A stretch of DNA of 64,000 nucleotides from Stramonita haemastoma (lineage: Eukaryota; Mollusca; Gastropoda; Neogastropoda; Muricidae): assembly GCA_030674155.1 (NCBI GenBank), contig CM060337.1, positions 44,469,671 to 44,533,670 on the forward strand, written 5' to 3'. The position numbers were made by a program, and so were the translations under genes. Of the stretch, positions 1-64,000 are shown piece after piece; position 1 is the stretch's first letter; each line of letters starts with the position of its first letter. Under the pieces are notes generated by a model. That model worked only from the letters and a program-made list of their open reading frames with translations. It was not told the origin of the DNA and made no database searches.

Positions 1-480
1 TGTGTGCTATTTCAGAGGTTTTTGTCATCTTGATACTACCTTTACTTTTATTATCATGCTGTTATTTTATGGTGTTTGTGCCCTGTGTACTATGATATAC
101 CGTCTTTTTGTTGAACACGTGCGTGTAATGCCTATTGTGTCATGATTCTTTTTTTTTCATTACAATCGTATTTATATCCACACCTTATGTTGTGATGTTA
201 TTGTTATTGTTTGGTACAGTGTCTTGAAATGCTGTGACAAAAGTCTTCATCATATACCTCCATAATCATAATTTTATTCTCCCGATCTCATGTGTGCTAG
301 GTTTTTTTTTGTTGTCGTCATTGTTTTCTCTCGTTTTTTAGGGGGTGGGTAGTTTTTTCCCCCACAATATTTTGGCGGTTTTTTTTTAATTTCATCTGCC
401 ATGATCACAAACGTGCCTTACGTCATGTTATATTCTCTTCTTCGTCGTATACACTACCTATTGTTATCTATACAGCCGTG
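1..480. other. intergenic, no gene recognised
   Basis: T-rich, low-complexity sequence with short T runs. No coding-like frame, RNA gene or known repeat is visible. It ends at the long TG microsatellite. Confidence 0.6.
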
Positions 481-484
481 ATGT

Positions 485-485
<1 letters not shown>

Positions 486-567
<82 letters not shown>
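486..567. repeat. (TG)n microsatellite
   Basis: About 40 uninterrupted TG units, immediately followed by TTCTATTC and the tail of a reverse-oriented SINE-A copy. SINE tails next to microsatellites recur through the window. Confidence 0.97.
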
Positions 568-572
<5 letters not shown>

Positions 573-582
573 ATTCTATTCT

Positions 583-802
583 ATTCTTTTATATCGAGGA
601 TAATGGGATAAGTACACTAGCGCTTTTTTACATCCTGTCCCCGTGTGTATGCAGTTTTGTAAATGTCATCTGTTCCCACCGGCACCCGATGGCCTACTCT
701 TGCGAAAAGCGGAACAGGATTTAACGTGTGTGCAACATGTTCTGCGTGCGTTCGCACACGGGGCCTCGGCTTATAGTCTCATCCGAAGGGACTTTTGGGT
801 GT
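583..802 (-). mobile_element. SINE-A copy, tail and core, 5' truncated
   Basis: Reverse-oriented copy of the dominant SINE. It starts with the tail (TTTTATATCGAGGATAATGG) and runs through the core (GATGGCCTACTCTTGCGAAA, then CACACGGGGCCTCGG) to the ATCCGAAGGGACTTTT block. The tRNA-like head is missing and a second TG microsatellite begins where the head should continue. Confidence 0.85.
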
Positions 803-853
<51 letters not shown>

Positions 854-882
854 TGTGTTGTGTGTGGTGTGTGTGTGTGTGA
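802..882. repeat. (TG)n microsatellite, imperfect end
   Basis: TG tract ending in interrupted TGTGGTG variants. It abuts the broken edge of the SINE-A copy, which suggests that microsatellite growth or slippage accompanied loss of the SINE head. Confidence 0.95.
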
Positions 883-963
883 AGTTGCTTTGAAAATTAC
901 ATAATTCAATACACACACAACCTAAAGCAAAACATCAATACAGCTAGGGAAAAGAATCAAGCT

Positions 964-1200
964 ACCAAAAAAAAAAAAAAAAAAAAAAAAAAAGCCAGCA
1001 TACACACAGGTGTTGGTCGTGTTCAGACACCGATCCCGAAGTCCGAATGGGCTACCTAAATGATGAGGGGGGGGGGGGGGAGGAAGACGGTCGCATACTG
1101 CAAAAAAAAAAAATCTCACAAATGGTGAATATCGGAGCTCTAGGGGGAGGGACACCCCCCCCCCCCCAAAAAAAAAAAAAAAAGAAAAAAAAAAAAAAGG
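964..1200. repeat. homopolymer-rich block with a SINE-tail-like fragment
   Basis: Poly-A at 966-993, poly-G near 1066-1080, poly-C and poly-A at 1153-1198. Between them, 996-1045 (CAGCATACACACAGGTGTTG and a CAGACACCGATCCC block) matches the segment that follows the SINE-A-like variant at 36855-36900 and 52170-52205. It is therefore probably a fragment of that variant. Confidence 0.6.
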
Positions 1201-1330
1201 CCAGCCCTCAAACAGAAAAAAAGGGGTCGGAAGCCTTTGTAAAGTGCAGAAGCATCAACACCCTACTGCTGGGCTGGGATAGGAGGGAGGGAGGGGTGGG
1301 AGGGAAAGAGGTTCGGTGGGGTTAGGGGTG

Positions 1331-2565
1331 ATGATGGTGGTGGGGGGGTTGGGGCGGCGTTTGGGGGTTTTGCTTGCGTTCTTAGAAGATGAGAGAAAAA
1401 TGATTTAATTCGAAGTCAATTTAAAAGCCTCTCCTTTCAAGTTAGAGAGTGCTCACCCGTTTTCAATCTCAGGCTTTCTTTTTCTTTTAAAAAAAAAAAA
1501 ATAAAATGAACCTCTCCCCCCCCCCCCTCTCGGTTGTATATTTGTTTGTTTATGTGTCTGGTTGGTTAATTGGTTGATGGTTGACTGGTTGGTTCGTCGA
1601 TTGGTTGGTCGACTTATTGGTTGAGTGGTTGGGTCTGGGCTTTTTTTTTTTTTTAAAGGGTTGTTTCATTTTCTTTTTTAAAAAAATGGGTGTGACTTAG
1701 TTTCGTTGTTAATTTTGTCTAATGTACAGGGGAGGGGGGTGGGAGTATGCTTGCCCCTTCACACTCCTCCCCCCCCCCACACCCCTTTCTCTGGGAGCTA
1801 CCTAGCGAACCCCCCCCCCCCCCCCCCTCCTCATTTTCAATATTGTTGTGTGTGTGTGTTGCTCATGTTATGATTAAAAAAAAAAGTTTAACACAGTTTT
1901 AAAGCATCATATTGCATTTGTTTAAACGTGCCATCTTCGAGTTATGTGTGTGTTATGTCTTAGGTACACATTCATCTGAGTAGGCCTATACAATGCTTAT
2001 AGTAATTTATTGAATTTAGTCACCCAACGTGCCTAGCCTGACGATTGATTGATGGATTGATTGAGTGAGTGCGTGTTAATCCTTTGTGAACCATACACAT
2101 CCATGATATGCATTGGTCTTTGTGTATGTTTACTTCGTTTTTGCTTCTTTTTTTTTTCAAAATCAAAACAAGTGCCTCTTTGAGTATTTATGTATGTTAT
2201 ATCATTGAATCGACTTATCTACCTGTCTGTCTACCTACCTATTCATACATTTGTTAATTCATTTATTTATTTATCTATCGATTTATTGTGATCCTTTTCT
2301 TTAATTAGTTAGTGTTTATTGTATTATGAATTGATCATACAGTATCAATGGTTTATTATTATCTTCGTGCAGCTCCTCCGTATTAATTTGTGGTATTTTT
2401 GGATTGTGTATTTATTTTACTCATGTGTTTGTTCAACTGTTTATCATGCTCGTTTTATTATATTTTTCCCCTTTTTTTTTCATTCATTGACTATCAACAC
2501 ACGTGCCTCAGTCTTTTGTGGTATCACTCATTGAAAAGTGAAAAATAAACATGATGTTCAGAATA
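1331..2565. other. intergenic, degenerate tetranucleotide tracts
   Basis: No gene recognised. Contains degenerate (TTGG/TTGA)n near 1555-1635, (ATTG)n-like runs near 2042-2072, and several poly-C and poly-A runs. The remainder is AT-rich without recognisable motifs. Confidence 0.6.
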
Positions 2566-2570
2566 CGGTG

Positions 2571-2640
2571 TGCGTGTGTGTGTGTGTGTTGCTCGCACGA
2601 GCTTGCATGAGTGTCTTTTCCTGTCTGCTTGTCTGTCTGT

Positions 2641-2695
<55 letters not shown>

Positions 2696-2700
2696 CACTA
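2571..2700. repeat. (TG)n then (CA)n microsatellites
   Basis: A short TG tract (2571-2590), a unique spacer with CTGT/CTTGT repeats, then a CA tract (2643-2698) with one CC interruption. The TG then CA arrangement makes the region an imperfect long inverted repeat. Confidence 0.9.
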
Positions 2701-2716
2701 TCACTCACTCAATCTC

Positions 2717-2948
2717 TCTCCCCAAAAGTCCGCCGGATGAGACTTTAAACCGAGGCCCCGTGTGCGAACGCGCGCAGAACATCTTGCGCACACGTTAGCC
2801 TAAATCCTGTTCCGCTTTTCGTAAGAGTAGGCCATCGTGTGCCGGTGGGAACAGATGACATTTACAAAACTGCATACACACTGGGATTGTATGAAAAAAA
2901 AGTACATGAGTGCTTATTCCATTATCTTCGATATAAAAGAATAAATAA
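2717..2948 (+). mobile_element. SINE-A copy, head missing
   Basis: Starts in the AAAAGTCCGCCGGATGAGAC block, continues through CCGAGGCCCCGTGTGCGAAC and GTAGGCCATCGTGTGCCGG, and ends with the ATTATCTTCGATATAAAAG tail. The 5' end abuts a CA microsatellite, so the tRNA-like head is absent. Confidence 0.88.
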
Positions 2949-3028
2949 TATTCAATTAATCAATCAAAACAAAACCAAACAAAAAGAAACTTGCATCAGA
3001 AAAAGTGAGAAAACATAAAAGTTTAAAA

Positions 3029-3030
<2 letters not shown>

Positions 3031-3097
<67 letters not shown>
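3031..3097. repeat. (GT)n microsatellite
   Basis: About 33 GT units followed by G-rich sequence. A non-repetitive stretch follows at 3125-3310 with no recognisable feature, then a poly-G run of about 27 at 3338-3363. Confidence 0.96.
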
Positions 3098-3098
<1 letters not shown>

Positions 3099-3419
3099 AG
3101 GGGTGGGGGAGGAGGCTTACACCCAGAAGATGTCGTCTATCAGAGGAGTCTTGCTGGCAGACCAGATGCCGGAATGCCCCTGTGCAGGGCTGTATGCAAG
3201 GGATCTAACTGCCTACATCCAGCCAGTTGCCTCCCTTGCCTTACCCCAGTGACGTCAGAGACAGTGCCAGAGAATTCTAGAGAATTCCAAGAGGGAGCCC
3301 CTGGCAGCGGTAATTGTCTGCACATGCACACAGGGCCGGGGGGGGGGGGGGGGGGGGGGGGGGAGGAGGAGGGGGGTTGGACTCTTGCTTGTCTCTCTGT
3401 CCGACTATAACCCTCCCTC

Positions 3420-4060
3420 CCTCCCTCCCTCAGCTTTCTTGTGGGTTTTTTTTTTTGTCAGGTAGTGTTCTACTGAGTGCTACCGAAACAAACAAAAAAG
3501 CAACAACAACAGCAACAAAATAAAATTCAACCCCCCCCCCACCCTCCTACCTGTTTTTGTTCATTAAAAACAAATTTCCCCTAAGTCGGAATGTGGGTAC
3601 CTGAATGATGGGTAAAAGAAAACAGTCCTGTAAGCAAAATTTTAAACGTAGGTGCTCTCTAGTGAGATAAGTTAACAGTTTAAAAAATTTCCTAATGAAA
3701 AGTTTCTACTTAAAAGTAATGAGAGAGGTGATGTAAACACGGTCACATTCTGTTTTCCCCAAGATTAGCAAATGTCTTTTTTTTTTTTTTTTTTTTGTAA
3801 ACCGTGTTTCTTTTTCTTTTAGAAAAAAAGACTAAGAAGTAAAAAAAAAACTTTTAACAGCTTTCGGGAATTCAGAAGCCAAAAAAAAGAAATTCTTCAA
3901 ACTGCAGTTTGTACCACATATAATTATGTCTGAACTTTCAGAGAAAAGAAAAGAAAAACAGACAAAAAAAGTATGAAAAAATCTCACAGAAAGCCTGAGG
4001 AGGAAGAGAAGGAGGCGGAGGAAAAGAAGATTACGAAGAAGATGTTCCAGTGGTGATGAT
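3420..4060. other. intergenic, no gene recognised
   Basis: AT-rich with poly-A, poly-T and poly-C runs (for example poly-T at 3778-3796). No coding, RNA or family-level repeat signal was recognised. Confidence 0.55.
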
Positions 4061-4062
4061 AA

Positions 4063-4310
4063 TCACAATGACAACAATGGTGATGATGATGTTTCATGAT
4101 GATGGAGGATGGTGGTGGTGATGCTGCTGATGATGATGATAGTGATGATAATGATGCTACTGCTGCTGCTGCTGATGATAATGATGCTACTGCTGCTGCT
4201 GCTGATGTTTATGACAATGATGCTGCTGCTGATGACGACGACGATGATGATGATGTTAACAGTAGTAGTGATGGACAAAAACATACAAGAAGACCAAGAA
4301 GACAACAAAA
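4063..4310. repeat. (GAT)n/(GCT)n compound trinucleotide repeat
   Basis: Interrupted GATGATGAT runs mixed with GCTGCTGCTGCT blocks at 4163-4203 and 4224-4240. One frame reads Asp/Ala-rich and another Leu/Met-rich. This is the expected product of trinucleotide slippage and there is no evidence for a gene. It resembles the spacers of the 11.4-17.9 kb satellite but lacks the monomers. Confidence 0.9.
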
Positions 4311-4726
4311 CTGATGAACAAAAATAACGAAAACTGAACAGAAAAAGCTAATAGACTTTTAAAAAAAAAAGAAGAAAAAAAAAAAAAAAGGAAGACAAAA
4401 ACAAACAACAACATCAAAGACATCCAAGTGAATAACTAAAACGATAACGAAGCAAACAAACGATGATTCTGACGACAACAGATGCGACGATAATGTCAAC
4501 AAGCAACTGATGATAACGACGATAGAGTTGCATGCAGCAGGTTGCACTTCCTCTGCACTGCCGAAACCATGCTTGCTTACATTAGCACCGTGTTGCCTTC
4601 CATGAACACGATGCGTCAAGTCAACGATAGAGACAAAACTGCTCAAGCGAATGACAGAAGCCTGTATTTAAAATTGCTCACACACACACGCGCACGCACG
4701 CATAGAGGCACACGCACACGCACACA

Positions 4727-4748
4727 CACGGAGAGAGGAGAGAGAGAG

Positions 4749-4822
<74 letters not shown>
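4727..4822. repeat. (GA)n microsatellite, left arm
   Basis: GA tract with occasional GG interruptions. With the GA tract at 5012-5342 it flanks a reverse-oriented SINE-A fragment. The SINE either landed in a GA tract or seeded GA growth on both sides. Confidence 0.93.
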
Positions 4823-4845
4823 TTTGATCTGATTAGATTTGATTA

Positions 4846-5007
4846 TTCTTTTATATCGAGGATAATGGGATAAGCACTCTTGTGCTTTTTTACATCCAGC
4901 CCCCGTGAGTATGCAGTTTTGTAAATATCATCTGTTCCCACCGGCACACGATGGCCTACTCTTACGAAAAGCGGAACAGGATTTAACGTGTGCGCAAGAT
5001 GTTCTGC

Positions 5008-5011
<4 letters not shown>
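4846..5011 (-). mobile_element. SINE-A tail and part of core
   Basis: Reverse copy with the TTTTATATCGAGGATAATGG tail, GATGGCCTACTCTTACGAAA and GTGTGCGCAAGATGTTCTG. It stops abruptly at CCAGAGAGAG, where the GA tract begins, so the head and half of the core are missing. Confidence 0.85.
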
Positions 5012-5085
<74 letters not shown>

Positions 5086-5127
5086 AGAGAGAGACCAGAG
5101 AGGGAGGGAGAGAGAGAGAGAGAGGAG

Positions 5128-5179
<52 letters not shown>

Positions 5180-5342
5180 GAGAGACCCAGAGGAGAGAGA
5201 GAGACCCAGAGAGAGAGAGAGAGAGACCCAGAGAGAGAGAGAGAGAGACCCAGAGGAGAGAGAGAGAGAGAGGAGAGGAGAGAGAGAGAGGAGAGAGGAG
5301 AGAGGAGGAGGAGAGAGAGAGGAGAGAGAGAGAGAGAGAGAT
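5012..5342. repeat. (GA)n array with CCCAGA variants
   Basis: About 330 bases that are almost pure purine on this strand. GAGACCCAGAGAGA variants recur at 5185-5255 with roughly 20-30 bp spacing, giving a minisatellite layer on top of the dinucleotide repeat. The frames open here encode only Arg/Glu or Leu/Ser repeats and are not genes. Confidence 0.93.
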
Positions 5343-5687
5343 CCACAACAAAACCCTGAACTTAAAGCTTAGACGGGCCTATTTACGCGGAAGGAACAGC
5401 TGCCTTACTAGTAGTAATTTGTGTTTTTTGCTGTTTTTTTTTTTTTTTAATAGCGAGAGCGAAACACAGATGCTGTTTGTTAAGGCATGTGTAAGGTACC
5501 TCAAATGGACTGGAGTTCCTGTTGTAATGAGGAATAAAATATTTATACATATATGCAACTTCTTCAGTGTGTGTGTGTGTGTGTTCTTGGCAAGCGTGTA
5601 TGAGGACGGTGGAAGGATTGGAATGCACTCGTTGACGCGTGTACGCCCACACACGCGCGCACGCATGCATCCACGATCGCATCATGT

Positions 5688-6038
5688 GGGGGGAACGGGA
5701 TAGCCTAGTGGTCAGAACATTGCGCTGGCAATTTGACGACCCGAGTTCGATTCCCGTTCGAGGGGATTTTTTCCTCTGGAGTTAACATCAGTGCTGATTT
5801 CACTCTCCCCAAAAGTCCTTCGGATGAGGCTATAAACCGAGGCCCCGTGTGCCAACTCACGCAGAACATCTTACGCACATGTTAAATTCTGTTCTGCTTT
5901 TTGTAAGAGTAGGCCATTGTGTGCCGGTGGGAACAGGTGACAAGATTAATTAACAAAACTGCATACAGACAGGGACTGGATGTAAAAAAGCACAAGAGTG
6001 CTTATCCCATTATCCTCGATATAAAAGAATAAATAAGT
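5688..6038 (+). mobile_element. SINE-A, near full-length reference copy
   Basis: The head has an RNA polymerase III A-box-like sequence, TAGCCTAGTGG at 5701-5711, and a B-box-like sequence, AGTTCGATTCC at 5744-5754. Their spacing fits a tRNA-derived promoter. The core follows (TTCGGATGAGGCTATAAACC, then the GAGGCCCCGTGTG block), and then the 3' region ending ATTATCCTCGATATAAAAG plus an A/T-rich tail. Total length is about 350 bases. The A and B boxes show tRNA ancestry; amino-acid identity is too decayed to assign. This copy defines the family for the other entries. Confidence 0.93.
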
Positions 6039-6129
6039 AAACTATCAACTATTCCATTTTTGTGGGCTCCTGGGTCACTGATGATAAATGATGATAAGCT
6101 TTAAGTTCAGGAGTGTACTGGAATTTTTT

Positions 6130-6290
6130 TTTTTTTTAAATTATTATGTTGGTTCCTCGGCTAGAGCTCTGAGGTATAGGCCTACTAGTGGTGAGATTTT
6201 GCGTATTGGACCGTTTTTGCCCACCTGTTAATATGCTATGGTGTCCCGCATTCTGATTTTGGGGATGTACTGGAATGTGGCAGAGGATTC
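6130..6290 (-). mobile_element. fragment related to SINE-C tail
   Basis: GGTTCCTCGGCTAGAGCTC and GGTGAGATTTTGCG here resemble TTCCTTGGCTGGAGCTCC and AGTGAGATAAATTTATGCG at 54398-54450, the 3' side of the reverse SINE-C copy. Similarity is judged by eye over about 50 bases, so the assignment is tentative. Confidence 0.4.
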
Positions 6291-6565
6291 TCTTGGCAAA
6301 CAAGGAAGCTTCAGAAAGTTTGAATACTACTGAGCTGAACAAAAGTAGTGTAATAAGATCGTCATCCAATCAAATGGAATCAATATTGACAAGTTATGTA
6401 CATTATAATTTCAGAAATTGCATTTTTAAAGTGACCCCCCCCCCCCCCCCCCAAAAAAAAAGAAACAATTGTTCATAAATTACGATTGTAATCTAAATGC
6501 CGGGAACATAATATCTTCAAAAAAATGTGACATACTCATGTTTTCATTGTATTACATATACGCGT

Positions 6566-6574
6566 GCGTGCACG

Positions 6575-6609
<35 letters not shown>

Positions 6610-6725
6610 TCACACACACACAAGGCAAGGCAAGGCAAGGCAAGGGTAAGGCAAATTCTTTTATTCGAGGATAATGAATAAGCACTCCAGTGCTTTTTTA
6701 CATCCAGTGCCCGCCCTTTTCAGGG
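6566..6725 (-). mobile_element. SINE-A tail with (CA)n and (AAGGC)n at its end
   Basis: A CA tract (6579-6620) and five AAGGC units (6622-6645) lead into a reverse SINE-A tail (TTCTTTTATTCGAGGATAATG, AAGCACTCCAGTGC). This is a 3'-end remnant with microsatellite growth at the original 3' terminus. Confidence 0.75.
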
Positions 6726-7086
6726 ATAACATCAAGATAAAAAAATAACCTCTCACTAAACAACAACAATAATAATGATGATCCAAATACCAAGAGCAAG
6801 AAACCATACCAAGTATCAAACAACAGGCAAGAAATAAGACAGAGATATAATAATAAGGTAATGATATAAAAAGGCACTAATTCAGAAACGAAAATAAGAA
6901 GTAAGAATCAATGGTGATTTTGATTTGGAAAAAAAAACGCAATAATTAAAGAGCAAACATGAGAATATGATGAGGTAAATGACTGAACTCTTTTTTTTTT
7001 TTTTTTAGTCAGGAGGAAGTATGGGAGCTAACTATAATAATGTCTGTTGCATGTTTGATCGTGTTTATCTCCCTTGTTTTTCTTCA

Positions 7087-7425
7087 TTCTTTTATATCGA
7101 GGATTTATTCTATTTATTTATTTTATTCTTTTATGTCGAAGAAAATGAAATAAGCACTCATATGCTTTTTTTTTTTACATCCAAGCCCGTGTGTATGCAG
7201 TTTTGTAAATCTTATCTGTTCCCACTGGCACACAATGGCCTACTCTTACAACAGCAAAACAGGATTTAATGTGGCAAGTTGTTCTGCATGCGTTCACACA
7301 CGGGGCCTCGGTTTACAGTCTCATCCGAAAGACTTTTGGGGAGAGTGGAGTTAGCACTGATGTTAACTCCAGGAGAAAAATCCCCTCGAACGGGAATCGA
7401 ACCGGGTCTTCAAATTGGAATAAGC
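7087..7425 (-). mobile_element. SINE-A, reverse, head present to B box
   Basis: Two tail-like stretches (7087-7106 and 7122-7145) precede a complete core. The B box appears on the reverse strand as GGAATCGAACC (7393-7403), an exact complement of the polymerase III consensus. The A-box half is missing. At about 7418 the sequence jumps to another tail piece (AATAAGCACTCGTGTGC), so a second fragment is fused there. Confidence 0.88.
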
Positions 7426-7484
7426 ACTCGTGTGCTTTTTTTAAAAAATGTTATGAGTCTTAATATCTAATAATTATAGTAATA

Positions 7485-7560
7485 ATAATAAAAAATGGAA
7501 TTTATATAGCGCTATATCTTGCAATAACAAATCAAAGCACTTGACAACCCTATAAATAAA
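7485..7560 (+). repeat. dispersed repeat with ATTTATATAGCGC motif
   Basis: GGAATTTATATAGCGCTAT followed by CAAAGCACTTGACA. A related piece is at 27895-27925 (GATTTACATAGCGCTGAATC). Sequences with this motif pair are common dispersed repeats in invertebrate genomes. The element class cannot be decided from these short copies. Confidence 0.5.
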
Positions 7561-7965
7561 TGAATAGATATGTAAAGAAATTATAAGTACATAAAATTAA
7601 AATGTTGTTGTTGGGTATTTTATCAGAAGAATGGAGTATTCCTAGATAAGTCTTTAAAAAAAACAAAAAAAAAAAAAACAACTGAGAACTTTATGTAATT
7701 TGTTGGAAGTTGGACCTGGTCATTCTTGTGATTTCAGTTAGAGTTTGATAATAATTATGTTATATTTATTTTTAAAACCATTTCAGGTAGTTTATCAGTA
7801 AAATGTTTTATTTTACCTATTCCATGTTATTTATTTATTGATTCATTTATTTTCTGTGGGCTTTAGAAGTGGCTTATATTGGTGCTGCATGTACCTATAA
7901 TTTGTTTTGGAGGGGTTATAATGATATGTCATCTTTTATATCTTTTTGGGATGTTTGAGCTTAAC
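7561..7965. other. intergenic, no gene recognised
   Basis: AT-rich unique-looking sequence with poly-A runs. No open frame of note and no repeat family recognised. Confidence 0.5.
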
Positions 7966-8345
7966 AATCATAGTGGTGGTGGTGGGAGGGGGGGGGAGCA
8001 GTAGGAGGGATAAGAGAGGCATGGAGTGTAGGGGAGGGAGTTGAGGGGGGGGGGGGGGAGGGAGGGGGGGGGCAAACAGAGGGGAGGAGGGAGAGGTATG
8101 CCAAACAGTAGGGTATTGCCCCTGTGGCTTTCAGGGAATTTTTGTGTTTTGGTTATAATAGGCTTTTATTAGTAGGTTGTGATACCTATCATCATTTTAA
8201 CAATTGTTGGGTTGTGTTTGGATTTGGGGAGTTGGAGTGAGGGAAGGGAAGGAGTGAATGTTTAAGGGTGTATGGAGAGAGGGGGGAGAGAGAGAGGGAA
8301 GGGGGAGAGAGGGGGAGGGGGAAAGAGGGCGGAGAAAGAGTGGAA
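7966..8345. repeat. G-rich polypurine region
   Basis: Two purine-rich blocks, at 7974-8100 (long G runs with A) and 8220-8345 (GGGAGAGAG-type), separated by a T-rich spacer. Runs of four or more G are dense enough to allow G-quadruplex formation on this strand. That is inferred from composition only. Confidence 0.7.
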
Positions 8346-8554
8346 GTTGAAAGGATCTCAGTGGTTAGCATGCATTTTATGTGTGGGGAAGGTGATCATT
8401 CTGAATAAAAATCAGTAATCTGATGCTTATGAAAGCAGGTTTTACAATTGTGATTCATTCAGCCTCATGAAGCTTCAGAATAGACGCAAAAAATTTCTGA
8501 AAATAAAGAGATGAAGCTTAACACAGTCGCGTTAGCATTATTTTACTATATATA

Positions 8555-8640
8555 TATAACTGCATACACACGGGGACTGGATGTAAAAAAGCATGAGTGC
8601 TTATTTCATAATCCTCTATATAAAAGAATAAAAAATTTAA
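8555..8640 (+). mobile_element. SINE-A 3' tail fragment
   Basis: TGCATACACACGGGGACTGG, GTAAAAAAGCATGAGTGC and CCTCTATATAAAAG match the final part of SINE-A. Head and core are absent. Confidence 0.75.
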
Positions 8641-8729
8641 AAATAAAAATAAATAAATGGCTGCACACACACACACAAACATTGGAAACATTCACACACA
8701 AGCGCATGTATTTTTAAAAAAAACAAAAA

Positions 8730-8825
8730 AAAACCCAAGTGTTATAACATGTTGTATAATAAGAGAAACATCACTTAAATGGATACTGTATTCTATTAAG
8801 ATATTGAACAGTCTTAAAAAAATAT
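8730..8825 (+). repeat. dispersed repeat R1, copy 1
   Basis: GTGTTATAACATGTTGTAT, then ATTCTATTAAGATATTGAAC, then AGTCTTAAAA. The same blocks in the same order occur at 25725-25800 and again at 25850-25945, each time after a CA-rich tract. The element class is unknown and no coding remains are seen. Confidence 0.65.
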
Positions 8826-9165
8826 TTTAAAAAAATTCCCCACCTCAACCAAAGCATACACTGCCACTATCACCCTACTCTATACACATCCACCTCCCTC
8901 CTTATGTCACATATAGACCATCCCTCCCCCAAAAAAATAAATTCTCTCTTAACATTGTTATACCCCCCTCCAATAAAAAAAAAAAAAAAAAACAAAAGAA
9001 TTTATCTCTCACACAAAAAAAATCAAAAGAATTTATCTCTCACACAAAAAAAATCAAAAAGAATTTCTCTCTTACACAAATTTTCCATCCTATCCCATCC
9101 CATATATTTAGATACATGAAATAAAACAGAAAAAAAATCTTTCATGTGGTCCATTTCAAAGACAC

Positions 9166-9280
9166 AGGTGTAGGTGTTAAAATCTGCAATGATCTGCCAT
9201 ACAGGGAAGATCAGTGCAATATCTGCCACCAACACAATCTGATGATATCACAGGGTCCTGACTTGTGTTATCCACATTTC
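9166..9280 (+). repeat. dispersed repeat R2, copy 1
   Basis: CAGGTGTAGGTGTTAAAATC, then GATCAGTGCAATATCTGCCA, then CCACATTTCATCA. The same order of blocks is seen at 11168-11310 and, more diverged, at 18248-18320. No frame or RNA structure was recognised. Confidence 0.55.
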
Positions 9281-9539
9281 ATCAATCATTAAAAAAATGA
9301 TGCATTCTCTACACATACAAATCATAATAGATATCCAGAAAAAATTCAAATAAACATAATCATCACACATAAAAATAATTCGATCCAAAATGACCCCATA
9401 CCACAATACAGAGACACAGACACAAATCACACACACACAACACCCGTCCTTTTCTTGCAAATACCCCCTTGCATATTCATGAATATCCTGCCTCTTTCCA
9501 CCAAAAAAGAAAACAAAAACTAAACTTTCTCCAAACATC

Positions 9540-9640
9540 AACTCCCCATCACACACACACCACCACACACACACACAACACAACACACACACACACACCA
9601 CACACACACACACACACGGACACACACACACACAGCATGG
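9540..9640. repeat. (CA)n microsatellite, imperfect
   Basis: CA tract broken by CC and AA, directly upstream of a SINE-A copy. Confidence 0.9.
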
Positions 9641-9671
9641 AATACATGCAAACATTGGCTCGCACATTGAC

Positions 9672-9965
9672 ACACGCCGGAGTTCGATTCCTGTCGGAGG
9701 GGATTTTTCCCCTGGAGTTAACATCAGTGCTGACTCCACCTCCCTAGTCTTTCAGATGAGACTGTAAACCAAGGCCCTGTGTGTGAACGCACGCAGAACA
9801 TCTTGCACACACGTTAAATCCTGTTCCACTTTTCATAAGAGTAGGCTGTCGTGTGCCGTGGGAACAGATGACATTTACAAAACTGCAAACCAACAGGGGA
9901 CTGGATGTAAAAAAGCACAAAGTGCTTATCCCATTATCCTCAATAAAAAGAATAAAAAAAAATAA
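9672..9965 (+). mobile_element. SINE-A, 5' truncated in head
   Basis: Begins just before the B box (GGAGTTCGATTCC near 9679-9691), then GGGATTTTTCCCCTGGAGTT, the full core, and the tail ATTATCCTCAATAAAAAG with an A-rich end. The A box is lost in the upstream CA microsatellite. Confidence 0.9.
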
Positions 9966-10164
9966 AAATTTTTAATAAATAAAAACAACACACACTTGTG
10001 ATAAAACAACTTTATTATTTCAAAGTAACATGTCAGAAAGAATAAATTTAATACTTCAGCATTTATTTGTTTTTAAACGTCACACACTTAAAAACTGCAT
10101 TATTGAAAATGTGTTACATATAAAATGAGATGACAGTTACAAATCACAGTATTATTTTCTTTTC

Positions 10165-10290
10165 TTTTATTATTTATTCTTTATATATGAGGATGTAGGA
10201 TAAGCATATTGTTTTTTTACATCAAGTCCCGTTGTAGCAGTCTGTAAATGTATCTGTTCCCGGATGCATTTAACAAAACTGCAAACAATT
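10165..10290 (-). mobile_element. SINE-A tail, degenerate
   Basis: Reverse tail (TATTCTTTATATATGAGGATG, AAGCATATTGTTTTTTTACA) and a shortened TATCTGTTCCCGGATGC. Much diverged. Confidence 0.6.
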
Positions 10291-10389
10291 TTCATCAAGA
10301 ATTCAACACAAAAACAAAAATCCCAAATAAATTCGATACATCATTCATTCATATCAATTCAATTTGATTCAATCACTTTATTATCTCAA

Positions 10390-10612
10390 TATTTTATACT
10401 CTGAAAAAACAGCAATAATTTGTAGTGTGAAAAAATAGCAATATTTTGTAAAGTGATAAAAACAGCAATATTTTGTAGCATGAAAAAAGGAGCAATCTTT
10501 TGTTGTGTGAAAAAACAACTTTTTAAATAGCAATATTTTGTAGTGTGGAAAAAATAGCAGTATTTTGTAGTGTAAAAAAATAGCAGTATTTTGTTGTATG
10601 AAAAAATAGGGA
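10390..10612. repeat. minisatellite, about 27-bp AT-rich unit
   Basis: About eight diverged copies of a unit with AGCAATATTTTGTAGTGTG followed by AAAAAAT. On the - strand it is stop-poor and gives a Phe/Tyr-rich open frame of 133 codons (10381-10782), which is a by-product of the repeat. Confidence 0.8.
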
Positions 10613-10917
10613 AAGAAAATAGTTGACATTTTAGATACGTAAATTAGCACTTGAACAGCTATCACTTTAGGACCTTTTTCGTGTTTTGAGAAAAAACCCA
10701 CAAATAACAATATTACAAATAAAATCAAAACTTCAACATTAAAACAGGACCTTTTTGTACTTTTCAAAAAAAAAGACCCCAAAACAGTCTCTTTTACATT
10801 CTATATAAGATTTTTAAGTTAAAAAGGGTTGGATATGTCATAAGCACAAAACATATCGCATATCCAAAACTGATGTAACTAATACACAAACATATAAAAT
10901 CAAGTTCCAATCACTTT

Positions 10918-10943
10918 ACGTCTGTCTGTCTGTCTGTCTTCTC

Positions 10944-10996
<53 letters not shown>
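10918..10996. repeat. (TCTG)n and (CA)n microsatellites
   Basis: Four or five TCTG units followed by a CA tract of about 25 units. Confidence 0.93.
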
Positions 10997-11167
10997 GTGC
11001 ACAAACATTCTTCCCCTGTTCTAAAAAAGGCCTTTCCTTATATCAACTTAATAAATTTCAAACATCCATCAACTCAATCCGGCTGGTATACACACAACAT
11101 ATGTCAATAGTATGCCATAATTAATTTTTTTTTTATGGGGGGGGGGGGGGGGGGGGGCGGGGGCGAG

Positions 11168-11310
11168 ATGCAGGTGTTGGTTGTAAAATCTGCACTGAAA
11201 CTACCAACCAGCGGAATATCAGTGCACAGATTTGCCACCACACAAACACAGAATTTTGCTATACCAAAGGCATGCCTAGTCTGTGTTTGTTCTACATTTC
11301 ATCATACTGA
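11168..11310 (+). repeat. dispersed repeat R2, copy 2
   Basis: GATGCAGGTGTTGGTTGTAA, AATATCAGTGCACAGATTTG, CCACCA and CATTTCATCATACTGATAA, in the same block order as at 9166. It is flanked by poly-G on both sides. Confidence 0.55.
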
Positions 11311-11414
11311 TAAAAATATTAAAAAAAGGGGGGGGGGGGGGGGGAATGGATTTGCAATATTCAACTAAAAAAAGAAGTTCACACATAAACAGCAGCAGTG
11401 ATAGGAAATGGCCA

Positions 11415-14400
11415 CATGTATTGAAGATGATGATGATGATGATGATGAAATAAAGGATGTGTGACAAAAAATGGGCCACACTTGTATTCAAGATGATGAT
11501 GATGATGATGATGAAGAGATGAAGGATGTGTGACCAGCGAATGGCACATTGTATTGAAGATGATGATGATGATGATGATGATAAAGGGATGTGACAAGTG
11601 ATTAGGTGACACTTGCAGTGATGATGATGATGATGACAATGATGATGGTAATGATAATGATAATTTTATCATGATAGGGGTTCAAGACAAAAAAATGAAG
11701 AGGCCATGCTTTTATGATGATGATGGAGGATGATGATTGGCGAGGGGGGTTGACTAAGGAAAGATGGGCCTTAATACATGATGATGATGATAAGATGATG
11801 ATATTGATGATAGAGATGATAATGATGATGATAGTGACATGATGATGATAGTGATGATATGGTGACAGTGATGATGATACTGATGATAAGGTGACAGTGA
11901 TGATGATATGATGATAATAATGATGTACTGATGATGATGGATGATGATAGGGTGTATAACAAAATGAAGAGACCACACATACATCAATGATGAATCAGTG
12001 GATCGGTGGTCTAGAGATAACGCACCTGCCTAGAAAGCAAAAAGTCTGGGTCGGAAATGTGCAGTGGTTCGTACCCCATTTGGGTCCCAAACTTTTCCCC
12101 CATCCATTAACCATGAGTGGTGGTCTGGGTGCTAGTCTTTTGGATGAGATGATAAACGAGGTCCCGTGTGTTACACAAAATTATTCAGCGCACGTAAAAG
12201 AATCCATGGCAACAAGGAGTAAAGAAAGTTGGTCACATGATGTGGTGTGTTGACAATGATGATGGGAGGGGGGGGGCCGGTGGTAGGGAGGGGACAGCGC
12301 TAGCAAATGGCCAGAACTTGCTGCTGCTGCTGGATCGAGATGGTGATAATGATGGGGTGGCGACCAAGGATGGGCAACTTGCTGATGATGATGATGATGA
12401 GATGATATGTGATGATAGGGGTGTGGTCAAGAAAGTGGGCCACACTTGCATCAATGATGATGATGACGATGGTGAATGTATGATTAAGGGAATGGACTTA
12501 CATACAGTGATGTGATGATGAAATAAGGCAGGGGGGGGTGGGGGGGGAGTGATCCAATGGAGGTGAGATAACTTTCGTGATGATGATGATGATGATGATG
12601 ATAGGGGTTGTGCAACAAGAGAATTGGGCACATTGCATGAGATGATGAAGTGTGTGATGATTTGGGGAGGAGGGGGGGGGGGGGGTATGGCAAGGAAATG
12701 ACTCATATGCTGTGATGAGGTTATGATGAAAGGTTGGGTTCATGGATGATGATGACATGATGATGTAATGATAGGGGGGTTGTCAAGGATTTTGGGGCAC
12801 ACTTAATTGATGATGATGATGATGATGATGATGATGTGATGATGGGTTTGACAAAGGGGCAAACCTGCATCGATGATGATGATAATAATGAATGGGGTGG
12901 GGTGGGAGCTATAATGGGGAACGCCTTACAGTAGGGAGAGGATGACCAATGGAGGGGAGCTACACTAGCATTGCGATGATGAAGATGATGATAATGTGAT
13001 CACGATGATGAACGATGATCACGATGATGTGATGATGATAGAGTGTGTGACTAGAGAAGTGGCACACTTGCATGATGTAATGATGATGATGTGATGAGAA
13101 GGGATGTGTGAGCTAGAGAAGTGGGCCAACTTGCATGGATGATGAGTGTGATGTAATGGTGATGACGACGATAATGATGATAATAGGTGGGATAATAAGA
13201 AAAGTGGGCACATTGCATCGACGATGATGATGATGGTGATGATGATGATATGTGGTGGTGAGTATGATTAAGGAATGGACTTACATACAGTGGAATGTTG
13301 ATGATGAATAAGGTGGGGGGAGGTGACATGGAGGATATGTAAAAATGCATGCTGTGTGATGATGATAGGGGTGTGTGACCAAGAGAAGTGGGCCACACTG
13401 CATTGATGATGATGATGATGATGATGAGATGATGAAATAAGGCAGGAGGGGGGTGACAAAGGAGGGATACATACATGATGATATATGTGATGATGCTGAT
13501 ATGATAAGGGGTGTGTGACAAGAGAATGGGCCCACTAGCATGATGATGTTGATGATGAATGATGATGATGAGATGTGATGATGAAAGGGCGGGGGGGGGG
13601 GGGAGGTGACCAATGGAGGGAAGATACACTTACAATGATGATAACAATGATGGCTGATGATATGATGATGTGATGATAGGGGTGTGTGACCAAGAGAAGT
13701 GGGCCACACTAGCATTGATGATGAAGATTGTGATGAGGATGGGGGAGGATGGGGGGTATAACCAAGGGAAATGGGTCTCACATGCAGTGATGTCAATGAT
13801 GATCATGATGAAAGGTGTGAAAGGGGGGGGGGGGGGGGGGGGGGGGGGGGGAGAGACCAAGGGAAAGTAGCTACATTGCCTTGGTGATAATGATGGATGA
13901 TGGATGATGATGGTGATTGATGATGATTGAATTTAAAGGAAATGGGACTTACATGCAGTGATGGTGATGATTATTAAAAAATGGGGGGGGGGGGAACCGA
14001 TGGAGGGGAGATTCACTTACAATGACGATGGTGATGAATGATGTATGATGATGATGATAGGGGTGTGTGACCAAAGAAGTGGGCCACACTTGCATTTATG
14101 ATAATGATGATGATGATGATGATGATGTATGATGATGAATGAGGATAAGTGACCAGAAGTGGGTCACACTTGCTGATGTAGTGATGATGATGATGATGAT
14201 GATAATGATGATAGGGATGTGTGACCAAGAGAAGTGGGTCGCACTTGCATGGATGAAATGATGATGATGATGATGATAGGGATATGTAACCAAGAGAAGT
14301 GGGCCACACTTGCATGGATGAATAGATGATAATGATGATGATAGGAATGTACAGAAAGTGGGCACACTTGCATGGATGATAGTGATGATGATGATGATGA

Positions 14401-15825
14401 GATATGATGATGATAGGGGTTGTGACCATGAGAAGTGGGCCACACTTGCATGGATGATAATGTGATGATGAAAGTGATAATGGATAGGGGTGTGTGACCA
14501 AGAGAAGTGGGCCACACTTGCATGGATGAAAATGATGATGATAATGATGATGATAGGGGGTGGTGAACCAAGAGAAGTGGGCCACACTTGCATGGATGAA
14601 AATGATGATGATATGGTGATGATGATGATGATAGGGATTGTGACCAAGAGAAGTGAGCCACACTTGCATGGATGATAATGATGATGATGATAATGATGAT
14701 GATAGGGATATGTGACCAAGAGAAGTGGGCCACACTTGCATGGATGATAATGATGATGATGATGATGATGATAATGATGATGATGATAGGGATATGTGAC
14801 CAAGAGAAGTGGGCCACACTTGCATGGATGGTAATGATGATGATGATAATGATGATGATTGGGATATGTGACCAAGAGAAGTGGGCCACACTTGCATGGA
14901 TGATATGATGATGATGATGATGATGATGATGATGTGATGATGATAGGGATATGTGACCAAGAGAAGTGAGCCACACTTGCATGGATGATATATGATGATT
15001 GATGATGATGATGATATATGTGACCAAGTGGGGTCACACTTGCATGGATGATATGATGATGATGATGAGATGAATGATTGATGATGATGATGATGATAGG
15101 GATATGTGACCAAGAGAAGTGGGCCACACTTGCATGGATGATAATGATGATGATGATGATGATAATGATGATGATAGGGATATTGTGACCAAGAGAAGTG
15201 GGCCACACTTGCATGGATGATGATGATTGTAATGAAAATGGAAAAGAGGGGGGGGGGGGAGGGGGGGGATTAAACGAAATTGGCCTACCATGCAGTGATG
15301 ATGATGATGATGATGAGATGATGATGAAAGTAGGAGGGGGGAGTGACCAAGGGAAGGGGGCTACACTTGCATTGATGATGATAAAGATGATAATGATGAT
15401 AAGGGTGTGACCAAGAGAAATGGGTCACACTAGCATTCATGTTGATGATGATGATGAAAAAAAAAAAGGGGGGGGGGGGGGGAGGGCGGCAGTTGTGACA
15501 AAGGGAAGGGAGCTACACGCATGAACGATGATGATGTGATGATGATGAAGATGATGATGATAATAATGATGGTAGGAGTGTATGACCCAAGACAAGTGGG
15601 CCACATTTGCACTGATGAATACAATGATTATAATGAAAATTGGATGGGAGGGGGGGGGGATTTAAGGAAATAGGCCTAACATACAGTGATGATGATGATG
15701 ATAATGAAACAAAGGGGGGGGGGGGGGAAGGGGATGTGACCAATGGAGGGGCGATACACTTACAATGATGATGATAATGATGATAGGGGTGTGTGACCAA
15801 GAGAAGTGGGCCACATTTGCATTGG

Positions 15826-15860
<35 letters not shown>

Positions 15861-15993
15861 GTTGATGATGATGACAGGGGTTGACAAGAGAGTTGGCACA
15901 TTTGCGTGGGTGATATGATTGTAATGAAAATGGGATGGGGAGGGGTGATTTAGGAAATGGTGTGTGGCCAAGAGAAGTGGGTCACACTGGCAT

Positions 15994-16030
<37 letters not shown>

Positions 16031-16248
16031 AGGGGTGTGTGACCAAGAGAAGTGAGCCACAGCTGCGCATGGATGAAGATGATGATGATGGGGGGTGGGG
16101 GTGGGGGGGTGGGATTTGACCAAGGGATCGTATTGATGATGACAAGGGTTTGCGACTAAGGGATGTGGACCACACTTGTATTGATGACGATGGTGAAGAT
16201 TCTTGATGATAGGGGTGTGTGACAAGATACGTAGGGCCATACTACATT

Positions 16249-16289
<41 letters not shown>

Positions 16290-16468
16290 AAGGGTGTAAG
16301 ACTAAGGGATGTGGGCCATACTTGTATTGATGATGATGGTGATGATGATGATGATGATGATGACACAAGGGTGTGAGACTAAGGGATGTGGGCCATACTT
16401 GTATTGATGATGATGGTGAGATTCTTACGATAGGAGTGTGTGACAAAAAGTAGCCATACTTGCATTAT

Positions 16469-16526
<58 letters not shown>

Positions 16527-16955
16527 ATGGGGTTTGTAATCATGGGAAGTGGGCCCCACTTGCATTAATGATGATGATAGGATGTGTAACTGTGAAAATA
16601 GTCGCTACTTGCATTCATATGGTAACAACAGGGGGGGCGGGATGTGACCAAGTGATGATGATGATGATGATGATGGTTTGTGGGACCAAGGGAAATAGGA
16701 CTCACTTGCATAAATGAATGATGATGAGATGATAATGATGATGATGATAGGCCAAACTTGTAATGATGATGAGAGGAGGAAGATAATGGTTAATCAGACA
16801 AATGGGCTGCGCTAAAATTGATGATGATGATGATTGATGATGATGAGTGATGATGATGATAGGGGTGTGGGACCAAGGGAAATGGGACTCGCACTGATGA
16901 ACGATGATGATGGTAATATGGGTGTGTGATCAAGAAGTGGGCCGCACATGTACTG
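11415..16955. repeat. large degenerate satellite: three monomer types with (GAT)n spacers
   Basis: About 5.5 kb of tandem units of roughly 60-100 bases. Each has a conserved 35-45 base monomer plus a variable GATGAT/AATGAT spacer. Type 1 carries GTGACCAAGAGAAGTGGGCC followed by ACACTTGCAT. Type 2 has a G run, then GACCAATGGAGGGGAGATAC and ACTTACAATGATG. Type 3 carries AAGGAAATGGACTTACATAC then AGTGATG. From about 12.4 to 14.05 kb and 15.25 to 15.8 kb the types alternate. From 14.05 to 15.24 kb nearly all units are type 1, which suggests recent local amplification. Long open frames here (up to 397 codons on the - strand, 14013-15206) read only Ile/His/Ser spacers and repeated monomer translations and change frame freely, so they are not genes. 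Short G homopolymers mark type 2 monomers. Confidence 0.9.
11988..12235 (+). mobile_element. SINE-B, head and core, 3' truncated
   Basis: Head GGTGGTCTAGAGATAACGCA (A-box region), a B-box-like GTGGTTCGTACCC, then the block found in other SINE-B copies (CATTAACCATGAGTGGTGG) and TTTTGGATGAGATGATAAAC plus GAGGTCCCGTGTG. It lies inside the satellite, so it inserted after the array began to form or was captured by it. Confidence 0.8.
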
Positions 16956-17285
16956 CATTGTATTTTATTGGACTGTACACCCCTTTAAGTCACAGCAGAT
17001 TTCTCTGCATTAAAATTGGGCTGCTCTCCCAGGGGAGAGCGTGTCGTCACAAGTGTAGCGCCTACCCATTTAGTTTTCTTTTTCCTGTCTGCAACTGTAT
17101 TTGTTTCCCTATCAGAGTGGATTTTTCCAACAGAGTTTTGCCAGGGACAACTTTCTTGCTGCCATGGGTTCTTTTACATGCACTAAGTATTGCACATGGG
17201 CCCTTGGTTTATCTCCTCATCTAAAAAGACTAGCACCCAAATCACTCTCACTGTCTAGTGGATGGGGGGAAAGTTTTGGGCACCA
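16956..17285 (-). mobile_element. SINE-B, reverse, head missing
   Basis: Reverse copy with GTCACAGCAGATTTCTCTGC, GGGCTGCTCTCCCAGGGGAG, AACTGTATTTGTTTCCCTAT, TTTTGCCAGGGACAAC and the core complement (CCCTTGGTTTATCTCCTCAT). It ends at 17285, where the 5S-like SINE starts. The pair may be one composite insertion in the satellite. Confidence 0.8.
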
Positions 17286-17545
17286 ACAGGGCTGAAACTA
17301 CCATACACTTGGAGTTAAGCAGCGTCAAGCGTGGTTACCAGCTGGATGGGTGACTGTTTGCGTGCCTTGGCTTCAGTACAGTCCCCAGTTCACCCAGCTG
17401 TAAATGGGTACCTGCCCTCTTTAGGGTTGGGGAAAGTAAAGCTGTGAGGTGGAGGAGATGGGCGCCGCCTTCAACATGCTGGCCTCTAGAGAAGCTGAGG
17501 TCTCTGAGCCTTGCTCCCTACGACCGCCTAGGTTATGGGACACCT
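17286..17545 (+). mobile_element. SINE with 5S-rRNA-like segment, copy 1
   Basis: 17311-17365 resembles the internal promoter half of 5S rRNA: GGAGTTAAGCAGCGTC (box A region), GTGGTTACCAGC (intermediate) and TGGATGGGTGACTG (box C region). After it come TTCACCCAGCTGTAAATGGG, GGTACCTGCCCTCTTTAGGG, GAGATGGGCGCCGCC and AACATGCTGGC, all shared with the copy at 41012-41285. The 5S resemblance is based on the known metazoan 5S sequence. The 5' half of 5S is absent or unrecognisable. Confidence 0.75.
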
Positions 17546-17631
17546 TGACTTTTTTTTTTAACCTTACACTTGAAAATGAGCGCTTTTCTCTTTTTAAAGC
17601 AGGTGTGTCAACTCTAGACCACCGATTCACT

Positions 17632-17905
17632 CATGCGTTAATAATGATGATAATGATGTCAGGGCTCTGATAATAATGATGATGATCATGGTAATGATGA
17701 TGATGACAGAGGTGTGCAAATGGAAAGGGAGATACTTGCATTGATGATGGTGATGATGATGATGATAATGATGATGATGATGATGATAAGGGTGTATGAC
17801 CAAGGGAAGTGGGCTACATATGCATTGATCAACATGACAACAATGATGATGATGCTAATTGGGGAGGGGGGAGGAGGGGGTGCAACCAAGAGAATTGGGT
17901 CCTTA
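17632..17905. repeat. satellite remainder after SINE insertions
   Basis: (GAT)n spacers resume, with a type 1-like monomer (GTATGACCAAGGGAAGTGGG then CTACATATGCATTGAT) and a type 2-like one (GGGGGTGCAACCAAGAGAAT). The array was therefore interrupted by the 0.65-kb SINE block and once ran to about 17.9 kb. Confidence 0.85.
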
Positions 17906-18087
17906 TTTCTTTGTTTCACATTTCATCAGATTGAAGAAAAAAAAAAGCATCAACAAAACAAAAGAGTATTCCATACCCACACAAAATACAGTCAGATTTT
18001 CAACATTAACATACATGACTTCAGCATACAAAAAGATGGAAGATCAGTAAGTCAGTTACTCAGCAATGCTAACAACATTCTTGCCCA

Positions 18088-18150
18088 CCATACCACATGA
18101 GTGCTTCTTCCATTATCCTCGATAGAAAAGAATAAAATAAAATAAATAAA
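18088..18150 (+). mobile_element. SINE-A tail fragment
   Basis: ATGAGTGCTTCTTCCATTAT and CCTCGATAGAAAAGAATAAA match the extreme 3' end of SINE-A. Confidence 0.65.
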
Positions 18151-18247
18151 TACCAAAGGCATCTGTTTAAAGCCCAATTCATTTCATCACGAAAAAGCAC
18201 AAAAAGTAAATAATATGGCCCAGCTCTTTCACACACATTTTTCATCA

Positions 18248-18325
18248 GATGCAGGTGATGGTGTCAAATGATCTCTCAACTAATGCAAGGTCAGTACCTA
18301 TTTGCCACCAAAAAATACCTCTTGG
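18248..18325 (+). repeat. dispersed repeat R2, copy 3 (diverged)
   Basis: GATGCAGGTGATGGTGTCAA, GGTCAGTACCTATTTGCCAC and CACCAAAAAATACC follow the R2 block order. It is the weakest of the three copies. Confidence 0.4.
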
Positions 18326-18370
18326 CACTGCTACCGATAAACCGAGGACCTGTTCGCAATACCATGCCCA

Positions 18371-18594
18371 TGGGGGATGGGATAGTCTAGTGGTCAGAGC
18401 ATTGCGCTTGCAATTTGACTACCCCTGTTCGATTCCCGTTCGAGGGGATTTTTCGTCTAGAGTTAACATCAGTGCTGACTCCACTCCCCCAAAAGTCCTT
18501 CGGATGAGACTTTAAACTGAGGCCCCGTGTCCAAACGCACACAGAACATCTTGCACACATGTTAAATCCTGTTCCACTTTTCATAAGAGTAGTC
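18371..18594 (+). mobile_element. SINE-A, head and core, 3' truncated
   Basis: A box TAGTCTAGTGGTCAG (18391 onward) and B box CTGTTCGATTCC, then GGGATTTTTCGTCTAGAGTT and the full core to CATAAGAGTAG. The tail is replaced at 18592 by a different sequence (AGTCAAGTCAAAGTCAAAAT). Confidence 0.9.
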
Positions 18595-18675
18595 AAGTCA
18601 AAGTCAAAATTTTATTTTCAGATGGTACATTGAGTAAGCATCTATTTGCTTTTTTTCATCAAGCCATCTATCTAA
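18592..18675 (-). mobile_element. LINE-like 3' tail ending in (AGTCA)n
   Basis: AGTCAAGTCAAAGTCAAAAT is the complement of the (TTGAC)n tail seen at 48540-48560. It is followed by ATTGAGTAAGCATCTATTTG and CTTTTTTTCATCAAGCC, which loosely parallel the SINE-A tail layout. Probably a short 3' end of a non-LTR element. Confidence 0.5.
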
Positions 18676-18934
18676 AGAAAAATCAAAAAACAAAAAAACA
18701 AAACAAAAAAAACCCCAAAGCAGAGAAAAACGTGTCACCAACATTCATGATTTCAACGGCTTCGAAAATACAATGTGCCTATAGGAAATACAAGTAACAA
18801 CACTAACAACAAAACAAACCGACAACAACAAAAAAATCACTCAAAAGTCACACACACACACATGCACGTACATACTTATACACACAGTTCGCACGCTCCT
18901 CCAAATAGCATGTATGTACGTACGCGCATGCACA
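18676..18934. other. intergenic, A-rich
   Basis: A-rich simple sequence and a degenerate CA/GTAC-rich stretch at 18850-18934. No gene seen. Confidence 0.5.
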
Positions 18935-20930
18935 TGTAACCCCCCTCACAAAACGTATTTTTGTGTTTGGGTTACTAAGCGCTAGGTTCAGTAACTCCCT
19001 TGTAGAGTTGAGTGATCGCCCCTTAAAAAAAGAGTGCCTATCGGGATATTTCTGTTTTTTAAACCTCACTTCCTGCCTGGGGCCAGTGAGGGAAAGACGT
19101 GTGACAGAGACTCGCTCCTGAGTCTAGATGTTCCCCATTAAGGTTGGTTTTAGCCTATCTTATTAATTTCGTTTTCGATCAAACTATCTGTTTAAGCAAA
19201 TTTCAGTTTAATTCAGAATAGTTTTGGAAGGTTCAGGAAATCTATATGTTTGATTTAATTTCACAGGCTTTCAACCTGTGAATTAACAGTGAACGTAATT
19301 TCGTAGTACGTGATCGCTTCGAACAAAGGAAGCGTGGGTTAAATTTTGGCGCCATCATGGTCTTTGTTGCAAGTTTAATGTTTGGTAGGATATTGTTCAG
19401 CTATTAAAATGCTGGAAATATTCTAGTATGACTTTACACTACGAATGTATGGGTGTGAAGGACTACTTAATTTTTGTAATGATTTTATCACTACGAATTC
19501 TGACGTATTTGTGATATATCATTTAGAAAATTCAAACAGTTGAAATATTAGTGGGGGCATTAATTTAAATTGAGAGGCTTTTAGCCTGTGAATTAACAGT
19601 GAGACCTAGTGGTTGTTTTGAACAAAGCATGTAAATGTTGACACAGTCATGGTTTTTGTTGTATGTTTAATTTGTGGTAGAATATTGTTCAGCTATTATT
19701 AAAATGCTGGAAATATTCTAGTGTGGCTTTACACTACAAATATATGGGTGTGAAGGCCTACTTGATTATTAAGAATTAAGAATTCTGATTTATTTGTAAT
19801 AAATCATTTAGTAATTTTAAAACAGGTGTAATGGCATTGGAATGTCATTGTGGACATTTATTTAAAATAAATTAGTCCCTTTTATTAATGTTTGCACAGT
19901 TTCATAGGATGGACCATCCTCTGTCCTAAAGTAAATGAGACATGTTGTGAGACAAGTAATTAAAATTATGTAGTGATGATTTTATTATTAGAATTGTGAT
20001 TTATTTGTGATAAATCATTTAGTAATTTTAAAACAGGTGTAATGACATTGGAATGTCATTGTGGACATTTATTTAAAATAAATTAGTCCTTCTTAATAAT
20101 GTTGGCACAGTTTTTAGGATGGACCATCATCTGTCCTAAAGTAAACGAGATATGTTGGGATGCTTGCACAGTTTTGTAGGATGGACCATCATCTGTCCTA
20201 AAGTAAATGAAAAGTGTGTAATACTAACTACTAAAATTATGTAATAATTTTAGAGGTCATGTTAGTTTGTTTTGAGAATATTTAATTCTCATGAGAGTTG
20301 TAAACAAGCTCAGTGATGGATTGTTTTGTGGTGATGTTTTTTACATTGTATGTTCTTTTGATTACAGGAACATCGTCGCTTTTTCTGTCACCTTCTCCTC
20401 ACACCATCATCCCATCCCCACTCTCATCCTTCTGTGTGCCTGATCTGAGACTGAGTCATTGATTCTAGGTGTATGAAAAACTAGAACAGAATATATATTT
20501 TTGTTGTTTTTAATTGTACTTGTAGTACAATTAGTCATTGGTGTTTTGTGTAATGTGGTAGTGTTGTAGGTTGTGTTGTGGAATATATGTTATAAACCCA
20601 ATTTACTCGGTCTGGAGTCACATTGAATGAATGGTGTTATTCGTCACGTTCAGTGTGTTCAGTGTGGCTGCTGAGTGAGTTGAGGTTAGTTAATTTCACT
20701 TCACCTACTTTCCTACCTCTTCTATATTTCTTTTCCCCTATTTTTCTACTATCCTCTTACTATCCCCCCTTTATCACTCCCCGGCCCATAAGTAGCTGAG
20801 CCCTACTCTTCTTTAGGGTTACTGAAGAAAATAAGAATTATTCTAGGACTCGTAAGATTTCCGGTACCGAATTAGACGGAACGGGAATTAGAGTGGCGAC
20901 TTAGATAATTCCCGTGTAGGACCCTCTACA
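18935..20930. mobile_element. 2-kb non-coding element with TGTA...TACA ends (possible solo LTR)
   Basis: Starts TGTAACCCCCCTCAC and ends GGACCCTCTACA. Both sides show CACA next to the ends, a possible 4-bp target duplication but in a CA-rich context. There is no open frame of note. Inside, TGTGAATTAACAGTGA blocks recur at about 19280 and 19593, AATATTGTTCAGCTATTA recurs at about 19391 and 19681, and GGATGGACCATC with CTGTCCTAAAGTAAA occurs three times (about 19912, 20119, 20180). The terminal dinucleotides fit a long terminal repeat, but about 2 kb is long and no internal retroelement adjoins it. A non-autonomous element is an alternative. Confidence 0.45.
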
Positions 20931-21780
20931 CACACATTTAAAGTTTTAAAAAAAAATAAAATCATATGGTGTCACACAACTTATATCAGTTACAATGTCA
21001 CGAATACCATTATTTAATATTTAATACTTAAAGAAAAGAATCCATGAAAGTGAGTAAGCAATTTTATGTCAGATTACAATATCTCCATACTTCAGTTCAT
21101 ACATTATATATTAGAAGGAAGAAAAAGAAAAAACAACAAATGCAGCAGTACCATATGATAATAACCATCGCAACTGAGAGGAAACATAAACACTAACAAA
21201 TATACAAACAAATAAACAAAAAACCAACCAAACAAACAAAAACGACAAAAAGCCAAACAGACAAAATAGACAATAACAGTAAAGGGGAGGGGGGTGGGAA
21301 CGGATGGGGAGGGGGTATCAAGGAGGAAGGGGGAGAAAACAAACACCAAAAGGAAGAATTATAGTAATGATTTATGATTATATTAATAAACAAAAAACCC
21401 TACACATGCGAACAAAAACAAAAAACGCAAATAAAAAAATAATAATTTTTAAAAAACGAATCCAAAACAAGACAAAAAAAACAAAAACAAAAAAAAACAA
21501 AAAAAGGGCCATATCCACTAACCAAAGTAATATAAATTTAATAGTGCTAATAGTCCCTTTAATAAAAGTAATAAAATAAATTCAGAAACCGTTTATATTG
21601 AAAGTATTGAACTGGGTAAGGGAAAAAAAAAAAAAAAAAAAAGCATGAAAAAAAACGCATGAAAAAAAAAATCTCCATTTAGTCATCAGATCAGTGGTTT
21701 GGTTTTCTACTTTTGAATTGGCGGAATGTACATGTGTTAACATACATCCCATGTACCATTTCCTGTTCATAATTAACTTT
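20931..21780. other. intergenic, A-rich, no gene recognised
   Basis: AT-rich with many A-runs and a G-rich patch at 21283-21335. Lys/Asn- or Phe-rich open frames here reflect composition. Confidence 0.5.
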
Positions 21781-21799
21781 ATAAAAAAAATTTAACACA

Positions 21800-24182
21800 C
21801 ACACACAAATTTTCTGCTCCTTTTCCCCCTTCCACATACAAATAGCAATCAAGGTGCAGATTTCTCAGTCACTATAACCACATGTGAAAGATTTTTAGGG
21901 TGAGCAGAGAGTACCATTATCTTTAATCTGATCTAAATATGGTTGATTGGATTCATGATTAGATCTTAAACATTTTTGCAGAAGTGCATTAAGTGATTTT
22001 TCAACTGATTTTTATTTTTGATACATTTTAAACGTTTTGGGAGCTTGTTCCATAAATCACTACCTGAATATAAGAAGCTTGTTTTGTAAAGATTGTTTCT
22101 GGGTCTGGGAAATGTTGGTAGATGGTTATGCCTGTGTTCATTAATTTTGAATCTGTGAGTGATCTTGGGAGGGGCATTTCCATTGACAACTTTTTGCACA
22201 AATAGAGCTTTATTTCAATAAAGCCTGTTTTGGAAAGTAAGAATATTTGTTTGCTTATAATCATTGATGGTTAGGGAGCTTGATTTTAATAGAAAAAGTT
22301 TTAGTGCTCTTTTGTATAATCGATGAATGAATTTTAAATTAGTTTCACTGCAGTTGTCCCAAAGAGATGAGGCATAGTCAACTATAGGCAAGATATGTCC
22401 ACAAAAAAAGAGTTTGCGTGAATGATCATCTAGAAAGTGTTTTATTTTTTATAACTGACGTACCTTGTTTGTAAGACGTTTTCCTAGTGCCATCACATGG
22501 TCAGTCCAAGTAAGATTTTTGTCAATAATTACACCCAGAATTTTGTGTGAGTCAACTTCTTCAATAATTTTTTGATCTACCAACAGAGGTTGAAATTTAC
22601 TTTTCATTTTTTGCCTCTTTTGTCTTACTAGTACGTACATACTCTTTGTTTTTTGTGCATTTAAGGACATGTGGTTTAAATGAGTCCAAGTAATCAATCT
22701 GTTGATATTGTTTTGAAGTTTTGAGTGTCAGTCTGTGGGGGTCAGTATCACTACAATAGAGGGATGTGTCATCAGCAAACATTTCACAGCTACAATCGAG
22801 AAATCAGGGTAAGTCATTTACATATATTGAGAACAAAAGAGGACCCAATATTGATCCTTGTGGTACTCCCATGTTTAATAGATACTAGTTCTGATGTTTA
22901 TTTGCAGTTACCAGTTACTGTCTGTCTGACAAAAAACTTTTTAAAAGGATTATTTCAGGTGTTAGTTTATATAGGTGAAGTTTACGCACTAGCAAGGAGT
23001 GATTAATTACATCAAATGCTTTTCCAAAATCAACAAAAATTAGACCTGTATACTTATTTTCATTTATGTTGTGTAAGAGACTGTCTGTAAGTTGAGTTAG
23101 AGCTGTGTGACAAGAATAGTTCTTACGGAAGCCTGACTGATCTTCATTTATTAGATTGTTGTTAATAAAGTAGGAATATAAAGATTTTTGGATGTGTTTT
23201 TCGATGGGTTTAGATAAGACAGATAAGATTGAAATTGGTCTGTAATTTGAAGGACAAGAAGAATCTCCAGATTTGTGGACTGGTATGATTTTTGCCTTTT
23301 TAAATATGAGAGGAAAGTTGTTTTTCTCTATGCACAAGTTATATAGATATGTCAGTGTTTCAACTATAATAGGACCAGAAAGTTTCAATATTTGTCCATC
23401 CAGATTGTCAAGCTCACATGTTCTGGAATTGTTTTGGAAAGAGAGGCTTTCCAACACATCTTTGATTGTCATTGGCAGTAATTCGAATGGGAATTTAATT
23501 TCTTTTGATTCAATATATTGTTCTAAGTAATGGATATCATTTTCATTTGACTTATCACATGATATGACTTTAGTAGCAATGTTTGAGATATGGGTGTTCA
23601 ATTCGTCAGCTGTTATGTCTTTAACTGTCTTTTGACTTTTTGATATTGGTATATTACATAAAATATTGATGGCTTTCCATACCTGGCGAGAGTCGGCTTT
23701 GAAAGTAATCACATTTTGATCTGCGTTTAAGTGAAGCTACTTTGTTTCTTTGTATTTTAAATTCCTCTTTTGAACCATGGGTTTTCAAATAGTCTCTTAA
23801 GCGCATTTCAGACTCTACATCTTTTGTTATCCAAGGAGGTTTAATTTTTAACTCTTTTTTTGATGAAGGGGGCATGCCTATCATACACTGAAGTAAATGT
23901 AGTAATCCAGAATTCTGCAGCTTCGTTGGGGTCTCTAATTTGATATATGTCTTGGAATGGCGAGTTTATCAAGTCTGAAAGAAAGTCTTGTTCGTTGAAG
24001 TTATTAAATTTTCTGTAAAAGATGGTTTTATGTCCTACTTTGGGAATTTTTATGCAATTTTTAAACCAAGTAAAACACACAGAATTGTGATCACTGCATC
24101 CACAGGAGGGGGCACATACTTCTGTTATGTTTTGTTTTGAAGTAGTATAGATATGATCTATCAAAGTTCTAGAGTTATCTGT
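21800..24182 (-). mobile_element. LINE pseudogene: endonuclease C-terminus plus reverse transcriptase
   Basis: Read on the - strand from 24164 down, the pieces fall in family order. First, the end of an apurinic-type endonuclease (IDHIYTT, then CSDHNSVCFTW, the conserved Ser-Asp-His region; 23841-24164). Next, a linker (23654-23884). Then a reverse transcriptase block (22915-23712) with NYRPISIL, QSGFRKNYSCHTAL and FVDFGKAFDVINH, which carries the first catalytic Asp. FADDTSLYCSD (near 22775) supplies the catalytic Asp pair. LGVIIDKNLTW (22449-22697) and a C-terminal region with LWNKLP (21966-22199) close it. At least four frame changes and internal stops show it is dead. The 5' end is lost at about 24180, where a SINE-A tail starts. 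The domain set fits the jockey/CR1-like group of non-LTR elements; the exact clade is not decided. Confidence 0.9.
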
Positions 24183-24495
24183 TAGAGTAGGCTATCGTGT
24201 GCTGGTGGGAACAGATGACAAGATTTATAAAACTGCATACACATGGGGACTGGATGTAAAAAAGCACAGGAGCCCTTATTCCATTATCCTCGATATAAAA
24301 GAATAAATAAATAAATAAAATAAAGCACACATGTAAACACCTGTTCTGCTTTAGGAAAGAGTAGGCAATTGTGTGCCAGTGGGAACCAATGACAAATTTT
24401 ACCAAACTGCATACACATGGAGATTCAAAGGAAAAAAGCTCATGACTTATTCCATTATCCTTGATATAAAAGAATAAATAAATGAATAAATAAAT
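24183..24495 (+). mobile_element. two successive SINE-A 3' fragments
   Basis: Copy one (24183-24310) has GTAGGCTATCGTGTGCTGG, GACTGGATGTAAAAAAGCAC and CCTCGATATAAAAG. Copy two (24330-24490) repeats the same order, more diverged. They form a head-to-tail pair, perhaps from insertion into a pre-existing A-rich tail. Confidence 0.8.
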
Positions 24496-24524
24496 AAGGG
24501 CCTCACAGGGTCAGAATTTTTAAA

Positions 24525-25592
24525 AAATATATCAAAAATACTTTATTATCTCTATAACAGAGAAATTCCGGCGGGTTACAAGCCATAAATAAGAACAAAA
24601 ACCACGTAAAAATAAAATCAATATAGCACAACACGGGTTCTGAACATCAGCACACACCCATCACAGTATAAACAGCACCCACAAGTCAGCAATACCTCAG
24701 CCAATTGTAAACCCAACCAAATAAAATCACAAACATTCATGTGTCTTTGATTTTACGTCTGTACACTTAAAGTGATATTAGATGAGGGAAGGACGGGAGG
24801 GGGGGGGGGGGGGGGGGGCAATAAAGAGATGAGGGTTTAAGGGGAAAAAAAGGAAGAAGAAAAGTGTGTTGGTAATTATGTGCATAAGACTGATTACAAA
24901 TCTATATAACTAGAATGTTGCAAAAACATACATGATAGCATAAAAAACGCAAATAATAACAAAAACATCGAACAATACAGAACTTTAAAATCTAAAACTG
25001 TAAGATGAACAATTGCAAACTATATGTAAAGGCTGCTGTGAATAAAGCAAAAAGTACATTGCCACAGTAGGGTGTTATAATTTCACAGTCTTCACAGTTG
25101 TACTTTTTAAAAAAGAGAATACTGGGGACCACATTAGAGACAATGCTATCTCACTCAATAACTTTGGATTGATTAACACCTCTTGCAGAGACTTATCTTG
25201 AAATGGTGGTAGGAACTTTTTTAAACCTTGACAATGATACAAAACATGAACATTGGAAAGTTTTTCACCACATACACATTTTATATTTTTGGCAAATTTT
25301 GCTCGAAATGCATTTAATTTCAATCTGTGGATTAGAGAAATAATATTTCTAGTACTGGATTTTTGAAGGCCGTACTGAATACAAAGGACATTCTCAATAT
25401 CAAGAACTGAACAAGTATGCTAGGGATAGCCAGCCTCTTCATGTTTCCTTTTTTACATGTTTCCAGCAAACATTTTGAAGCAAAGCATAACCTTCATGAA
25501 GAGAAAGAGGAATGTCTAAAACATTTGAATCGCTAGAATGTTTTGCTGCCTTTTTGGCTGCTTTGTCAACCTTTCAAACATTATAAACAAAC
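24525..25592 (-). mobile_element. 3' end of an RNase H-bearing LINE
   Basis: On the - strand, about 25580-25450 reads VDKAAKKAA, the C-terminal helix typical of an RNase H domain in non-LTR polyproteins. Then 25075-25323 reads KCVCGEKLSNVHVLYHC, a Cys/His cluster as found after RNase H in these elements, and ends KTVKL before a stop. An AT-rich 3' UTR follows, and a terminal block (GGCTTGTAACCCGCCGGAAT, then ATAATAAAGTAT in element sense) reaches about 24525. Solo copies of that block are at 28330-28590 and 50330-50560. A stop and a frame break between 25323 and 25450 indicate a dead copy. Poly-G at 24798-24817 has expanded inside the UTR. Confidence 0.75.
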
Positions 25593-25639
25593 ATTCGTGT
25601 AGGCACCACTATGCCCACACACTCACACATGGCTCGCGT

Positions 25640-25955
25640 ATATACATACATGCACACATACACACACAATATTAAAAACATTCGCACATGTGCACACGCA
25701 TTTTAAGACATAAACCAAATTGTTATAACATATTGTATGATAAGACAAATACCAATTAAATTTGTACGCTATTCTATTAAAATATTGAACACAGTCTTAA
25801 AACACATGCACGCACGCACGCACGCACGCACACACACATAAACCACACTGTTATAACATGTTGTATGATAAAAACAAATATGAATGATTTTTTTTTTTTT
25901 TTATGAATATTTTGTCCATTAAAATATTGAGCGCAGTTTAGAATGATAAAAGGTA
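25640..25955 (+). repeat. dispersed repeat R1, copies 2 and 3 in tandem
   Basis: Copy 2: TTGTTATAACATATTGTATG and ATTCTATTAAAATATTGAAC (25725-25800). Copy 3: CTGTTATAACATGTTGTATG and CCATTAAAATATTGAGC (25850-25945). Each is preceded by a CA- or CACG-rich tract, so the unit is probably about 130-150 bases including the microsatellite. Confidence 0.65.
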
Positions 25956-26072
25956 GCCATTCCTACACTTCAAAAATCCCTTTTTTTACCTGAGCACTAA
26001 ATCTCACTCTCTCCCCCCCTCCCCCCCCTCTCTCTCTCTCTTTCTCTCTCCGGCTTGTTGTCTTACTATGGG

Positions 26073-26335
26073 TCAGTTCAGACTTATTGTCATGTACTTA
26101 TTCATTAAGCAGCATAATTGAGGTGGGAAAAAACTGTTTGTATAGTGCAGAGTCTTAGACTTGGGCACTCTGTAGCGCTTTTGAGATGGGAGAAGTTCAA
26201 ATTGTTTTGCTAGCACATGGGTACCGTCAGTTACAATCTGTCTGGCTCTGTCTCTCACACAGCATTCATACAAATCATTCAGTTTCATTTGCTCATCACA
26301 GCCCACAATTTTGCCACATCTGGTCACAATCTCTT
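26073..26335 (-). mobile_element. LINE reverse-transcriptase C-terminal fragment
   Basis: The - strand frame reads ARQIVTDGTHVLAKQFELLP and then RYRVPKSKTLHYTNSFFP. This pattern (a 'His-Val-Leu ... Phe-x-Leu-Leu-Pro-Ser ... Arg-Tyr-Arg-Val-Pro ... Ser-Phe-Phe-Pro' series) is typical of the last 80-100 residues of L2/Rex-like LINE proteins. It is open for 84 codons with no catalytic part left. The upstream side (higher coordinate) is cut by an oppositely oriented 3'-tail repeat at 26341. Confidence 0.65.
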
Positions 26336-26340
26336 CAATT

Positions 26341-26475
26341 TATTTGAACAAATATGAAATGTAGCTATCTTGTGTCTTTTGATTATGATTCGTATCGATA
26401 TGCCTTTCAGTATTGTCATTGCCCTTCAGGGATGATTAAAGTGTTTTTTAATTGACTTATTTTCAAAAATAAACA
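26341..26475 (+). mobile_element. LINE 3'-tail repeat T2, copy 1
   Basis: ATGAAATGTAGCTATCTTG, CCTTTCAGTATTGTCATTG and CCCTTCAGGGATGATTAAAG followed by T-rich TTGAC-like sequence. The near-identical block at 48420-48560 ends in a (TTGAC)n tail. It resembles the 3' UTR end of a non-LTR element. Confidence 0.65.
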
Positions 26476-26556
26476 ACCACTACCACTCAAAAAAAAACCA
26501 CAAACAAAAAAAATCCCCACCAAAACAAATTCACACAGGGTACTAACATTTGGCTA

Positions 26557-26756
<200 letters not shown>

Positions 26757-26899
26757 CTTATCCCTCTTTCTCTATTCCTACATTGCCCCTTATCAGTCAC
26801 ACTGGCAAAATTCTGATCCTCCTCAAACGGAATTAAAATCAAAGTGGAAGAAGAAGAGTTCCCAGACTGCCAGGCAGGTTAAAGAACAAACAGCAGAAC

Positions 26900-27195
26900 A
26901 ACAGACACGTTGTTTGTATTACAAATACTTAGAGAAAATCAGGAACACTGAGCAAAAAGCCTACGACTGTTGCAGATTACAGCAAGGCATTGGACTGTTT
27001 CCTACACAACCACTTGTTCACAGGCCTGTCAGATGTGGGCTTTTCAGACCTCACTCTTAGAATCTCTCTACCAACACCAGCAACAATGGGCTTTTCCAGA
27101 CATCAGATCTCACTCTTAGCATCTCTCTACCAACACCAGCAACAATGGCTTTTCCAGACATCAGATCTCACTCTTAGCAGCTCTTTACCAACGCC
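26900..27195 (+). mobile_element. LINE RT motif fragment with local tandem duplication
   Basis: Around 26962-27020 the frame reads DYSKALDCFLHNHLF. It resembles the reverse transcriptase motif with the first catalytic Asp (usually DFSKAFD), although the normal Phe is Leu. Right after it, a unit of about 59 bases (CAACACCAGCAACAATGG, then TCAGATCTCACTCTTAGC) is present about 2.5 times at 27060-27190. A short remnant disrupted by duplication. Confidence 0.5.
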
Positions 27196-27315
27196 CACAA
27201 TCAAATGAAGGAAGAGCACTGAGACTGAAAATAACAGGTCTCTACAAGCAACTTCTGTGTGAAAATGACAGACAAAAGAACTAATGACAGAGTATTTATT
27301 ATTATCATTATTATA

Positions 27316-27664
27316 TATTCTGTTATATTGAGGATATTGGAATAAGCATTCATGTACTTTTTTTTTTTTTTTACAGCAAGTCCCCATGTGTATGCAGTTT
27401 TGTAAATCTTGTCAACTATTCCCACTGGCACGCAATGACCTACTCTTACGAAAAGCAGGACAGGATTTAATGTGTGCTCAAGATGTTCTGCATGCATTCA
27501 TACACGGGCCCTCTGTTTATAGTTTCATTTGAAGGACTTTTGGGGAGAGTAGAGTCAGCACTAATGTTAACTCCAGGGGAAAAATCTCCTCAAACGGGAA
27601 TCGAACCCGGGCTGTCAAATTGCGATCGCAATGTTCTGACCACTAGGCTATCCCGTCCCGTAAT
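27316..27664 (-). mobile_element. SINE-A, near full-length, reverse
   Basis: Tail at 27316 (TATATTGAGGATATTGG), complete core, perfect reverse B box GGAATCGAACC (27597-27607) and reverse A box CCACTAGGCTA (27640-27650), ending TCCCGTCCCG. About 345 bases. The intact promoter boxes suggest this copy is younger than most. Confidence 0.93.
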
Positions 27665-28103
27665 CTTGCCGGGATCTTGCAACAATAACATCAGATCAAG
27701 AATAGGGACCGCCAAGCAAAAAACAAAAAAAAAAACAAGGGAAAAATCTGGACTGAACAACACATGGAAAGACAGCAGAGGCATACATGTGAAAGCTGAA
27801 GATAAGAATTTTACACCGTTTCATTTACGTGGTGTCATATAGAGATGTAAAGCCTGGTCTATGAAGAAAGATGTCAAGAAGAAGAAGAAGAAGATCTTTG
27901 ATTTACATAGCGCTGAATCTTTTAGAGCATCTTGTAAATGCATCTGAAAATAATGGGGCTCTACAAGCGACTTCTCAGTGTGAAAATGACAGACAAAAGA
28001 ACGTATCTACTTAAAAAATAAAGTATCATATGGACATCTTATCAACTGATAGCGCTGTTAGTGAATGACATGTAACCATTTGTGCATTGGCATACAATTA
28101 TGC

Positions 28104-28206
28104 CTGCAGTGTGTGTGTGTGTGTGTGTGGTGTGTGTGTGTGTGTGCAGTGTGTGCAGTGTGTGTGTGAGTGTGCAGTGTGTGTGTGTGTGAGTGTGCAG
28201 TGTGTG

Positions 28207-28286
<80 letters not shown>
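28104..28286. repeat. (GT)n with TGTGTGCAG variants
   Basis: GT tract with interspersed CAGTGTGTG units in its first half and a pure GT run of about 35 units in its second half (28213-28283). Confidence 0.95.
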
Positions 28287-28287
<1 letters not shown>

Positions 28288-28329
28288 TGTCTCTGTGTGT
28301 TTGTGTCTGTGTGCGTGCGTATCTTTTTT

Positions 28330-28592
28330 TAATAATTGAATCTTACTGTTTTGGGTGATAAATGTTTCTATCTTTTTTATGTACATATGGCTTGTGACCA
28401 TGCAAATTCCTCTTTGATAAAGTCCTGGTATTCGTATGGGTACTGTCTTGTGTGTGCGAGGTGATGGTTGCATACTGTGCTGTATTATTCTGTGATAAAC
28501 GTTTTTCTTTCCTATTTCCTTTTTTATGTACAGCTTGTAACCCACATGAATTTCTTTATTTGTGAGATAATAAATCTTTGAATTCTGAACTG
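28330..28592 (+). mobile_element. LINE 3'-tail repeat T1, two tandem copies
   Basis: Copy one (about 28340-28440): GTTTCTATCTTTTTTATGTA, GGCTTGTGACCATGCAAATT and TTTGATAAAG. Copy two (28440-28590): TTTTTTATGTACAGCTTGTA, CCCACATGAATTTC and GAGATAATAAATCTTTGAAT. Both match, in sense, the 3' end of the RNase H LINE at 24525-24640. Confidence 0.65.
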
Positions 28593-28865
28593 ATGACAGA
28601 GCGTTAATTAAAAGGCATCTGCTGTTTTATCCCCCATGTCCCTCTTTCCCTATTCCAACAAACTTCAACATGTAGCCTTCCCTTCCTAACATCCATTTTC
28701 CAAAAATGCTGCCCCCTCCTCCCTCCCTCAAACCCCAGAAAAAAAATGGGTGACCACTGTTGTCAGCTTGTACCAAGGTATCTACCTGCCTTTGCGTCCA
28801 CATGAGGGGCCAGGATTAAGAAACAAGGTTAGTGTTAGGTTAGGGTTGATGTTAGCATTAACAAT
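28593..28865. other. intergenic, no gene recognised
   Basis: Unique-looking, C-rich in part, with no coding signal. Confidence 0.45.
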
Positions 28866-28935
28866 CAGCATGCATTGGGGTAGGGGGTAGCATGCATTGG
28901 GGTAGGGGGTAGCATGCATTGGGGTAGGGGCTGTT
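28866..28935. repeat. 22-bp minisatellite, three copies
   Basis: Three near-identical copies of AGCATGCATTGGGGTAGGGG with two extra bases per unit. Confidence 0.9.
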
Positions 28936-29319
28936 GGTCGGTCAGTCAGCCTGAATGCATGTGGACACAACAGCAGGTAAACACAATGGTACGTAGCTGT
29001 AGACACAGTGGTATGGAGCGTTATTTAAATCATAATTTACCAATCCTACCAGCTTAGGCTGCTATCTGGATTTTTTTAGACAAATTTCATTTCTGCTATC
29101 AGCAGAGTGGTTTGCTTCCTACATTATTATTTTAAACAAGTTCTGTTCAATTTTGAAAAATATTTAACCCAAAATAAAAACAGGAAAATAAATGGTCAAG
29201 TCCAGAATAAACATGAGAAAACTGCTCTTTCCACTGGCCTTCCCCTTTTTTCTTGTATTTCTAGTAACCTAACAGCACTAGATAAGGCTCAGAGGATAAC
29301 AATCCCCCCACTGTATGTC

Positions 29320-30420
29320 TTGGTGACACACCTATTTGCAATCTGCAGTTTGCTGATGACACTGATCTCCTTGAAAGCAGTAACAACAAACTCTTAAGAA
29401 CTTATATGCAAGCTAGAAGAATAAGCTAACCCTTATGGTATTATATGCAAGACAGAATGAGCTAACCCTTATGGTATTATATGCAAGACAGAATGAGCTA
29501 ACCCTTATGGTATTATATGCAAGCTAGAAGATTGATCTAACCCTTATGGTATTATATGCAAGACGGAATGAGCTAACCCTTATGGTATTATGTGCAAGAC
29601 GGAATGAGCTAACCCTTATGGTATTATATGCAAGACGGAATGGGCTAACCCTTATGGTATTATGTGCAAGACGGAATGAGCTAACCCTTATGGTATTATA
29701 TGCAAGACGGAATGAGCTAACCCTTATGGTATTATATGCAAGCTAGAAGATTGATCTAACCCTTATGGTATTATATGCAAGACAAGACTGAGCTAACCCT
29801 TATGGTATTATATGCAAGACAGAATGAGCTAACCCTTATGGTATTATATGCAAGACGGAATGGGCTAACCCTTATGGTATTATTTGCAAGACAGAATGAG
29901 CTAACCCTTATGGTATTATATGCAAGACAGAATGAGCTAACCCTTATGGTATTATATGCAAGACAGAATGAGCTAACCTTTATGGTATTATATGCAAGAC
30001 AGAATGAGCTAACCCTTATGGTATTATATTTAATTATTATATGTAAGACAGAATGAGCTAACCCTTATGGTAGCATATGCAAACTAGGAGAATGAGCTAA
30101 CACAAACGGTAAAGAGATCAGTGCAAAGAAGAGCAAGGTTGACAGTACCAATGACGCATTATTGAGCATTATCACGAGTGGTCCAACAACTTAAAGAAAC
30201 AGATTCATTCAATTATCTTGGCTCCACACTGACCAAAGATGGCCCCTCTCTAGCTGAACTGAAGATCAGACAAGCCCTTGCAACCTCAGCATTCAGAAAA
30301 ACAGGCAGACCTGTCTCCAGAAAACTTAATTGTTTTAAGCACTCATCTCATCCATACTGCTGTACCAGGGTGAAAGCTGGACCTTAACTATAAAAATGGG
30401 AAATAAGATTCCATCCTTTA
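29320..30420 (+). mobile_element. LINE RT fragment split by a minisatellite
   Basis: Left part: 29350-29403 reads NLQFADDTDLLESSNNKLL, the reverse transcriptase motif with the catalytic Asp pair. Right part: 30108-30260 reads EISAKKSKVDSTNDALLS, then LKETDSFNYLGSTLTKDG. This matches the 'Lys-Ser-Lys ... Phe-x-Tyr-Leu-Gly-Ser' stretch that normally lies about 40-60 residues after FADD in RTE-like LINEs. Between them lie about 700 bases of the 36-bp minisatellite. A weaker extension (QALATSAFRKTGR) runs to about 30300. No full ORF survives. Confidence 0.75.
29405..30105. repeat. 36-bp minisatellite, about 19 copies, inside a LINE ORF
   Basis: The unit begins GAGCTAACCCTTATGGTATT and ends GCAAGACAGAAT, 36 bases in all, so it keeps frame. 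Variants GACGGAAT and GACAGAAT alternate in blocks, and AAGCTAGAAGATTGATC variants occur twice (about 29521 and 29741), a hint of higher-order duplication. Frame translations repeat a 12-residue unit (MVLYARRNELTL), which creates the 66- and 93-codon open frames. Not a gene. Confidence 0.93.
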
Positions 30421-30815
30421 AAAAAAAACAGATAACCCCAAAGGCTTCTACACATCTCCTGTCAGGACCACCGAACCAATGAGTCAGCGAGGCAAAAAGT
30501 TCTTCTTGTTGTTTTTGTTGTTGTTGTGCGTTCCCCAGCTTAACACTCTAGAGGTCAGCCAGAACATGCCACACTCTGACTCACTCATCCATCCCACCTG
30601 GGAATCACTGCAAGATTGGAAACTGCAACACTGAACAAGAATTTTTGCATGTATGACCGTTTTCTTGCTGTATAGGCAGCCATACTCCTGACTTCAGAGG
30701 ATTTTTTTTATCTCCTTTAAAGGAGAGTACAGGTTGTTATGTTCAGAGCTTGTCATGGCTGAAAAAAATCTCAACACAGCATCTTTTTCCTTTTTCTTAA
30801 ACACACCCTTCCCCC
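30421..30815. other. intergenic, no gene recognised
   Basis: Possibly degraded LINE 3' sequence after 30420. No motif that can be named. Confidence 0.45.
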
Positions 30816-31012
30816 GAATAAAACTATAAATTGAGGTGCTGTGTGCGAATACGAGCAGCAGAATACCTTGCCAACACATTGAAAACCTGTTCCACTTTTC
30901 CAAAGAATAGGCCATTGTTTGCCATGGAAACACATGACAAAATTGACAAAACTCATATACACGAAAAAGTATGTGAGAGCATATTTCACTGTCCTCAACA
31001 ACAAAAGAACCT
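30816..31012 (+). mobile_element. SINE-A, degenerate, core to tail
   Basis: CGAATAAAACTATAAATTGA, GGTGCTGTGTGCGAATACG, ACCTGTTCCACTTTTCC and AATAGGCCATTGTTTGCC follow the SINE-A core with many substitutions, so this is an old copy. Confidence 0.7.
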
Positions 31013-31109
31013 CACCCCTTCCCCCCCCCCCCCCCCCCAAGAAAAACCCCACCCCTTCTCCTTGAATACCTCTCCTATAAAATTGAATGTTATCTTCCTT
31101 CTTCCAAAT

Positions 31110-31110
31110 A

Positions 31111-31177
<67 letters not shown>

Positions 31178-31197
31178 CAAACACACACAGACTCTCA

Positions 31198-31271
<74 letters not shown>

Positions 31272-31334
31272 CACACAGAGACTCACACACACAACAACAC
31301 ACACACACACAACCACACACACACTCATGCGCGT
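31110..31334. repeat. (CA)n microsatellite cluster
   Basis: Several CA tracts broken by CTCTCAAACA, GACTCTCACT, CAAACA and CAACA interruptions. Confidence 0.95.
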
Positions 31335-31336
31335 TT

Positions 31337-31680
31337 AAGGGACGGGATAGTTTGGTGGTTTGAGCTTTGTGCATGCAATCAGCTGACCTGGGTTCAAATC
31401 CTACTCAAGGCAATTTTTTTCCACTTCAGTTAACCTCCGTGCTGACTCCACTCCCCATAAAAGTCCTTCAGACAATACTGCAAACTAAGGTCCTGTGTGC
31501 GAACGCAGGCAGAACATCTTGCACATATTAAGTAAAAACATGTTCAGCTTTTTGAGAGAGTAGGCCATTGTGTGCCAGTGGGAACGGATGACAAATTTGA
31601 CATAACTGCATGCACACAGGGACTTGATGTAAAAAAGCATACAAGTGCTTACTCCATTGTTTTGTAAATAAAAATTTTTG
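31337..31680 (+). mobile_element. SINE-A, full-length but diverged
   Basis: Head GGGACGGGATAGTTTGGTGG (A box degraded) and GGGTTCAAATCC (B box variant near 31390-31401). Core with TCCTTCAGACAATACTGCAA and GTAGGCCATTGTGTGCC, and tail up to TTTGTAAATAAAAAT. Older than the 5688 copy. Confidence 0.85.
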
Positions 31681-32210
31681 AAGACACACATACACGCACA
31701 TCCCTTGCACATAACCCTACTAACAGTGAGACAGAACTTGTCAAACTTAAACAAAAAACTCACTGATAAATATATATATAGATATAGATGCATTCACCTG
31801 ACTGGAAAAGCAAGCCTATCAATCCGTCTTCAATCATGTCATGTTGCTTTAAGCCTGTCTTGCTTCAAGAACAGTTGTAAAAATACCTTTTGGGACCAAA
31901 AACATTCTCCAGCTTTTAACTCTGAAGCAAAACAAAGATTGAGAACCCTGATCAAATTCTGAAAATTATAAACAATCTACAGTTTGAGGTAAAATGACTA
32001 CCTTTTCATCTTTAAAAAAAAAAAATCACAATTTATTGAGTACCCTGCAAGCATGGAGAAGCTTTTCCAGTCAAGAGATTTTCTTAAAATATCAACCAAT
32101 TCCATTCATTTACACCAAAAATCTTAAAAGCATACTGAAAAAGCATCAATAATTATCACCAGCTCCACACAACCAGAGCATTTCTCTCATGATTATTTGA
32201 TCTAAGGAGG
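31681..32210. other. intergenic, no gene recognised
   Basis: AT-rich sequence; open frames are short and without family features. Confidence 0.5.
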
Positions 32211-32211
32211 A

Positions 32212-32425
32212 GGGTGGCAGGATGGTAAAGACGTTTGCCTGCCAACAAGAAAACAGTGAGGTTCAAGGTTTGATTCCCTGCCTTGTCCTTTCTTCTCAGT
32301 TTGATGAAAGAAATCAAACTAAATGGCAAAGTGCTGTTGGGGGGGGGAGAGACTGAAATGAGCAGCTTGGGAACAACAGTACAGGGGCATCATAGAAGAT
32401 GAGGCAGCAAAAAAAATTTTTTTAA
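32212..32425 (+). mobile_element. SINE-C, tRNA-headed, 5' part
   Basis: GGGTGGCAGGATGGTAAAGA with GTTTGCCTGCC gives an A-box-like head, and AGGTTTGATTCC (about 32268-32279) gives a B box. The reverse copy at 54600-54790 has the matching CAGCAGGCAAATATCTGAAC and CTGCCACCCTCC. The 3' part here is uncertain. Confidence 0.6.
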
Positions 32426-32434
32426 GAGCAGCGC

Positions 32435-32500
32435 AACCCTTTTTTTTTTTTCTTTTCCCGTCTGCAACTGGATTTGTTTCCCCGTTATCTCATTCAGTTT
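32435..32500 (-). mobile_element. SINE-B internal fragment
   Basis: TTTTTCTTTTCCCGTCTGCA followed by ACTGGATTTGTTTCCC corresponds to the middle of reverse SINE-B copies (for example 34800-34840). Confidence 0.5.
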
Positions 32501-32729
32501 CAGTGGCTCCAGTAACTTTCAACTTCAGGTTCAAAACCAACACCTCCTAATACTTTCAAGTACCTAACACGGTCCATCTGAGGAAAAAAAAAACAACCAA
32601 CAACATAAAATGACACCATACCTATAATCCTTTCCCTCCTTCAGGCTTCAGGAGTGATGCGGATGATGATGTAGCACGGCTCTGTGTGAAGGTGTTCAGT
32701 TTCTGTACACACCCCTCACCGTTTTCCCA

Positions 32730-32845
32730 GGTTTTACACATTTCACTTTGCGAGTGGTGAAATCACCTTGTTCTACAAAGCACTGGAGGTTTTACATGTT
32801 TCACTTTGTGAGTGGTGAAATCACCTTGTTCTACAAAGCACTGAA
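32730..32845. repeat. 58-bp tandem duplication
   Basis: Two copies (32730-32787 and 32788-32845) of a unit starting GGTTTTACACATTTCACTTT and containing GTGGTGAAATCACC. They differ at only a few positions, so the duplication is recent. The - strand frame across it is open (32763-32948) but has no recognised family. Confidence 0.85.
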
Positions 32846-32950
32846 GATTTTGCACTAGAATGTGTTGGGAACATTCTTGGTGATTGCAGGCGTCCACATC
32901 AATGAAACGTCCTTGGTGATGATGACCCAAAGCGTCCTCCTGATGCACAC

Positions 32951-33200
32951 CTGTCAGTTTCCCCCACTTTCAGCTCCTCTTAGCTGCTAATTATCCCATC
33001 CCAGCCCCGCCCAGCTGGTGCTATTTATAGCAGGAGCTTACCACACTTGGAGTAGGTAAAAGGAAGGAGTGTGCTAAATTTAGCACTCTTCTCTAGGCCC
33101 AACTGAGTGATGTTGGATTTGTGCACTGTGGATGACTTGTGGTGGTGGTGTCCTTGAAAACTGGTGTCGTCTGCAGCTGAGAAGCCTGGTGCTGCACTGT
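32951..33200 (-). other. segmental duplication copy 1 with candidate exon
   Basis: CTGTCAGTTTCCCCCACTTT to about 33140 matches 34597-34690 plus 35108-35172. On the - strand a pyrimidine-rich TTTTTTCTCTCCAG acceptor near 33207-33220 precedes an AAAGAGGACAGTGCAGC block that stays open for about 60 codons (33025-33258). The product, if any, is not recognised. Part of the larger 32.7-45.8 kb locus. Confidence 0.45.
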
Positions 33201-33240
33201 CCTCTTTCTGGAGAGAAAAAAGAAACGTGTTGTCTTGAGG

Positions 33241-33590
33241 GCTGTGGTATGTTTGCATATTAAGGGCTGTGGTATGTTTACATATTAAAGGCTCTGGTAT
33301 GTTTACATATTAAGGGCTGTGGTATGTTTACATATTAAAGGCTCTGGTATGTTTACATATTAAGGGCTGTGGTATGTTTACATATTAAAGGCTCTGGTAT
33401 GTTTACATATTAAGGGCTGTGGTATGTTTACATATTAAGGGCTGTGGTATGTTTACATATTAAAGGCTCTGGTATGTTTACATATTAAGGGCTGTGGTAT
33501 GTTTGCATATTAAGGGCTGTGGTATGTTTGCATATTAAAGGCTGTGGTATGTTTACATATTAAAGGCTGTGGTATATTTGCATATTAAAT
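33241..33590. repeat. 25-bp minisatellite, 14 copies
   Basis: Unit GGGCTGTGGTATGTTTACAT plus ATTAA. A CTGTGG/CTCTGG variant and GTTTACATA/GTTTGCATA variants alternate, giving partial higher-order pairs. Units are contiguous with no unique spacers. Confidence 0.95.
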
Positions 33591-33755
33591 CGTGTTACGC
33601 TTTTCTTAAGAGTAGGCCACTGTGTGCTGGTGGGAACGGATGACAAGATTTACAAAACTGCAAACACATGGGGACTGGATGAAAAATATTTTTTAAAAGC
33701 TCACGAGTGCTTGTTCCATTATCCAGAATATGAAAAAACACACAAACAAATAAAT
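33590..33755 (+). mobile_element. SINE-A 3' half
   Basis: GTAGGCCACTGTGTGCTGG, AAAACTGCAAACACATGGGG and GCTTGTTCCATTATCCAGAA, then an A-rich (AAAT)n tail. Confidence 0.8.
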
Positions 33756-33769
33756 AAATAAATGAATAA

Positions 33770-33900
33770 AATGAATAAACAGCAGGAGCTTACTGCATAA
33801 AAACATGCATGGAAAAAGGGGGGGGGGGGGTGTCTCATCTTAGCACTACCCTATCCCCTCCCCCCCCCCACCTTTGAGTTATGCTGGATTTGTGCGTTAT
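33770..33900. other. segmental duplication copy 3 (partial), SINE target
   Basis: CAGCAGGAGCTTACTGCATA and TGCTGGATTTGTGCGTTAT resemble CAGGAGCTTACCACAC and TGTTGGATTTGTGC in copy 1 (33029-33125). It is cut at 33900 by the reverse SINE-A. Confidence 0.55.
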
Positions 33901-34249
33901 TTATTCATCATTATTTTAATTCCTTTATATCGAGGCTAATGGAATAAGCACTCATGTGCTTTTTTTCATCCAGTCCCCGTGTATATGCAGTTGTGTAAAT
34001 ATTATCTGTTCCCACCGGCACACGATGGCCTACTCTTACGAAAAGCGGAACAGGATTGAACGTGTGCGCAAGATGTTTTGTGTGTGTTCACGCACGGGGC
34101 CTCAGTTTACAGTCTCATCCGAAAGACTTTTGGGGAGAGTGGAGTCAGCACTGATGTTAACTCCAGGGGAAAAATCCCCTCCAATGGGAATCGAACTCGG
34201 GTCGTCAAATTGCGAGCGGTATGTTCTGACCACTACGCTATCCCATCCC
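33901..34249 (-). mobile_element. SINE-A, full-length, with target-site duplication
   Basis: Tail at 33912, complete core, reverse B box GGAATCGAACTC and reverse A-box region CCACTACGCTATCCC, ending CATCCC at about 34249. CGTTAT flanks both sides (33895-33900 and 34250-34255), a 6-bp candidate target-site duplication that supports retroposition into the duplicated segment. Confidence 0.9.
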
Positions 34250-34371
34250 CGTTATGTGAAGGCAGCTGCTTTCCAACTTCGGGGATGCATGCTGGGTATG
34301 TTTCTGTTTTTATAACCCACCACACACTGGCATGAATTATGGAATCTTTAACATGGATCTTCTGTATGTGT

Positions 34372-34377
<6 letters not shown>

Positions 34378-34406
<29 letters not shown>

Positions 34407-34407
34407 C
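34378..34407. repeat. (TA)n microsatellite
   Basis: About 14 TA units after GTGTGTATGTG repeats. Confidence 0.9.
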
Positions 34408-34596
34408 ACGAGTACTGAGTGTGACATATCTTGAATCCATTACATCTTTGTCTCAGGTGTACCTGTTTTCAGAGATGGGGGCATCATGTACATTCTGACT
34501 GCAGTACAGACCACGGTGTTGTAACTCTCAGGTGCTAACAGTTTTTTGTTTTTTTTAAAAGATGCAACCACTTTTGCTGAACTGCGGTAATAACAG

Positions 34597-34938
34597 CTGT
34601 CAGTTTCCCCCACTTTCAGCTCCTCTCAGCTGCAATCCATCCCATCTCAGCCCAGATGGTGCTAATTACAGCACAAACTGACCACACTTTATGTATTTTA
34701 TTTATACCACTTTATGCCACAGCAGATTTCTCTGTGTAAAATTCAGGCTGCTCTCCCCAGGGAGAGCGCGTCGCTACAAGGGCAGAGCCTACCAATCATC
34801 TTTTTTTTTCTTTTTCCTGTGTGCAACTGTATTTGTTTCCCTATCAGAGTGGCTATTTTCTACAGAATTTTGCCAGGGACAATCCTCTTGTTGCCGTGGG
34901 TTCTTTTACGTGCGCTAAATAATGATGCGTAACACACG

Positions 34939-34969
<31 letters not shown>

Positions 34970-35172
34970 TAGTGTCCAGACCATCACTCATGGTCTAATG
35001 GATGGGGGAAAAGTTTGGGGACAAAACAGGATTCGAACCACCACACACTCCGACCAGGACTTTTTGCTTTCTAGTCAGGCGCGCTACCTCTAGACCACCA
35101 ATCCACCCAGGTAAAAGGGTTGCGCTAAATTTAGCACAATTGACTGAGTGATGTTGAATTTGCGTGTTGTGA
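34597..35172 (-). other. segmental duplication copy 2, split by SINE-B
   Basis: 34597-34690 (CTGTCAGTTTCCCCCACTTT through GACCACACTT) and 35108-35172 (AGGTAAAAGGGTTGCGCTAA and GAGTGATGTTGAATTTGCG) together match 32951-33135. The 417 bases between are SINE-B. Confidence 0.75.
34691..35107 (-). mobile_element. SINE-B, near full-length reference copy
   Basis: Read on the - strand: A-box region GGTCTAGAGGTAGCGCG, then CTAGAAAGCAAAAAGTCC, B box GGTTCGAATCC (reverse GGATTCGAACC at 35030-35040, a perfect consensus), CCATGAGTGATGGTC, the core TTTCGGATGAGACGATAAAC then GAGGTCCCGTGTG, GTCCCTGGCAAAATTCTG, GGAGAGCAGCC and AAATCTGCTGTGGCATAAAG with TGGTATAAATAAA at the 3' end. About 415 bases. The spacing between A and B boxes is large for a tRNA, so the head carries an insertion or a long variable arm. 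Confidence 0.88.
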
Positions 35173-35292
35173 AATGTTCAAAATTTGAGGAATTTTAAGA
35201 TATTTCTTTTTACAGGCATTTTTCATGGAAGAAAGATTAATGACAGTGAAACAAGTACGGTACAGCACAGAGAAGAGGAAATCAAACCATAC

Positions 35293-35358
35293 CTGTTCAG
35301 TCCCTGGTGACTTGCCCATAGCAGATTCTTGGCACTGGATTCTGGCTCCACAGCTCTC
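35293..35358 (-). other. candidate exon A (type ACD)
   Basis: On the - strand, TACTGCTTTCAG precedes GAGAGCTGTGGAGCC and the block ends GGGACTGAACAG followed by GTATGG. Its 3' 55 bases align with exon B with few substitutions and one 1-base indel. Confidence 0.4.
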
Positions 35359-36215
35359 CTGAAAGCAGTAAATAACTTCAGTAAGCTAAGAGATTACCAC
35401 AGTTTGATTCAAACACTTTTAGATGTTGTCATGTACTTCAGTAAATTTACAACACACTTACAGCATTGTATTATAATATTCAGAATTATAATACTACAAA
35501 TGAATTTGTTTTGTTCTCGAGATAAATATTTGTATTTACAATTTTAGTGTAGGATTTAAATAGTTTTTTTGTTGTTTTTTTAAATTTTGTGTTGCTTCGT
35601 CACTTTACAAATAAAGACAAAAATCCTCACATGCACAAAACAATCTTCTCACTTTACTATTTAATTTCTTTTTAATTCATTTGATAGAAATTTCTCGGGC
35701 TATTTTTTATAAATAAAATAAACTCATTTGAAAGAAATTTCTCAAACTATTTTTTAAATAAATAAAATAAACTCATTTGAAAGAATTTGATAAAGCTATA
35801 GAGAGGGTAGCACACTGATCTTTCTGCTGACTGACTAATCTTACAATGCACACTTAAACATCCCCACCTACCACAAAAAAACAACAAAACCCCCCAAAAA
35901 AAGATCTCCAATTCCTATTGCAAAGTATACAATTGTTCCACAAAATATTTTTCTCATGGAATGAGGAGGTACAAAGCAAACCATTTTCTTGTTCACCTGG
36001 GGTTTGTCCAGATGCACACCTTAATCCCACTTCCTGCAAACAAATACAATGTAGTACACCACATTTCACACACAAACTCTTAAGCCACAACACGGGTTTT
36101 TTTTTGTTTTATTTATTTTTGCTTTTTTTTCTTCTTTCAAAGTGACCTCTACAACCTGTCACATACTACAGTTTACACTTTGCTTATTTATTGATTTATT
36201 TATTTGTTGGTTTGC
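35359..36215. other. intergenic or intronic, no gene recognised
   Basis: AT-rich. 35686-35790 contains two near copies of AACTCATTTGAAAGAA with ATAAATAAAATAA. No exon-like block was identified. Confidence 0.45.
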
Positions 36216-36528
36216 TTGCTTCTTTATTTATACCACTTTGTGTCACAGCAGATTTTTCTGCGTGAAGTTTGGGCTGCTCTCCCCAGGTAGAGCGCCATCC
36301 ATTTTTTTTCTTCTTTTTCCTGTCTGCATCTGTGTTTGTTTCCCTATCAGAGTGGCTTTTTTCTACAGAATTTTGCCAGGGACAACCCTCTTGTTACCGT
36401 GGGTCCTTTTATGTATGCTAAATAATGATGTTTAGAACACAGGACCTCCGTTTATTGTCTCGTCTGAAAGACTAGCACCAAGACCACCACTCATGGTCTA
36501 ATGGCTGGGGGAAAAGTTTAGACAGAGA
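36216..36528 (-). mobile_element. SINE-B, reverse, head truncated
   Basis: ACCACTTTGTGTCACAGCAG, GGGCTGCTCTCCCCAGGTAG, TTTTGCCAGGGACAACCC, the core complement (GACCTCCGTTTATTGTCTCG) and CACTCATGGTCTAATGGC. It stops before the B box. Confidence 0.88.
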
Positions 36529-36547
36529 AGTGTAAAAAAAACTATAC

Positions 36548-36627
36548 CTGCTCAGTCCCCAGTGACTTGTCCACAGCAGATTTTGGCACTGGATTCTGGT
36601 GCTTGATTCAGTCTTCCCTCATAGTTC
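36548..36627 (-). other. candidate exon B (type ACD)
   Basis: Acceptor GTGTTTTCAG, block beginning GAACTATGAGGGAAGAC, donor GCAG then GTATAG. It is homologous to exon A over CCAGAATCCAGTGCCAA and the last 40 bases. All three frames contain a stop within the block, so it is not coding as it stands. Confidence 0.4.
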
Positions 36628-36721
36628 CTGAAAACACAAACAAGTGATGAGCTACACTAAAAATCTCTTGACTTAAAACATTACATTCATCTCATTGTTT
36701 CATTTTGAAACATTCCAGTGA

Positions 36722-37078
36722 GACTAAACCGAGGCCCCGTATGCAAACACACGCAGAACATCTTGCACACACGTTAACACCCTGTTCCGCCTTTCGGAAG
36801 AGCAGTACATTGTGTGCGGGTAGGAACGGATGATAAAATTATATTTTAAAAAAACAGCATGCACACAGGTGTTGTGTTCAGACACCATCCCTGAGGAAAA
36901 GTCAGGGAGTTGGAGTCCCCAGGGCGGCTCGGGGCTGTGTATATATCTATAAAAAAAAAATAAGAAAGGGTAGGCGCTGCACTTGTGGAGACGCTCTCTC
37001 CCCAGGGACAGCAGCCCAAATTTCAAGCAGAGAAATCTGCTGTGACATAAAGTGGTATAAAATAAATTAAAAATAAAA
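36722..37078 (+). mobile_element. SINE-A-like core fused to SINE-B-like 3' end
   Basis: 36722-36845 has the SINE-A core (GAGGCCCCGTATGC, then GTTCCGCCTTTCGGAAGAGC). 36855-36900 carries the ACACAGGTGTTGTGTTCAGA block. 36970-37070 ends as SINE-B (GGGACAGCAGCCCAAATTTC, AAATCTGCTGTGACATAAAG, TGGTATAAAAT). The same order occurs at 52030-52290, so this is a composite family and not a chance junction. Confidence 0.7.
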
Positions 37079-37384
37079 TAAAATAAAATATAAAAAACCA
37101 GAACTTCAGAATGCGCTTTTCAGACTTTTATTCTTTACTCTCCATGTCATTATTTCTTCATTGCTTTATTTGCTTAAATTTTTAAACCATTTGATAACAT
37201 TTTCAAAGATTAAAATTTACAATTATTTAAACACACTGTAACACATTAACTTCAACTCCCTTAATTACAAGTCTGTTTGGGATTTTTTTTGCCTTTGTCT
37301 TAAATTGAAAAGAATCAGCTTACCAATGTACACAAGAACAATCCGAAATGCATTGAAAGAGATGTTTTGTGACCCGAGCGTTTT

Positions 37385-37640
37385 TTTTGGATGACACTAT
37401 AAACCAGGGTCTCACGTGCAAACGCACGCAGAGCATCTTGCACACAGGTTAAAACCTGTTCCCCTTCTCAGAAGAGTAGGCCACTGTGTACAGGTGGGAA
37501 CGGATGACAAAACTTAAAAAACTGCGTACACAGGGACTGGGTGTAAAAAAGCACACGAGTGCTTATTCCATTATCCTTGGAATAAAAGAATAAATAAATA
37601 AATAAATAGATAAATAAATAAATGATTAAATAAATAAATA
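37385..37640 (+). mobile_element. SINE-A, core to tail
   Basis: GGATGACACTATAAACCAGG, CAAACGCACGCAGAGCATC, GTAGGCCACTGTGTACAGG and a tail ATTATCCTTGGAATAAAAGA followed by (AAAT)n. Confidence 0.85.
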
Positions 37641-37774
37641 ACATTTTGGGTTTTTTTCTTTACTGACATGGAAGAAGACAGTGAAAGCTGCTGTAAGAGC
37701 CTTTTACGTATCAATGAACTAGTGACTAGAAAGACATTTTGGAGCTGAATGGCTGAAGGAAATAATTCCCTCAC

Positions 37775-38034
37775 CTGCATTTTGTCAGAGAGGTTTCCCC
37801 TGAATGCTGGCAGGTGTAGATGTCAGAGAGGTTTCCCCTGAATGCTGGCAGGTGTTGATGTCACAGAAGTTTCCCCTGAATGCTGGCAGGTGTTGATGTC
37901 ACAGAAGTTTCCCCTGAATGCTGGCAGGTGTTGATGTCACAGAAGTTTCCCCTGAATGCTGGCAGGTGTTGACATCAGGGGCAGCAGCTATCTGATGACA
38001 GAATGATTCTATCAAATTACAGTGTTCAAACATT
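37775..38034 (-). other. candidate exon E1 with 38-bp repeat
   Basis: On the - strand: TGTGTCATGTTCAG acceptor, then AATGTTTGAACACTG, a GATAGAATCATTCTG block homologous to E2 and E3, about five copies of a 38-bp unit (37788-37975; TTTCCCCTGAATGCTGGCAG on the + strand) and a donor AAAATGCAG then GTGAGG. The unit length is not a multiple of three, so the reading frame changes from copy to copy. Confidence 0.4.
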
Positions 38035-38057
38035 CTGAACATGACACACAGACCCTT

Positions 38058-38200
38058 TGGAAGACAGACAGACAGAAAATGGCAGACAGACAGAAAATGG
38101 CAGACAGACAGAAAATGGCAGACAGACAGAAAATGGCAGACAGACAGGCAGACACTGACAGACAAGACAGAAAATGACAGACAGACAGACAGACAGAAAT
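38058..38200. repeat. 18-bp and (ACAG)n repeats, unit 1
   Basis: Four copies of AAAATGGCAGACAGACAG, then degenerate GACAGACA. The same GACA-rich tract occurs at the equivalent place in duplicated units 2 (39890-39960) and 3 (40838-40905) and, weakly, at 43268-43330. Confidence 0.85.
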
Positions 38201-38372
38201 GCATACCCAAACAATACAGAGACAGGCAGGCAGAGTGGATGATCGACATAGAGACAAATGAATGATAACAATTCACCGACATGCATACGTACACAATGTC
38301 ACCAACAAAAATAGAACTAAAAGAAAAAAATTAAACACACAAGAATAATACCACCACCAGTTGTGTCCTTAC

Positions 38373-38437
38373 GTTTCCTTAGTGACCGCTAAGGCAGATG
38401 CTAAACTTGACCACTGCTGGTCAGGCTTCCACGACAC
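38373..38437 (-). other. candidate exon F1
   Basis: Acceptor CTGTTTTACCAG, block starting GTGTCGTGGAAGCC, donor GGAAAC then GTAAGG. Its place and flanks match F2 and F3. Confidence 0.35.
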
Positions 38438-38546
38438 CTGGTAAAACAGATAGACATCACTAAATTAGAAGCAGCATAAAAAATTAAAAGCATGGACAAA
38501 GCGTGCTCACCAAAAGAAACGTGAATGTAAAAGCAACTACCACTGG

Positions 38547-38882
38547 TTACAGGAGGACAGGATAGCCTTCTGGTCAGAACATTGCGCTGGCAGTTTGACG
38601 ACCCCAGTTCGATTCCTGTTTGAGAGGATATTTCCTCTGGAGTCAACATCCACTCCTGCCAAAAGTCCTTCAGATGAGACTATAAACCGAGGCCCCATTT
38701 GCAAATACACGCAGAACATCTTGCGCACACATTAAATCCTGTTCCGCTATTTGTAAGAGTAGGCCATCGTGTGCCAGTGTGAACAGATGACAAGATTTAC
38801 AAAAACTGCATACACACGGGGACTTAATGTAAAAATGAACACGAGTGCTTATTCCATTATCCTTGATATAAAAGAATTCTTT
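38547..38882 (+). mobile_element. SINE-A, full-length
   Basis: Head GGACAGGATAGCCTTCTGG with CAGTTCGATTCC, then ATTTCCTCTGGAGTCAAC (one block shortened), full core and an ATTATCCTTGATATAAAAGA tail. Inserted between exons F1 and C of unit 1. Confidence 0.92.
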
Positions 38883-39181
38883 TTTTAAATTTTAAAACAG
38901 GCAGATATATCACCAGTTTATCCAACTACTCATGTGGTCGACCACAGCTTACATAGTATTTGGTCAAACAGGTATACATCACACCTCACACAGCACAGAA
39001 CAACCAACCCTGCCTCAAAATGACCACTGAAAAGAGAGAAATATATGTAAAAGGGATGAACAAAGAATAAAAACAATCCAATGAGAAAATCTAAGCTGAG
39101 TGGAAATCGAAAAAAAGTCAGGTAGGAAATAAAAGGCAAAATCAAAACTGAAAATACAGAAATATAATTATAGAACTGTAC

Positions 39182-39258
39182 CTTGCTGACAGACTGCGGT
39201 TCTTGGTCACTGTCTGTTACATGTACCCTCCTTGCCACTCCACTCCTGCCCCACAGAC
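39182..39258 (-). other. candidate exon C (type ACD)
   Basis: Acceptor GCTGTTTTCAG, block starting GTCTGTGGGGCAGG, donor CAGCAAG then GTACAG. Position in the repeat unit equals exon D. Confidence 0.35.
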
Positions 39259-39419
39259 CTGAAAACAGCAGGTGATCACCAGTTATAGTGACAATTCTGT
39301 TAAGTTCCACTAGCATATTTATAACATTCGTTTAATCATACCACTCTAAGTAGTCAAGTCAGTCATTCAGTGCTTTGATTTGTGTTCTCTAAAAAATTCA
39401 GTGCAATAAATATCCCATA

Positions 39420-39467
<48 letters not shown>

Positions 39468-39469
39468 CA
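39420..39469. repeat. (ATT)n microsatellite
   Basis: About 16 ATT units, in the interval between exon C and block E2. Confidence 0.96.
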
Positions 39470-39585
39470 GACATACTGAACAATCCTATGAAGCTTCACT
39501 AGCATACATATATATATATATTACATTCATTTAATCATACCACTTTAAGTCGTCAAGTTACACATGAAGTCTGTCATTTTCTCAC

Positions 39586-39795
39586 CTGGACTTAGTGGTC
39601 GAATCCTATGGCCTGGCTCCCCTCCATGCAGGCAGCTGTGACACTGTCAGGTCCATGCACCTGGACAGCAGCTCTGTCAACAGACCGATTCTATCACAGG
39701 GCAGGTGTGACACTGTCAGGTCCCAACACCTGGACATCAGCTCTGTCAACAGACCGATTCTATCACAGGTCAGGGAAACATTTCCAACATGAAAT
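39586..39795 (-). other. candidate exon E2 with internal 67-bp duplication
   Basis: Donor TAAGTCCAG then GTGAGA. Inside, two copies of a 67-bp unit (GATAGAATCGGTCTGTTGAC in each) read LLTELMSRCWDLTVSHL and LLTELLSRCMDLTVSQL in one frame, with a TAG about 30 bases before the donor. E3 has LLTELLPRCRHLMAHL in the corresponding frame. No clean acceptor AG at the 5' edge, unlike E1 and E3. Confidence 0.4.
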
Positions 39796-39886
39796 GCAGA
39801 CCTGCAGAAAAACACAGACAGATAAAAAAGGGAGGAAAAAAAATACAAACAAAAACCCAGACTTGGCATCACAGAAAGACAAACAG

Positions 39887-39887
<1 letters not shown>

Positions 39888-39918
<31 letters not shown>

Positions 39919-39924
39919 CTAGTG

Positions 39925-39955
<31 letters not shown>

Positions 39956-39962
39956 GGCAGGC
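39888..39962. repeat. (ACAG)n microsatellite, unit 2
   Basis: Two runs of GACAGACA separated by CACTAGTGAG. It is followed by GGCAGGCAGAGTGAATGA, which matches GGCAGGCAGAGTGGATGA in unit 1. Confidence 0.93.
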
Positions 39963-40070
39963 AGAGTGAATGACTGACATGGACACAATGACATGATAAA
40001 AAAACCAAATGGTATTATATATAATCACTGTCACATATACAAACGTATTATCTGTTTCATTGTCCTTTAC

Positions 40071-40126
40071 TTCCTTTGATGACCAATGCTCGACACAGAA
40101 CTTGATGGTGCTGGACTTGACGAGAG
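40071..40126 (-). other. candidate exon F2
   Basis: Acceptor AAACTCACCAG, block CTCTCGTCAAGTCCAG, donor AAAGGAA then GTAAAG. The upstream GGACATCTGTTTAACA resembles GATGTCTATCTGTTTTACC before F1. Confidence 0.35.
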
Positions 40127-40385
40127 CTGGTGAGTTTTACATTGTTAAACAGATGTCCTCCACAAAAGTAACAACAGCCTAACAGACATAATCAGCAATA
40201 CAAGTCAGCTATACTTAAAAAAAAAAAATCTGATTTCAGACTAAATAGAAATTAAAGGCAAAAATAATTGAATTGGAAAATCTTCAAAGACTGAACAACA
40301 AGCCAAACAAAGAGAGAAAACTGGGAGGGTGTGTGTGTGTGTGGGGGGGGGGGGGGGTAGCTTAATTATACAGAAATATACCTAC

Positions 40386-40459
40386 CTCTCAAGGAGACTG
40401 GAAGCTGTGCTGACAGTTCGGTGACACACACACACTGTCCTCAGCACTGGACTCCAGCG
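40386..40459 (-). other. candidate exon D (type ACD)
   Basis: Acceptor TTTACCGCTTTCAG, block CGCTGGAGTCCAGTGC resembling CCAGAATCCAGTGCC of exons A and B, donor CTTGAGAG then GTAGGT. Confidence 0.35.
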
Positions 40460-40690
40460 CTGAAAGCGGTAAATAAATCATCATCAGTCAGTCTGTCAAT
40501 CCCAAAGTTAAACTTAACAGCACATTAAAAAAAACATACATCACTTAAACTATCAAACACATTGCATTCAGTAACACATTCAGTATACTTCACTTAAAGT
40601 GGCTAAGTTTAACTACTATGTATACACATTACATTTAATAACATACATAACTCGAAAGCGTCTAAGAAATGAAATCTGAAATGTTCTCAC

Positions 40691-40799
40691 CTGCACTCAG
40701 AGGTAGAATCACGCCACCTGGTTCTCCAAACTGCATCAGGTGTGCCATCAGGTGCCGACACCTGGGCAGCAGCTCTGTCAACAGACTCGAGTCTATCGC
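40691..40799 (-). other. candidate exon E3
   Basis: Acceptor TTTCCCTGCCAG, then GCGATAGACTCGAGTCTG, donor TGAGTGCAG then GTGAGA. Open in two frames, one giving LLTELLPRCRHLMAHLMQFG. It is the cleanest member of the E type. Confidence 0.45.
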
Positions 40800-41011
40800 C
40801 TGGCAGGGAAACATGAAATGAAGAACCTCAGAATGATGCAGACAGACAGACGGACAGACAGAAATGCCAACACAGACATCCACAGACAAAACAAGACAGA
40901 ATGGCCGGCCAAATGCATAGCAGATATAAAGACAAAATACATAATCCATACAAACCCATTGGCATACCTATACCAGGTCGCACAGACATTATTACCTGGT
41001 AGTAGTTACAG

Positions 41012-41288
41012 TTGGGGACAGGATAGCTCAGCGGTCAGAGTGCTCGCTTTCCCCAGGTCAAGTTAAGCAGTGCCGAGCATGGTTGCCAGTTGGATGGGTG
41101 ACCGTACAGTCCCCCAGTTCACCCAGCTGTCAATGGGTACCTGCCCTCTTTAGGGTCAGGGAAGGTAAAGCAGTGAGGGAGGAGGAGATGGGCGCCGCCC
41201 TCAACATGCTGGTCCCTAGAGAAGCTGAGGTCTCTGTCGCCTCGCTCCCCTACGACCACACAGGTTATGAGACACCTTTACCTTACCT
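41012..41288 (+). mobile_element. SINE with tRNA-like head and 5S-like segment, copy 2
   Basis: Head GGGGACAGGATAGCTCAGCG with A-box TAGCTCAGCGG (41024-41034). Then, with no B box visible, a 5S-like segment at 41059-41103: AAGTTAAGCAGTGCC, GCATGGTTGCCAG and TTGGATGGGTGACC. Then the body shared with 17390-17535 (AATGGGTACCTGCCCTCTTT, GATGGGCGCCGCCC, AACATGCTGGT, AGAAGCTGAGGTCTCTG). The body ends near TTATGAGACACCTTTACC. Confidence 0.78.
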
Positions 41289-41640
41289 TATTAGTTACAG
41301 TTACTTACTGGCATACCTATACCAGGTCTCAAAGAGACAACTATTACCAGTTTAACCTATGTGGTGGTGTTGGCATGACCACAGCTAGCTGGCTGCTAAG
41401 CCTTGCAGAGTACCTGGGGAAAGAGATGTATGTACTCTATGTTAAAGACAGGACTAAAGAAAAAAAAGTACAACACAACATGCTAATAAAGTAGTCAAAG
41501 GACTGTGCTCACAGGTAAAAGTAACATAACATACATGAAGCCAAGCGCAAAAAAAACCAAAAAACCCATAATAATAAAATAGTCAAACCTTTGTACTTAG
41601 GTTCAAAGGTGGGATACAGCAAAGTGAATTATAAGTAACA
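41289..41640. other. intergenic, no gene recognised
   Basis: Contains a short repeat of the sequence just before the SINE (TTGGCATACCTATACCAGGTC at about 40970 and 41310). It suggests duplication of the insertion site or a second boundary. Confidence 0.45.
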
Positions 41641-41699
41641 ATACATATAGATGATACAGAAATATATAGCCAAGAGTTCTAATAACTAACAATACTAAT

Positions 41700-42860
41700 A
41701 AATGATAAAGTAACATACAACAAAGCGTATTCTAACTAACAATACATACAGGTAAAGTAAAATACAACAAAAGGCACTATGAATAATACACATACACATA
41801 CAGGAAAGTGCATTTTAACTAATGATACATATAAAGTAACATACAGGAAAGTGCATTTTAACTAATGATACATACAGATAAAGTAACATAAAGGAAAGTG
41901 CATTTTAACTAATAATACATATAGATAAGTAACATACAGGAAAAGTGCATTTTAACCAATGATACATATAGATAAAGTAACATACAGGAAAGTGCATTTT
42001 AACTAATAATACATATAGATAAAGTAACATACAGGAAAGTGCATTATAACTAATGATACATATAAAGTAACATACAGGAAAGTGCATTTTAACTAATAAT
42101 ACATATAGATAAAGTAACATACAGGAAAGTGCATTATAACTAATGATACATATAAAGTAACATACAGGAAAGTGCATTATAACTAATAATACATATAAAG
42201 TAACATACAGGAAAGTGCTTTATAAGTAATATTTGTAATAATACATATAAAGTAACATACAGGAAAGTGCATTATAACTAATAATACACATAAAGTAACA
42301 TACAGGAAAGTGCATTATAACTAATAATACATATAGATTAACATACAGGAAAGTGCATTATAACTAATAACACATACAGATAAAGTAACACACAGAAAAG
42401 TGCAGTATAACTAATAATACATATTATAAAGTAACACACAGAAAAGTGCAGTAGAACTAATAATACATATTATAAAGTAACATACAGGAAAGTGTATTAT
42501 AATATACATATAAATAAAGTAACATTCAGTAAAGTACATTATAACTAACAATACAAATTAATGATAATGTAAAATAACAACAAAGTGTATCATAACTCAC
42601 AATACATATAGACAAAAATAAAATACAACAAAAGGCACTAAGAATAATGATACATATAGATAAAGTAGCATACAGTAAAGTCCATTATAACTTACAATAC
42701 AAATAAATGATAAAGTAACATAAATTGTATCATAACTTACAATACAAATAAATGATAAGGTAACAACAAAGTGCATCAAAATTAACAATACAAATAAAGG
42801 ATAAAGTAACATAACAACAAAGTGTATCATAACTCACAATACAAATAAAGGATACATGTA
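41700..42860. repeat. minisatellite, about 35-45 bp unit, about 28 copies
   Basis: The unit combines AAAGTAACATACAGGAAAGT with GCATTATAACTAATAATAC and ATATA. Length varies with short internal deletions. Later copies (after 42540) diverge to AATACAAATAAATGATAAAG. In the - strand sense some frames are open (for example 41905-42177) only because of the repeat. Confidence 0.92.
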
Positions 42861-42861
42861 C

Positions 42862-43090
42862 AAATTACTAACTCGGGCAATATCTCTAAAACAGAGAAAT
42901 ACAGAACTTTTCTTACCTGATTTTCACACAGCCTAGTTATTGGATTCAACTATTTGAGTGACACAGAATTCAAATTACTTTATTATCTCTAAAACAGAGA
43001 AATACATGACTCCTTTTCTTACCTGATTTTCACACAGCCTAGTTATTGGTTTCAACTATCATTTGAGTGACACAGAACTCCTTTCCTCAC
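42862..43090 (-). other. duplicated 110-base segment near exon E4
   Basis: CTTACCTGATTTTCACACAG with CCTAGTTATTGG occurs twice (about 42916 and 43020), each preceded by TATCTCTAAAACAGAGAAAT, which resembles the T1 LINE tail in reverse. On the - strand each gives CAGGTAAG, a strong donor-like site. Confidence 0.5.
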
Positions 43091-43176
43091 CTGGCCCTTA
43101 GTCCAGAACCTCTCTATTCTACTTCATGGTGGTATGGGCGCTGCCAGTGCTGTGTCCTCCTTGTAAGTAGTTGTAT
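43091..43176 (-). other. candidate exon E4
   Basis: Acceptor GGTTGTTAACAG, block ATACAACTACTTACAAGG, donor AGGGCCAG then GTGAGG. It lies where E-type exons lie in units 1-3 but sequence similarity to them is low. Confidence 0.3.
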
Positions 43177-43497
43177 CTGTTAACAACCGGATTTTTCCAC
43201 ATTGTAGCAAAAATTTTCAATATGGAATAAATTCCCCCATCTCCAGAAAAACATATGACAAAAATAAAAGGTAAAAGGCAGACAGAAATGTCAGACAAAA
43301 GACAGACAGGAATTCCAGACTAAAAGACAGAAAAACAAAATGCAATCTTTCAAGGGCATACCAAACACATAAAGAGGGAGAGGCGGCAGAACAAACAAAT
43401 CAAATTAAATACAGTATTTATATAATAAAGATATATATACATGTGAATAGATCAGACAAGGCAGAAAGATAGGAAAAAAAAAAAGATTAATCTGTAC

Positions 43498-43571
43498 CTG
43501 ATGAGTGAAGTGATGAAGAAGGCTTGTGATACTGCCAGACCTGTATGAACCTGTTCAGACCCAGCTGGTAC
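43498..43571 (-). other. candidate exon F3
   Basis: Acceptor TTGTTTTACCAG (as in F1), block GTACCAGCTGGGTCTG, donor CACTCATCAG then GTACAG. One frame is open throughout. Confidence 0.35.
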
Positions 43572-43711
43572 CTGGTAAAACAAATCTACCATCATTCAGA
43601 AAAAAAATCCACATGTATATATATACATGAGTTACTGTCCCTCACAAGCTGCTGGATTTTTTTTTTCAAACCAAGAATGTCCGTGCTGCTGTGAAAGGTT
43701 GAAGACAGCAG

Positions 43712-43757
<46 letters not shown>
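43712..43757. repeat. poly-A tract
   Basis: About 43 A residues, long for a homopolymer. It may be a retroposon tail or assembly-sensitive. Confidence 0.95.
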
Positions 43758-43799
43758 AAACCACCTCAACTGTTTCCTACTGCACTGCTCATGTCCCTC

Positions 43800-43945
43800 T
43801 ATGATGATGATGATGATGATGGTGACAATGGTGATGATGATGGTGATGATAATGACCATCTTGGTCAACAGACTGATTATGATGATGATGATGATGACGA
43901 CCATCTTGGTCAACAGACTGATAACGACGATGATGTTGATACATG
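43800..43945. repeat. (GAT)n with embedded E-type motif
   Basis: Two GATGATGAT arrays, each followed by CATCTTGGTCAACAGACTGA. On the - strand the latter reads ATCAGTCTGTTGACCAAGAT, similar to ATCGGTCTGTTGACAGAGCT in exon E2. A unit of about 57 bases is duplicated. Confidence 0.75.
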
Positions 43946-44700
43946 TTCTCCTTTGATCTCTTGCAAGAACTTTTCCCCATTTGGTTTTGTTTATTTGTTT
44001 GGTTGGGTTTTTTTGTTACTTTTCTTTGGTTGGGAAGTTTTGCACTTGGTGTGCCTGTTTTCGTTTGTATCAGTGGTGGGGGAGATGGTGGTTCACTCTT
44101 TTAGTTTATGTTTTCCTTTTACTGCTGAGCAGATGTGTCCCACTTCTTGGCAGATTTTTTTTTTTTTTTTGATGGGTAACTGGTTATATTTCATTTCATT
44201 TTATTTTGATCATTTCAGTTTATGTGATACTGGTTTTTGGTTTTGTTTATTATGATTTTTTTTTTTTCAGTTGTTTCTTTTAGTTTATCTCGCTTTTATA
44301 GTTTCATCATCTGCAAAGCACCAGTCCAGTTGTTCTCACATCATCATTCCAAACTTACCACACAACTACTTACACAAATAATGAAGATGACATGGCGCTT
44401 TAACCCTCTTAGTCCCAAACCAGGATTTTTTACTTTTTACACTTTTGTTTGTTTGTCACTTTTTGTTTCATTTGCTTTATTTTGCGTACATGTTCTTTTT
44501 TGTTGTGTATAGTTTGGCTTCTTGCCCGTAAGCTTCATTTTGTTTCGTACTTTCAGTTTTGTTTCCCTTTTTTTAAACAGTTTATTGTTTAATCCTCTTT
44601 TTGTTTATGCTTTTTTTTGGTTTAATCTTTATTCTTTTTTCTGTTATTTTGTGTTTTGCAATGCAGTGGAACTGCCTTGCACAGCAGCACTCTGACCATC
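43946..44700. other. T-rich interval, no gene recognised
   Basis: T-rich with many TTTTG runs. On the - strand a possible acceptor GCTGGTTTTCAG sits at about 44729, but no exon could be closed convincingly. Confidence 0.4.
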
Positions 44701-44811
44701 AGTCTGTAGCTCTGTCTTGAAAGATCTGAAAACCAGCAATTTTATGCATCAACTGTACAAGCACTGAATCAAAAATTAATATCATACTTCTACAGGCCAA
44801 GACCAGCATAC

Positions 44812-44894
44812 CTTCTGGTCCCAGACACCAAGTAATGAGGCCCTTTGAATCTTTGTTGAACCACTTATTTTACAATCCCTTCTCAAGAGTAATC
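44812..44894 (-). other. candidate exon G
   Basis: Acceptor TTTCTTTCTTAG, block GATTACTCTTGAGAAGGG, donor GACCAGAAG then GTATGC. One frame (LLLRRDCKISGSTKIQRASL) is open through the block. Not obviously repeated elsewhere. Confidence 0.35.
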
Positions 44895-45766
44895 CTAAGA
44901 AAGAAATACATACACTGATACAGTGAAGTTGTCCTATAGTCTGCAGGATTTGTAGTGCTGGCATTTTCATCCTTGTGTCCTTCGTGACTAGGTTCATCAC
45001 AGCCAGCCAGTATCTGTTAACAGACATAAACATGTGTGTCATAATCATACATGTAAAAGCAAAAATGTGTGTGTTCATGTGCATGCGCGCTTGTGTGTAT
45101 GTGTGGTTGCCTGTTGGAGTTTGCATACTGCACATCTTGCCTGCAAGTAAAAACTTATTTCAGCCTTTGAGAATACCAATAGGCATATTGCACATGTAGG
45201 AACCGATTACAAAATTCCAAAACACATCCACACTAAGGTTGCCTTTAGCAATCCTCTCTGCAATCGGATTACAGTTGCAATCAGAGTAGGGCCTACAGTT
45301 ATCTGAAATTGTCAATGGTAGGCAAACAGCCCCATACGAAAAATCAAAGTGTCACCATTGTCGAGACCTGAGCTGGGAGCTCTACCTGAGGAACGAAAAC
45401 ATTTTCCAATCATTTAACGCTAAAAATAGAACTGTAACTCGCCGATAGTAAAAGGACACGTTAAAACAAAGCCTGAGATTTGTAAAATGCAGCTTGTAGA
45501 TCATACTTAAGAGTTATAGCTAACCTGGAAATCAAATGATAATGCTTTGTTCCACTGTCACTGTGAATGTGACCATGCAGTTTACCTCTTCCGTCTGTGA
45601 AAAATGCAATGGATAATAATTATTACCTTGCAACAGTCTGTGTGCAGACGACCAGTCGTGCGATCAACACGATATATTCGTAGGGGAACTTAAAAACTGC
45701 AGACTGTAACCACTAAACATCACAAAATATTAAATTCTTCCATCAGCAATTCAACATGGAACTCAC

Positions 45767-45810
45767 CTGCAAAGAACGCGCCCTGTGACGTGGGTAAAGA
45801 GGGACAACTC
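45767..45810 (-). other. possible first exon and donor of the minus-strand locus
   Basis: On the - strand, ACGTCACAGGGCGCGTTC runs into TTTGCAG then GTGAGT, a perfect donor at about 45766. The local CpG content is higher than around it, which would fit a 5' exon. A transcription start cannot be seen. Confidence 0.25.
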
Positions 45811-45844
45811 TGCATGTCCCTTCATATTTCCCCCATAGCCTATT

Positions 45845-46220
45845 CACTTTTTTTCTTTTATCTTTTTTTTTTTTTTTTTTTGTGGGGGGGGGGGGGGGGG
45901 GTTGTTTTTGTCAAATCAAGTATTGCTGTTAACTCCAAGTTTTCAAGTTTTCTGCTAAATGGGTCAACATTTTTTAAATCAAAATTTATTTGAAACTGAA
46001 AGTGAACACAATCGTTTCTCCCCCCCCCCCTCCCCCCAAAAAAAAAAAAAATCAAAAAGAAAAAGAAATGTATGCGAGAGGGGAGGTGAACATGGGTAGA
46101 AAGGAAAATAAAAGAAGCACAAAGGGTTGTAAAGTGGGATGAGGGAGAGGGGGGAGGGGGTGGTGGCACGGAGAAAGGAGGTGGGATCGTGCTGTATAGA
46201 CCTTGCTCCCTCCATAGACC
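45845..46220. other. homopolymer-rich interval
   Basis: Poly-T at 45866-45881, poly-G at 45883-45901, poly-C near 46020-46036, poly-A at 46039-46051 and G/A-rich sequence to 46170. No gene seen. Confidence 0.6.
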
Positions 46221-46509
46221 CCCCTCCCCCCTGGGAGGATTTATAGGTGCATTTTTCTGAAACTTTGTTTATTTTAACGTTTTATGGTATATGCTACCCT
46301 CCTGTAACCAGGTTATTTCAGGATATACAAGCAATTCAATATAGTAACCCTTCAAAAGGCAATTATTTAGGGGTGAGGTTAATTTACATTATTTATGTAA
46401 ATATATTCTTATACATTCATATTAAATTTGATACCAAAATAAAGGGTATTAAACAGGCTATCAACATATGTTAATGTCACCACTGCACAAGGAACGCCTG
46501 TCCCATATT

Positions 46510-48074
46510 TTAAAAACAAAACAGAAAATTAAAATGAAAACGCCGTACAATCTGAAGAAATTGGTGGATGTTCAGTGACAGGGTGGTGGATGGGTGCCAT
46601 ATAGTCCACAGTAGACTGCTTCTTTTCTGTCCCTTCTCCTGTGAGTGATACCCACCCTCCCCATCCATGGACAAGTTGATTTCCATTTGTGGCCTGGAAT
46701 CGGGGGGGGGGGGGGGGGGGGGATCCACCAAAAATCAGCAAGTTGAGCTTTGTAGACTGCCTCTATGTTTGAGAAATGAGTTTCCACAACATGCAACTTA
46801 GGTTCTGCCTTTACTTTTGCAAAGCATGGAGGAACATCATGTGGCTCATACTGCACTGAGCATTGGCGGTCCTGATAATGAGGAGAGGTTCTGTCTGAGT
46901 CGAAAAGTGTCGGGCATTGTGTCCCCATTAACCTCTTGAGTGACAATGCCATGAGTGGAGTGGGTGGTGTTGGCTCCAGATGGAGTTTCTTCGTTCAGGT
47001 CAAAGTTATCCCAGCAAAAATGGATAACCTTGTTCTCTCTCAAACTCACTGTTGAAGGAAGAAGACTTGGGCACAGAAGTACAGAATTGGCCATAACAGT
47101 CTCAAGTCGCACAATGGTTTTGTATCCAGCAACATGACCAAACCTATTCAACAGACTTATAATTTCAGAGCTGCCAGTTACATGTCTGACAGACATTCCA
47201 AGCAAAACATGTGTAAGCATTTTCCACTTCCCTCCTGTCACAGATTAGCATATGTCCTGGGCAATTGAGGATGTTAATCTGGTGGTTTTGGGTTGCTCCA
47301 TAGAACTACTCTTTCCAGATAGCAGTGTTTTTAGAAAGTCGGTGAGGATATCTGGAGGTTTAACAGTATCAGACTGAAGAAATTCTGCAGAGGGAGGCCA
47401 TGGCATATCAGGTGTTGCCCTGAAAGCATCCATAATGTATCGGCGAAGAACATATGCAAATTCCTCAAGACGTCTTTCTTCTGAAGCTGCTGACACAAAT
47501 GCTGTTTCAACTGCCTGACCCCGGGCAAGTTCATCACAATAAACAAGATCACTACGGTGGTTCGGAGCCCAGAATTTAATTCTGAAGCCACAATGTTTCA
47601 TTATTTTTTCTTTCAGTTTGTAAGTCTTGTATCCTAGGTTGTAGAAGTCAGGAGAATGTTGTTGCATGTATTCACAGTACTTATCACCTAGTATGGTCAT
47701 TCTCTCCACCTGTGAACCTCTGATTATTGCATTTTCATCATACTCGCATATGTACTCAAATGCCCTCTCGTGTGCCTGTAGCCCCTCTGTAGTTTCCTGG
47801 TCTGTTGATGTTTCAGCATGCCTGTCTTCACATCTCAGATAGTCTTTTCTACAACCCTCGTGATAGTGAGCTTCACGTACTACAAGATCTGTATCTTGAT
47901 AATGAGTGAAAGTGTCATCTTGTTTAGTTTTGGCTGCATCTTGCATAGACTGTTCTGCTGTCTTGGTGACACATTTTACAAGTTTTCCAAAACATGGAAC
48001 CCCTTTTGAAACTTTCTTTTTGAATTTCTTCTGACTGAGGTTGTTTGTTTTTGTTTTTGTTTGTTTGTTTGCTC

Positions 48075-48129
<55 letters not shown>

Positions 48130-48965
48130 AGCTTCTCTGAATTACTTACCTGCCACTGTTATGTATGTAGCCAATGCATACAGGTGTGCACATACATGCA
48201 TATGTACCCATAAAATAAGTATGTCTTATTTTTGGCTTTGTATATGTGCGGGTGTGAACGCGTGCGTATAATGTGTAAATAATGGTGATCATATGTCTTT
48301 TCTAGTCAATGGTTTTTAAGAACATTGTATCTAAACATTGGTGTGTGTGTATGCGTGTGTTTGCGTGTGTGCAAGCGCGCGCGCGTAGAGTGTGAGTGTT
48401 TGTGACATTTTATTTGAAGTTATATAATGTTTGAACAAAAAAGAAATGTAGCTCCTTCGTGTGTTTGATTATGAATTTGTAGCAATATGCCTGTCAGTAT
48501 TGTAATTGCCCTTCAGGGATGATTAAAGTATTTTTGACTTTGACTTGACTTGACTTGACTCTTGCAAAAAATGCAACTGTCTTTTGGAAGCAATGGGCCT
48601 GAAGTAGCAACAGTCCTTTTAGGTTTTGATGGTCCTGCAACCTCTTCACTGTCTGTCTCATGCTTTCTTTTCCTGGCAAATTTCACACTTGTAAACCGTG
48701 CATAACAGCTTCTGTGATAACCATGGCGTGTAAAGTCAAGGTCTTCTGGAATACAATTACAAATGTCATCTAGTCTATGACATGCCACATCTGAAGAACG
48801 TCTCAAGTGAAGAGACTTTTGAATAGTTTTTTTGTGTGTGTGCTTTCTTCAGTTAGTGGAGTTACAGTCTTTTCTTTTCTGTTATTTTGGAAATGAATTA
48901 TACAAGTTCTCCCACCCCTGGAAGTTTTTCTTCTGCACTTAGGTGTACTTTTGAAGGTCACTGGA
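46510..48965 (-). pseudogene. broken repeat-type ORF of unknown function
   Basis: Read on the - strand from about 48960 (Met-Ala-Asp-Glu start). An N-terminal Cys/His region is at 48513-48806 (ICNCIPEDLDFTRHGYHRSC, later CIFCK), then a large insertion. Next comes the middle part at 47245-48040 (YHEGCRKDYLRC, KYCEYMQQHSPDFYNLGYKT, WPPSAEFLQSDTVKPPDIL, SSIAQDIC), a TAA at about 47250, and the continuation (GGKWKMLTHVLLGMSVRH, LLNRFGHVAGYKTIVRLET, THSTHGIVTQEVNGDTMP; 46846-47241). A frame change near 46930 leads to a C-terminal remnant (KQSTVDYMAPIHHPVTEHP). Such proteins, with Cys/His N-termini and a 'SIAQDIC...GKWKMP' core, are seen repeatedly in predicted proteomes of invertebrates. Their function is not known to me and they behave like mobile-element proteins. 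At least one stop, two frame changes, an insertion and a poly-G run inside the frame (46698-46721) show this copy is dead. Confidence 0.65.
48040..48557 (+). mobile_element. LINE 3'-tail insertion (T2, copy 2) inside the broken ORF
   Basis: Separates the CIFC motif (48556 side) from the next residues of the - strand ORF. It contains (TG)n at 48078-48126, then ATGTAGCTCCTTCGTGTG, CCTGTCAGTATTGTAATTG, CCCTTCAGGGATGATTAAAG and a (TTGAC)n end at 48540-48557. It matches 26341-26470 and is oriented opposite to the host ORF. Confidence 0.7.
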
Positions 48966-49189
48966 TGTTCATCTGCCATGTTGAAATGTTCATTTTATAC
49001 AGGATACGTCACAAGGGGAAGATGAAATACACTTTCAGTGAGGGACTGCACACTTGCCAATGACCTGAAACATGACGGTTAAATGAATACTAAAAGAACT
49101 ACACAACAGTTTGCCTTATCCGCATTTCTGTCAATGTTTGTGGTGGAGGACGCGGAACTGAAAAGAACAACGAATTATGACCGCGGTTT

Positions 49190-49312
49190 TTTTTTTCCTT
49201 CCTTTTTTTTTTCACCAAGGCCGTGGGCAGTGCAGCTGATGGTCTAGCCTACCTCAGGCTTTGTTCTATCTTTAATGTGTGTTATGTGTGTCACTTGTAT
49301 GTGCTGTGGTGT
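49190..49312. other. short unique interval
   Basis: T-rich run then unique sequence without a recognisable feature. Confidence 0.4.
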
Positions 49313-49338
49313 GGAGAGAGAGAGAGAGAGAGAGAGAG

Positions 49339-49408
<70 letters not shown>

Positions 49409-49415
49409 CGTGTGT
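49313..49415. repeat. (GA)n then (GT)n compound microsatellite
   Basis: GA tract 49313-49340 followed by about 30 GT units. It mirrors the CT-CA compound tract at 26558. Confidence 0.95.
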
Positions 49416-49419
49416 GTTA

Positions 49420-50165
49420 GTGTTACACCCGTGCACACGTCGGTGACTGATCTGCATATTACGCGTAATTTCTTGAGGAATAAAAAAAACTATTAAAAAA
49501 AATCATAGACTCAAAGCGCTGTGGTTAACACATCCTGTTCGTTAATTATACTTATGGCTGTTGCAGTACTTACTGTGTGTTACAGACATTCTCTGATCAA
49601 TAATAACATCTTGATCAAGACTTATTTGTTTATACTTTGTGGAACACACTGATAGTTGGATACACTTCAGGCACCAGACGCACAAGGCTTGAGTAGGCTA
49701 GAGAAAGTGCCGCTCAACTGATGTTGAGAGAACGGAACAGCGCTCGGCTGTGGTTGAGTGGTAAGACAGATTTCAGCTGCATGCGGTTCGGATGGCCGCG
49801 CACTAAAGTCATCACTGTAGTTTTGTTTTAAATATATCAGCAAAACACTGTGCCTATATAATCGGGAAAATTATAGTAGATGCTATTCACAATAAAATTA
49901 TAAGAAGTTAAGCCAGATTTTGTGCAAGAATCGCAGCATGAACATCCCTACCCCAAAAACCTAAATATAGGGTGCAAAGAGGGGAAAATGCACTGTTGAT
50001 ACACCTCTCACTCCTGAAATAACCTGTTTACCAGAGGGTAACATGTCAAATGCTTCTACCAACATCATAAGCTTTCAGAAAAACAAAGTCAAAAATGAGG
50101 GTTTAGGGTCGCGTACTTGTCAGGTGCTGAACGGCTGTGCAACGCATTTTTGCGCATATTACTAT
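49420..50165. other. intergenic, no gene recognised
   Basis: Unique-looking with moderate GC. No frame above about 60 codons and no repeat family seen. Confidence 0.5.
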
Positions 50166-50171
50166 AAATAA

Positions 50172-50318
<147 letters not shown>

Positions 50319-50329
50319 CATACTGTGCA

Positions 50330-50562
50330 TAGGAATGGTTGAGATTTTGTTTCGGTGAGTTTATGATTGGGTGAAGTATTGCTAAATTGTGGGTGCTTTT
50401 TATACTGTGATATGTGCGAGCTGATGTTTGGATACTATGTTGTGGTATTTTTTCCGTGATGTCACTTTTTACATGTTTGCTTTTTTATGCGTGGCATGTA
50501 ACCCGCCTAAATTTCTCTATGAGATGATAAAGTATTTGAATTTGAAATTGAATTAGACTGAC
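50330..50562 (+). mobile_element. LINE 3'-tail repeat T1, solo copy
   Basis: TTTTTTATGCGTGGCATGTA, ACCCGCCTAAATTTCTCTAT and GAGATGATAAAGTATTTGAA match the terminal block of the RNase H LINE (reverse of 24540-24620) and the copies at 28330-28590. A preceding GTGATATGTGCGAGCTGATG also matches the 28450 region. Confidence 0.7.
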
Positions 50563-50765
50563 AACAAGGGTTGCTGTCTGAGGGTTGGAGGAGGAGAAAA
50601 ACTTAGGAAGAATTTACTGTCTAGTGATGACTTGCAGGGAAACCCTAATTCCTTTGATGCACTTTCATTTTTTCCTCCCCCCCCCCCCCCCCCTTCCTCT
50701 TTTGATTATTTTTTGATGGTTGGCAAAAAAATATAGTTTTTATCAGTTAGGGCGTATTTTGGCAT

Positions 50766-50839
50766 TATATATATATATATATATTATATATATATATATA
50801 TATATACACCCACGTAGAAGGTCAAATATGCACGGTAAA

Positions 50840-50926
<87 letters not shown>
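50766..50926. repeat. two (TA)n tracts flanking a short unique spacer
   Basis: TA at 50766-50806 and 50842-50926 with 35 unique bases between. Together they can form a long hairpin. It lies about 200 bases upstream of the RPS13 promoter region. Confidence 0.95.
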
Positions 50927-50928
<2 letters not shown>

Positions 50929-51136
50929 GGCCTGATGAAGCTTCAGAATAGAAGCGAAAATTTGCTGAACACAGTCGTGTTTTTAGCATGGAAAAAGATC
51001 TCTGTTGCGTCTTCTCTCATGTCCCCCCTACCTCCTTCGGGACATGGGACTGAGTGAGAGTGAGTGATTACCACATGTGCACTGTTTGTATAAAAAGACA
51101 TTCAGGCACAGGCCTAGTCATTTCCCATCATTCTCA

Positions 51137-51193
51137 CTTCCTCTTTTATCTGGAGATCATCCGGGTTCTCTTCTCACTCACGAAACATTCAGC
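51137..51193 (+). promoter_or_regulatory. RPS13: RPS13 5' UTR with candidate TOP start
   Basis: CTTCCTCTTTT at 51137-51147 fits the 5'-terminal oligopyrimidine motif of ribosomal protein mRNAs (a C start followed by 5-15 pyrimidines), which makes their translation growth-responsive. A second candidate is TTCTCTTCTCACTC at 51166-51179. The 5' UTR would be about 57 or 25 bases. No TATA box at the usual distance; the (TA)n tract is too far upstream. Confidence 0.5.
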
Positions 51194-51216
51194 ATGGGTC
51201 GTATGCACAATCCAGG
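51194..51216 (+). CDS. RPS13: RPS13 exon 1 (coding part)
   Basis: Encodes MGRMHNP plus two bases of Gly8. Donor GTAAGA at 51217. A very short first coding exon is typical of ribosomal protein genes. Confidence 0.95.
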
Positions 51217-52665
51217 GTAAGAATTTTTTACTTATAATTATGCGCTGAATGTATTTTCCATTTGTGAAGGCTTGTTTTAGATAAAATACGTATATCTTTG
51301 ACTGTAACTGTACTTGAAGCCGATTCAAAGTAAGTTATTCCATTGAAAATTTTGATAGATACTTCGGCGATAACCACCACGTGCACTGTCCGAAAGAGCC
51401 ATCATGGCAGCAGTGACTTTGTCACATGTGTGGTGGGGAAATTATCGCGAGTCTGGCTATAGGCCTAGTTGAGTAAAACTCTGGATATCCCAACATAAAC
51501 AAAATTGCAATAATCATATTTATACACAGTATCGACTCTTACATTTTAGGGTATATGTTTGGTCGATGGCCAGACTAAATGGAGCGTCGGACTGAGTCGT
51601 GAATAAGCCTATGGAGGGCGCGACCGCCAATTCGACCGGCCTGTGTTTTTCTTTTGTAAGTTTAGTTATGACTCTTTCCCAACATTAATTTCCCTCTAAG
51701 ATAATGATTAATGACTTGAATTTTAACTTCAAGTCCCATGTCAAAAACCTTCGAAAAGTTAAAATATTTAGGCTATCACCATTATCCTCGATCTAACCCT
51801 ATTCATACCAAGTAGGCCTAAAAGGAGGGAGTTAAGCACCCTGTGCCCAAGCAATTTTGAGTTTACTAACTTGAAAAGTGGTTGACGCAACAAAGAACAT
51901 AAAAAAAACTACAGGTTTGTGTTGAAATTGGGAATGTATCCACATTGTGGCAGAGTGTGTGTTATCTTACAACAAAAATAACCCAAAAGTGAAATTTTCT
52001 ATTGTAATCAGTTCATAAAAAAAACCCTGAAACCGAGGCCCCATGTGCGAACGTGTGCAGAACATCTTGTGCACACGTTAAAACCCTGTTCCACCTTTCG
52101 GAAGAGCAGGCCATTGTGTGCCGGTAGGAGTTGATGACAAAATTATTTTTTTTAAAACCAAACCCAGGATGCACACAGGTGTTGTGTTGACACCATCCCG
52201 GAGAGGGGAAAAAAAAGGGTAGGGAGAGCAGCCCAAATTTCACGCAGAGAAATCTGCTGTGACATCAAGTGGTATAAAAATAAAATGAATAAACTTTTCT
52301 CCACTGTAACAGTGGAAAGGATGCCACACTATCTTGAAGGCAGGAAGGTGGGCCCTTCTATGCAGTCAGTGCGTGAGCTAAGATTTGACTGCCGTGACCT
52401 ACCACTAATTACCAAAATAATCAAGACATTAAAAAAAATTTTTAATCCAACTTCCCAGCCTAAAACAGCAAATTTACAATTTCATTTGTACAAAGACCAA
52501 TCCCAAATATTGTTCCAGCAGTTTGCCAGTGATATTTGAAATTGAACAGAGAAAGTGTTGCCATGTATGCTAACCTGTTATCTCAGAACTAAGGGGGTTT
52601 TGCGAAGCTTGCTTTAGGAATGGCTTAGTAAGTGTTGATAATCAGAACCCTTAACCCCGACCCCC

Positions 52666-52696
<31 letters not shown>

Positions 52697-55600
52697 AAAA
52701 AAATCCGAAAACCCCCAACAAAACATACACACACTCACACCTACAGGCTATACCCACACCCCAAAAGTCCTTCAGATGAGACTATAACTGAGGCCCTGTG
52801 TGCAAACGCACGCAGAACATCTTGCGTGTAGGAGGCCATTGTGTGCTGGTGGGAACAAATAAGATTTACAAAACTGCATACACACGGGAATGGATGTACG
52901 AAAAGCACATGAGTGCTTATTCCATTATCCTTGCTTTAAAAGAATAAAATTGTCTTTTAAAAATTTATAAACCACGCACACTGCATCACAGCAAAGTGCA
53001 AAAAATACCAACAAACCAGAAAACGGCATCAACAAAGCCTTTCCCCCCAAACCTCTATATGTGTAAATCAATTGCTGCTTTTTTCTTGTTTTCAGAAAGG
53101 GTATCTCCCAGTCAGCACTGCCATACAGACGCTCTGTCCCGACAGTAAGTAGAGTCGGCAGCCAAGATTTGCTTACATTCCTGTTGTACTGTTTTGGTAC
53201 TCAAATGTTGACTGATATTGGTCATTGTTTCCATTTCTTTCTCTGTGAAGGGGGGGGGGGGGGGGGGGTAAAAAGTATTCAGAATTGCTGGTATTGTTGA
53301 TTTTAGTCCATAGAGAATATCTGGAATTGACATTTTATACCACCAGTGAGGAAAGCCTAGTGGACAAAACTTAGTACTTGTGATGGTGATTGTGACTGTG
53401 TATGCTGGTTTGAGTCTTTGTAGAATTATTTCCCATGGAACTAACTCTCCTTTTACTGTTACTGTCATGTGGTGACTGTTTTATTTTACATGTTATCAAT
53501 ATTTGTCTCAGAAGGTGTGCCACTTTCTTGTTTAACATTTTGGGGGGGCTCTTTTGGGTTGTGTTTGTTTTTTCTTTTAAAAGAAATTGTGAATGATTAT
53601 GTTCATGCTTGGGACCTCCCTTGGTTATAGTATTTCAAATTTTTGCTGTGTATGTATGGAAAACGCTGTTTGTGACAGAAATTTGTAGTTTCTGCTTATT
53701 ATGAAGAAAACCATTAGTCTGGATATTTTGTGAACTGTATGAGAAACATTTATTCATATTTCTGTAAATGTGCTCATTGACAGAATGTGCAAAGCCAATG
53801 GATAAGATAACTGTAAAAGGTATACACTGCATTTATTTGGTAATGCCAGTGTCGTAATGAACTGAATTAATGGAGCGGCTTTTAAAAATTGGTCTTTCAC
53901 TTTGGTGTGTTGCACTATTAAAATTTTCTTTGGTGAATTAAAGGGGGGAAAAAAGAGTAAAATTTAAACACTATCATCATCATACTACCCCAATAATGTT
54001 GAGTATATATAATGTACAAAACAACAAGCAGAATTTTCATTTCCTCCTCCCCGTCCTCCCTTTTTCTTCCTTTCTTCATTCGTGTAATTTGACAAGTGCT
54101 TGTTTACAAAGAATATTGGACAGAATCATAACATTATTGTGTGCTTTCTTTTCTCCAGTGGCTGAAGCTGAGCTGTGATGATGTGGTGGAACAGATTGTC
54201 AAACTGGCCAAGAAAGGTCTGATGCCATCACAGATCGGTGAGTCGTTGGGCAGTCAGATTTGGAAATAGCTGCCACCCATGTCTGGGATATAAAATGTTA
54301 TGACTGGAGTACGTTTTTTTTGTTTGTAGTCATGTTGACTTTGAACTCCAGGTTTTCTTAGCCCTCCGGACACTTTTGTTTTTTGTTTTTGATTTTTTTG
54401 TTCCTTGGCTGGAGCTCCTGAGGCTCCAACAGTGAGATAAATTTATGCGTGTGCGAAAATTCCCCCCCCCCCTCAAACCATTTAGGTAGCCGCAGTCCTG
54501 CTTCAGGGATGATTGCTAAACATGACACTTGTGTGCAGATTTCTTTTTCCTGTCGTCGCTTCCTACCAGCACACAAAAGCTCACTCTGTTAAAAGGCAGA
54601 ACAGGTTTTTAACATGTTTGCAAGATGTTCAGCCAGCGCTTGTCTCATTGGAAGTACTTTGACATTCAGTTTGATTTTGTCGTCAAGCTGGGAAGAAAGG
54701 GCGGGGCTGGGAATAAAACCCAAAACCTCATGGTCTGCTTGTCAGCAGGCAAATATCTGAACCATTCTGCCACCCTCCTCCTTAGACACCATATGATTGT
54801 GCTGTATGACTGAGAATATCTTGTCTAGAGAATTAACTCTGCAAGGCATGTTCGCTCGCTGCCAAAAATCGTGTATAAAAATTGACATTTTTTCCCCCAC
54901 CAAGTGCATAAAATTGATGAAAAAATTCCTCTGACATCACTGCACTGAAAACAATTTTCAATATGTAATAACCAATACAGAACAAAAAAAAAAAAAAAAA
55001 TCTGGGAGCAGAGGATCATTGCTCATAACTTTGTCGCAGTGGACTTGTCTCACTTCAAAATTTCTTGATGAGGTTTGTCCTCTTAACCACACTCACCATC
55101 AATATTATGTCTGAAAATTAATTCTGGAAGTTGTATATGTTCACCATCCGCTGATGTCTCCTGGAAAAAAAAAAGAAAAAAAGTAGCATTTGACTAGGTA
55201 GTATCTAAAACAAGAAAATATCTGTATAATTCTCAAGTTGATGGGGGGGGGGGAGTAGTGGCAGCCTTGAGGCACTACTTCATCAGTGATTTTTTTGCAT
55301 CCTTGCAAACACTTTCTTTTTTTTAACCAAGCAAAAAAGAATATACAAAACTTGTCTTGAAGCTTGGCCTCTGCCATTGGCGTACACGATCACTGTACAT
55401 TTCTTCAGCTCACCGTACAGTGCTATCAGAATATGCTCAGCACATTCAAAGCGAGTAAATCCATCTCTGACCATTTGCAAGAAAATCACAGCAAGTGCAT
55501 AGCAGAAGCTTCTTTCAATTTCTTGGTTTTGTCCTATAGCAACATATCTTTAAGATGGTCATTTGCAGTGGTGGCAAATAGGTCATGAAGACATCTCCAT

Positions 55601-58600
55601 ATTTTTTCTTTAGATTTGATCCCAATTCCGTGTCTGATACCTGTTTCGTTCCCTGTTTGCAGGCGTCATTCTGCGTGACTCCCATGGCGTAGCCCAGGTG
55701 CGCCACGTCACCGGCAACAAGATCCTGCGTGTCCTGAAGGCCAAAGGACTGGCCCCCGACCTGCCCGAGGACCTGTACTGCCTGATCAAGAAGGCTGTCA
55801 GCATCAGGAAACACCTGGAGCGCAACAGGAAGGTCTGTATGGCTGTTGATGTTGATTTGTTATGTGTGGCTCATGTGATCGGTGAATGGTTCCTGTGTGT
55901 GTTGCTGTTTGACTTTGTGAACTGGATTGATGTGCTACTGCTGGAGCAGTTATTTGTAGTACAATGCTTTTTTCGAAAAAAGCATCATGTAATGAGAAAT
56001 GAAATTTGTCATATCGAGTGGGAAAGAAATCAGTTTCTGAAGAGGCAATGAGTGTAGGTCAGACATTCTTGATTACACAAAGCATGCTGATCGAACCATT
56101 TTCTGTTAGTGTGCTTGATTGGCACGGGACATTTGGTGCATGCGTATGTTGAAAGAAAACAGTCAAAAGGATTTCTCTCTTTTTTCTGTGTGGCATTGGA
56201 TGAAAGGTGGACTGTTGCCCAGGAAAAAGTTTAGTGCACACCAACCACATTTCGAAATCTGCCAGTACATGCATGTGTAAATAGATGGGTGAAAATACTT
56301 TTGATAGATTTCAGAATTAATTTTCATTGTCGATTTGCAGGCAAAAGAATTGTCCAAAACTCATTCTTGGTTTCACCAATGCCTTTAGTTGTACGTTCAA
56401 TGTAGCATTAGCTAGGAAATATTTGCAAATGTGTGGTAGTGTGTATGGAATTTTCTGGTCGTAGTGATGTCTTCACAGGGGAAGAAAATGAACAGAACTT
56501 GACCATAGAATAGAAATAAGCTTTTTTTTAAAAAAAAGTTCATTTGTAGTAATTAGTATAAAATTCATATATCAATTTCAGTAAATTTAGATGAAACTGT
56601 CTCATTTTTTAGAACGATAGTAAATTCATTGGCTTCAGAAGGGACAATCATATAGGCCTATAATAATGTCACAACTTCATCTCACCTTCATGCAAAGGAG
56701 TTGCTTCCTGTTGCAAGAAGGCAGGATATGTGTTTTGTTGTTGTTATTTTTCAGGGGGTTTGCAGAACATGTATTTGCGTGCAGTGTCCTTTGTCACAGC
56801 TGAAAAAAACTTAGGCTGTGCACTTGTCTGTTTTCATGTCCTCGTTCATCATAACTGCCTGAAATAATTTTAGGTGTGGTGGTGGTGGGGTTTTTTTATG
56901 TCTGTTTTCGTGTCTTTGTTCATAACTGCCTGAGATAATTTTAGCTGAACACACGGCAGTGGTGGTGGTGGTGGTGTTTTTTTTTACTTCTGTTTTCCTG
57001 TCTTTGTTCATAACTTGCCTGAGATAATTTTAGCTGAACACGCAGTGTTGGGTTTTGTTGTTGTTTTTTTCTAAATCCATTCATGGTAAAAAAAAGTTTT
57101 TGAATTGACCCCAACTTGCTCTGTGTGTTCAGGACAAGGATGCCAAGTTCCGCCTTATCCTTGTGGAGAGCCGTATTCACCGCCTGGCTCGCTACTACAA
57201 GAAGAAGAGGATCCTTCCTCCCACCTGGAAGTAGTAAGTATCGGGCGCTAGACATAAAAAAAGGGGTTGGGGGAGTATAGTCCTAGGAATGAGGAGATAG
57301 GCTACAGTTGGAGCCTTTAGTCTGTTCTGTTGAGTTGACCCTTATTCCCCCTGAGGTCACACAGTTCATTCACTGTGAAACTCATGTCAAAGGGAGGTAA
57401 TTTTTACAACTTTCAATAGTCGCTACACAGAAAACTGAATATATTTATACCATCTTTTACTGCAAGAAATGTTGTTTCCTGCATTCTGCAATAATTAAAG
57501 CACACACTGGGCCAGATGCTTTTGCATTCATGCAGTTTACCCCCCCCCCCCAAAAAAAAAAAAAAAAAAAATTACATAATTTTTTTTTTTGCTATCGGTA
57601 TGGCAATTATCTCTTCCATCAAACTTGTAAACAACAGTATCTAGGCCACAATGCCCCATCTACTCTATCAGTCTTAACAATATTCCAATGGAAAAAGCCT
57701 TTAAATCTGCACTATAGGCTTCCAAATCCTCTCTTAGAAGCCATCTTAACCATTGTTCATAACAAGATTTATTTAGCAAGCTTTAGAAATTTATTATTTG
57801 CTTAAAACCCTACCAATTTGAACACTGAAAAGTTCAGAACATGGCGGCATCTTGTTCATGCAAAGACAGCAACTCTCGTGAGAGTCTCGTTTATGTAAAC
57901 AACAATGGTGGCTCTCATAATACGCACATGGTTTGCGGGCGCTACAGGGTTACGTTATAAATGGGCGCAGCAGGGGAATAAGGGTTTAAAACGCATGTGG
58001 TGCTGGCATCGTATGTGGCATAGTTGTTAACTTGTTTGTGCTGTTTTTGAGTTTTTTTTTGGGTGTTTTTTTTTTGTCATGCATTATTTTGTGTGTGTAG
58101 TGGGGAGGGGGGTTGCACATATTTTTTGTAAAAGATCCTTTACAAGTTTTTTTCAGGGGGGGGGCTGGATTGTTTTTGTTTTTTCTTTAATAGAAATGTC
58201 TTGATTTGTAAAGGTCACGGAAAAAGATTTTTTCCTTTGGATTCATGGAAAAGATGGAAATAACAGGAATAGTGCTGAATCCCATAATTGTTTTGTGTAT
58301 GTAATTCATTTACCCATCAAGCATAGCACATAAAAATTGTACAAAGTGTATAAAAAGGTAAGCATCGGGTCACCAACTACAGTAATCACTGATGACTGCA
58401 CTGTGGATATTTTATTGTAGTGGTTTCATGTAGTTGACTTCATCAGCTTGATGTATACTATTTTACACTCTCATGTCATGAAAAGTGTCATAACATCCAT
58501 TATAGGAGCGTGTTAGTGGATTGTTGTCATTCATGCTATGCGTTTTATTGTATTTTCATTCATGCTTAATGTTCTCTTTTGTCTGTTTTTCTTGCAGTGA

Positions 58601-58631
58601 ATCCAGCACAGCCTCGGCTCTTGTTGCCTAA
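51194..58631 (+). CDS. RPS13: 40S ribosomal protein S13 (uS15), six coding exons
   Basis: Structural protein of the small ribosomal subunit that binds 18S rRNA in the platform and contributes to a bridge with the large subunit. Coding join: 51194-51216, 53096-53144, 54159-54237, 55663-55832, 57133-57233, 58598-58631. It sums to 456 bases, 151 codons plus stop, the usual length of animal RPS13. The N-terminal eukaryotic extension ([20 protein letters not shown]) is followed by the S15 domain with [20 protein letters not shown] and ends [12 protein letters not shown], all as in the family. The fit is frame-perfect. The start is the first ATG after a pyrimidine-rich leader. Relative to human, residues such as His after QVR (Phe in human) and Cys in DLYCLIKK differ. 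Introns are 1.0-1.9 kb and hold SINEs in introns 1 and 3. Ubiquitous housekeeping expression is inferred. Confidence 0.97.
52025..52295 (+). mobile_element. SINE-A/SINE-B composite, RPS13 intron 1
   Basis: GAGGCCCCATGTGCGAACG, GTTCCACCTTTCGGAAGAGC, CACACAGGTGTTGTGTTGAC, GAGAGCAGCCCAAATTTCAC and AAATCTGCTGTGACATCAAG: the same composite order as 36722-37078. Confidence 0.75.
52660..52705. repeat. poly-C then poly-A
   Basis: Two long homopolymers joined back to back in intron 1 (poly-C about 26, poly-A about 18). Length is probably assembly-sensitive. Confidence 0.9.
52755..52955 (+). mobile_element. SINE-A, core to tail, RPS13 intron 1
   Basis: CAAAAGTCCTTCAGATGAGA, GCACGCAGAACATCTTGCG, GGCCATTGTGTGCTGG and the ATTATCCTTGCTTTAAAAGA tail. 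The block between CTTGCG and GGCCATTG is deleted by about 35 bases. Confidence 0.85.
53096..53144 (+). CDS. RPS13: RPS13 exon 2
   Basis: Acceptor TTCTTGTTTTCAG, 49 bases completing Gly8 and encoding [16 protein letters not shown], donor GTAAGT. Confidence 0.96.
54159..54237 (+). CDS. RPS13: RPS13 exon 3
   Basis: Acceptor TTTCTTTTCTCCAG, 79 bases encoding [20 protein letters not shown] then LMPSQI plus one base of Gly51. Donor GTGAGT. Confidence 0.96.
54390..54795 (-). mobile_element. SINE-C, reverse, RPS13 intron 3
   Basis: Reverse-strand head GGAGGGTGGCAGAATGG with CAGATATTTGCCTGCTG, a degraded B box (complement of GAATAAAACCC), then a core resembling part of SINE-A (AGGCAGAACAGGTTTTTAAC, CAAGATGTTCAG) and a 3' end TTCCTTGGCTGGAGCTCC. 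It shares the head with 32212-32280. Confidence 0.6.
55663..55832 (+). CDS. RPS13: RPS13 exon 4
   Basis: Acceptor CCCTGTTTGCAG, 170 bases from Gly51 to Lys107 with the S15 signature region ([20 protein letters not shown]). The GC-rich coding sequence stands out from the AT-rich introns. Donor GTCTGT is weaker than the others. Confidence 0.97.
57133..57233 (+). CDS. RPS13: RPS13 exon 5
   Basis: Acceptor TGTGTGTTCAG, 101 bases encoding [20 protein letters not shown] then [13 protein letters not shown] plus two bases of Tyr141. Donor GTAAGT. A stop-like TAGTAA at the junction is removed by splicing, which makes this donor essential. Confidence 0.97.
58598..58631 (+). CDS. RPS13: RPS13 exon 6 (coding part)
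   Basis: Acceptor TTTTTCTTGCAG, completes Tyr141 and encodes [10 protein letters not shown] and TAA. Confidence 0.96.
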
Positions 58632-58676
58632 ACTCAAAGGAAATGTGAAAAGACTGTCATGAGTTATCGGTGAATG

Positions 58677-58682
58677 AATAAA
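58677..58682 (+). terminator. RPS13: RPS13 polyadenylation signal
   Basis: AATAAA 46 bases after the stop codon, followed by an A run and a GT-rich downstream region (GTGTGTGC at 58723 onward), giving a very short 3' UTR as usual for ribosomal protein mRNAs. Confidence 0.85.
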
Positions 58683-58784
58683 AAAAAAAATCAGTTTTAG
58701 ACAGTGGCTGCGTGTTTATAATTGTGTGTGCATGCTGTGTGTGTGCGCACGTGTGTGTGTGCATGTGCATGCTCTGTGTATGTG

Positions 58785-59127
58785 TTTATTTATTCTTTTA
58801 TATCGAGGATAATGGAATAAGCAATCATATGCTTTTTTATATCCAGTCCCCGTGTGTATGCAGTTTTGTAAATGTCAACTGTTCCCACCTGCACATGATG
58901 GCCTACTCTTACAAAAAGCATAACAGGATTTAATGTGTGCGCAAGATGTTCTGCGTGCGTTCGCACAAGGGGCCTCGGTTTATAGTCTTATGTGAAAGAC
59001 TTTTGGGGGAAGTGGAGTCAGCACTGATGTTAACTCCAGAGGAAAAATCTCCTCGACAGGGAATTGAACCTGGGTCGTCAAATTGCAAGCACAATGTTCT
59101 GACCACTAGGCTATATCCTGTCCCCGG
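58785..59127 (-). mobile_element. SINE-A, full-length, reverse, just after RPS13
   Basis: Tail 58790 (TTCTTTTATATCGAGGATAA), core, reverse B-box region GGGAATTGAACCTGG and reverse A box CCACTAGGCTA, end CCTGTCCCC at 59124. It lies about 100 bases beyond the RPS13 polyadenylation signal. Confidence 0.93.
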
Positions 59128-59149
59128 GTGGGTGTGTGTGTGTTCGTAG

Positions 59150-59290
59150 GGTTCGCACAAATCCTAAAAAGCCCTAAAAGTCCCTGAATTTTGAAGAGCC
59201 CATTTAGGGCCCCATAAAAGCCTTAAGAATGAGACATACAAGCCCGCGTCTGAAGGCCCCCAAAAGCCCTAGAAGTGGGAATTATGAGTT
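59150..59290. repeat. repeat-like block rich in AAAAGCCCTA motifs
   Basis: AAAAAGCCCTAAAAGTCCC, CCCATTTAGGGCCCCATAAA, AAGCCTTAAG and CCCCAAAAGCCCTAG. The internal AAAGCCCTA repetition suggests a fragment of a dispersed element. The class is not recognised. Confidence 0.4.
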
Positions 59291-59684
59291 AGAAATTTCT
59301 GTTGAAATATAAATTTAAAAAAAAAGTAATTGAAATTACACTAATGAAAAACGAAGGCAAGATTGAAGAAGTGTGCCCAAAGATCGTTATTTTGCAGATA
59401 CAATTTTGTTGTCTGCTATTCGTACAAAGCTGCCTATTTTGCCAAGGGAGGTAATTTGCCTCCATTGCCATCCCATGATTGCTTTTAATCTGGCATTAAC
59501 TTGGCTCTATAGATCCAGACACCTGCAGTGTTGGTCAGTTTGAACAACGCTCTCAAACTTGCATCTGTAAGGTGGAGGAAGCTTGACTTGCGGGGTCTCA
59601 GTCTTCCTATTGACCCCATGGGCCATAGCATGACCCCTCTCCACCCTCCCCCCTCCTCCCCCTGCTATGATAGGCAGGCAGATA

Positions 59685-59850
59685 TCAATAAACTTATTGA
59701 ATTGACAGAACTCGACCATATGTCTTCTATTTCAAACAAAACAAAGTGTATGTTTATAACCACTCGGCAAAAAAGACAAATTGCCTCCTCCAATTGTACC
59801 ACCACTAAAAGTTCATCACAAATGACAAACAAGCAGCATTAAAAGCTCAA
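59685..59850 (+). mobile_element. LINE reverse-transcriptase fragment
   Basis: Frame reads ADINKLIELTELDHMSS then NKTKCMFITTRQKRQI. This matches the region after FADD in the - strand LINE (TWTHLNHMSLNAQKTKSMYV, LVRQKRQKM at 22600-22690), in opposite orientation and diverged. A short remnant. Confidence 0.7.
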
Positions 59851-60490
59851 AGCATTTTTTAAAGTATATTAAATTCATTAAAATGCACAAAGTACACTTG
59901 TGAATGACAATAAATGAATTTTCAAGAAATACCTGCAAATTTTATGAATTTTGAGAGACGGGAGAACTTTTTGAGATTTACATATCGCCAGCCTGCAAAA
60001 AATAAAACTGAACATGGGTTGAAGAAAATGTGGAAGAAAATCTTGTCATAAATGTATAAAGTGGGGACATCCATGATAAAATGAAATTCATCCCCTAAAA
60101 CAGATATTACATTTTGAACACATTCTTTATTCCTGTGGTGTTATGGAAACGTCCAACCTCAATAGGCAGCTTGTGACAACTACAAAGAAATTTTATAAAA
60201 GCGTAAACATATGGTAGACAAGTTATATATTTTCCTCATCAAATTCGAACTTATAGTTTACATAATAAAGGCATCTTCGATTATCCCACTGCTCAGGTCT
60301 CCATTCATTAACTTTTTTTTTTTTTTATCAAGAAGGCTTTGATATATGTGAATTTGTAGAATTAATACTTGAACAAGTGTCTCTCCCACAGTCAAATCTG
60401 CTTTATACTAAGATTTTTTTTTTGGTATCATATTTAGCCATGCTGATTGAATCAAATATTTGTCATGTAAATCTCATCATCTGGTAAACA
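59851..60490. other. intergenic, no gene recognised
   Basis: AT-rich; may be old LINE-derived sequence but no motif remains. Confidence 0.4.
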
Positions 60491-60499
60491 TTTGACTAT

Positions 60500-61275
60500 A
60501 GCTTTTCAAACTTACCTGGAAATCAAGCAGCTGCATCCAGAAACGAACCATTCAAACAGTGACCAAAATAGACCAGGGATATCTGCCCGTTTTCTCCATG
60601 TACTAATGAAGTTGACTTTGTACACTTTAAACGAAAACGGTATTTTAAAAACGAAGGGAAACCTATCAAATTGTTGATATATTTTCATATCCCCAAATTT
60701 CACATCCATACAACAAAGCAGGTACAACGATTTTATGGAATAGATGAGGAGTCACATTTGTAGTTAGTTGTATTTGCCGTACAGTCCTTATCAAACTATA
60801 CATGACTTCAGTAGCTTTATCATAAGCATTTTTCTTGCCCATAATGTCACATCCATACAACAAAGCACTTGCAACGATTTTATCAAATAAATTGTCACAC
60901 GTGTATGCAGTTCTTTTTGCCGTGCAGTCCTTTTCAAACTAAACATGACTTAAGTAGCTTAAGGATTTTTCTTGCATTTTGCAAAACTACCACTCCTAAT
61001 GAAGTTGATTCCTAAATATTTTAAACTATTAAGAACTTCCAGTGCTTTTCCACCGTACATAAACATATGACAATATCTATCGTGGCCGAATATCATGACT
61101 TTTGTTTTTCACTAGATTCACAAGTTTCCATTGAGAACAGTAAGTATCCAAATTGTCTAAATTATCTTGTAAGCCTCCTTTGTAGTGGAGAATAAAATGG
61201 TATCATCAGCATAAAGTAAAAGTTTAATGTTGGTGGTTAACATTTTGGCATCAGATGAAAGTTGAATATGCAGAA
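60500..61275 (-). mobile_element. LINE remnant: RT palm to thumb, with internal duplication
   Basis: On the - strand: LADDTILFSTT (about 61180-61215, catalytic Asp pair), then FGHDRYC and a KALEVLNSLKYLGINFIRSG stretch (about 60990-61090), FAKCKKN, and VMYSLIRTVRQIQL with PALLYGCEIWGYEN (60666-60863). The pattern is that of a LINE with '...KYLG...LLYGCEIWG'. A block of about 150 bases is duplicated (60690-60835 and 60845-60985; CATCCATACAACAAAGCA in both). Several stops and frame changes; not functional. Confidence 0.8.
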
Positions 61276-61719
61276 GTAATCAATTTCTGATAAACATTGT
61301 TCCAAATCATTCAGAAACTGTGCTACTTCATGTCAATATTACTTCCCCTTCACAAGCTATATACATGTATCATCTTAAAAGAGTTCCATCCCCTAATTGT
61401 TCGAAGTTGCTTAGTAGTCCAGGTCAAAGCTTTCATGTGATTACATGAAGCAGCAATTTTTGTATGAAATTGTAGACTTACTGTTCACCTGTCTGAATAT
61501 AAGGCGAAAGTAAATGTAGACATACATGTTTTTCAATTTGTGAACCTATAGTAAAATTTGAAATTCTTGGTTTAATGACAAGTTGTGAAAAGCTGAAGGC
61601 AACAAGTTCAGCTGTAAGTTAGGAATTCCAGATCTGAATGGGAACCTGCCCCTAACATCTAATTCTCCGAGCTGTGGAAATGTGTTGTCTATCTTCTCAT
61701 GTACATGCCAGGGTGAAGG

Positions 61720-62530
61720 ATAGGGGGGGGGGGGGGGGTTGTGGAAGGGAGGGGGCGGGGAGAAAGATAGGAGGTGGAAAGAGAAGGGAGGGGGGCAGGG
61801 AGAAAGAGAGGGGGGTGGAAAGAGAAGGGACAATTAGGGAGAAAGATAGGGAGATGGAAAGAGAAGGGACAATTAGGGAGAAAGATAGGGAGATGGAAAG
61901 AGAAGGGACAATTAGGGAGAAAGAGAGGGAGATGGAAAGAGAAGGGACAATTAGGGAGAAAGATAGGGGGATGGAAAGAGAAGGGACAATTAGGGAGAAA
62001 GAGAGGGAGATGGAAAGAGAAGGGACAATTAGAGAGAAAGATAGGGAGATGGAAAGAGAAGGGACAATTAGGGAGAAAGAGAGGAGATGGAAAGAGAAGG
62101 GACAATTAGAGAGAAAGATAGGGAGATGGAAAGAGAAGGGACAATTAGAGAGAAAGATAGGGAGATGGAAAGAGAAGGGACAATTAGGGAGAAAGGGGGG
62201 TGGAAAGAGAAGGGACAATTAGGGAGAAAGATAGGGAGATGGAAAGAGAAGGGACAATTAGGGAGAAAGATAGGGAGATGGAAAGAGAAGGGAGGGGATA
62301 GGGAGAAGGGGTGGAAAGAGAAGGGAGGGGATAGGGAGAAGGGGTGGAAAGAGAAGGGAGGGGATAGGGAGAAGGGGTGGAAAGAGAAGGGAGGGGATAG
62401 GGAGAAGGGGTGGAAAGAGAAGGGAGGGGATAGGGAGAAGGGGTGGAAAGAGAAGGGAGGGGATAGGGAGAAGGGGTGGAAAGAGAAGGGACAAGTAGGG
62501 AGAAGGATAGGGGTGGAAAGAGAAGGGAGG
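61720..62530. repeat. polypurine minisatellite, two unit types
   Basis: 61800-62290: about 12 units of about 42 bases (GGGACAATTAGGGAGAAAGA, then TAGGGAGATGGAAAGAGAA). 62285-62500: seven units of about 33 bases (GGAGGGGATAGGGAGAAGGG then GTGGAAAGAGAA). The GGAAAGAGAAGGGA block is shared. Purines make up nearly all of the + strand. All frames are open because units are stop-free, which yields several 100-180 codon spurious ORFs. Confidence 0.95.
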
Positions 62531-62549
62531 GATTTAAATTTTTTTTTTT

Positions 62550-62665
62550 TATTTAATTCTTTTATATCAAGGATAATGGGATAAGTACTCATGTGCTATT
62601 TTCCATCCTGTCCCCATGTGTCTGCAGTTGTGTAAATATTGTCATCTGTTCCCACTGGACTGGGA
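62550..62665 (-). mobile_element. SINE-A tail, reverse
   Basis: AATTCTTTTATATCAAGGAT, ACTCATGTGCTATTTTCC and CTGTTCCCACTGG. It ends where GGACTGGGAGAAACAGG resumes purine repeat sequence, so it probably inserted in the minisatellite. Confidence 0.75.
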
Positions 62666-62859
62666 CTGGGAGAAACAGGGGGGTGGAAAGAGAAGGGGGG
62701 GGGGGGGGGTAGTGCAGGCTGAAGCCTACTCATTATAAAGTGCTGCTGTAGACACTTCATATCTTGTCTGGCACAACTCTACAAGCAAAAGCCAATGGGA
62801 TAAGGAAATAATAAAACAAGCAGATTATAAGATTACCAATAAAAATTGAAAAAAAGAAA

Positions 62860-62970
62860 AGAAAATGGGGGCAGTTGTGCTCTTGTATCGATGGGCTCTT
62901 CTCATGGAGAACAATCTGAATTTCAGGCAGAGAAATCTGCTGTGTCTGACATTGGTATACAATACAAAAC
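62860..62970 (+). mobile_element. SINE-B 3' end
   Basis: GGGCTCTTCTCATGGAGAAC, CTGAATTTCAGGCAGAGAAA and TCTGCTGTGTCTGACATTGG correspond to the last part of SINE-B. Confidence 0.7.
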
Positions 62971-63475
62971 AGCACAACACAACACAACACAATACAATAA
63001 TGCAATACAATGCAACACACTACTAGACAGTACAAAACATCAATACAATACAAAACACTACAACACAATACACTACAATACAATGCAAGACATTACTAAA
63101 CAGCACAATACAAATCAATACAATACAACAACACAATACAATACACCACTAGACAGTACAAAACAAATCAATTCAATACAAAACAACACAATACACTTCA
63201 ATACAATGCAACACACTACTAAACAGTACAATAGAAATCAATACAACACACTACTATACACTACAACTATACAATACAATGCAACACACTACTAAACAGT
63301 TCAATACAAATCAATACAACACAATACTGTACGATACAATACAATACAGTGCAACACAACACACACTAAACAGTACAATACAACACAATACTATACACTA
63401 TAACGATACAACACAACACAGCACAATACGAATTAATACAATACAAAACAAATCAATACAACACAATACTCGGAA
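62963..63475. repeat. degenerate ACAAT-type pentanucleotide array
   Basis: AATACAACAC and CAATACAAAT-type words repeated for about 500 bases with higher-order blocks (CACTACTAAACAGTACAATA recurs at intervals of about 60-100 bases). On the + strand it lacks G and is Asn/Gln/Thr-rich in translation; not coding. Confidence 0.88.
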
Positions 63476-63760
63476 TTTCTTCAGAAAAGTACTCAAGTCA
63501 CCACTTAACCTGTATCCCACAAACGCCAAACATATACCACCTGCATCATACTTTAATTATACTGGGTGTTGTCCCGGCTTGGTAGTTGCGAAAAAAAAAG
63601 CTGATTTATATGTAAGCCCATATACTATCAATAAAAACATCGATAAACGTTGGCTTGTATCCCCCTCCCTCCCCTCCCACCCCCTTCCTATCCGCCAGTG
63701 GTAGCGTGTGGATGATAGGGGCAGAAACAGGTGGTGTAGAGAGGTCTGTGTGACATGTGT
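63476..63760. other. intergenic, no gene recognised
   Basis: Unique-looking; contains a C/T-rich stretch near 63660-63690. No exon-like features. Confidence 0.45.
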
Positions 63761-63763
63761 GTG

Positions 63764-63811
<48 letters not shown>
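63761..63811. repeat. (GT)n microsatellite
   Basis: About 22 GT units; the window ends 190 bases later in unique sequence. Confidence 0.94.
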
Positions 63812-63813
<2 letters not shown>

Positions 63814-64000
63814 ATTGAATTGAAACACAGGCTGGCTTACAGTAAGACGGTGGGAACTGCTCTAATTGTATAATGATGTGTATGTATGGTGTGTGTCTCT
63901 CTGCCTTAAGCTGTGAAGAAAAAAGAGGGGGGGAAAACACACATCAGATCGTGTCTTTGTTTCTGGAAACATTGCTGTAATGGTGGTGGTGTCATCTGCA

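Follow-up and report, generated by a model that had tools for sequence, protein, structure and literature searches.

In genes with tandem exon duplication, exons are repeated head to tail together with their flanking introns. XIST, a functional single gene, gives a long non-coding RNA with internal repeats, and non-autonomous mobile elements propagate without an enzyme of their own. To our knowledge, long repeats that retain an exon-intron layout and yet code for nothing have seldom been described.

Revolver, in the part of its description considered here (PMC2851119), is a transposon-like gene family present on all seven rye chromosomes, about 3 kb long and transcribed, with terminal inverted repeats and a 139-residue reading frame; it has an exon-intron structure with structural variety around the first exon, and no known transposon class fits it. 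A search of the literature at title and abstract level met no description of the snail repeat family presented below, which is no proof that none exists.

The window analysed here is a stretch of 64,000 nucleotides from the muricid gastropod Stramonita haemastoma (contig CM060337.1, positions 44,469,671 to 44,533,670), in which a preliminary description had proposed a minus-strand locus of serially duplicated exon-like blocks with splice-type borders, belonging to a non-coding spliced RNA or a decaying gene family. We judge it fairly probable that the window holds one copy of a dispersed family of very long, non-coding multi-exon repeats that retain their introns; this copy has itself probably decayed. 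The duplication, the borders and the non-coding or decayed character proposed earlier are retained in this interpretation; that the locus is one of many dispersed copies had not been foreseen.

Exon-like blocks and their serial order

The features, from 5' to 3' in the RNA direction, are as follows.

27759..46196, minus strand: repeat homology to other copies, with gaps and later insertions; up to 46196 in copies L029-L032, down to 27759 in L048 and L049
45767..45812, minus strand: most 5' exon-like block; donor 12.9, upstream border as placed not a canonical acceptor
45640..45726, minus strand: conserved 5' block 2; borders approximate and non-canonical as placed, ending TGTTGCAAG/GTAATA in the alignment
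44914..45013, minus strand: block X45.0, exon-like and conserved in copies, with a moderate acceptor and a weak donor
44812..44894, minus strand: block X44.9, exon-like and conserved in copies, with acceptor 9.1 and donor 8.2
43498..43571, minus strand: F3, class F, by profile matches
43091..43176, minus strand: E4, class E, by profile matches; acceptor weak (2.0), donor strong (12.3)
42877..43080, minus strand: tandem pair G1/G2 (42.88-43.08 kb, 87/96 identical); donors at 42916 and 43022
41360..41444, minus strand: stretch with weak class F similarity, lying between E4 and E3 (E 8.3e-4); similar matches in copies
40691..40799, minus strand: E3, class E; acceptor 11.2, donor 11.4
40386..40459, minus strand: C2, class C, by profile matches and splice scores
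40071..40126, minus strand: F2, class F, by profile matches; acceptor weak (-1.0), donor weak (3.1)
39586..39801, minus strand: E2, class E; contains a 69-bp tandem repeat (39631-39774)
39182..39258, minus strand: C1, class C, by profile matches and splice scores
38940..38983, minus strand: F-like stretch (profile E 3e-3)
38373..38437, minus strand: F1, class F; distant copies do not retain the donor of the window
37775..38034, minus strand: E1, class E; contains a 38-bp tandem repeat (37783-37972) whose number varies between copies
36548..36627, minus strand: block B; 3' part near-identical to A
35293..35358, minus strand: block A, weak class C relative; 26-base core at 103 genomic places with at most two mismatches

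Profiles made from other genomic copies sort the minus-strand blocks into three classes, E (E1-E4), F (F1-F3) and C (C1 and C2), and group A and B as weak members of class C. Their matches follow the order F-E-C in the RNA direction, repeating over four modules, some with a block missing, and a partial fifth in some copies; four complete F-E-C triplets occur in none of the 20 loci compared nor in the window. With these profiles the serial duplication of the blocks is borne out, and so are the recurring types; the order proposed for them is corrected to F-E-C and the F-like stretches at 41360-41444 and 38940-38983 are added. The modules may have arisen via tandem duplication of a segment.

Self-comparison of the window alone related A and B as well as E1-E3, while the links of the F, C and E4 blocks needed the genomic copies. 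By self-BLAST, A and B are 86% identical (35267-35345 and 36522-36599, E 2e-19), in agreement with the near-identity of their 3' parts noted previously, and E2 and E3 72% identical (39513-39705 and 40617-40807, E 9e-18). The similarity of the pairs A-B, E1-E2, E1-E3 and E2-E3 was reached by none of 500 shuffles. No F-F, C1-C2 or E4-E pair stood at 15 or fewer of 500 shuffles, and two pairs of different classes did (A-F3 with 13, F2-E4 with 12). Leave-one-out profiles from the window recovered A, B, E1, E2 and E3 well, C1, C2, F1 and F2 marginally and mainly with their flanks, F3 at rank 2-3 (E 0.065 and 0.2) and E4 at rank 4 at best; C1 and C2 on their own did not match each other, save C2 at E 0.072.

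Richer profiles of 7-21 rows each, drawn from copies and window, made the weak links firmer. The F1 profile reached F2 at 3.6e-12 in the window and F3 at 2.2e-3 (2.9e-6 in copies), and the C1 profile reached C2 at 2.4e-6 (5.7e-16 in copies); F2 and F3 did not match in either direction. E4, previously described as a weak relative of E, is reached by the E1 profile at 3.5e-5, a relation that the window-only tests had not recovered, and its own profile finds E1 in three loci and neither E2 nor E3. A is matched weakly, by C1 at 9.8e-4 in four loci and by C2 at 0.045 in the window, with profiles that are not clean, the B rows of distant copies sitting on A and a few rows being misassigned (L017 in E4). 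Over the 20 loci and the window, 308 non-overlapping matches fell on the sense strand, many of them a profile matching its own rows, and none on the other; 30 shuffled regions gave none at E 0.005, and with a cut-off of E 0.1 a single plus-strand match appeared in the window (C2, 0.052).

Dispersed copies and extent of the repeat

The 26-mer of block A occurs at 103 places in the 2.17 Gb genome with at most two mismatches (control 0), the 100 matches listed representing at least 75 loci on at least 29 contigs. At least 49 genome matches were found with the E2 query (best 40 of 385 candidates scored), at least 40 with the 5' query (best 40 of 100) and at least 40 with the A query (best 40 of 613). 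Among the matches listed, those of four queries merge into at least 116 clusters on at least 32 contigs, neighbouring matches agree in strand and follow the order 5'-E2-A-3' for each of the six query pairs tested, and A lies downstream of 22 of 40 E2 matches, never upstream only and never on the opposite strand. A single unique locus is rejected by these many copies of the E2, 5' and A sequences; the repeat is present in many dispersed copies, as a mobile element is.

At least six of 15 blocks follow the window order in 18 of the 20 fetched copies, introns included, and all found blocks do so in 11. Since the array is in the same order in most fetched copies and common to many dispersed ones, it is older than their spread and not a local event. 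The copies are not processed ones deprived of introns: they align through the introns, and were therefore not made from spliced RNA. They differ by substitutions, indels and inserted repeats, and also in how many 38-bp and 69-bp repeats their E blocks contain and how many A blocks they have.

Homology to other copies covers at least positions 27759-46196, later insertions included, and stops on the 5' side at different points in different groups of copies. Matches of L050 extend to 27208, where they could belong to a dispersed repeat. The copies run on past the stretches compared, and within these stretches neither ends nor terminal repeats nor target-site duplications were found. Sharp ends at 35202 and 45814 were discarded, copies continuing beyond both. 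The 3' end at position 288 of the L048 query proved to be a break in the query copy, the shared sequence running on in 14 small regions and in L049, and the apparent end at about 240 of the L049 query is likewise such a break.

Translated in six frames, 31.5-46.5 kb gave no Pfam match at E 0.1, and neither did the minus frames of 27.8-31.5 kb or the frames tried of L047, L031, L069 and L071. Reverse-transcriptase or RNase-H-like ORFs were seen by eye near the unit in L049 and L050; they look like insertions, since part of the L049 stretch matches three places without any part of the unit. A transposon-like ORF at 47245-47946 shows a 48% match to an Elysia crispata protein. The tRNA scan gave nothing above threshold and Rfam no match in the window; at E up to 1, 14 Rfam matches fall in 33.0-46.3 kb, all below gathering scores.

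Splice-type borders and coding potential

Splice-type borders had been proposed for most blocks, and GT indeed stands on the donor side in 11 of 11. Scored with matrices of consensus values, acceptors are mostly fair to strong: 8.7-11.2 at A, B, F1, C1, C2 and E3, 6.6-6.9 at E1 and F3, and weak at F2 and E4. The E2 border placed earlier at 39795 does not follow AG, and a strong acceptor lies at 39801 instead. Of the 922 GT sites on the minus strand of 34.0-46.5 kb, the donor of the 45767..45812 block scores highest.

The same borders could have another source. Repeat DNA that evolves neutrally and gives no transcript, first duplicated locally and later copied genome-wide, would carry AG/GT borders as inherited chance matches, a reading that we regard as improbable. 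Strict acceptor-donor pairs are in excess on the minus strand (23 on minus against 5 on plus in 34.0-46.5 kb, acceptor 8, donor 7), which argues against chance; acceptors alone are not commoner on that strand (51 against 64 at threshold 6, 37 against 41 at threshold 7), as neutral DNA would have it. In a permutation over 12 donors and 13 acceptors, each with at least three aligned copies, and leaving out 3 of 32 border sites that are non-canonical as placed, sites are kept in copies slightly above background, significantly for acceptors (p=0.022) and not for donors (p=0.083). In subfamily II, strong donors persist at A (5/6), E2 (13/13), C2 (8/9), E3 (8/8), E4 (6/6) and X44.9 (9/10), and strong acceptors at A (6/6), F1 (9/11) and C2 (8/9), a retention to which shared ancestry alone contributes in part; donors are rarely strong at F1 (0/11), C1 (1/12), F2 (1/9) and X45.0 (2/10), and acceptors at E1 (0/6), F2 (0/9), E3 (1/8) and E4 (0/6), which suits the neutral reading.

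Conservation is similarly divided. Identity between A and B is higher in the exon (0.904) than in the next intron (0.808), against neutrality, and between E2 and E3 it is alike in both (0.829 and 0.824), in its favour. Exons of subfamily II exceed the remaining sequence only slightly in identity (0.834, or 0.817 without E2, whose conservation is biased by the choice of copies on E2 similarity, against 0.782), tandem and dispersed repeats being masked from a hand-made list. Their matched fraction without E2 is not exceptional, being reached by 177 of 982 circular shifts (906 of 982 in subfamily I), and this comparison gives no support for selection on exons in either subfamily.

Alternatively, the array could descend from a protein-coding gene in which a domain encoded by F, E and C exons was repeated in tandem, with nearly all copies, the window's included, now pseudogenes and an intact parent possibly present elsewhere. 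Several features agree with it: the lengths of F (74, 65 and 56) and of C1, C2 and B (77, 74 and 80) are all 2 mod 3 in the window (A is 66); the best exon-skipping chain of window blocks, 786 nt, is reached by 16 of 500 shuffles; an ATG was read shortly before the first donor in the 13 subfamily II rows; and frames with few stops exist in block 2 (frame 0, stops in 2/19 rows, pN/pS 0.73), A (frame 1, 1/13, 0.66), X45.0 (frame 1, 1/14, 0.66), C2 (frame 2, 2/11, 0.69) and E3 (frame 0, 1/10, 0.89). Against it, and with rows covering 80% of columns or less dropped and inserted columns ignored, none of 11 exon alignments has a frame that combines freedom from stops in all copies with a pN/pS below 1. 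The sole frame without a stop in any row, frame 1 of E3 in 10 chosen rows, has a pN/pS of 1.40, and for 7 of 11 blocks the frame of lowest pN/pS is interrupted by stops in most rows. Net frameshifts relative to the reference row affect 2 to 12 rows in each of the 11 blocks, and only 5 of 56 exon indels are divisible by 3 (18 of 87 in flanks). The 262-codon chain, like an ORF leading from block A into a supposed terminal exon near 33.2-33.0 kb that was dropped, runs into about 32946-33130, an insertion absent from L050 and L051. We hold this origin to be unlikely.

Of 364 ORFs, those that stay open in the majority of copies are located in dispersed repeats or else in E2 (plus 18/21, minus 12/21 and 12/20) and F2 (plus 11/13), and they occur on both strands. 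No protein relative was found at E up to 1, four window ORFs tested in addition lying outside 31.5-46.5 kb, and the sole PDB match, an antibody heavy chain at E 0.15, is not meaningful. A conserved protein is rejected, with neither a Pfam or protein relative nor a conserved frame. The copies do not appear to share a reading frame as members of a protein-coding gene family would, and coding is not supported by their alignments; frames, indels and ORFs across copies bear out the earlier preference for a non-coding or decaying locus.

Proposed history and comparison with known systems

As the AG/GT sites at most borders score fair to high and persist in copies at a level somewhat above the background, the blocks may be read as former exons of a minus-strand transcript, the three blocks F, E and C recurring as modules in the reading direction. 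The array may represent either a decaying gene family or a non-coding RNA that is spliced. The unit could have been mobilised as an element or copied segmentally, relying perhaps on proteins supplied from elsewhere, none of its own having been found. It is quite unlikely that it is a mobile selfish non-coding RNA gene, that is, a very long DNA-propagated element with a spliced RNA of repeated three-exon modules as sole product and an exon number varying by copy.

If the exons of this dispersed non-coding family are used, one genome would contain dozens of naturally occurring tandem exon arrays that differ in composition, and the gain of exons, the decay of splice sites and the use of the RNA could be compared directly among them. 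If they are unused, the family cautions that, in genomes rich in repeats, dispersed repeats with arrays of splice-like exons can be mistaken for genes.

Like Revolver, as far as the part of its description considered above goes, the snail repeat is dispersed with an exon-intron layout, varies in structure around the first exon and fits no known transposon class. Unlike it, the snail unit is far longer, its exon-like blocks form an array, no small protein was found in it, no ends were found in the stretches compared, and any transcript of it is putative. With XIST it shares repeats inside its exon-like blocks and a lack of conserved frame; it differs as a dispersed family with a putative transcript. 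As in tandem exon duplication, exon-like blocks and introns are repeated head to tail in order; here, in contrast, the module comprises three blocks and corresponds to no known protein, and it is the whole array that is dispersed.

Genomic dispersal and extent of the unit

The repeat unit, of which the window holds one copy, is a dispersed family. Queries from the exon-like block E2, the 5' end and the A block gave matches scattered across many contigs of the window's own genome (G000; 2.17 Gb, 9373 contigs), and the 26-base core of A, with up to 2 mismatches, was found at 51 forward and 52 reverse places (control, 0). Among the matches listed (limited to the 40 top-scoring ones of a query or to its first 100 places, hence lower bounds), those of four queries form at least 116 same-strand clusters on at least 32 contigs, and neighbouring matches share one order and strand. 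A 3' match followed at 8.6-18.3 kb for 6 of the 40 best-scored 5' matches. Twenty loci taken around the best E2 matches align with the window across exons and introns alike, and 18 of them carry at least 6 of the 15 blocks in the order of the window. Seven loci (L009, L011-L014, L016, L017) are close to the window and are referred to as subfamily I, the 13 more distant ones as subfamily II. One close copy, L009 (G000:C22:44434500-44444400; 85-90% over stretches of 2-5 kb), is located 25-30 kb before the window in the opposite orientation.

Homology of the window with other copies runs from 46196 down to at least 27759, with other repeats inserted within it. In three regions on other contigs the likeness continues for about 370-670 bases past the last query, indicating a unit longer still than this homology. 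Comparison of the copies did not reveal the ends of the unit, and apparent ends were rejected after checking. Other elements were observed in and around this region:

22915-23712, minus strand: retroelement stretch with a reverse transcriptase (RVT_1) match, which lengthens when stops are read as X and so marks the stretch as broken
29418-30029: 36-base minisatellite, also in the fetched copy L050
32946-33130 and 34594-34689: a further repeat, in two copies; the former copy is absent from L050 and from a further fetched copy, L051, where its flanks are joined, and is thus an insertion in the window copy
33238-33588: 25-base minisatellite, also in L050 and L051
33581-34243, 36719-36869, 37390-37591 and 38560-38878: one SINE-like dispersed repeat, in both orientations
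34697-35016, 36223-36519 and 36951-37067: a second dispersed repeat of this kind
41003-41290: repeat resembling tRNA-like and 5S-rRNA-like parts by reading of the sequence alone; no Rfam match at either threshold
46572-47946, minus strand: fragments of a protein gene that is transposon-like or multicopy, with a 233-residue ORF (48% to an Elysia crispata hypothetical protein, 60% to another record; no Pfam domain)

Kinship and modular order of the blocks

The preliminary description proposed that exon-like blocks of three kinds recur along 37.7-43.6 kb of the minus strand, and self-BLAST, shuffles and copy-based profiles establish these as real and related. It also proposed A and B as further relatives; their mutual kinship is borne out by the same approaches, and the link from C1 and C2 to A is weak even with the richer profiles described below. 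Self-BLAST of 32.0-46.5 kb gave 86% identity for A/B (E 2e-19) and 72% for E2/E3 (E 9e-18). Pairwise shuffles backed A-B and E1-E2-E3 (0/500) and, within the window, gave no support to the F pairs, C1-C2 or E4 (500 shuffles). Leave-one-out profiles built from window rows alone were good for A, B and E1-E3, marginal for C1, C2, F1 and F2 and poor for F3, E4 reaching rank 4 at best. Most links were strengthened by richer profiles of 7-21 rows each, combining genomic copies with the window: that of E1 finds E2, E3 and E4, that of F1 finds F2 and F3, and C1 and C2, like A and B, recover each other, B rows of distant copies falling on A; the F2 and F3 profiles do not recover each other. Over the 20 loci and the window, 308 profile matches lie on the sense strand versus 0 on the opposite one, many being a profile recovering its own rows, and 30 shuffled regions gave none.

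The block order is a repeated module, reading F-E-F-E-C-F-E-C-F-E-C-C in the window. Counted from profile matches in the 9.9 kb pieces, at least one F-E-C triplet occurs in 19 of the 20 loci, two or more in 16, and three complete ones in L010, L020, L023, L024, L025 and L028. Four complete triplets were found in no copy among the 20; L020, L023 and L025 have four with single blocks absent, and L018, L023 and L025 an additional E-C. In the reading direction, a C block stands upstream of E3 in 8/13 subfamily II loci and 0/7 subfamily I loci, and is absent there from the window, which has a minisatellite array between E4 and E3 (41.8-42.7 kb). The repeat number of tandem arrays within E1 (38 bases) and E2 (69 bases) varies among copies, and the A block occurs 2-3 times, spaced by 0.6-2.1 kb, in 22 of 75 loci.

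Coding potential and splice-type borders

The unit is non-coding as far as tested, in agreement with the earlier reading, which rated a conserved protein as the poorer fit. Alignment across copies shows between 2 and 12 rows with a net frameshift in each of 11 blocks, and only E3 frame 1 is stop-free in every row, with pN/pS 1.40.

Other block frames compared across copies
Block 2 (toward the 5' end), frame 0: stops in 2/19 rows, pN/pS 0.73
A, frame 1: stops in 1/13 rows, pN/pS 0.66
X45.0 (toward the 5' end), frame 1: stops in 1/14 rows, pN/pS 0.66
C2, frame 2: stops in 2/11 rows, pN/pS 0.69
E3, frame 0: stops in 1/10 rows, pN/pS 0.89

Block length remainders count in favour of coding, as does a 786-nt chain equalled in 16/500 shuffles, which enters an insertion. 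Indels divisible by three are 5/56 in exons versus 18/87 in flanks, and among 364 window ORFs of at least 30 residues, the ones that stay open in the majority of copies fall within dispersed repeats or within E2 and F2, on both strands. For 31.5-46.5 kb, neither Pfam (E 0.1, three minus and three plus frames) nor PDB (three minus frames) gave a match, and joined block peptides had no protein relative at E up to 1.

Splice-type borders were also part of the preliminary description. With consensus matrices, the donors of E1-E4 and the 5' block score 11.4-12.9, near the top of the 922 GT sites on the minus strand, and six acceptors (A, B, F1, C1, C2 and E3) are all in the top 21 of 677, those of F2 and E4 being weak. 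In subfamily II, strong sites are kept at the donors of A, E2, C2, E3, E4 and X44.9 and the acceptors of A, F1 and C2, and mostly absent at the donors of F1, C1, F2 and X45.0 and the acceptors of E1, F2, E3 and E4. Relative to AG or GT elsewhere in these block alignments, acceptor AG is retained in 87/114 cases versus a background of 0.566 (p=0.022) and donor GT in 80/109 versus 0.591 (p=0.083). Identity in subfamily II is 0.834 in exons (0.817 without E2) versus 0.782 elsewhere; in matched fraction the exon excess is not significant, and in subfamily I this measure shows none. Splicing in the ancestry of the unit is plausible from these borders; the retention and conservation comparisons among copies fail to show present selection on it.

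Origin, spread and related elements

The finding is real. As a repeat it is ordinary; its architecture is unusual. The three blocks would have been duplicated together as a module, and a very long unit would then have taken in the resulting array. This unit reached many places with its introns and then probably decayed. A mobile element that lacks an enzyme of its own would best fit this spread, though no ends of the unit were found. The nearest published likeness found is Revolver of rye (PMC2851119), which is likewise dispersed and has an exon-intron structure, and which differs from the present unit in size, ends and coding.
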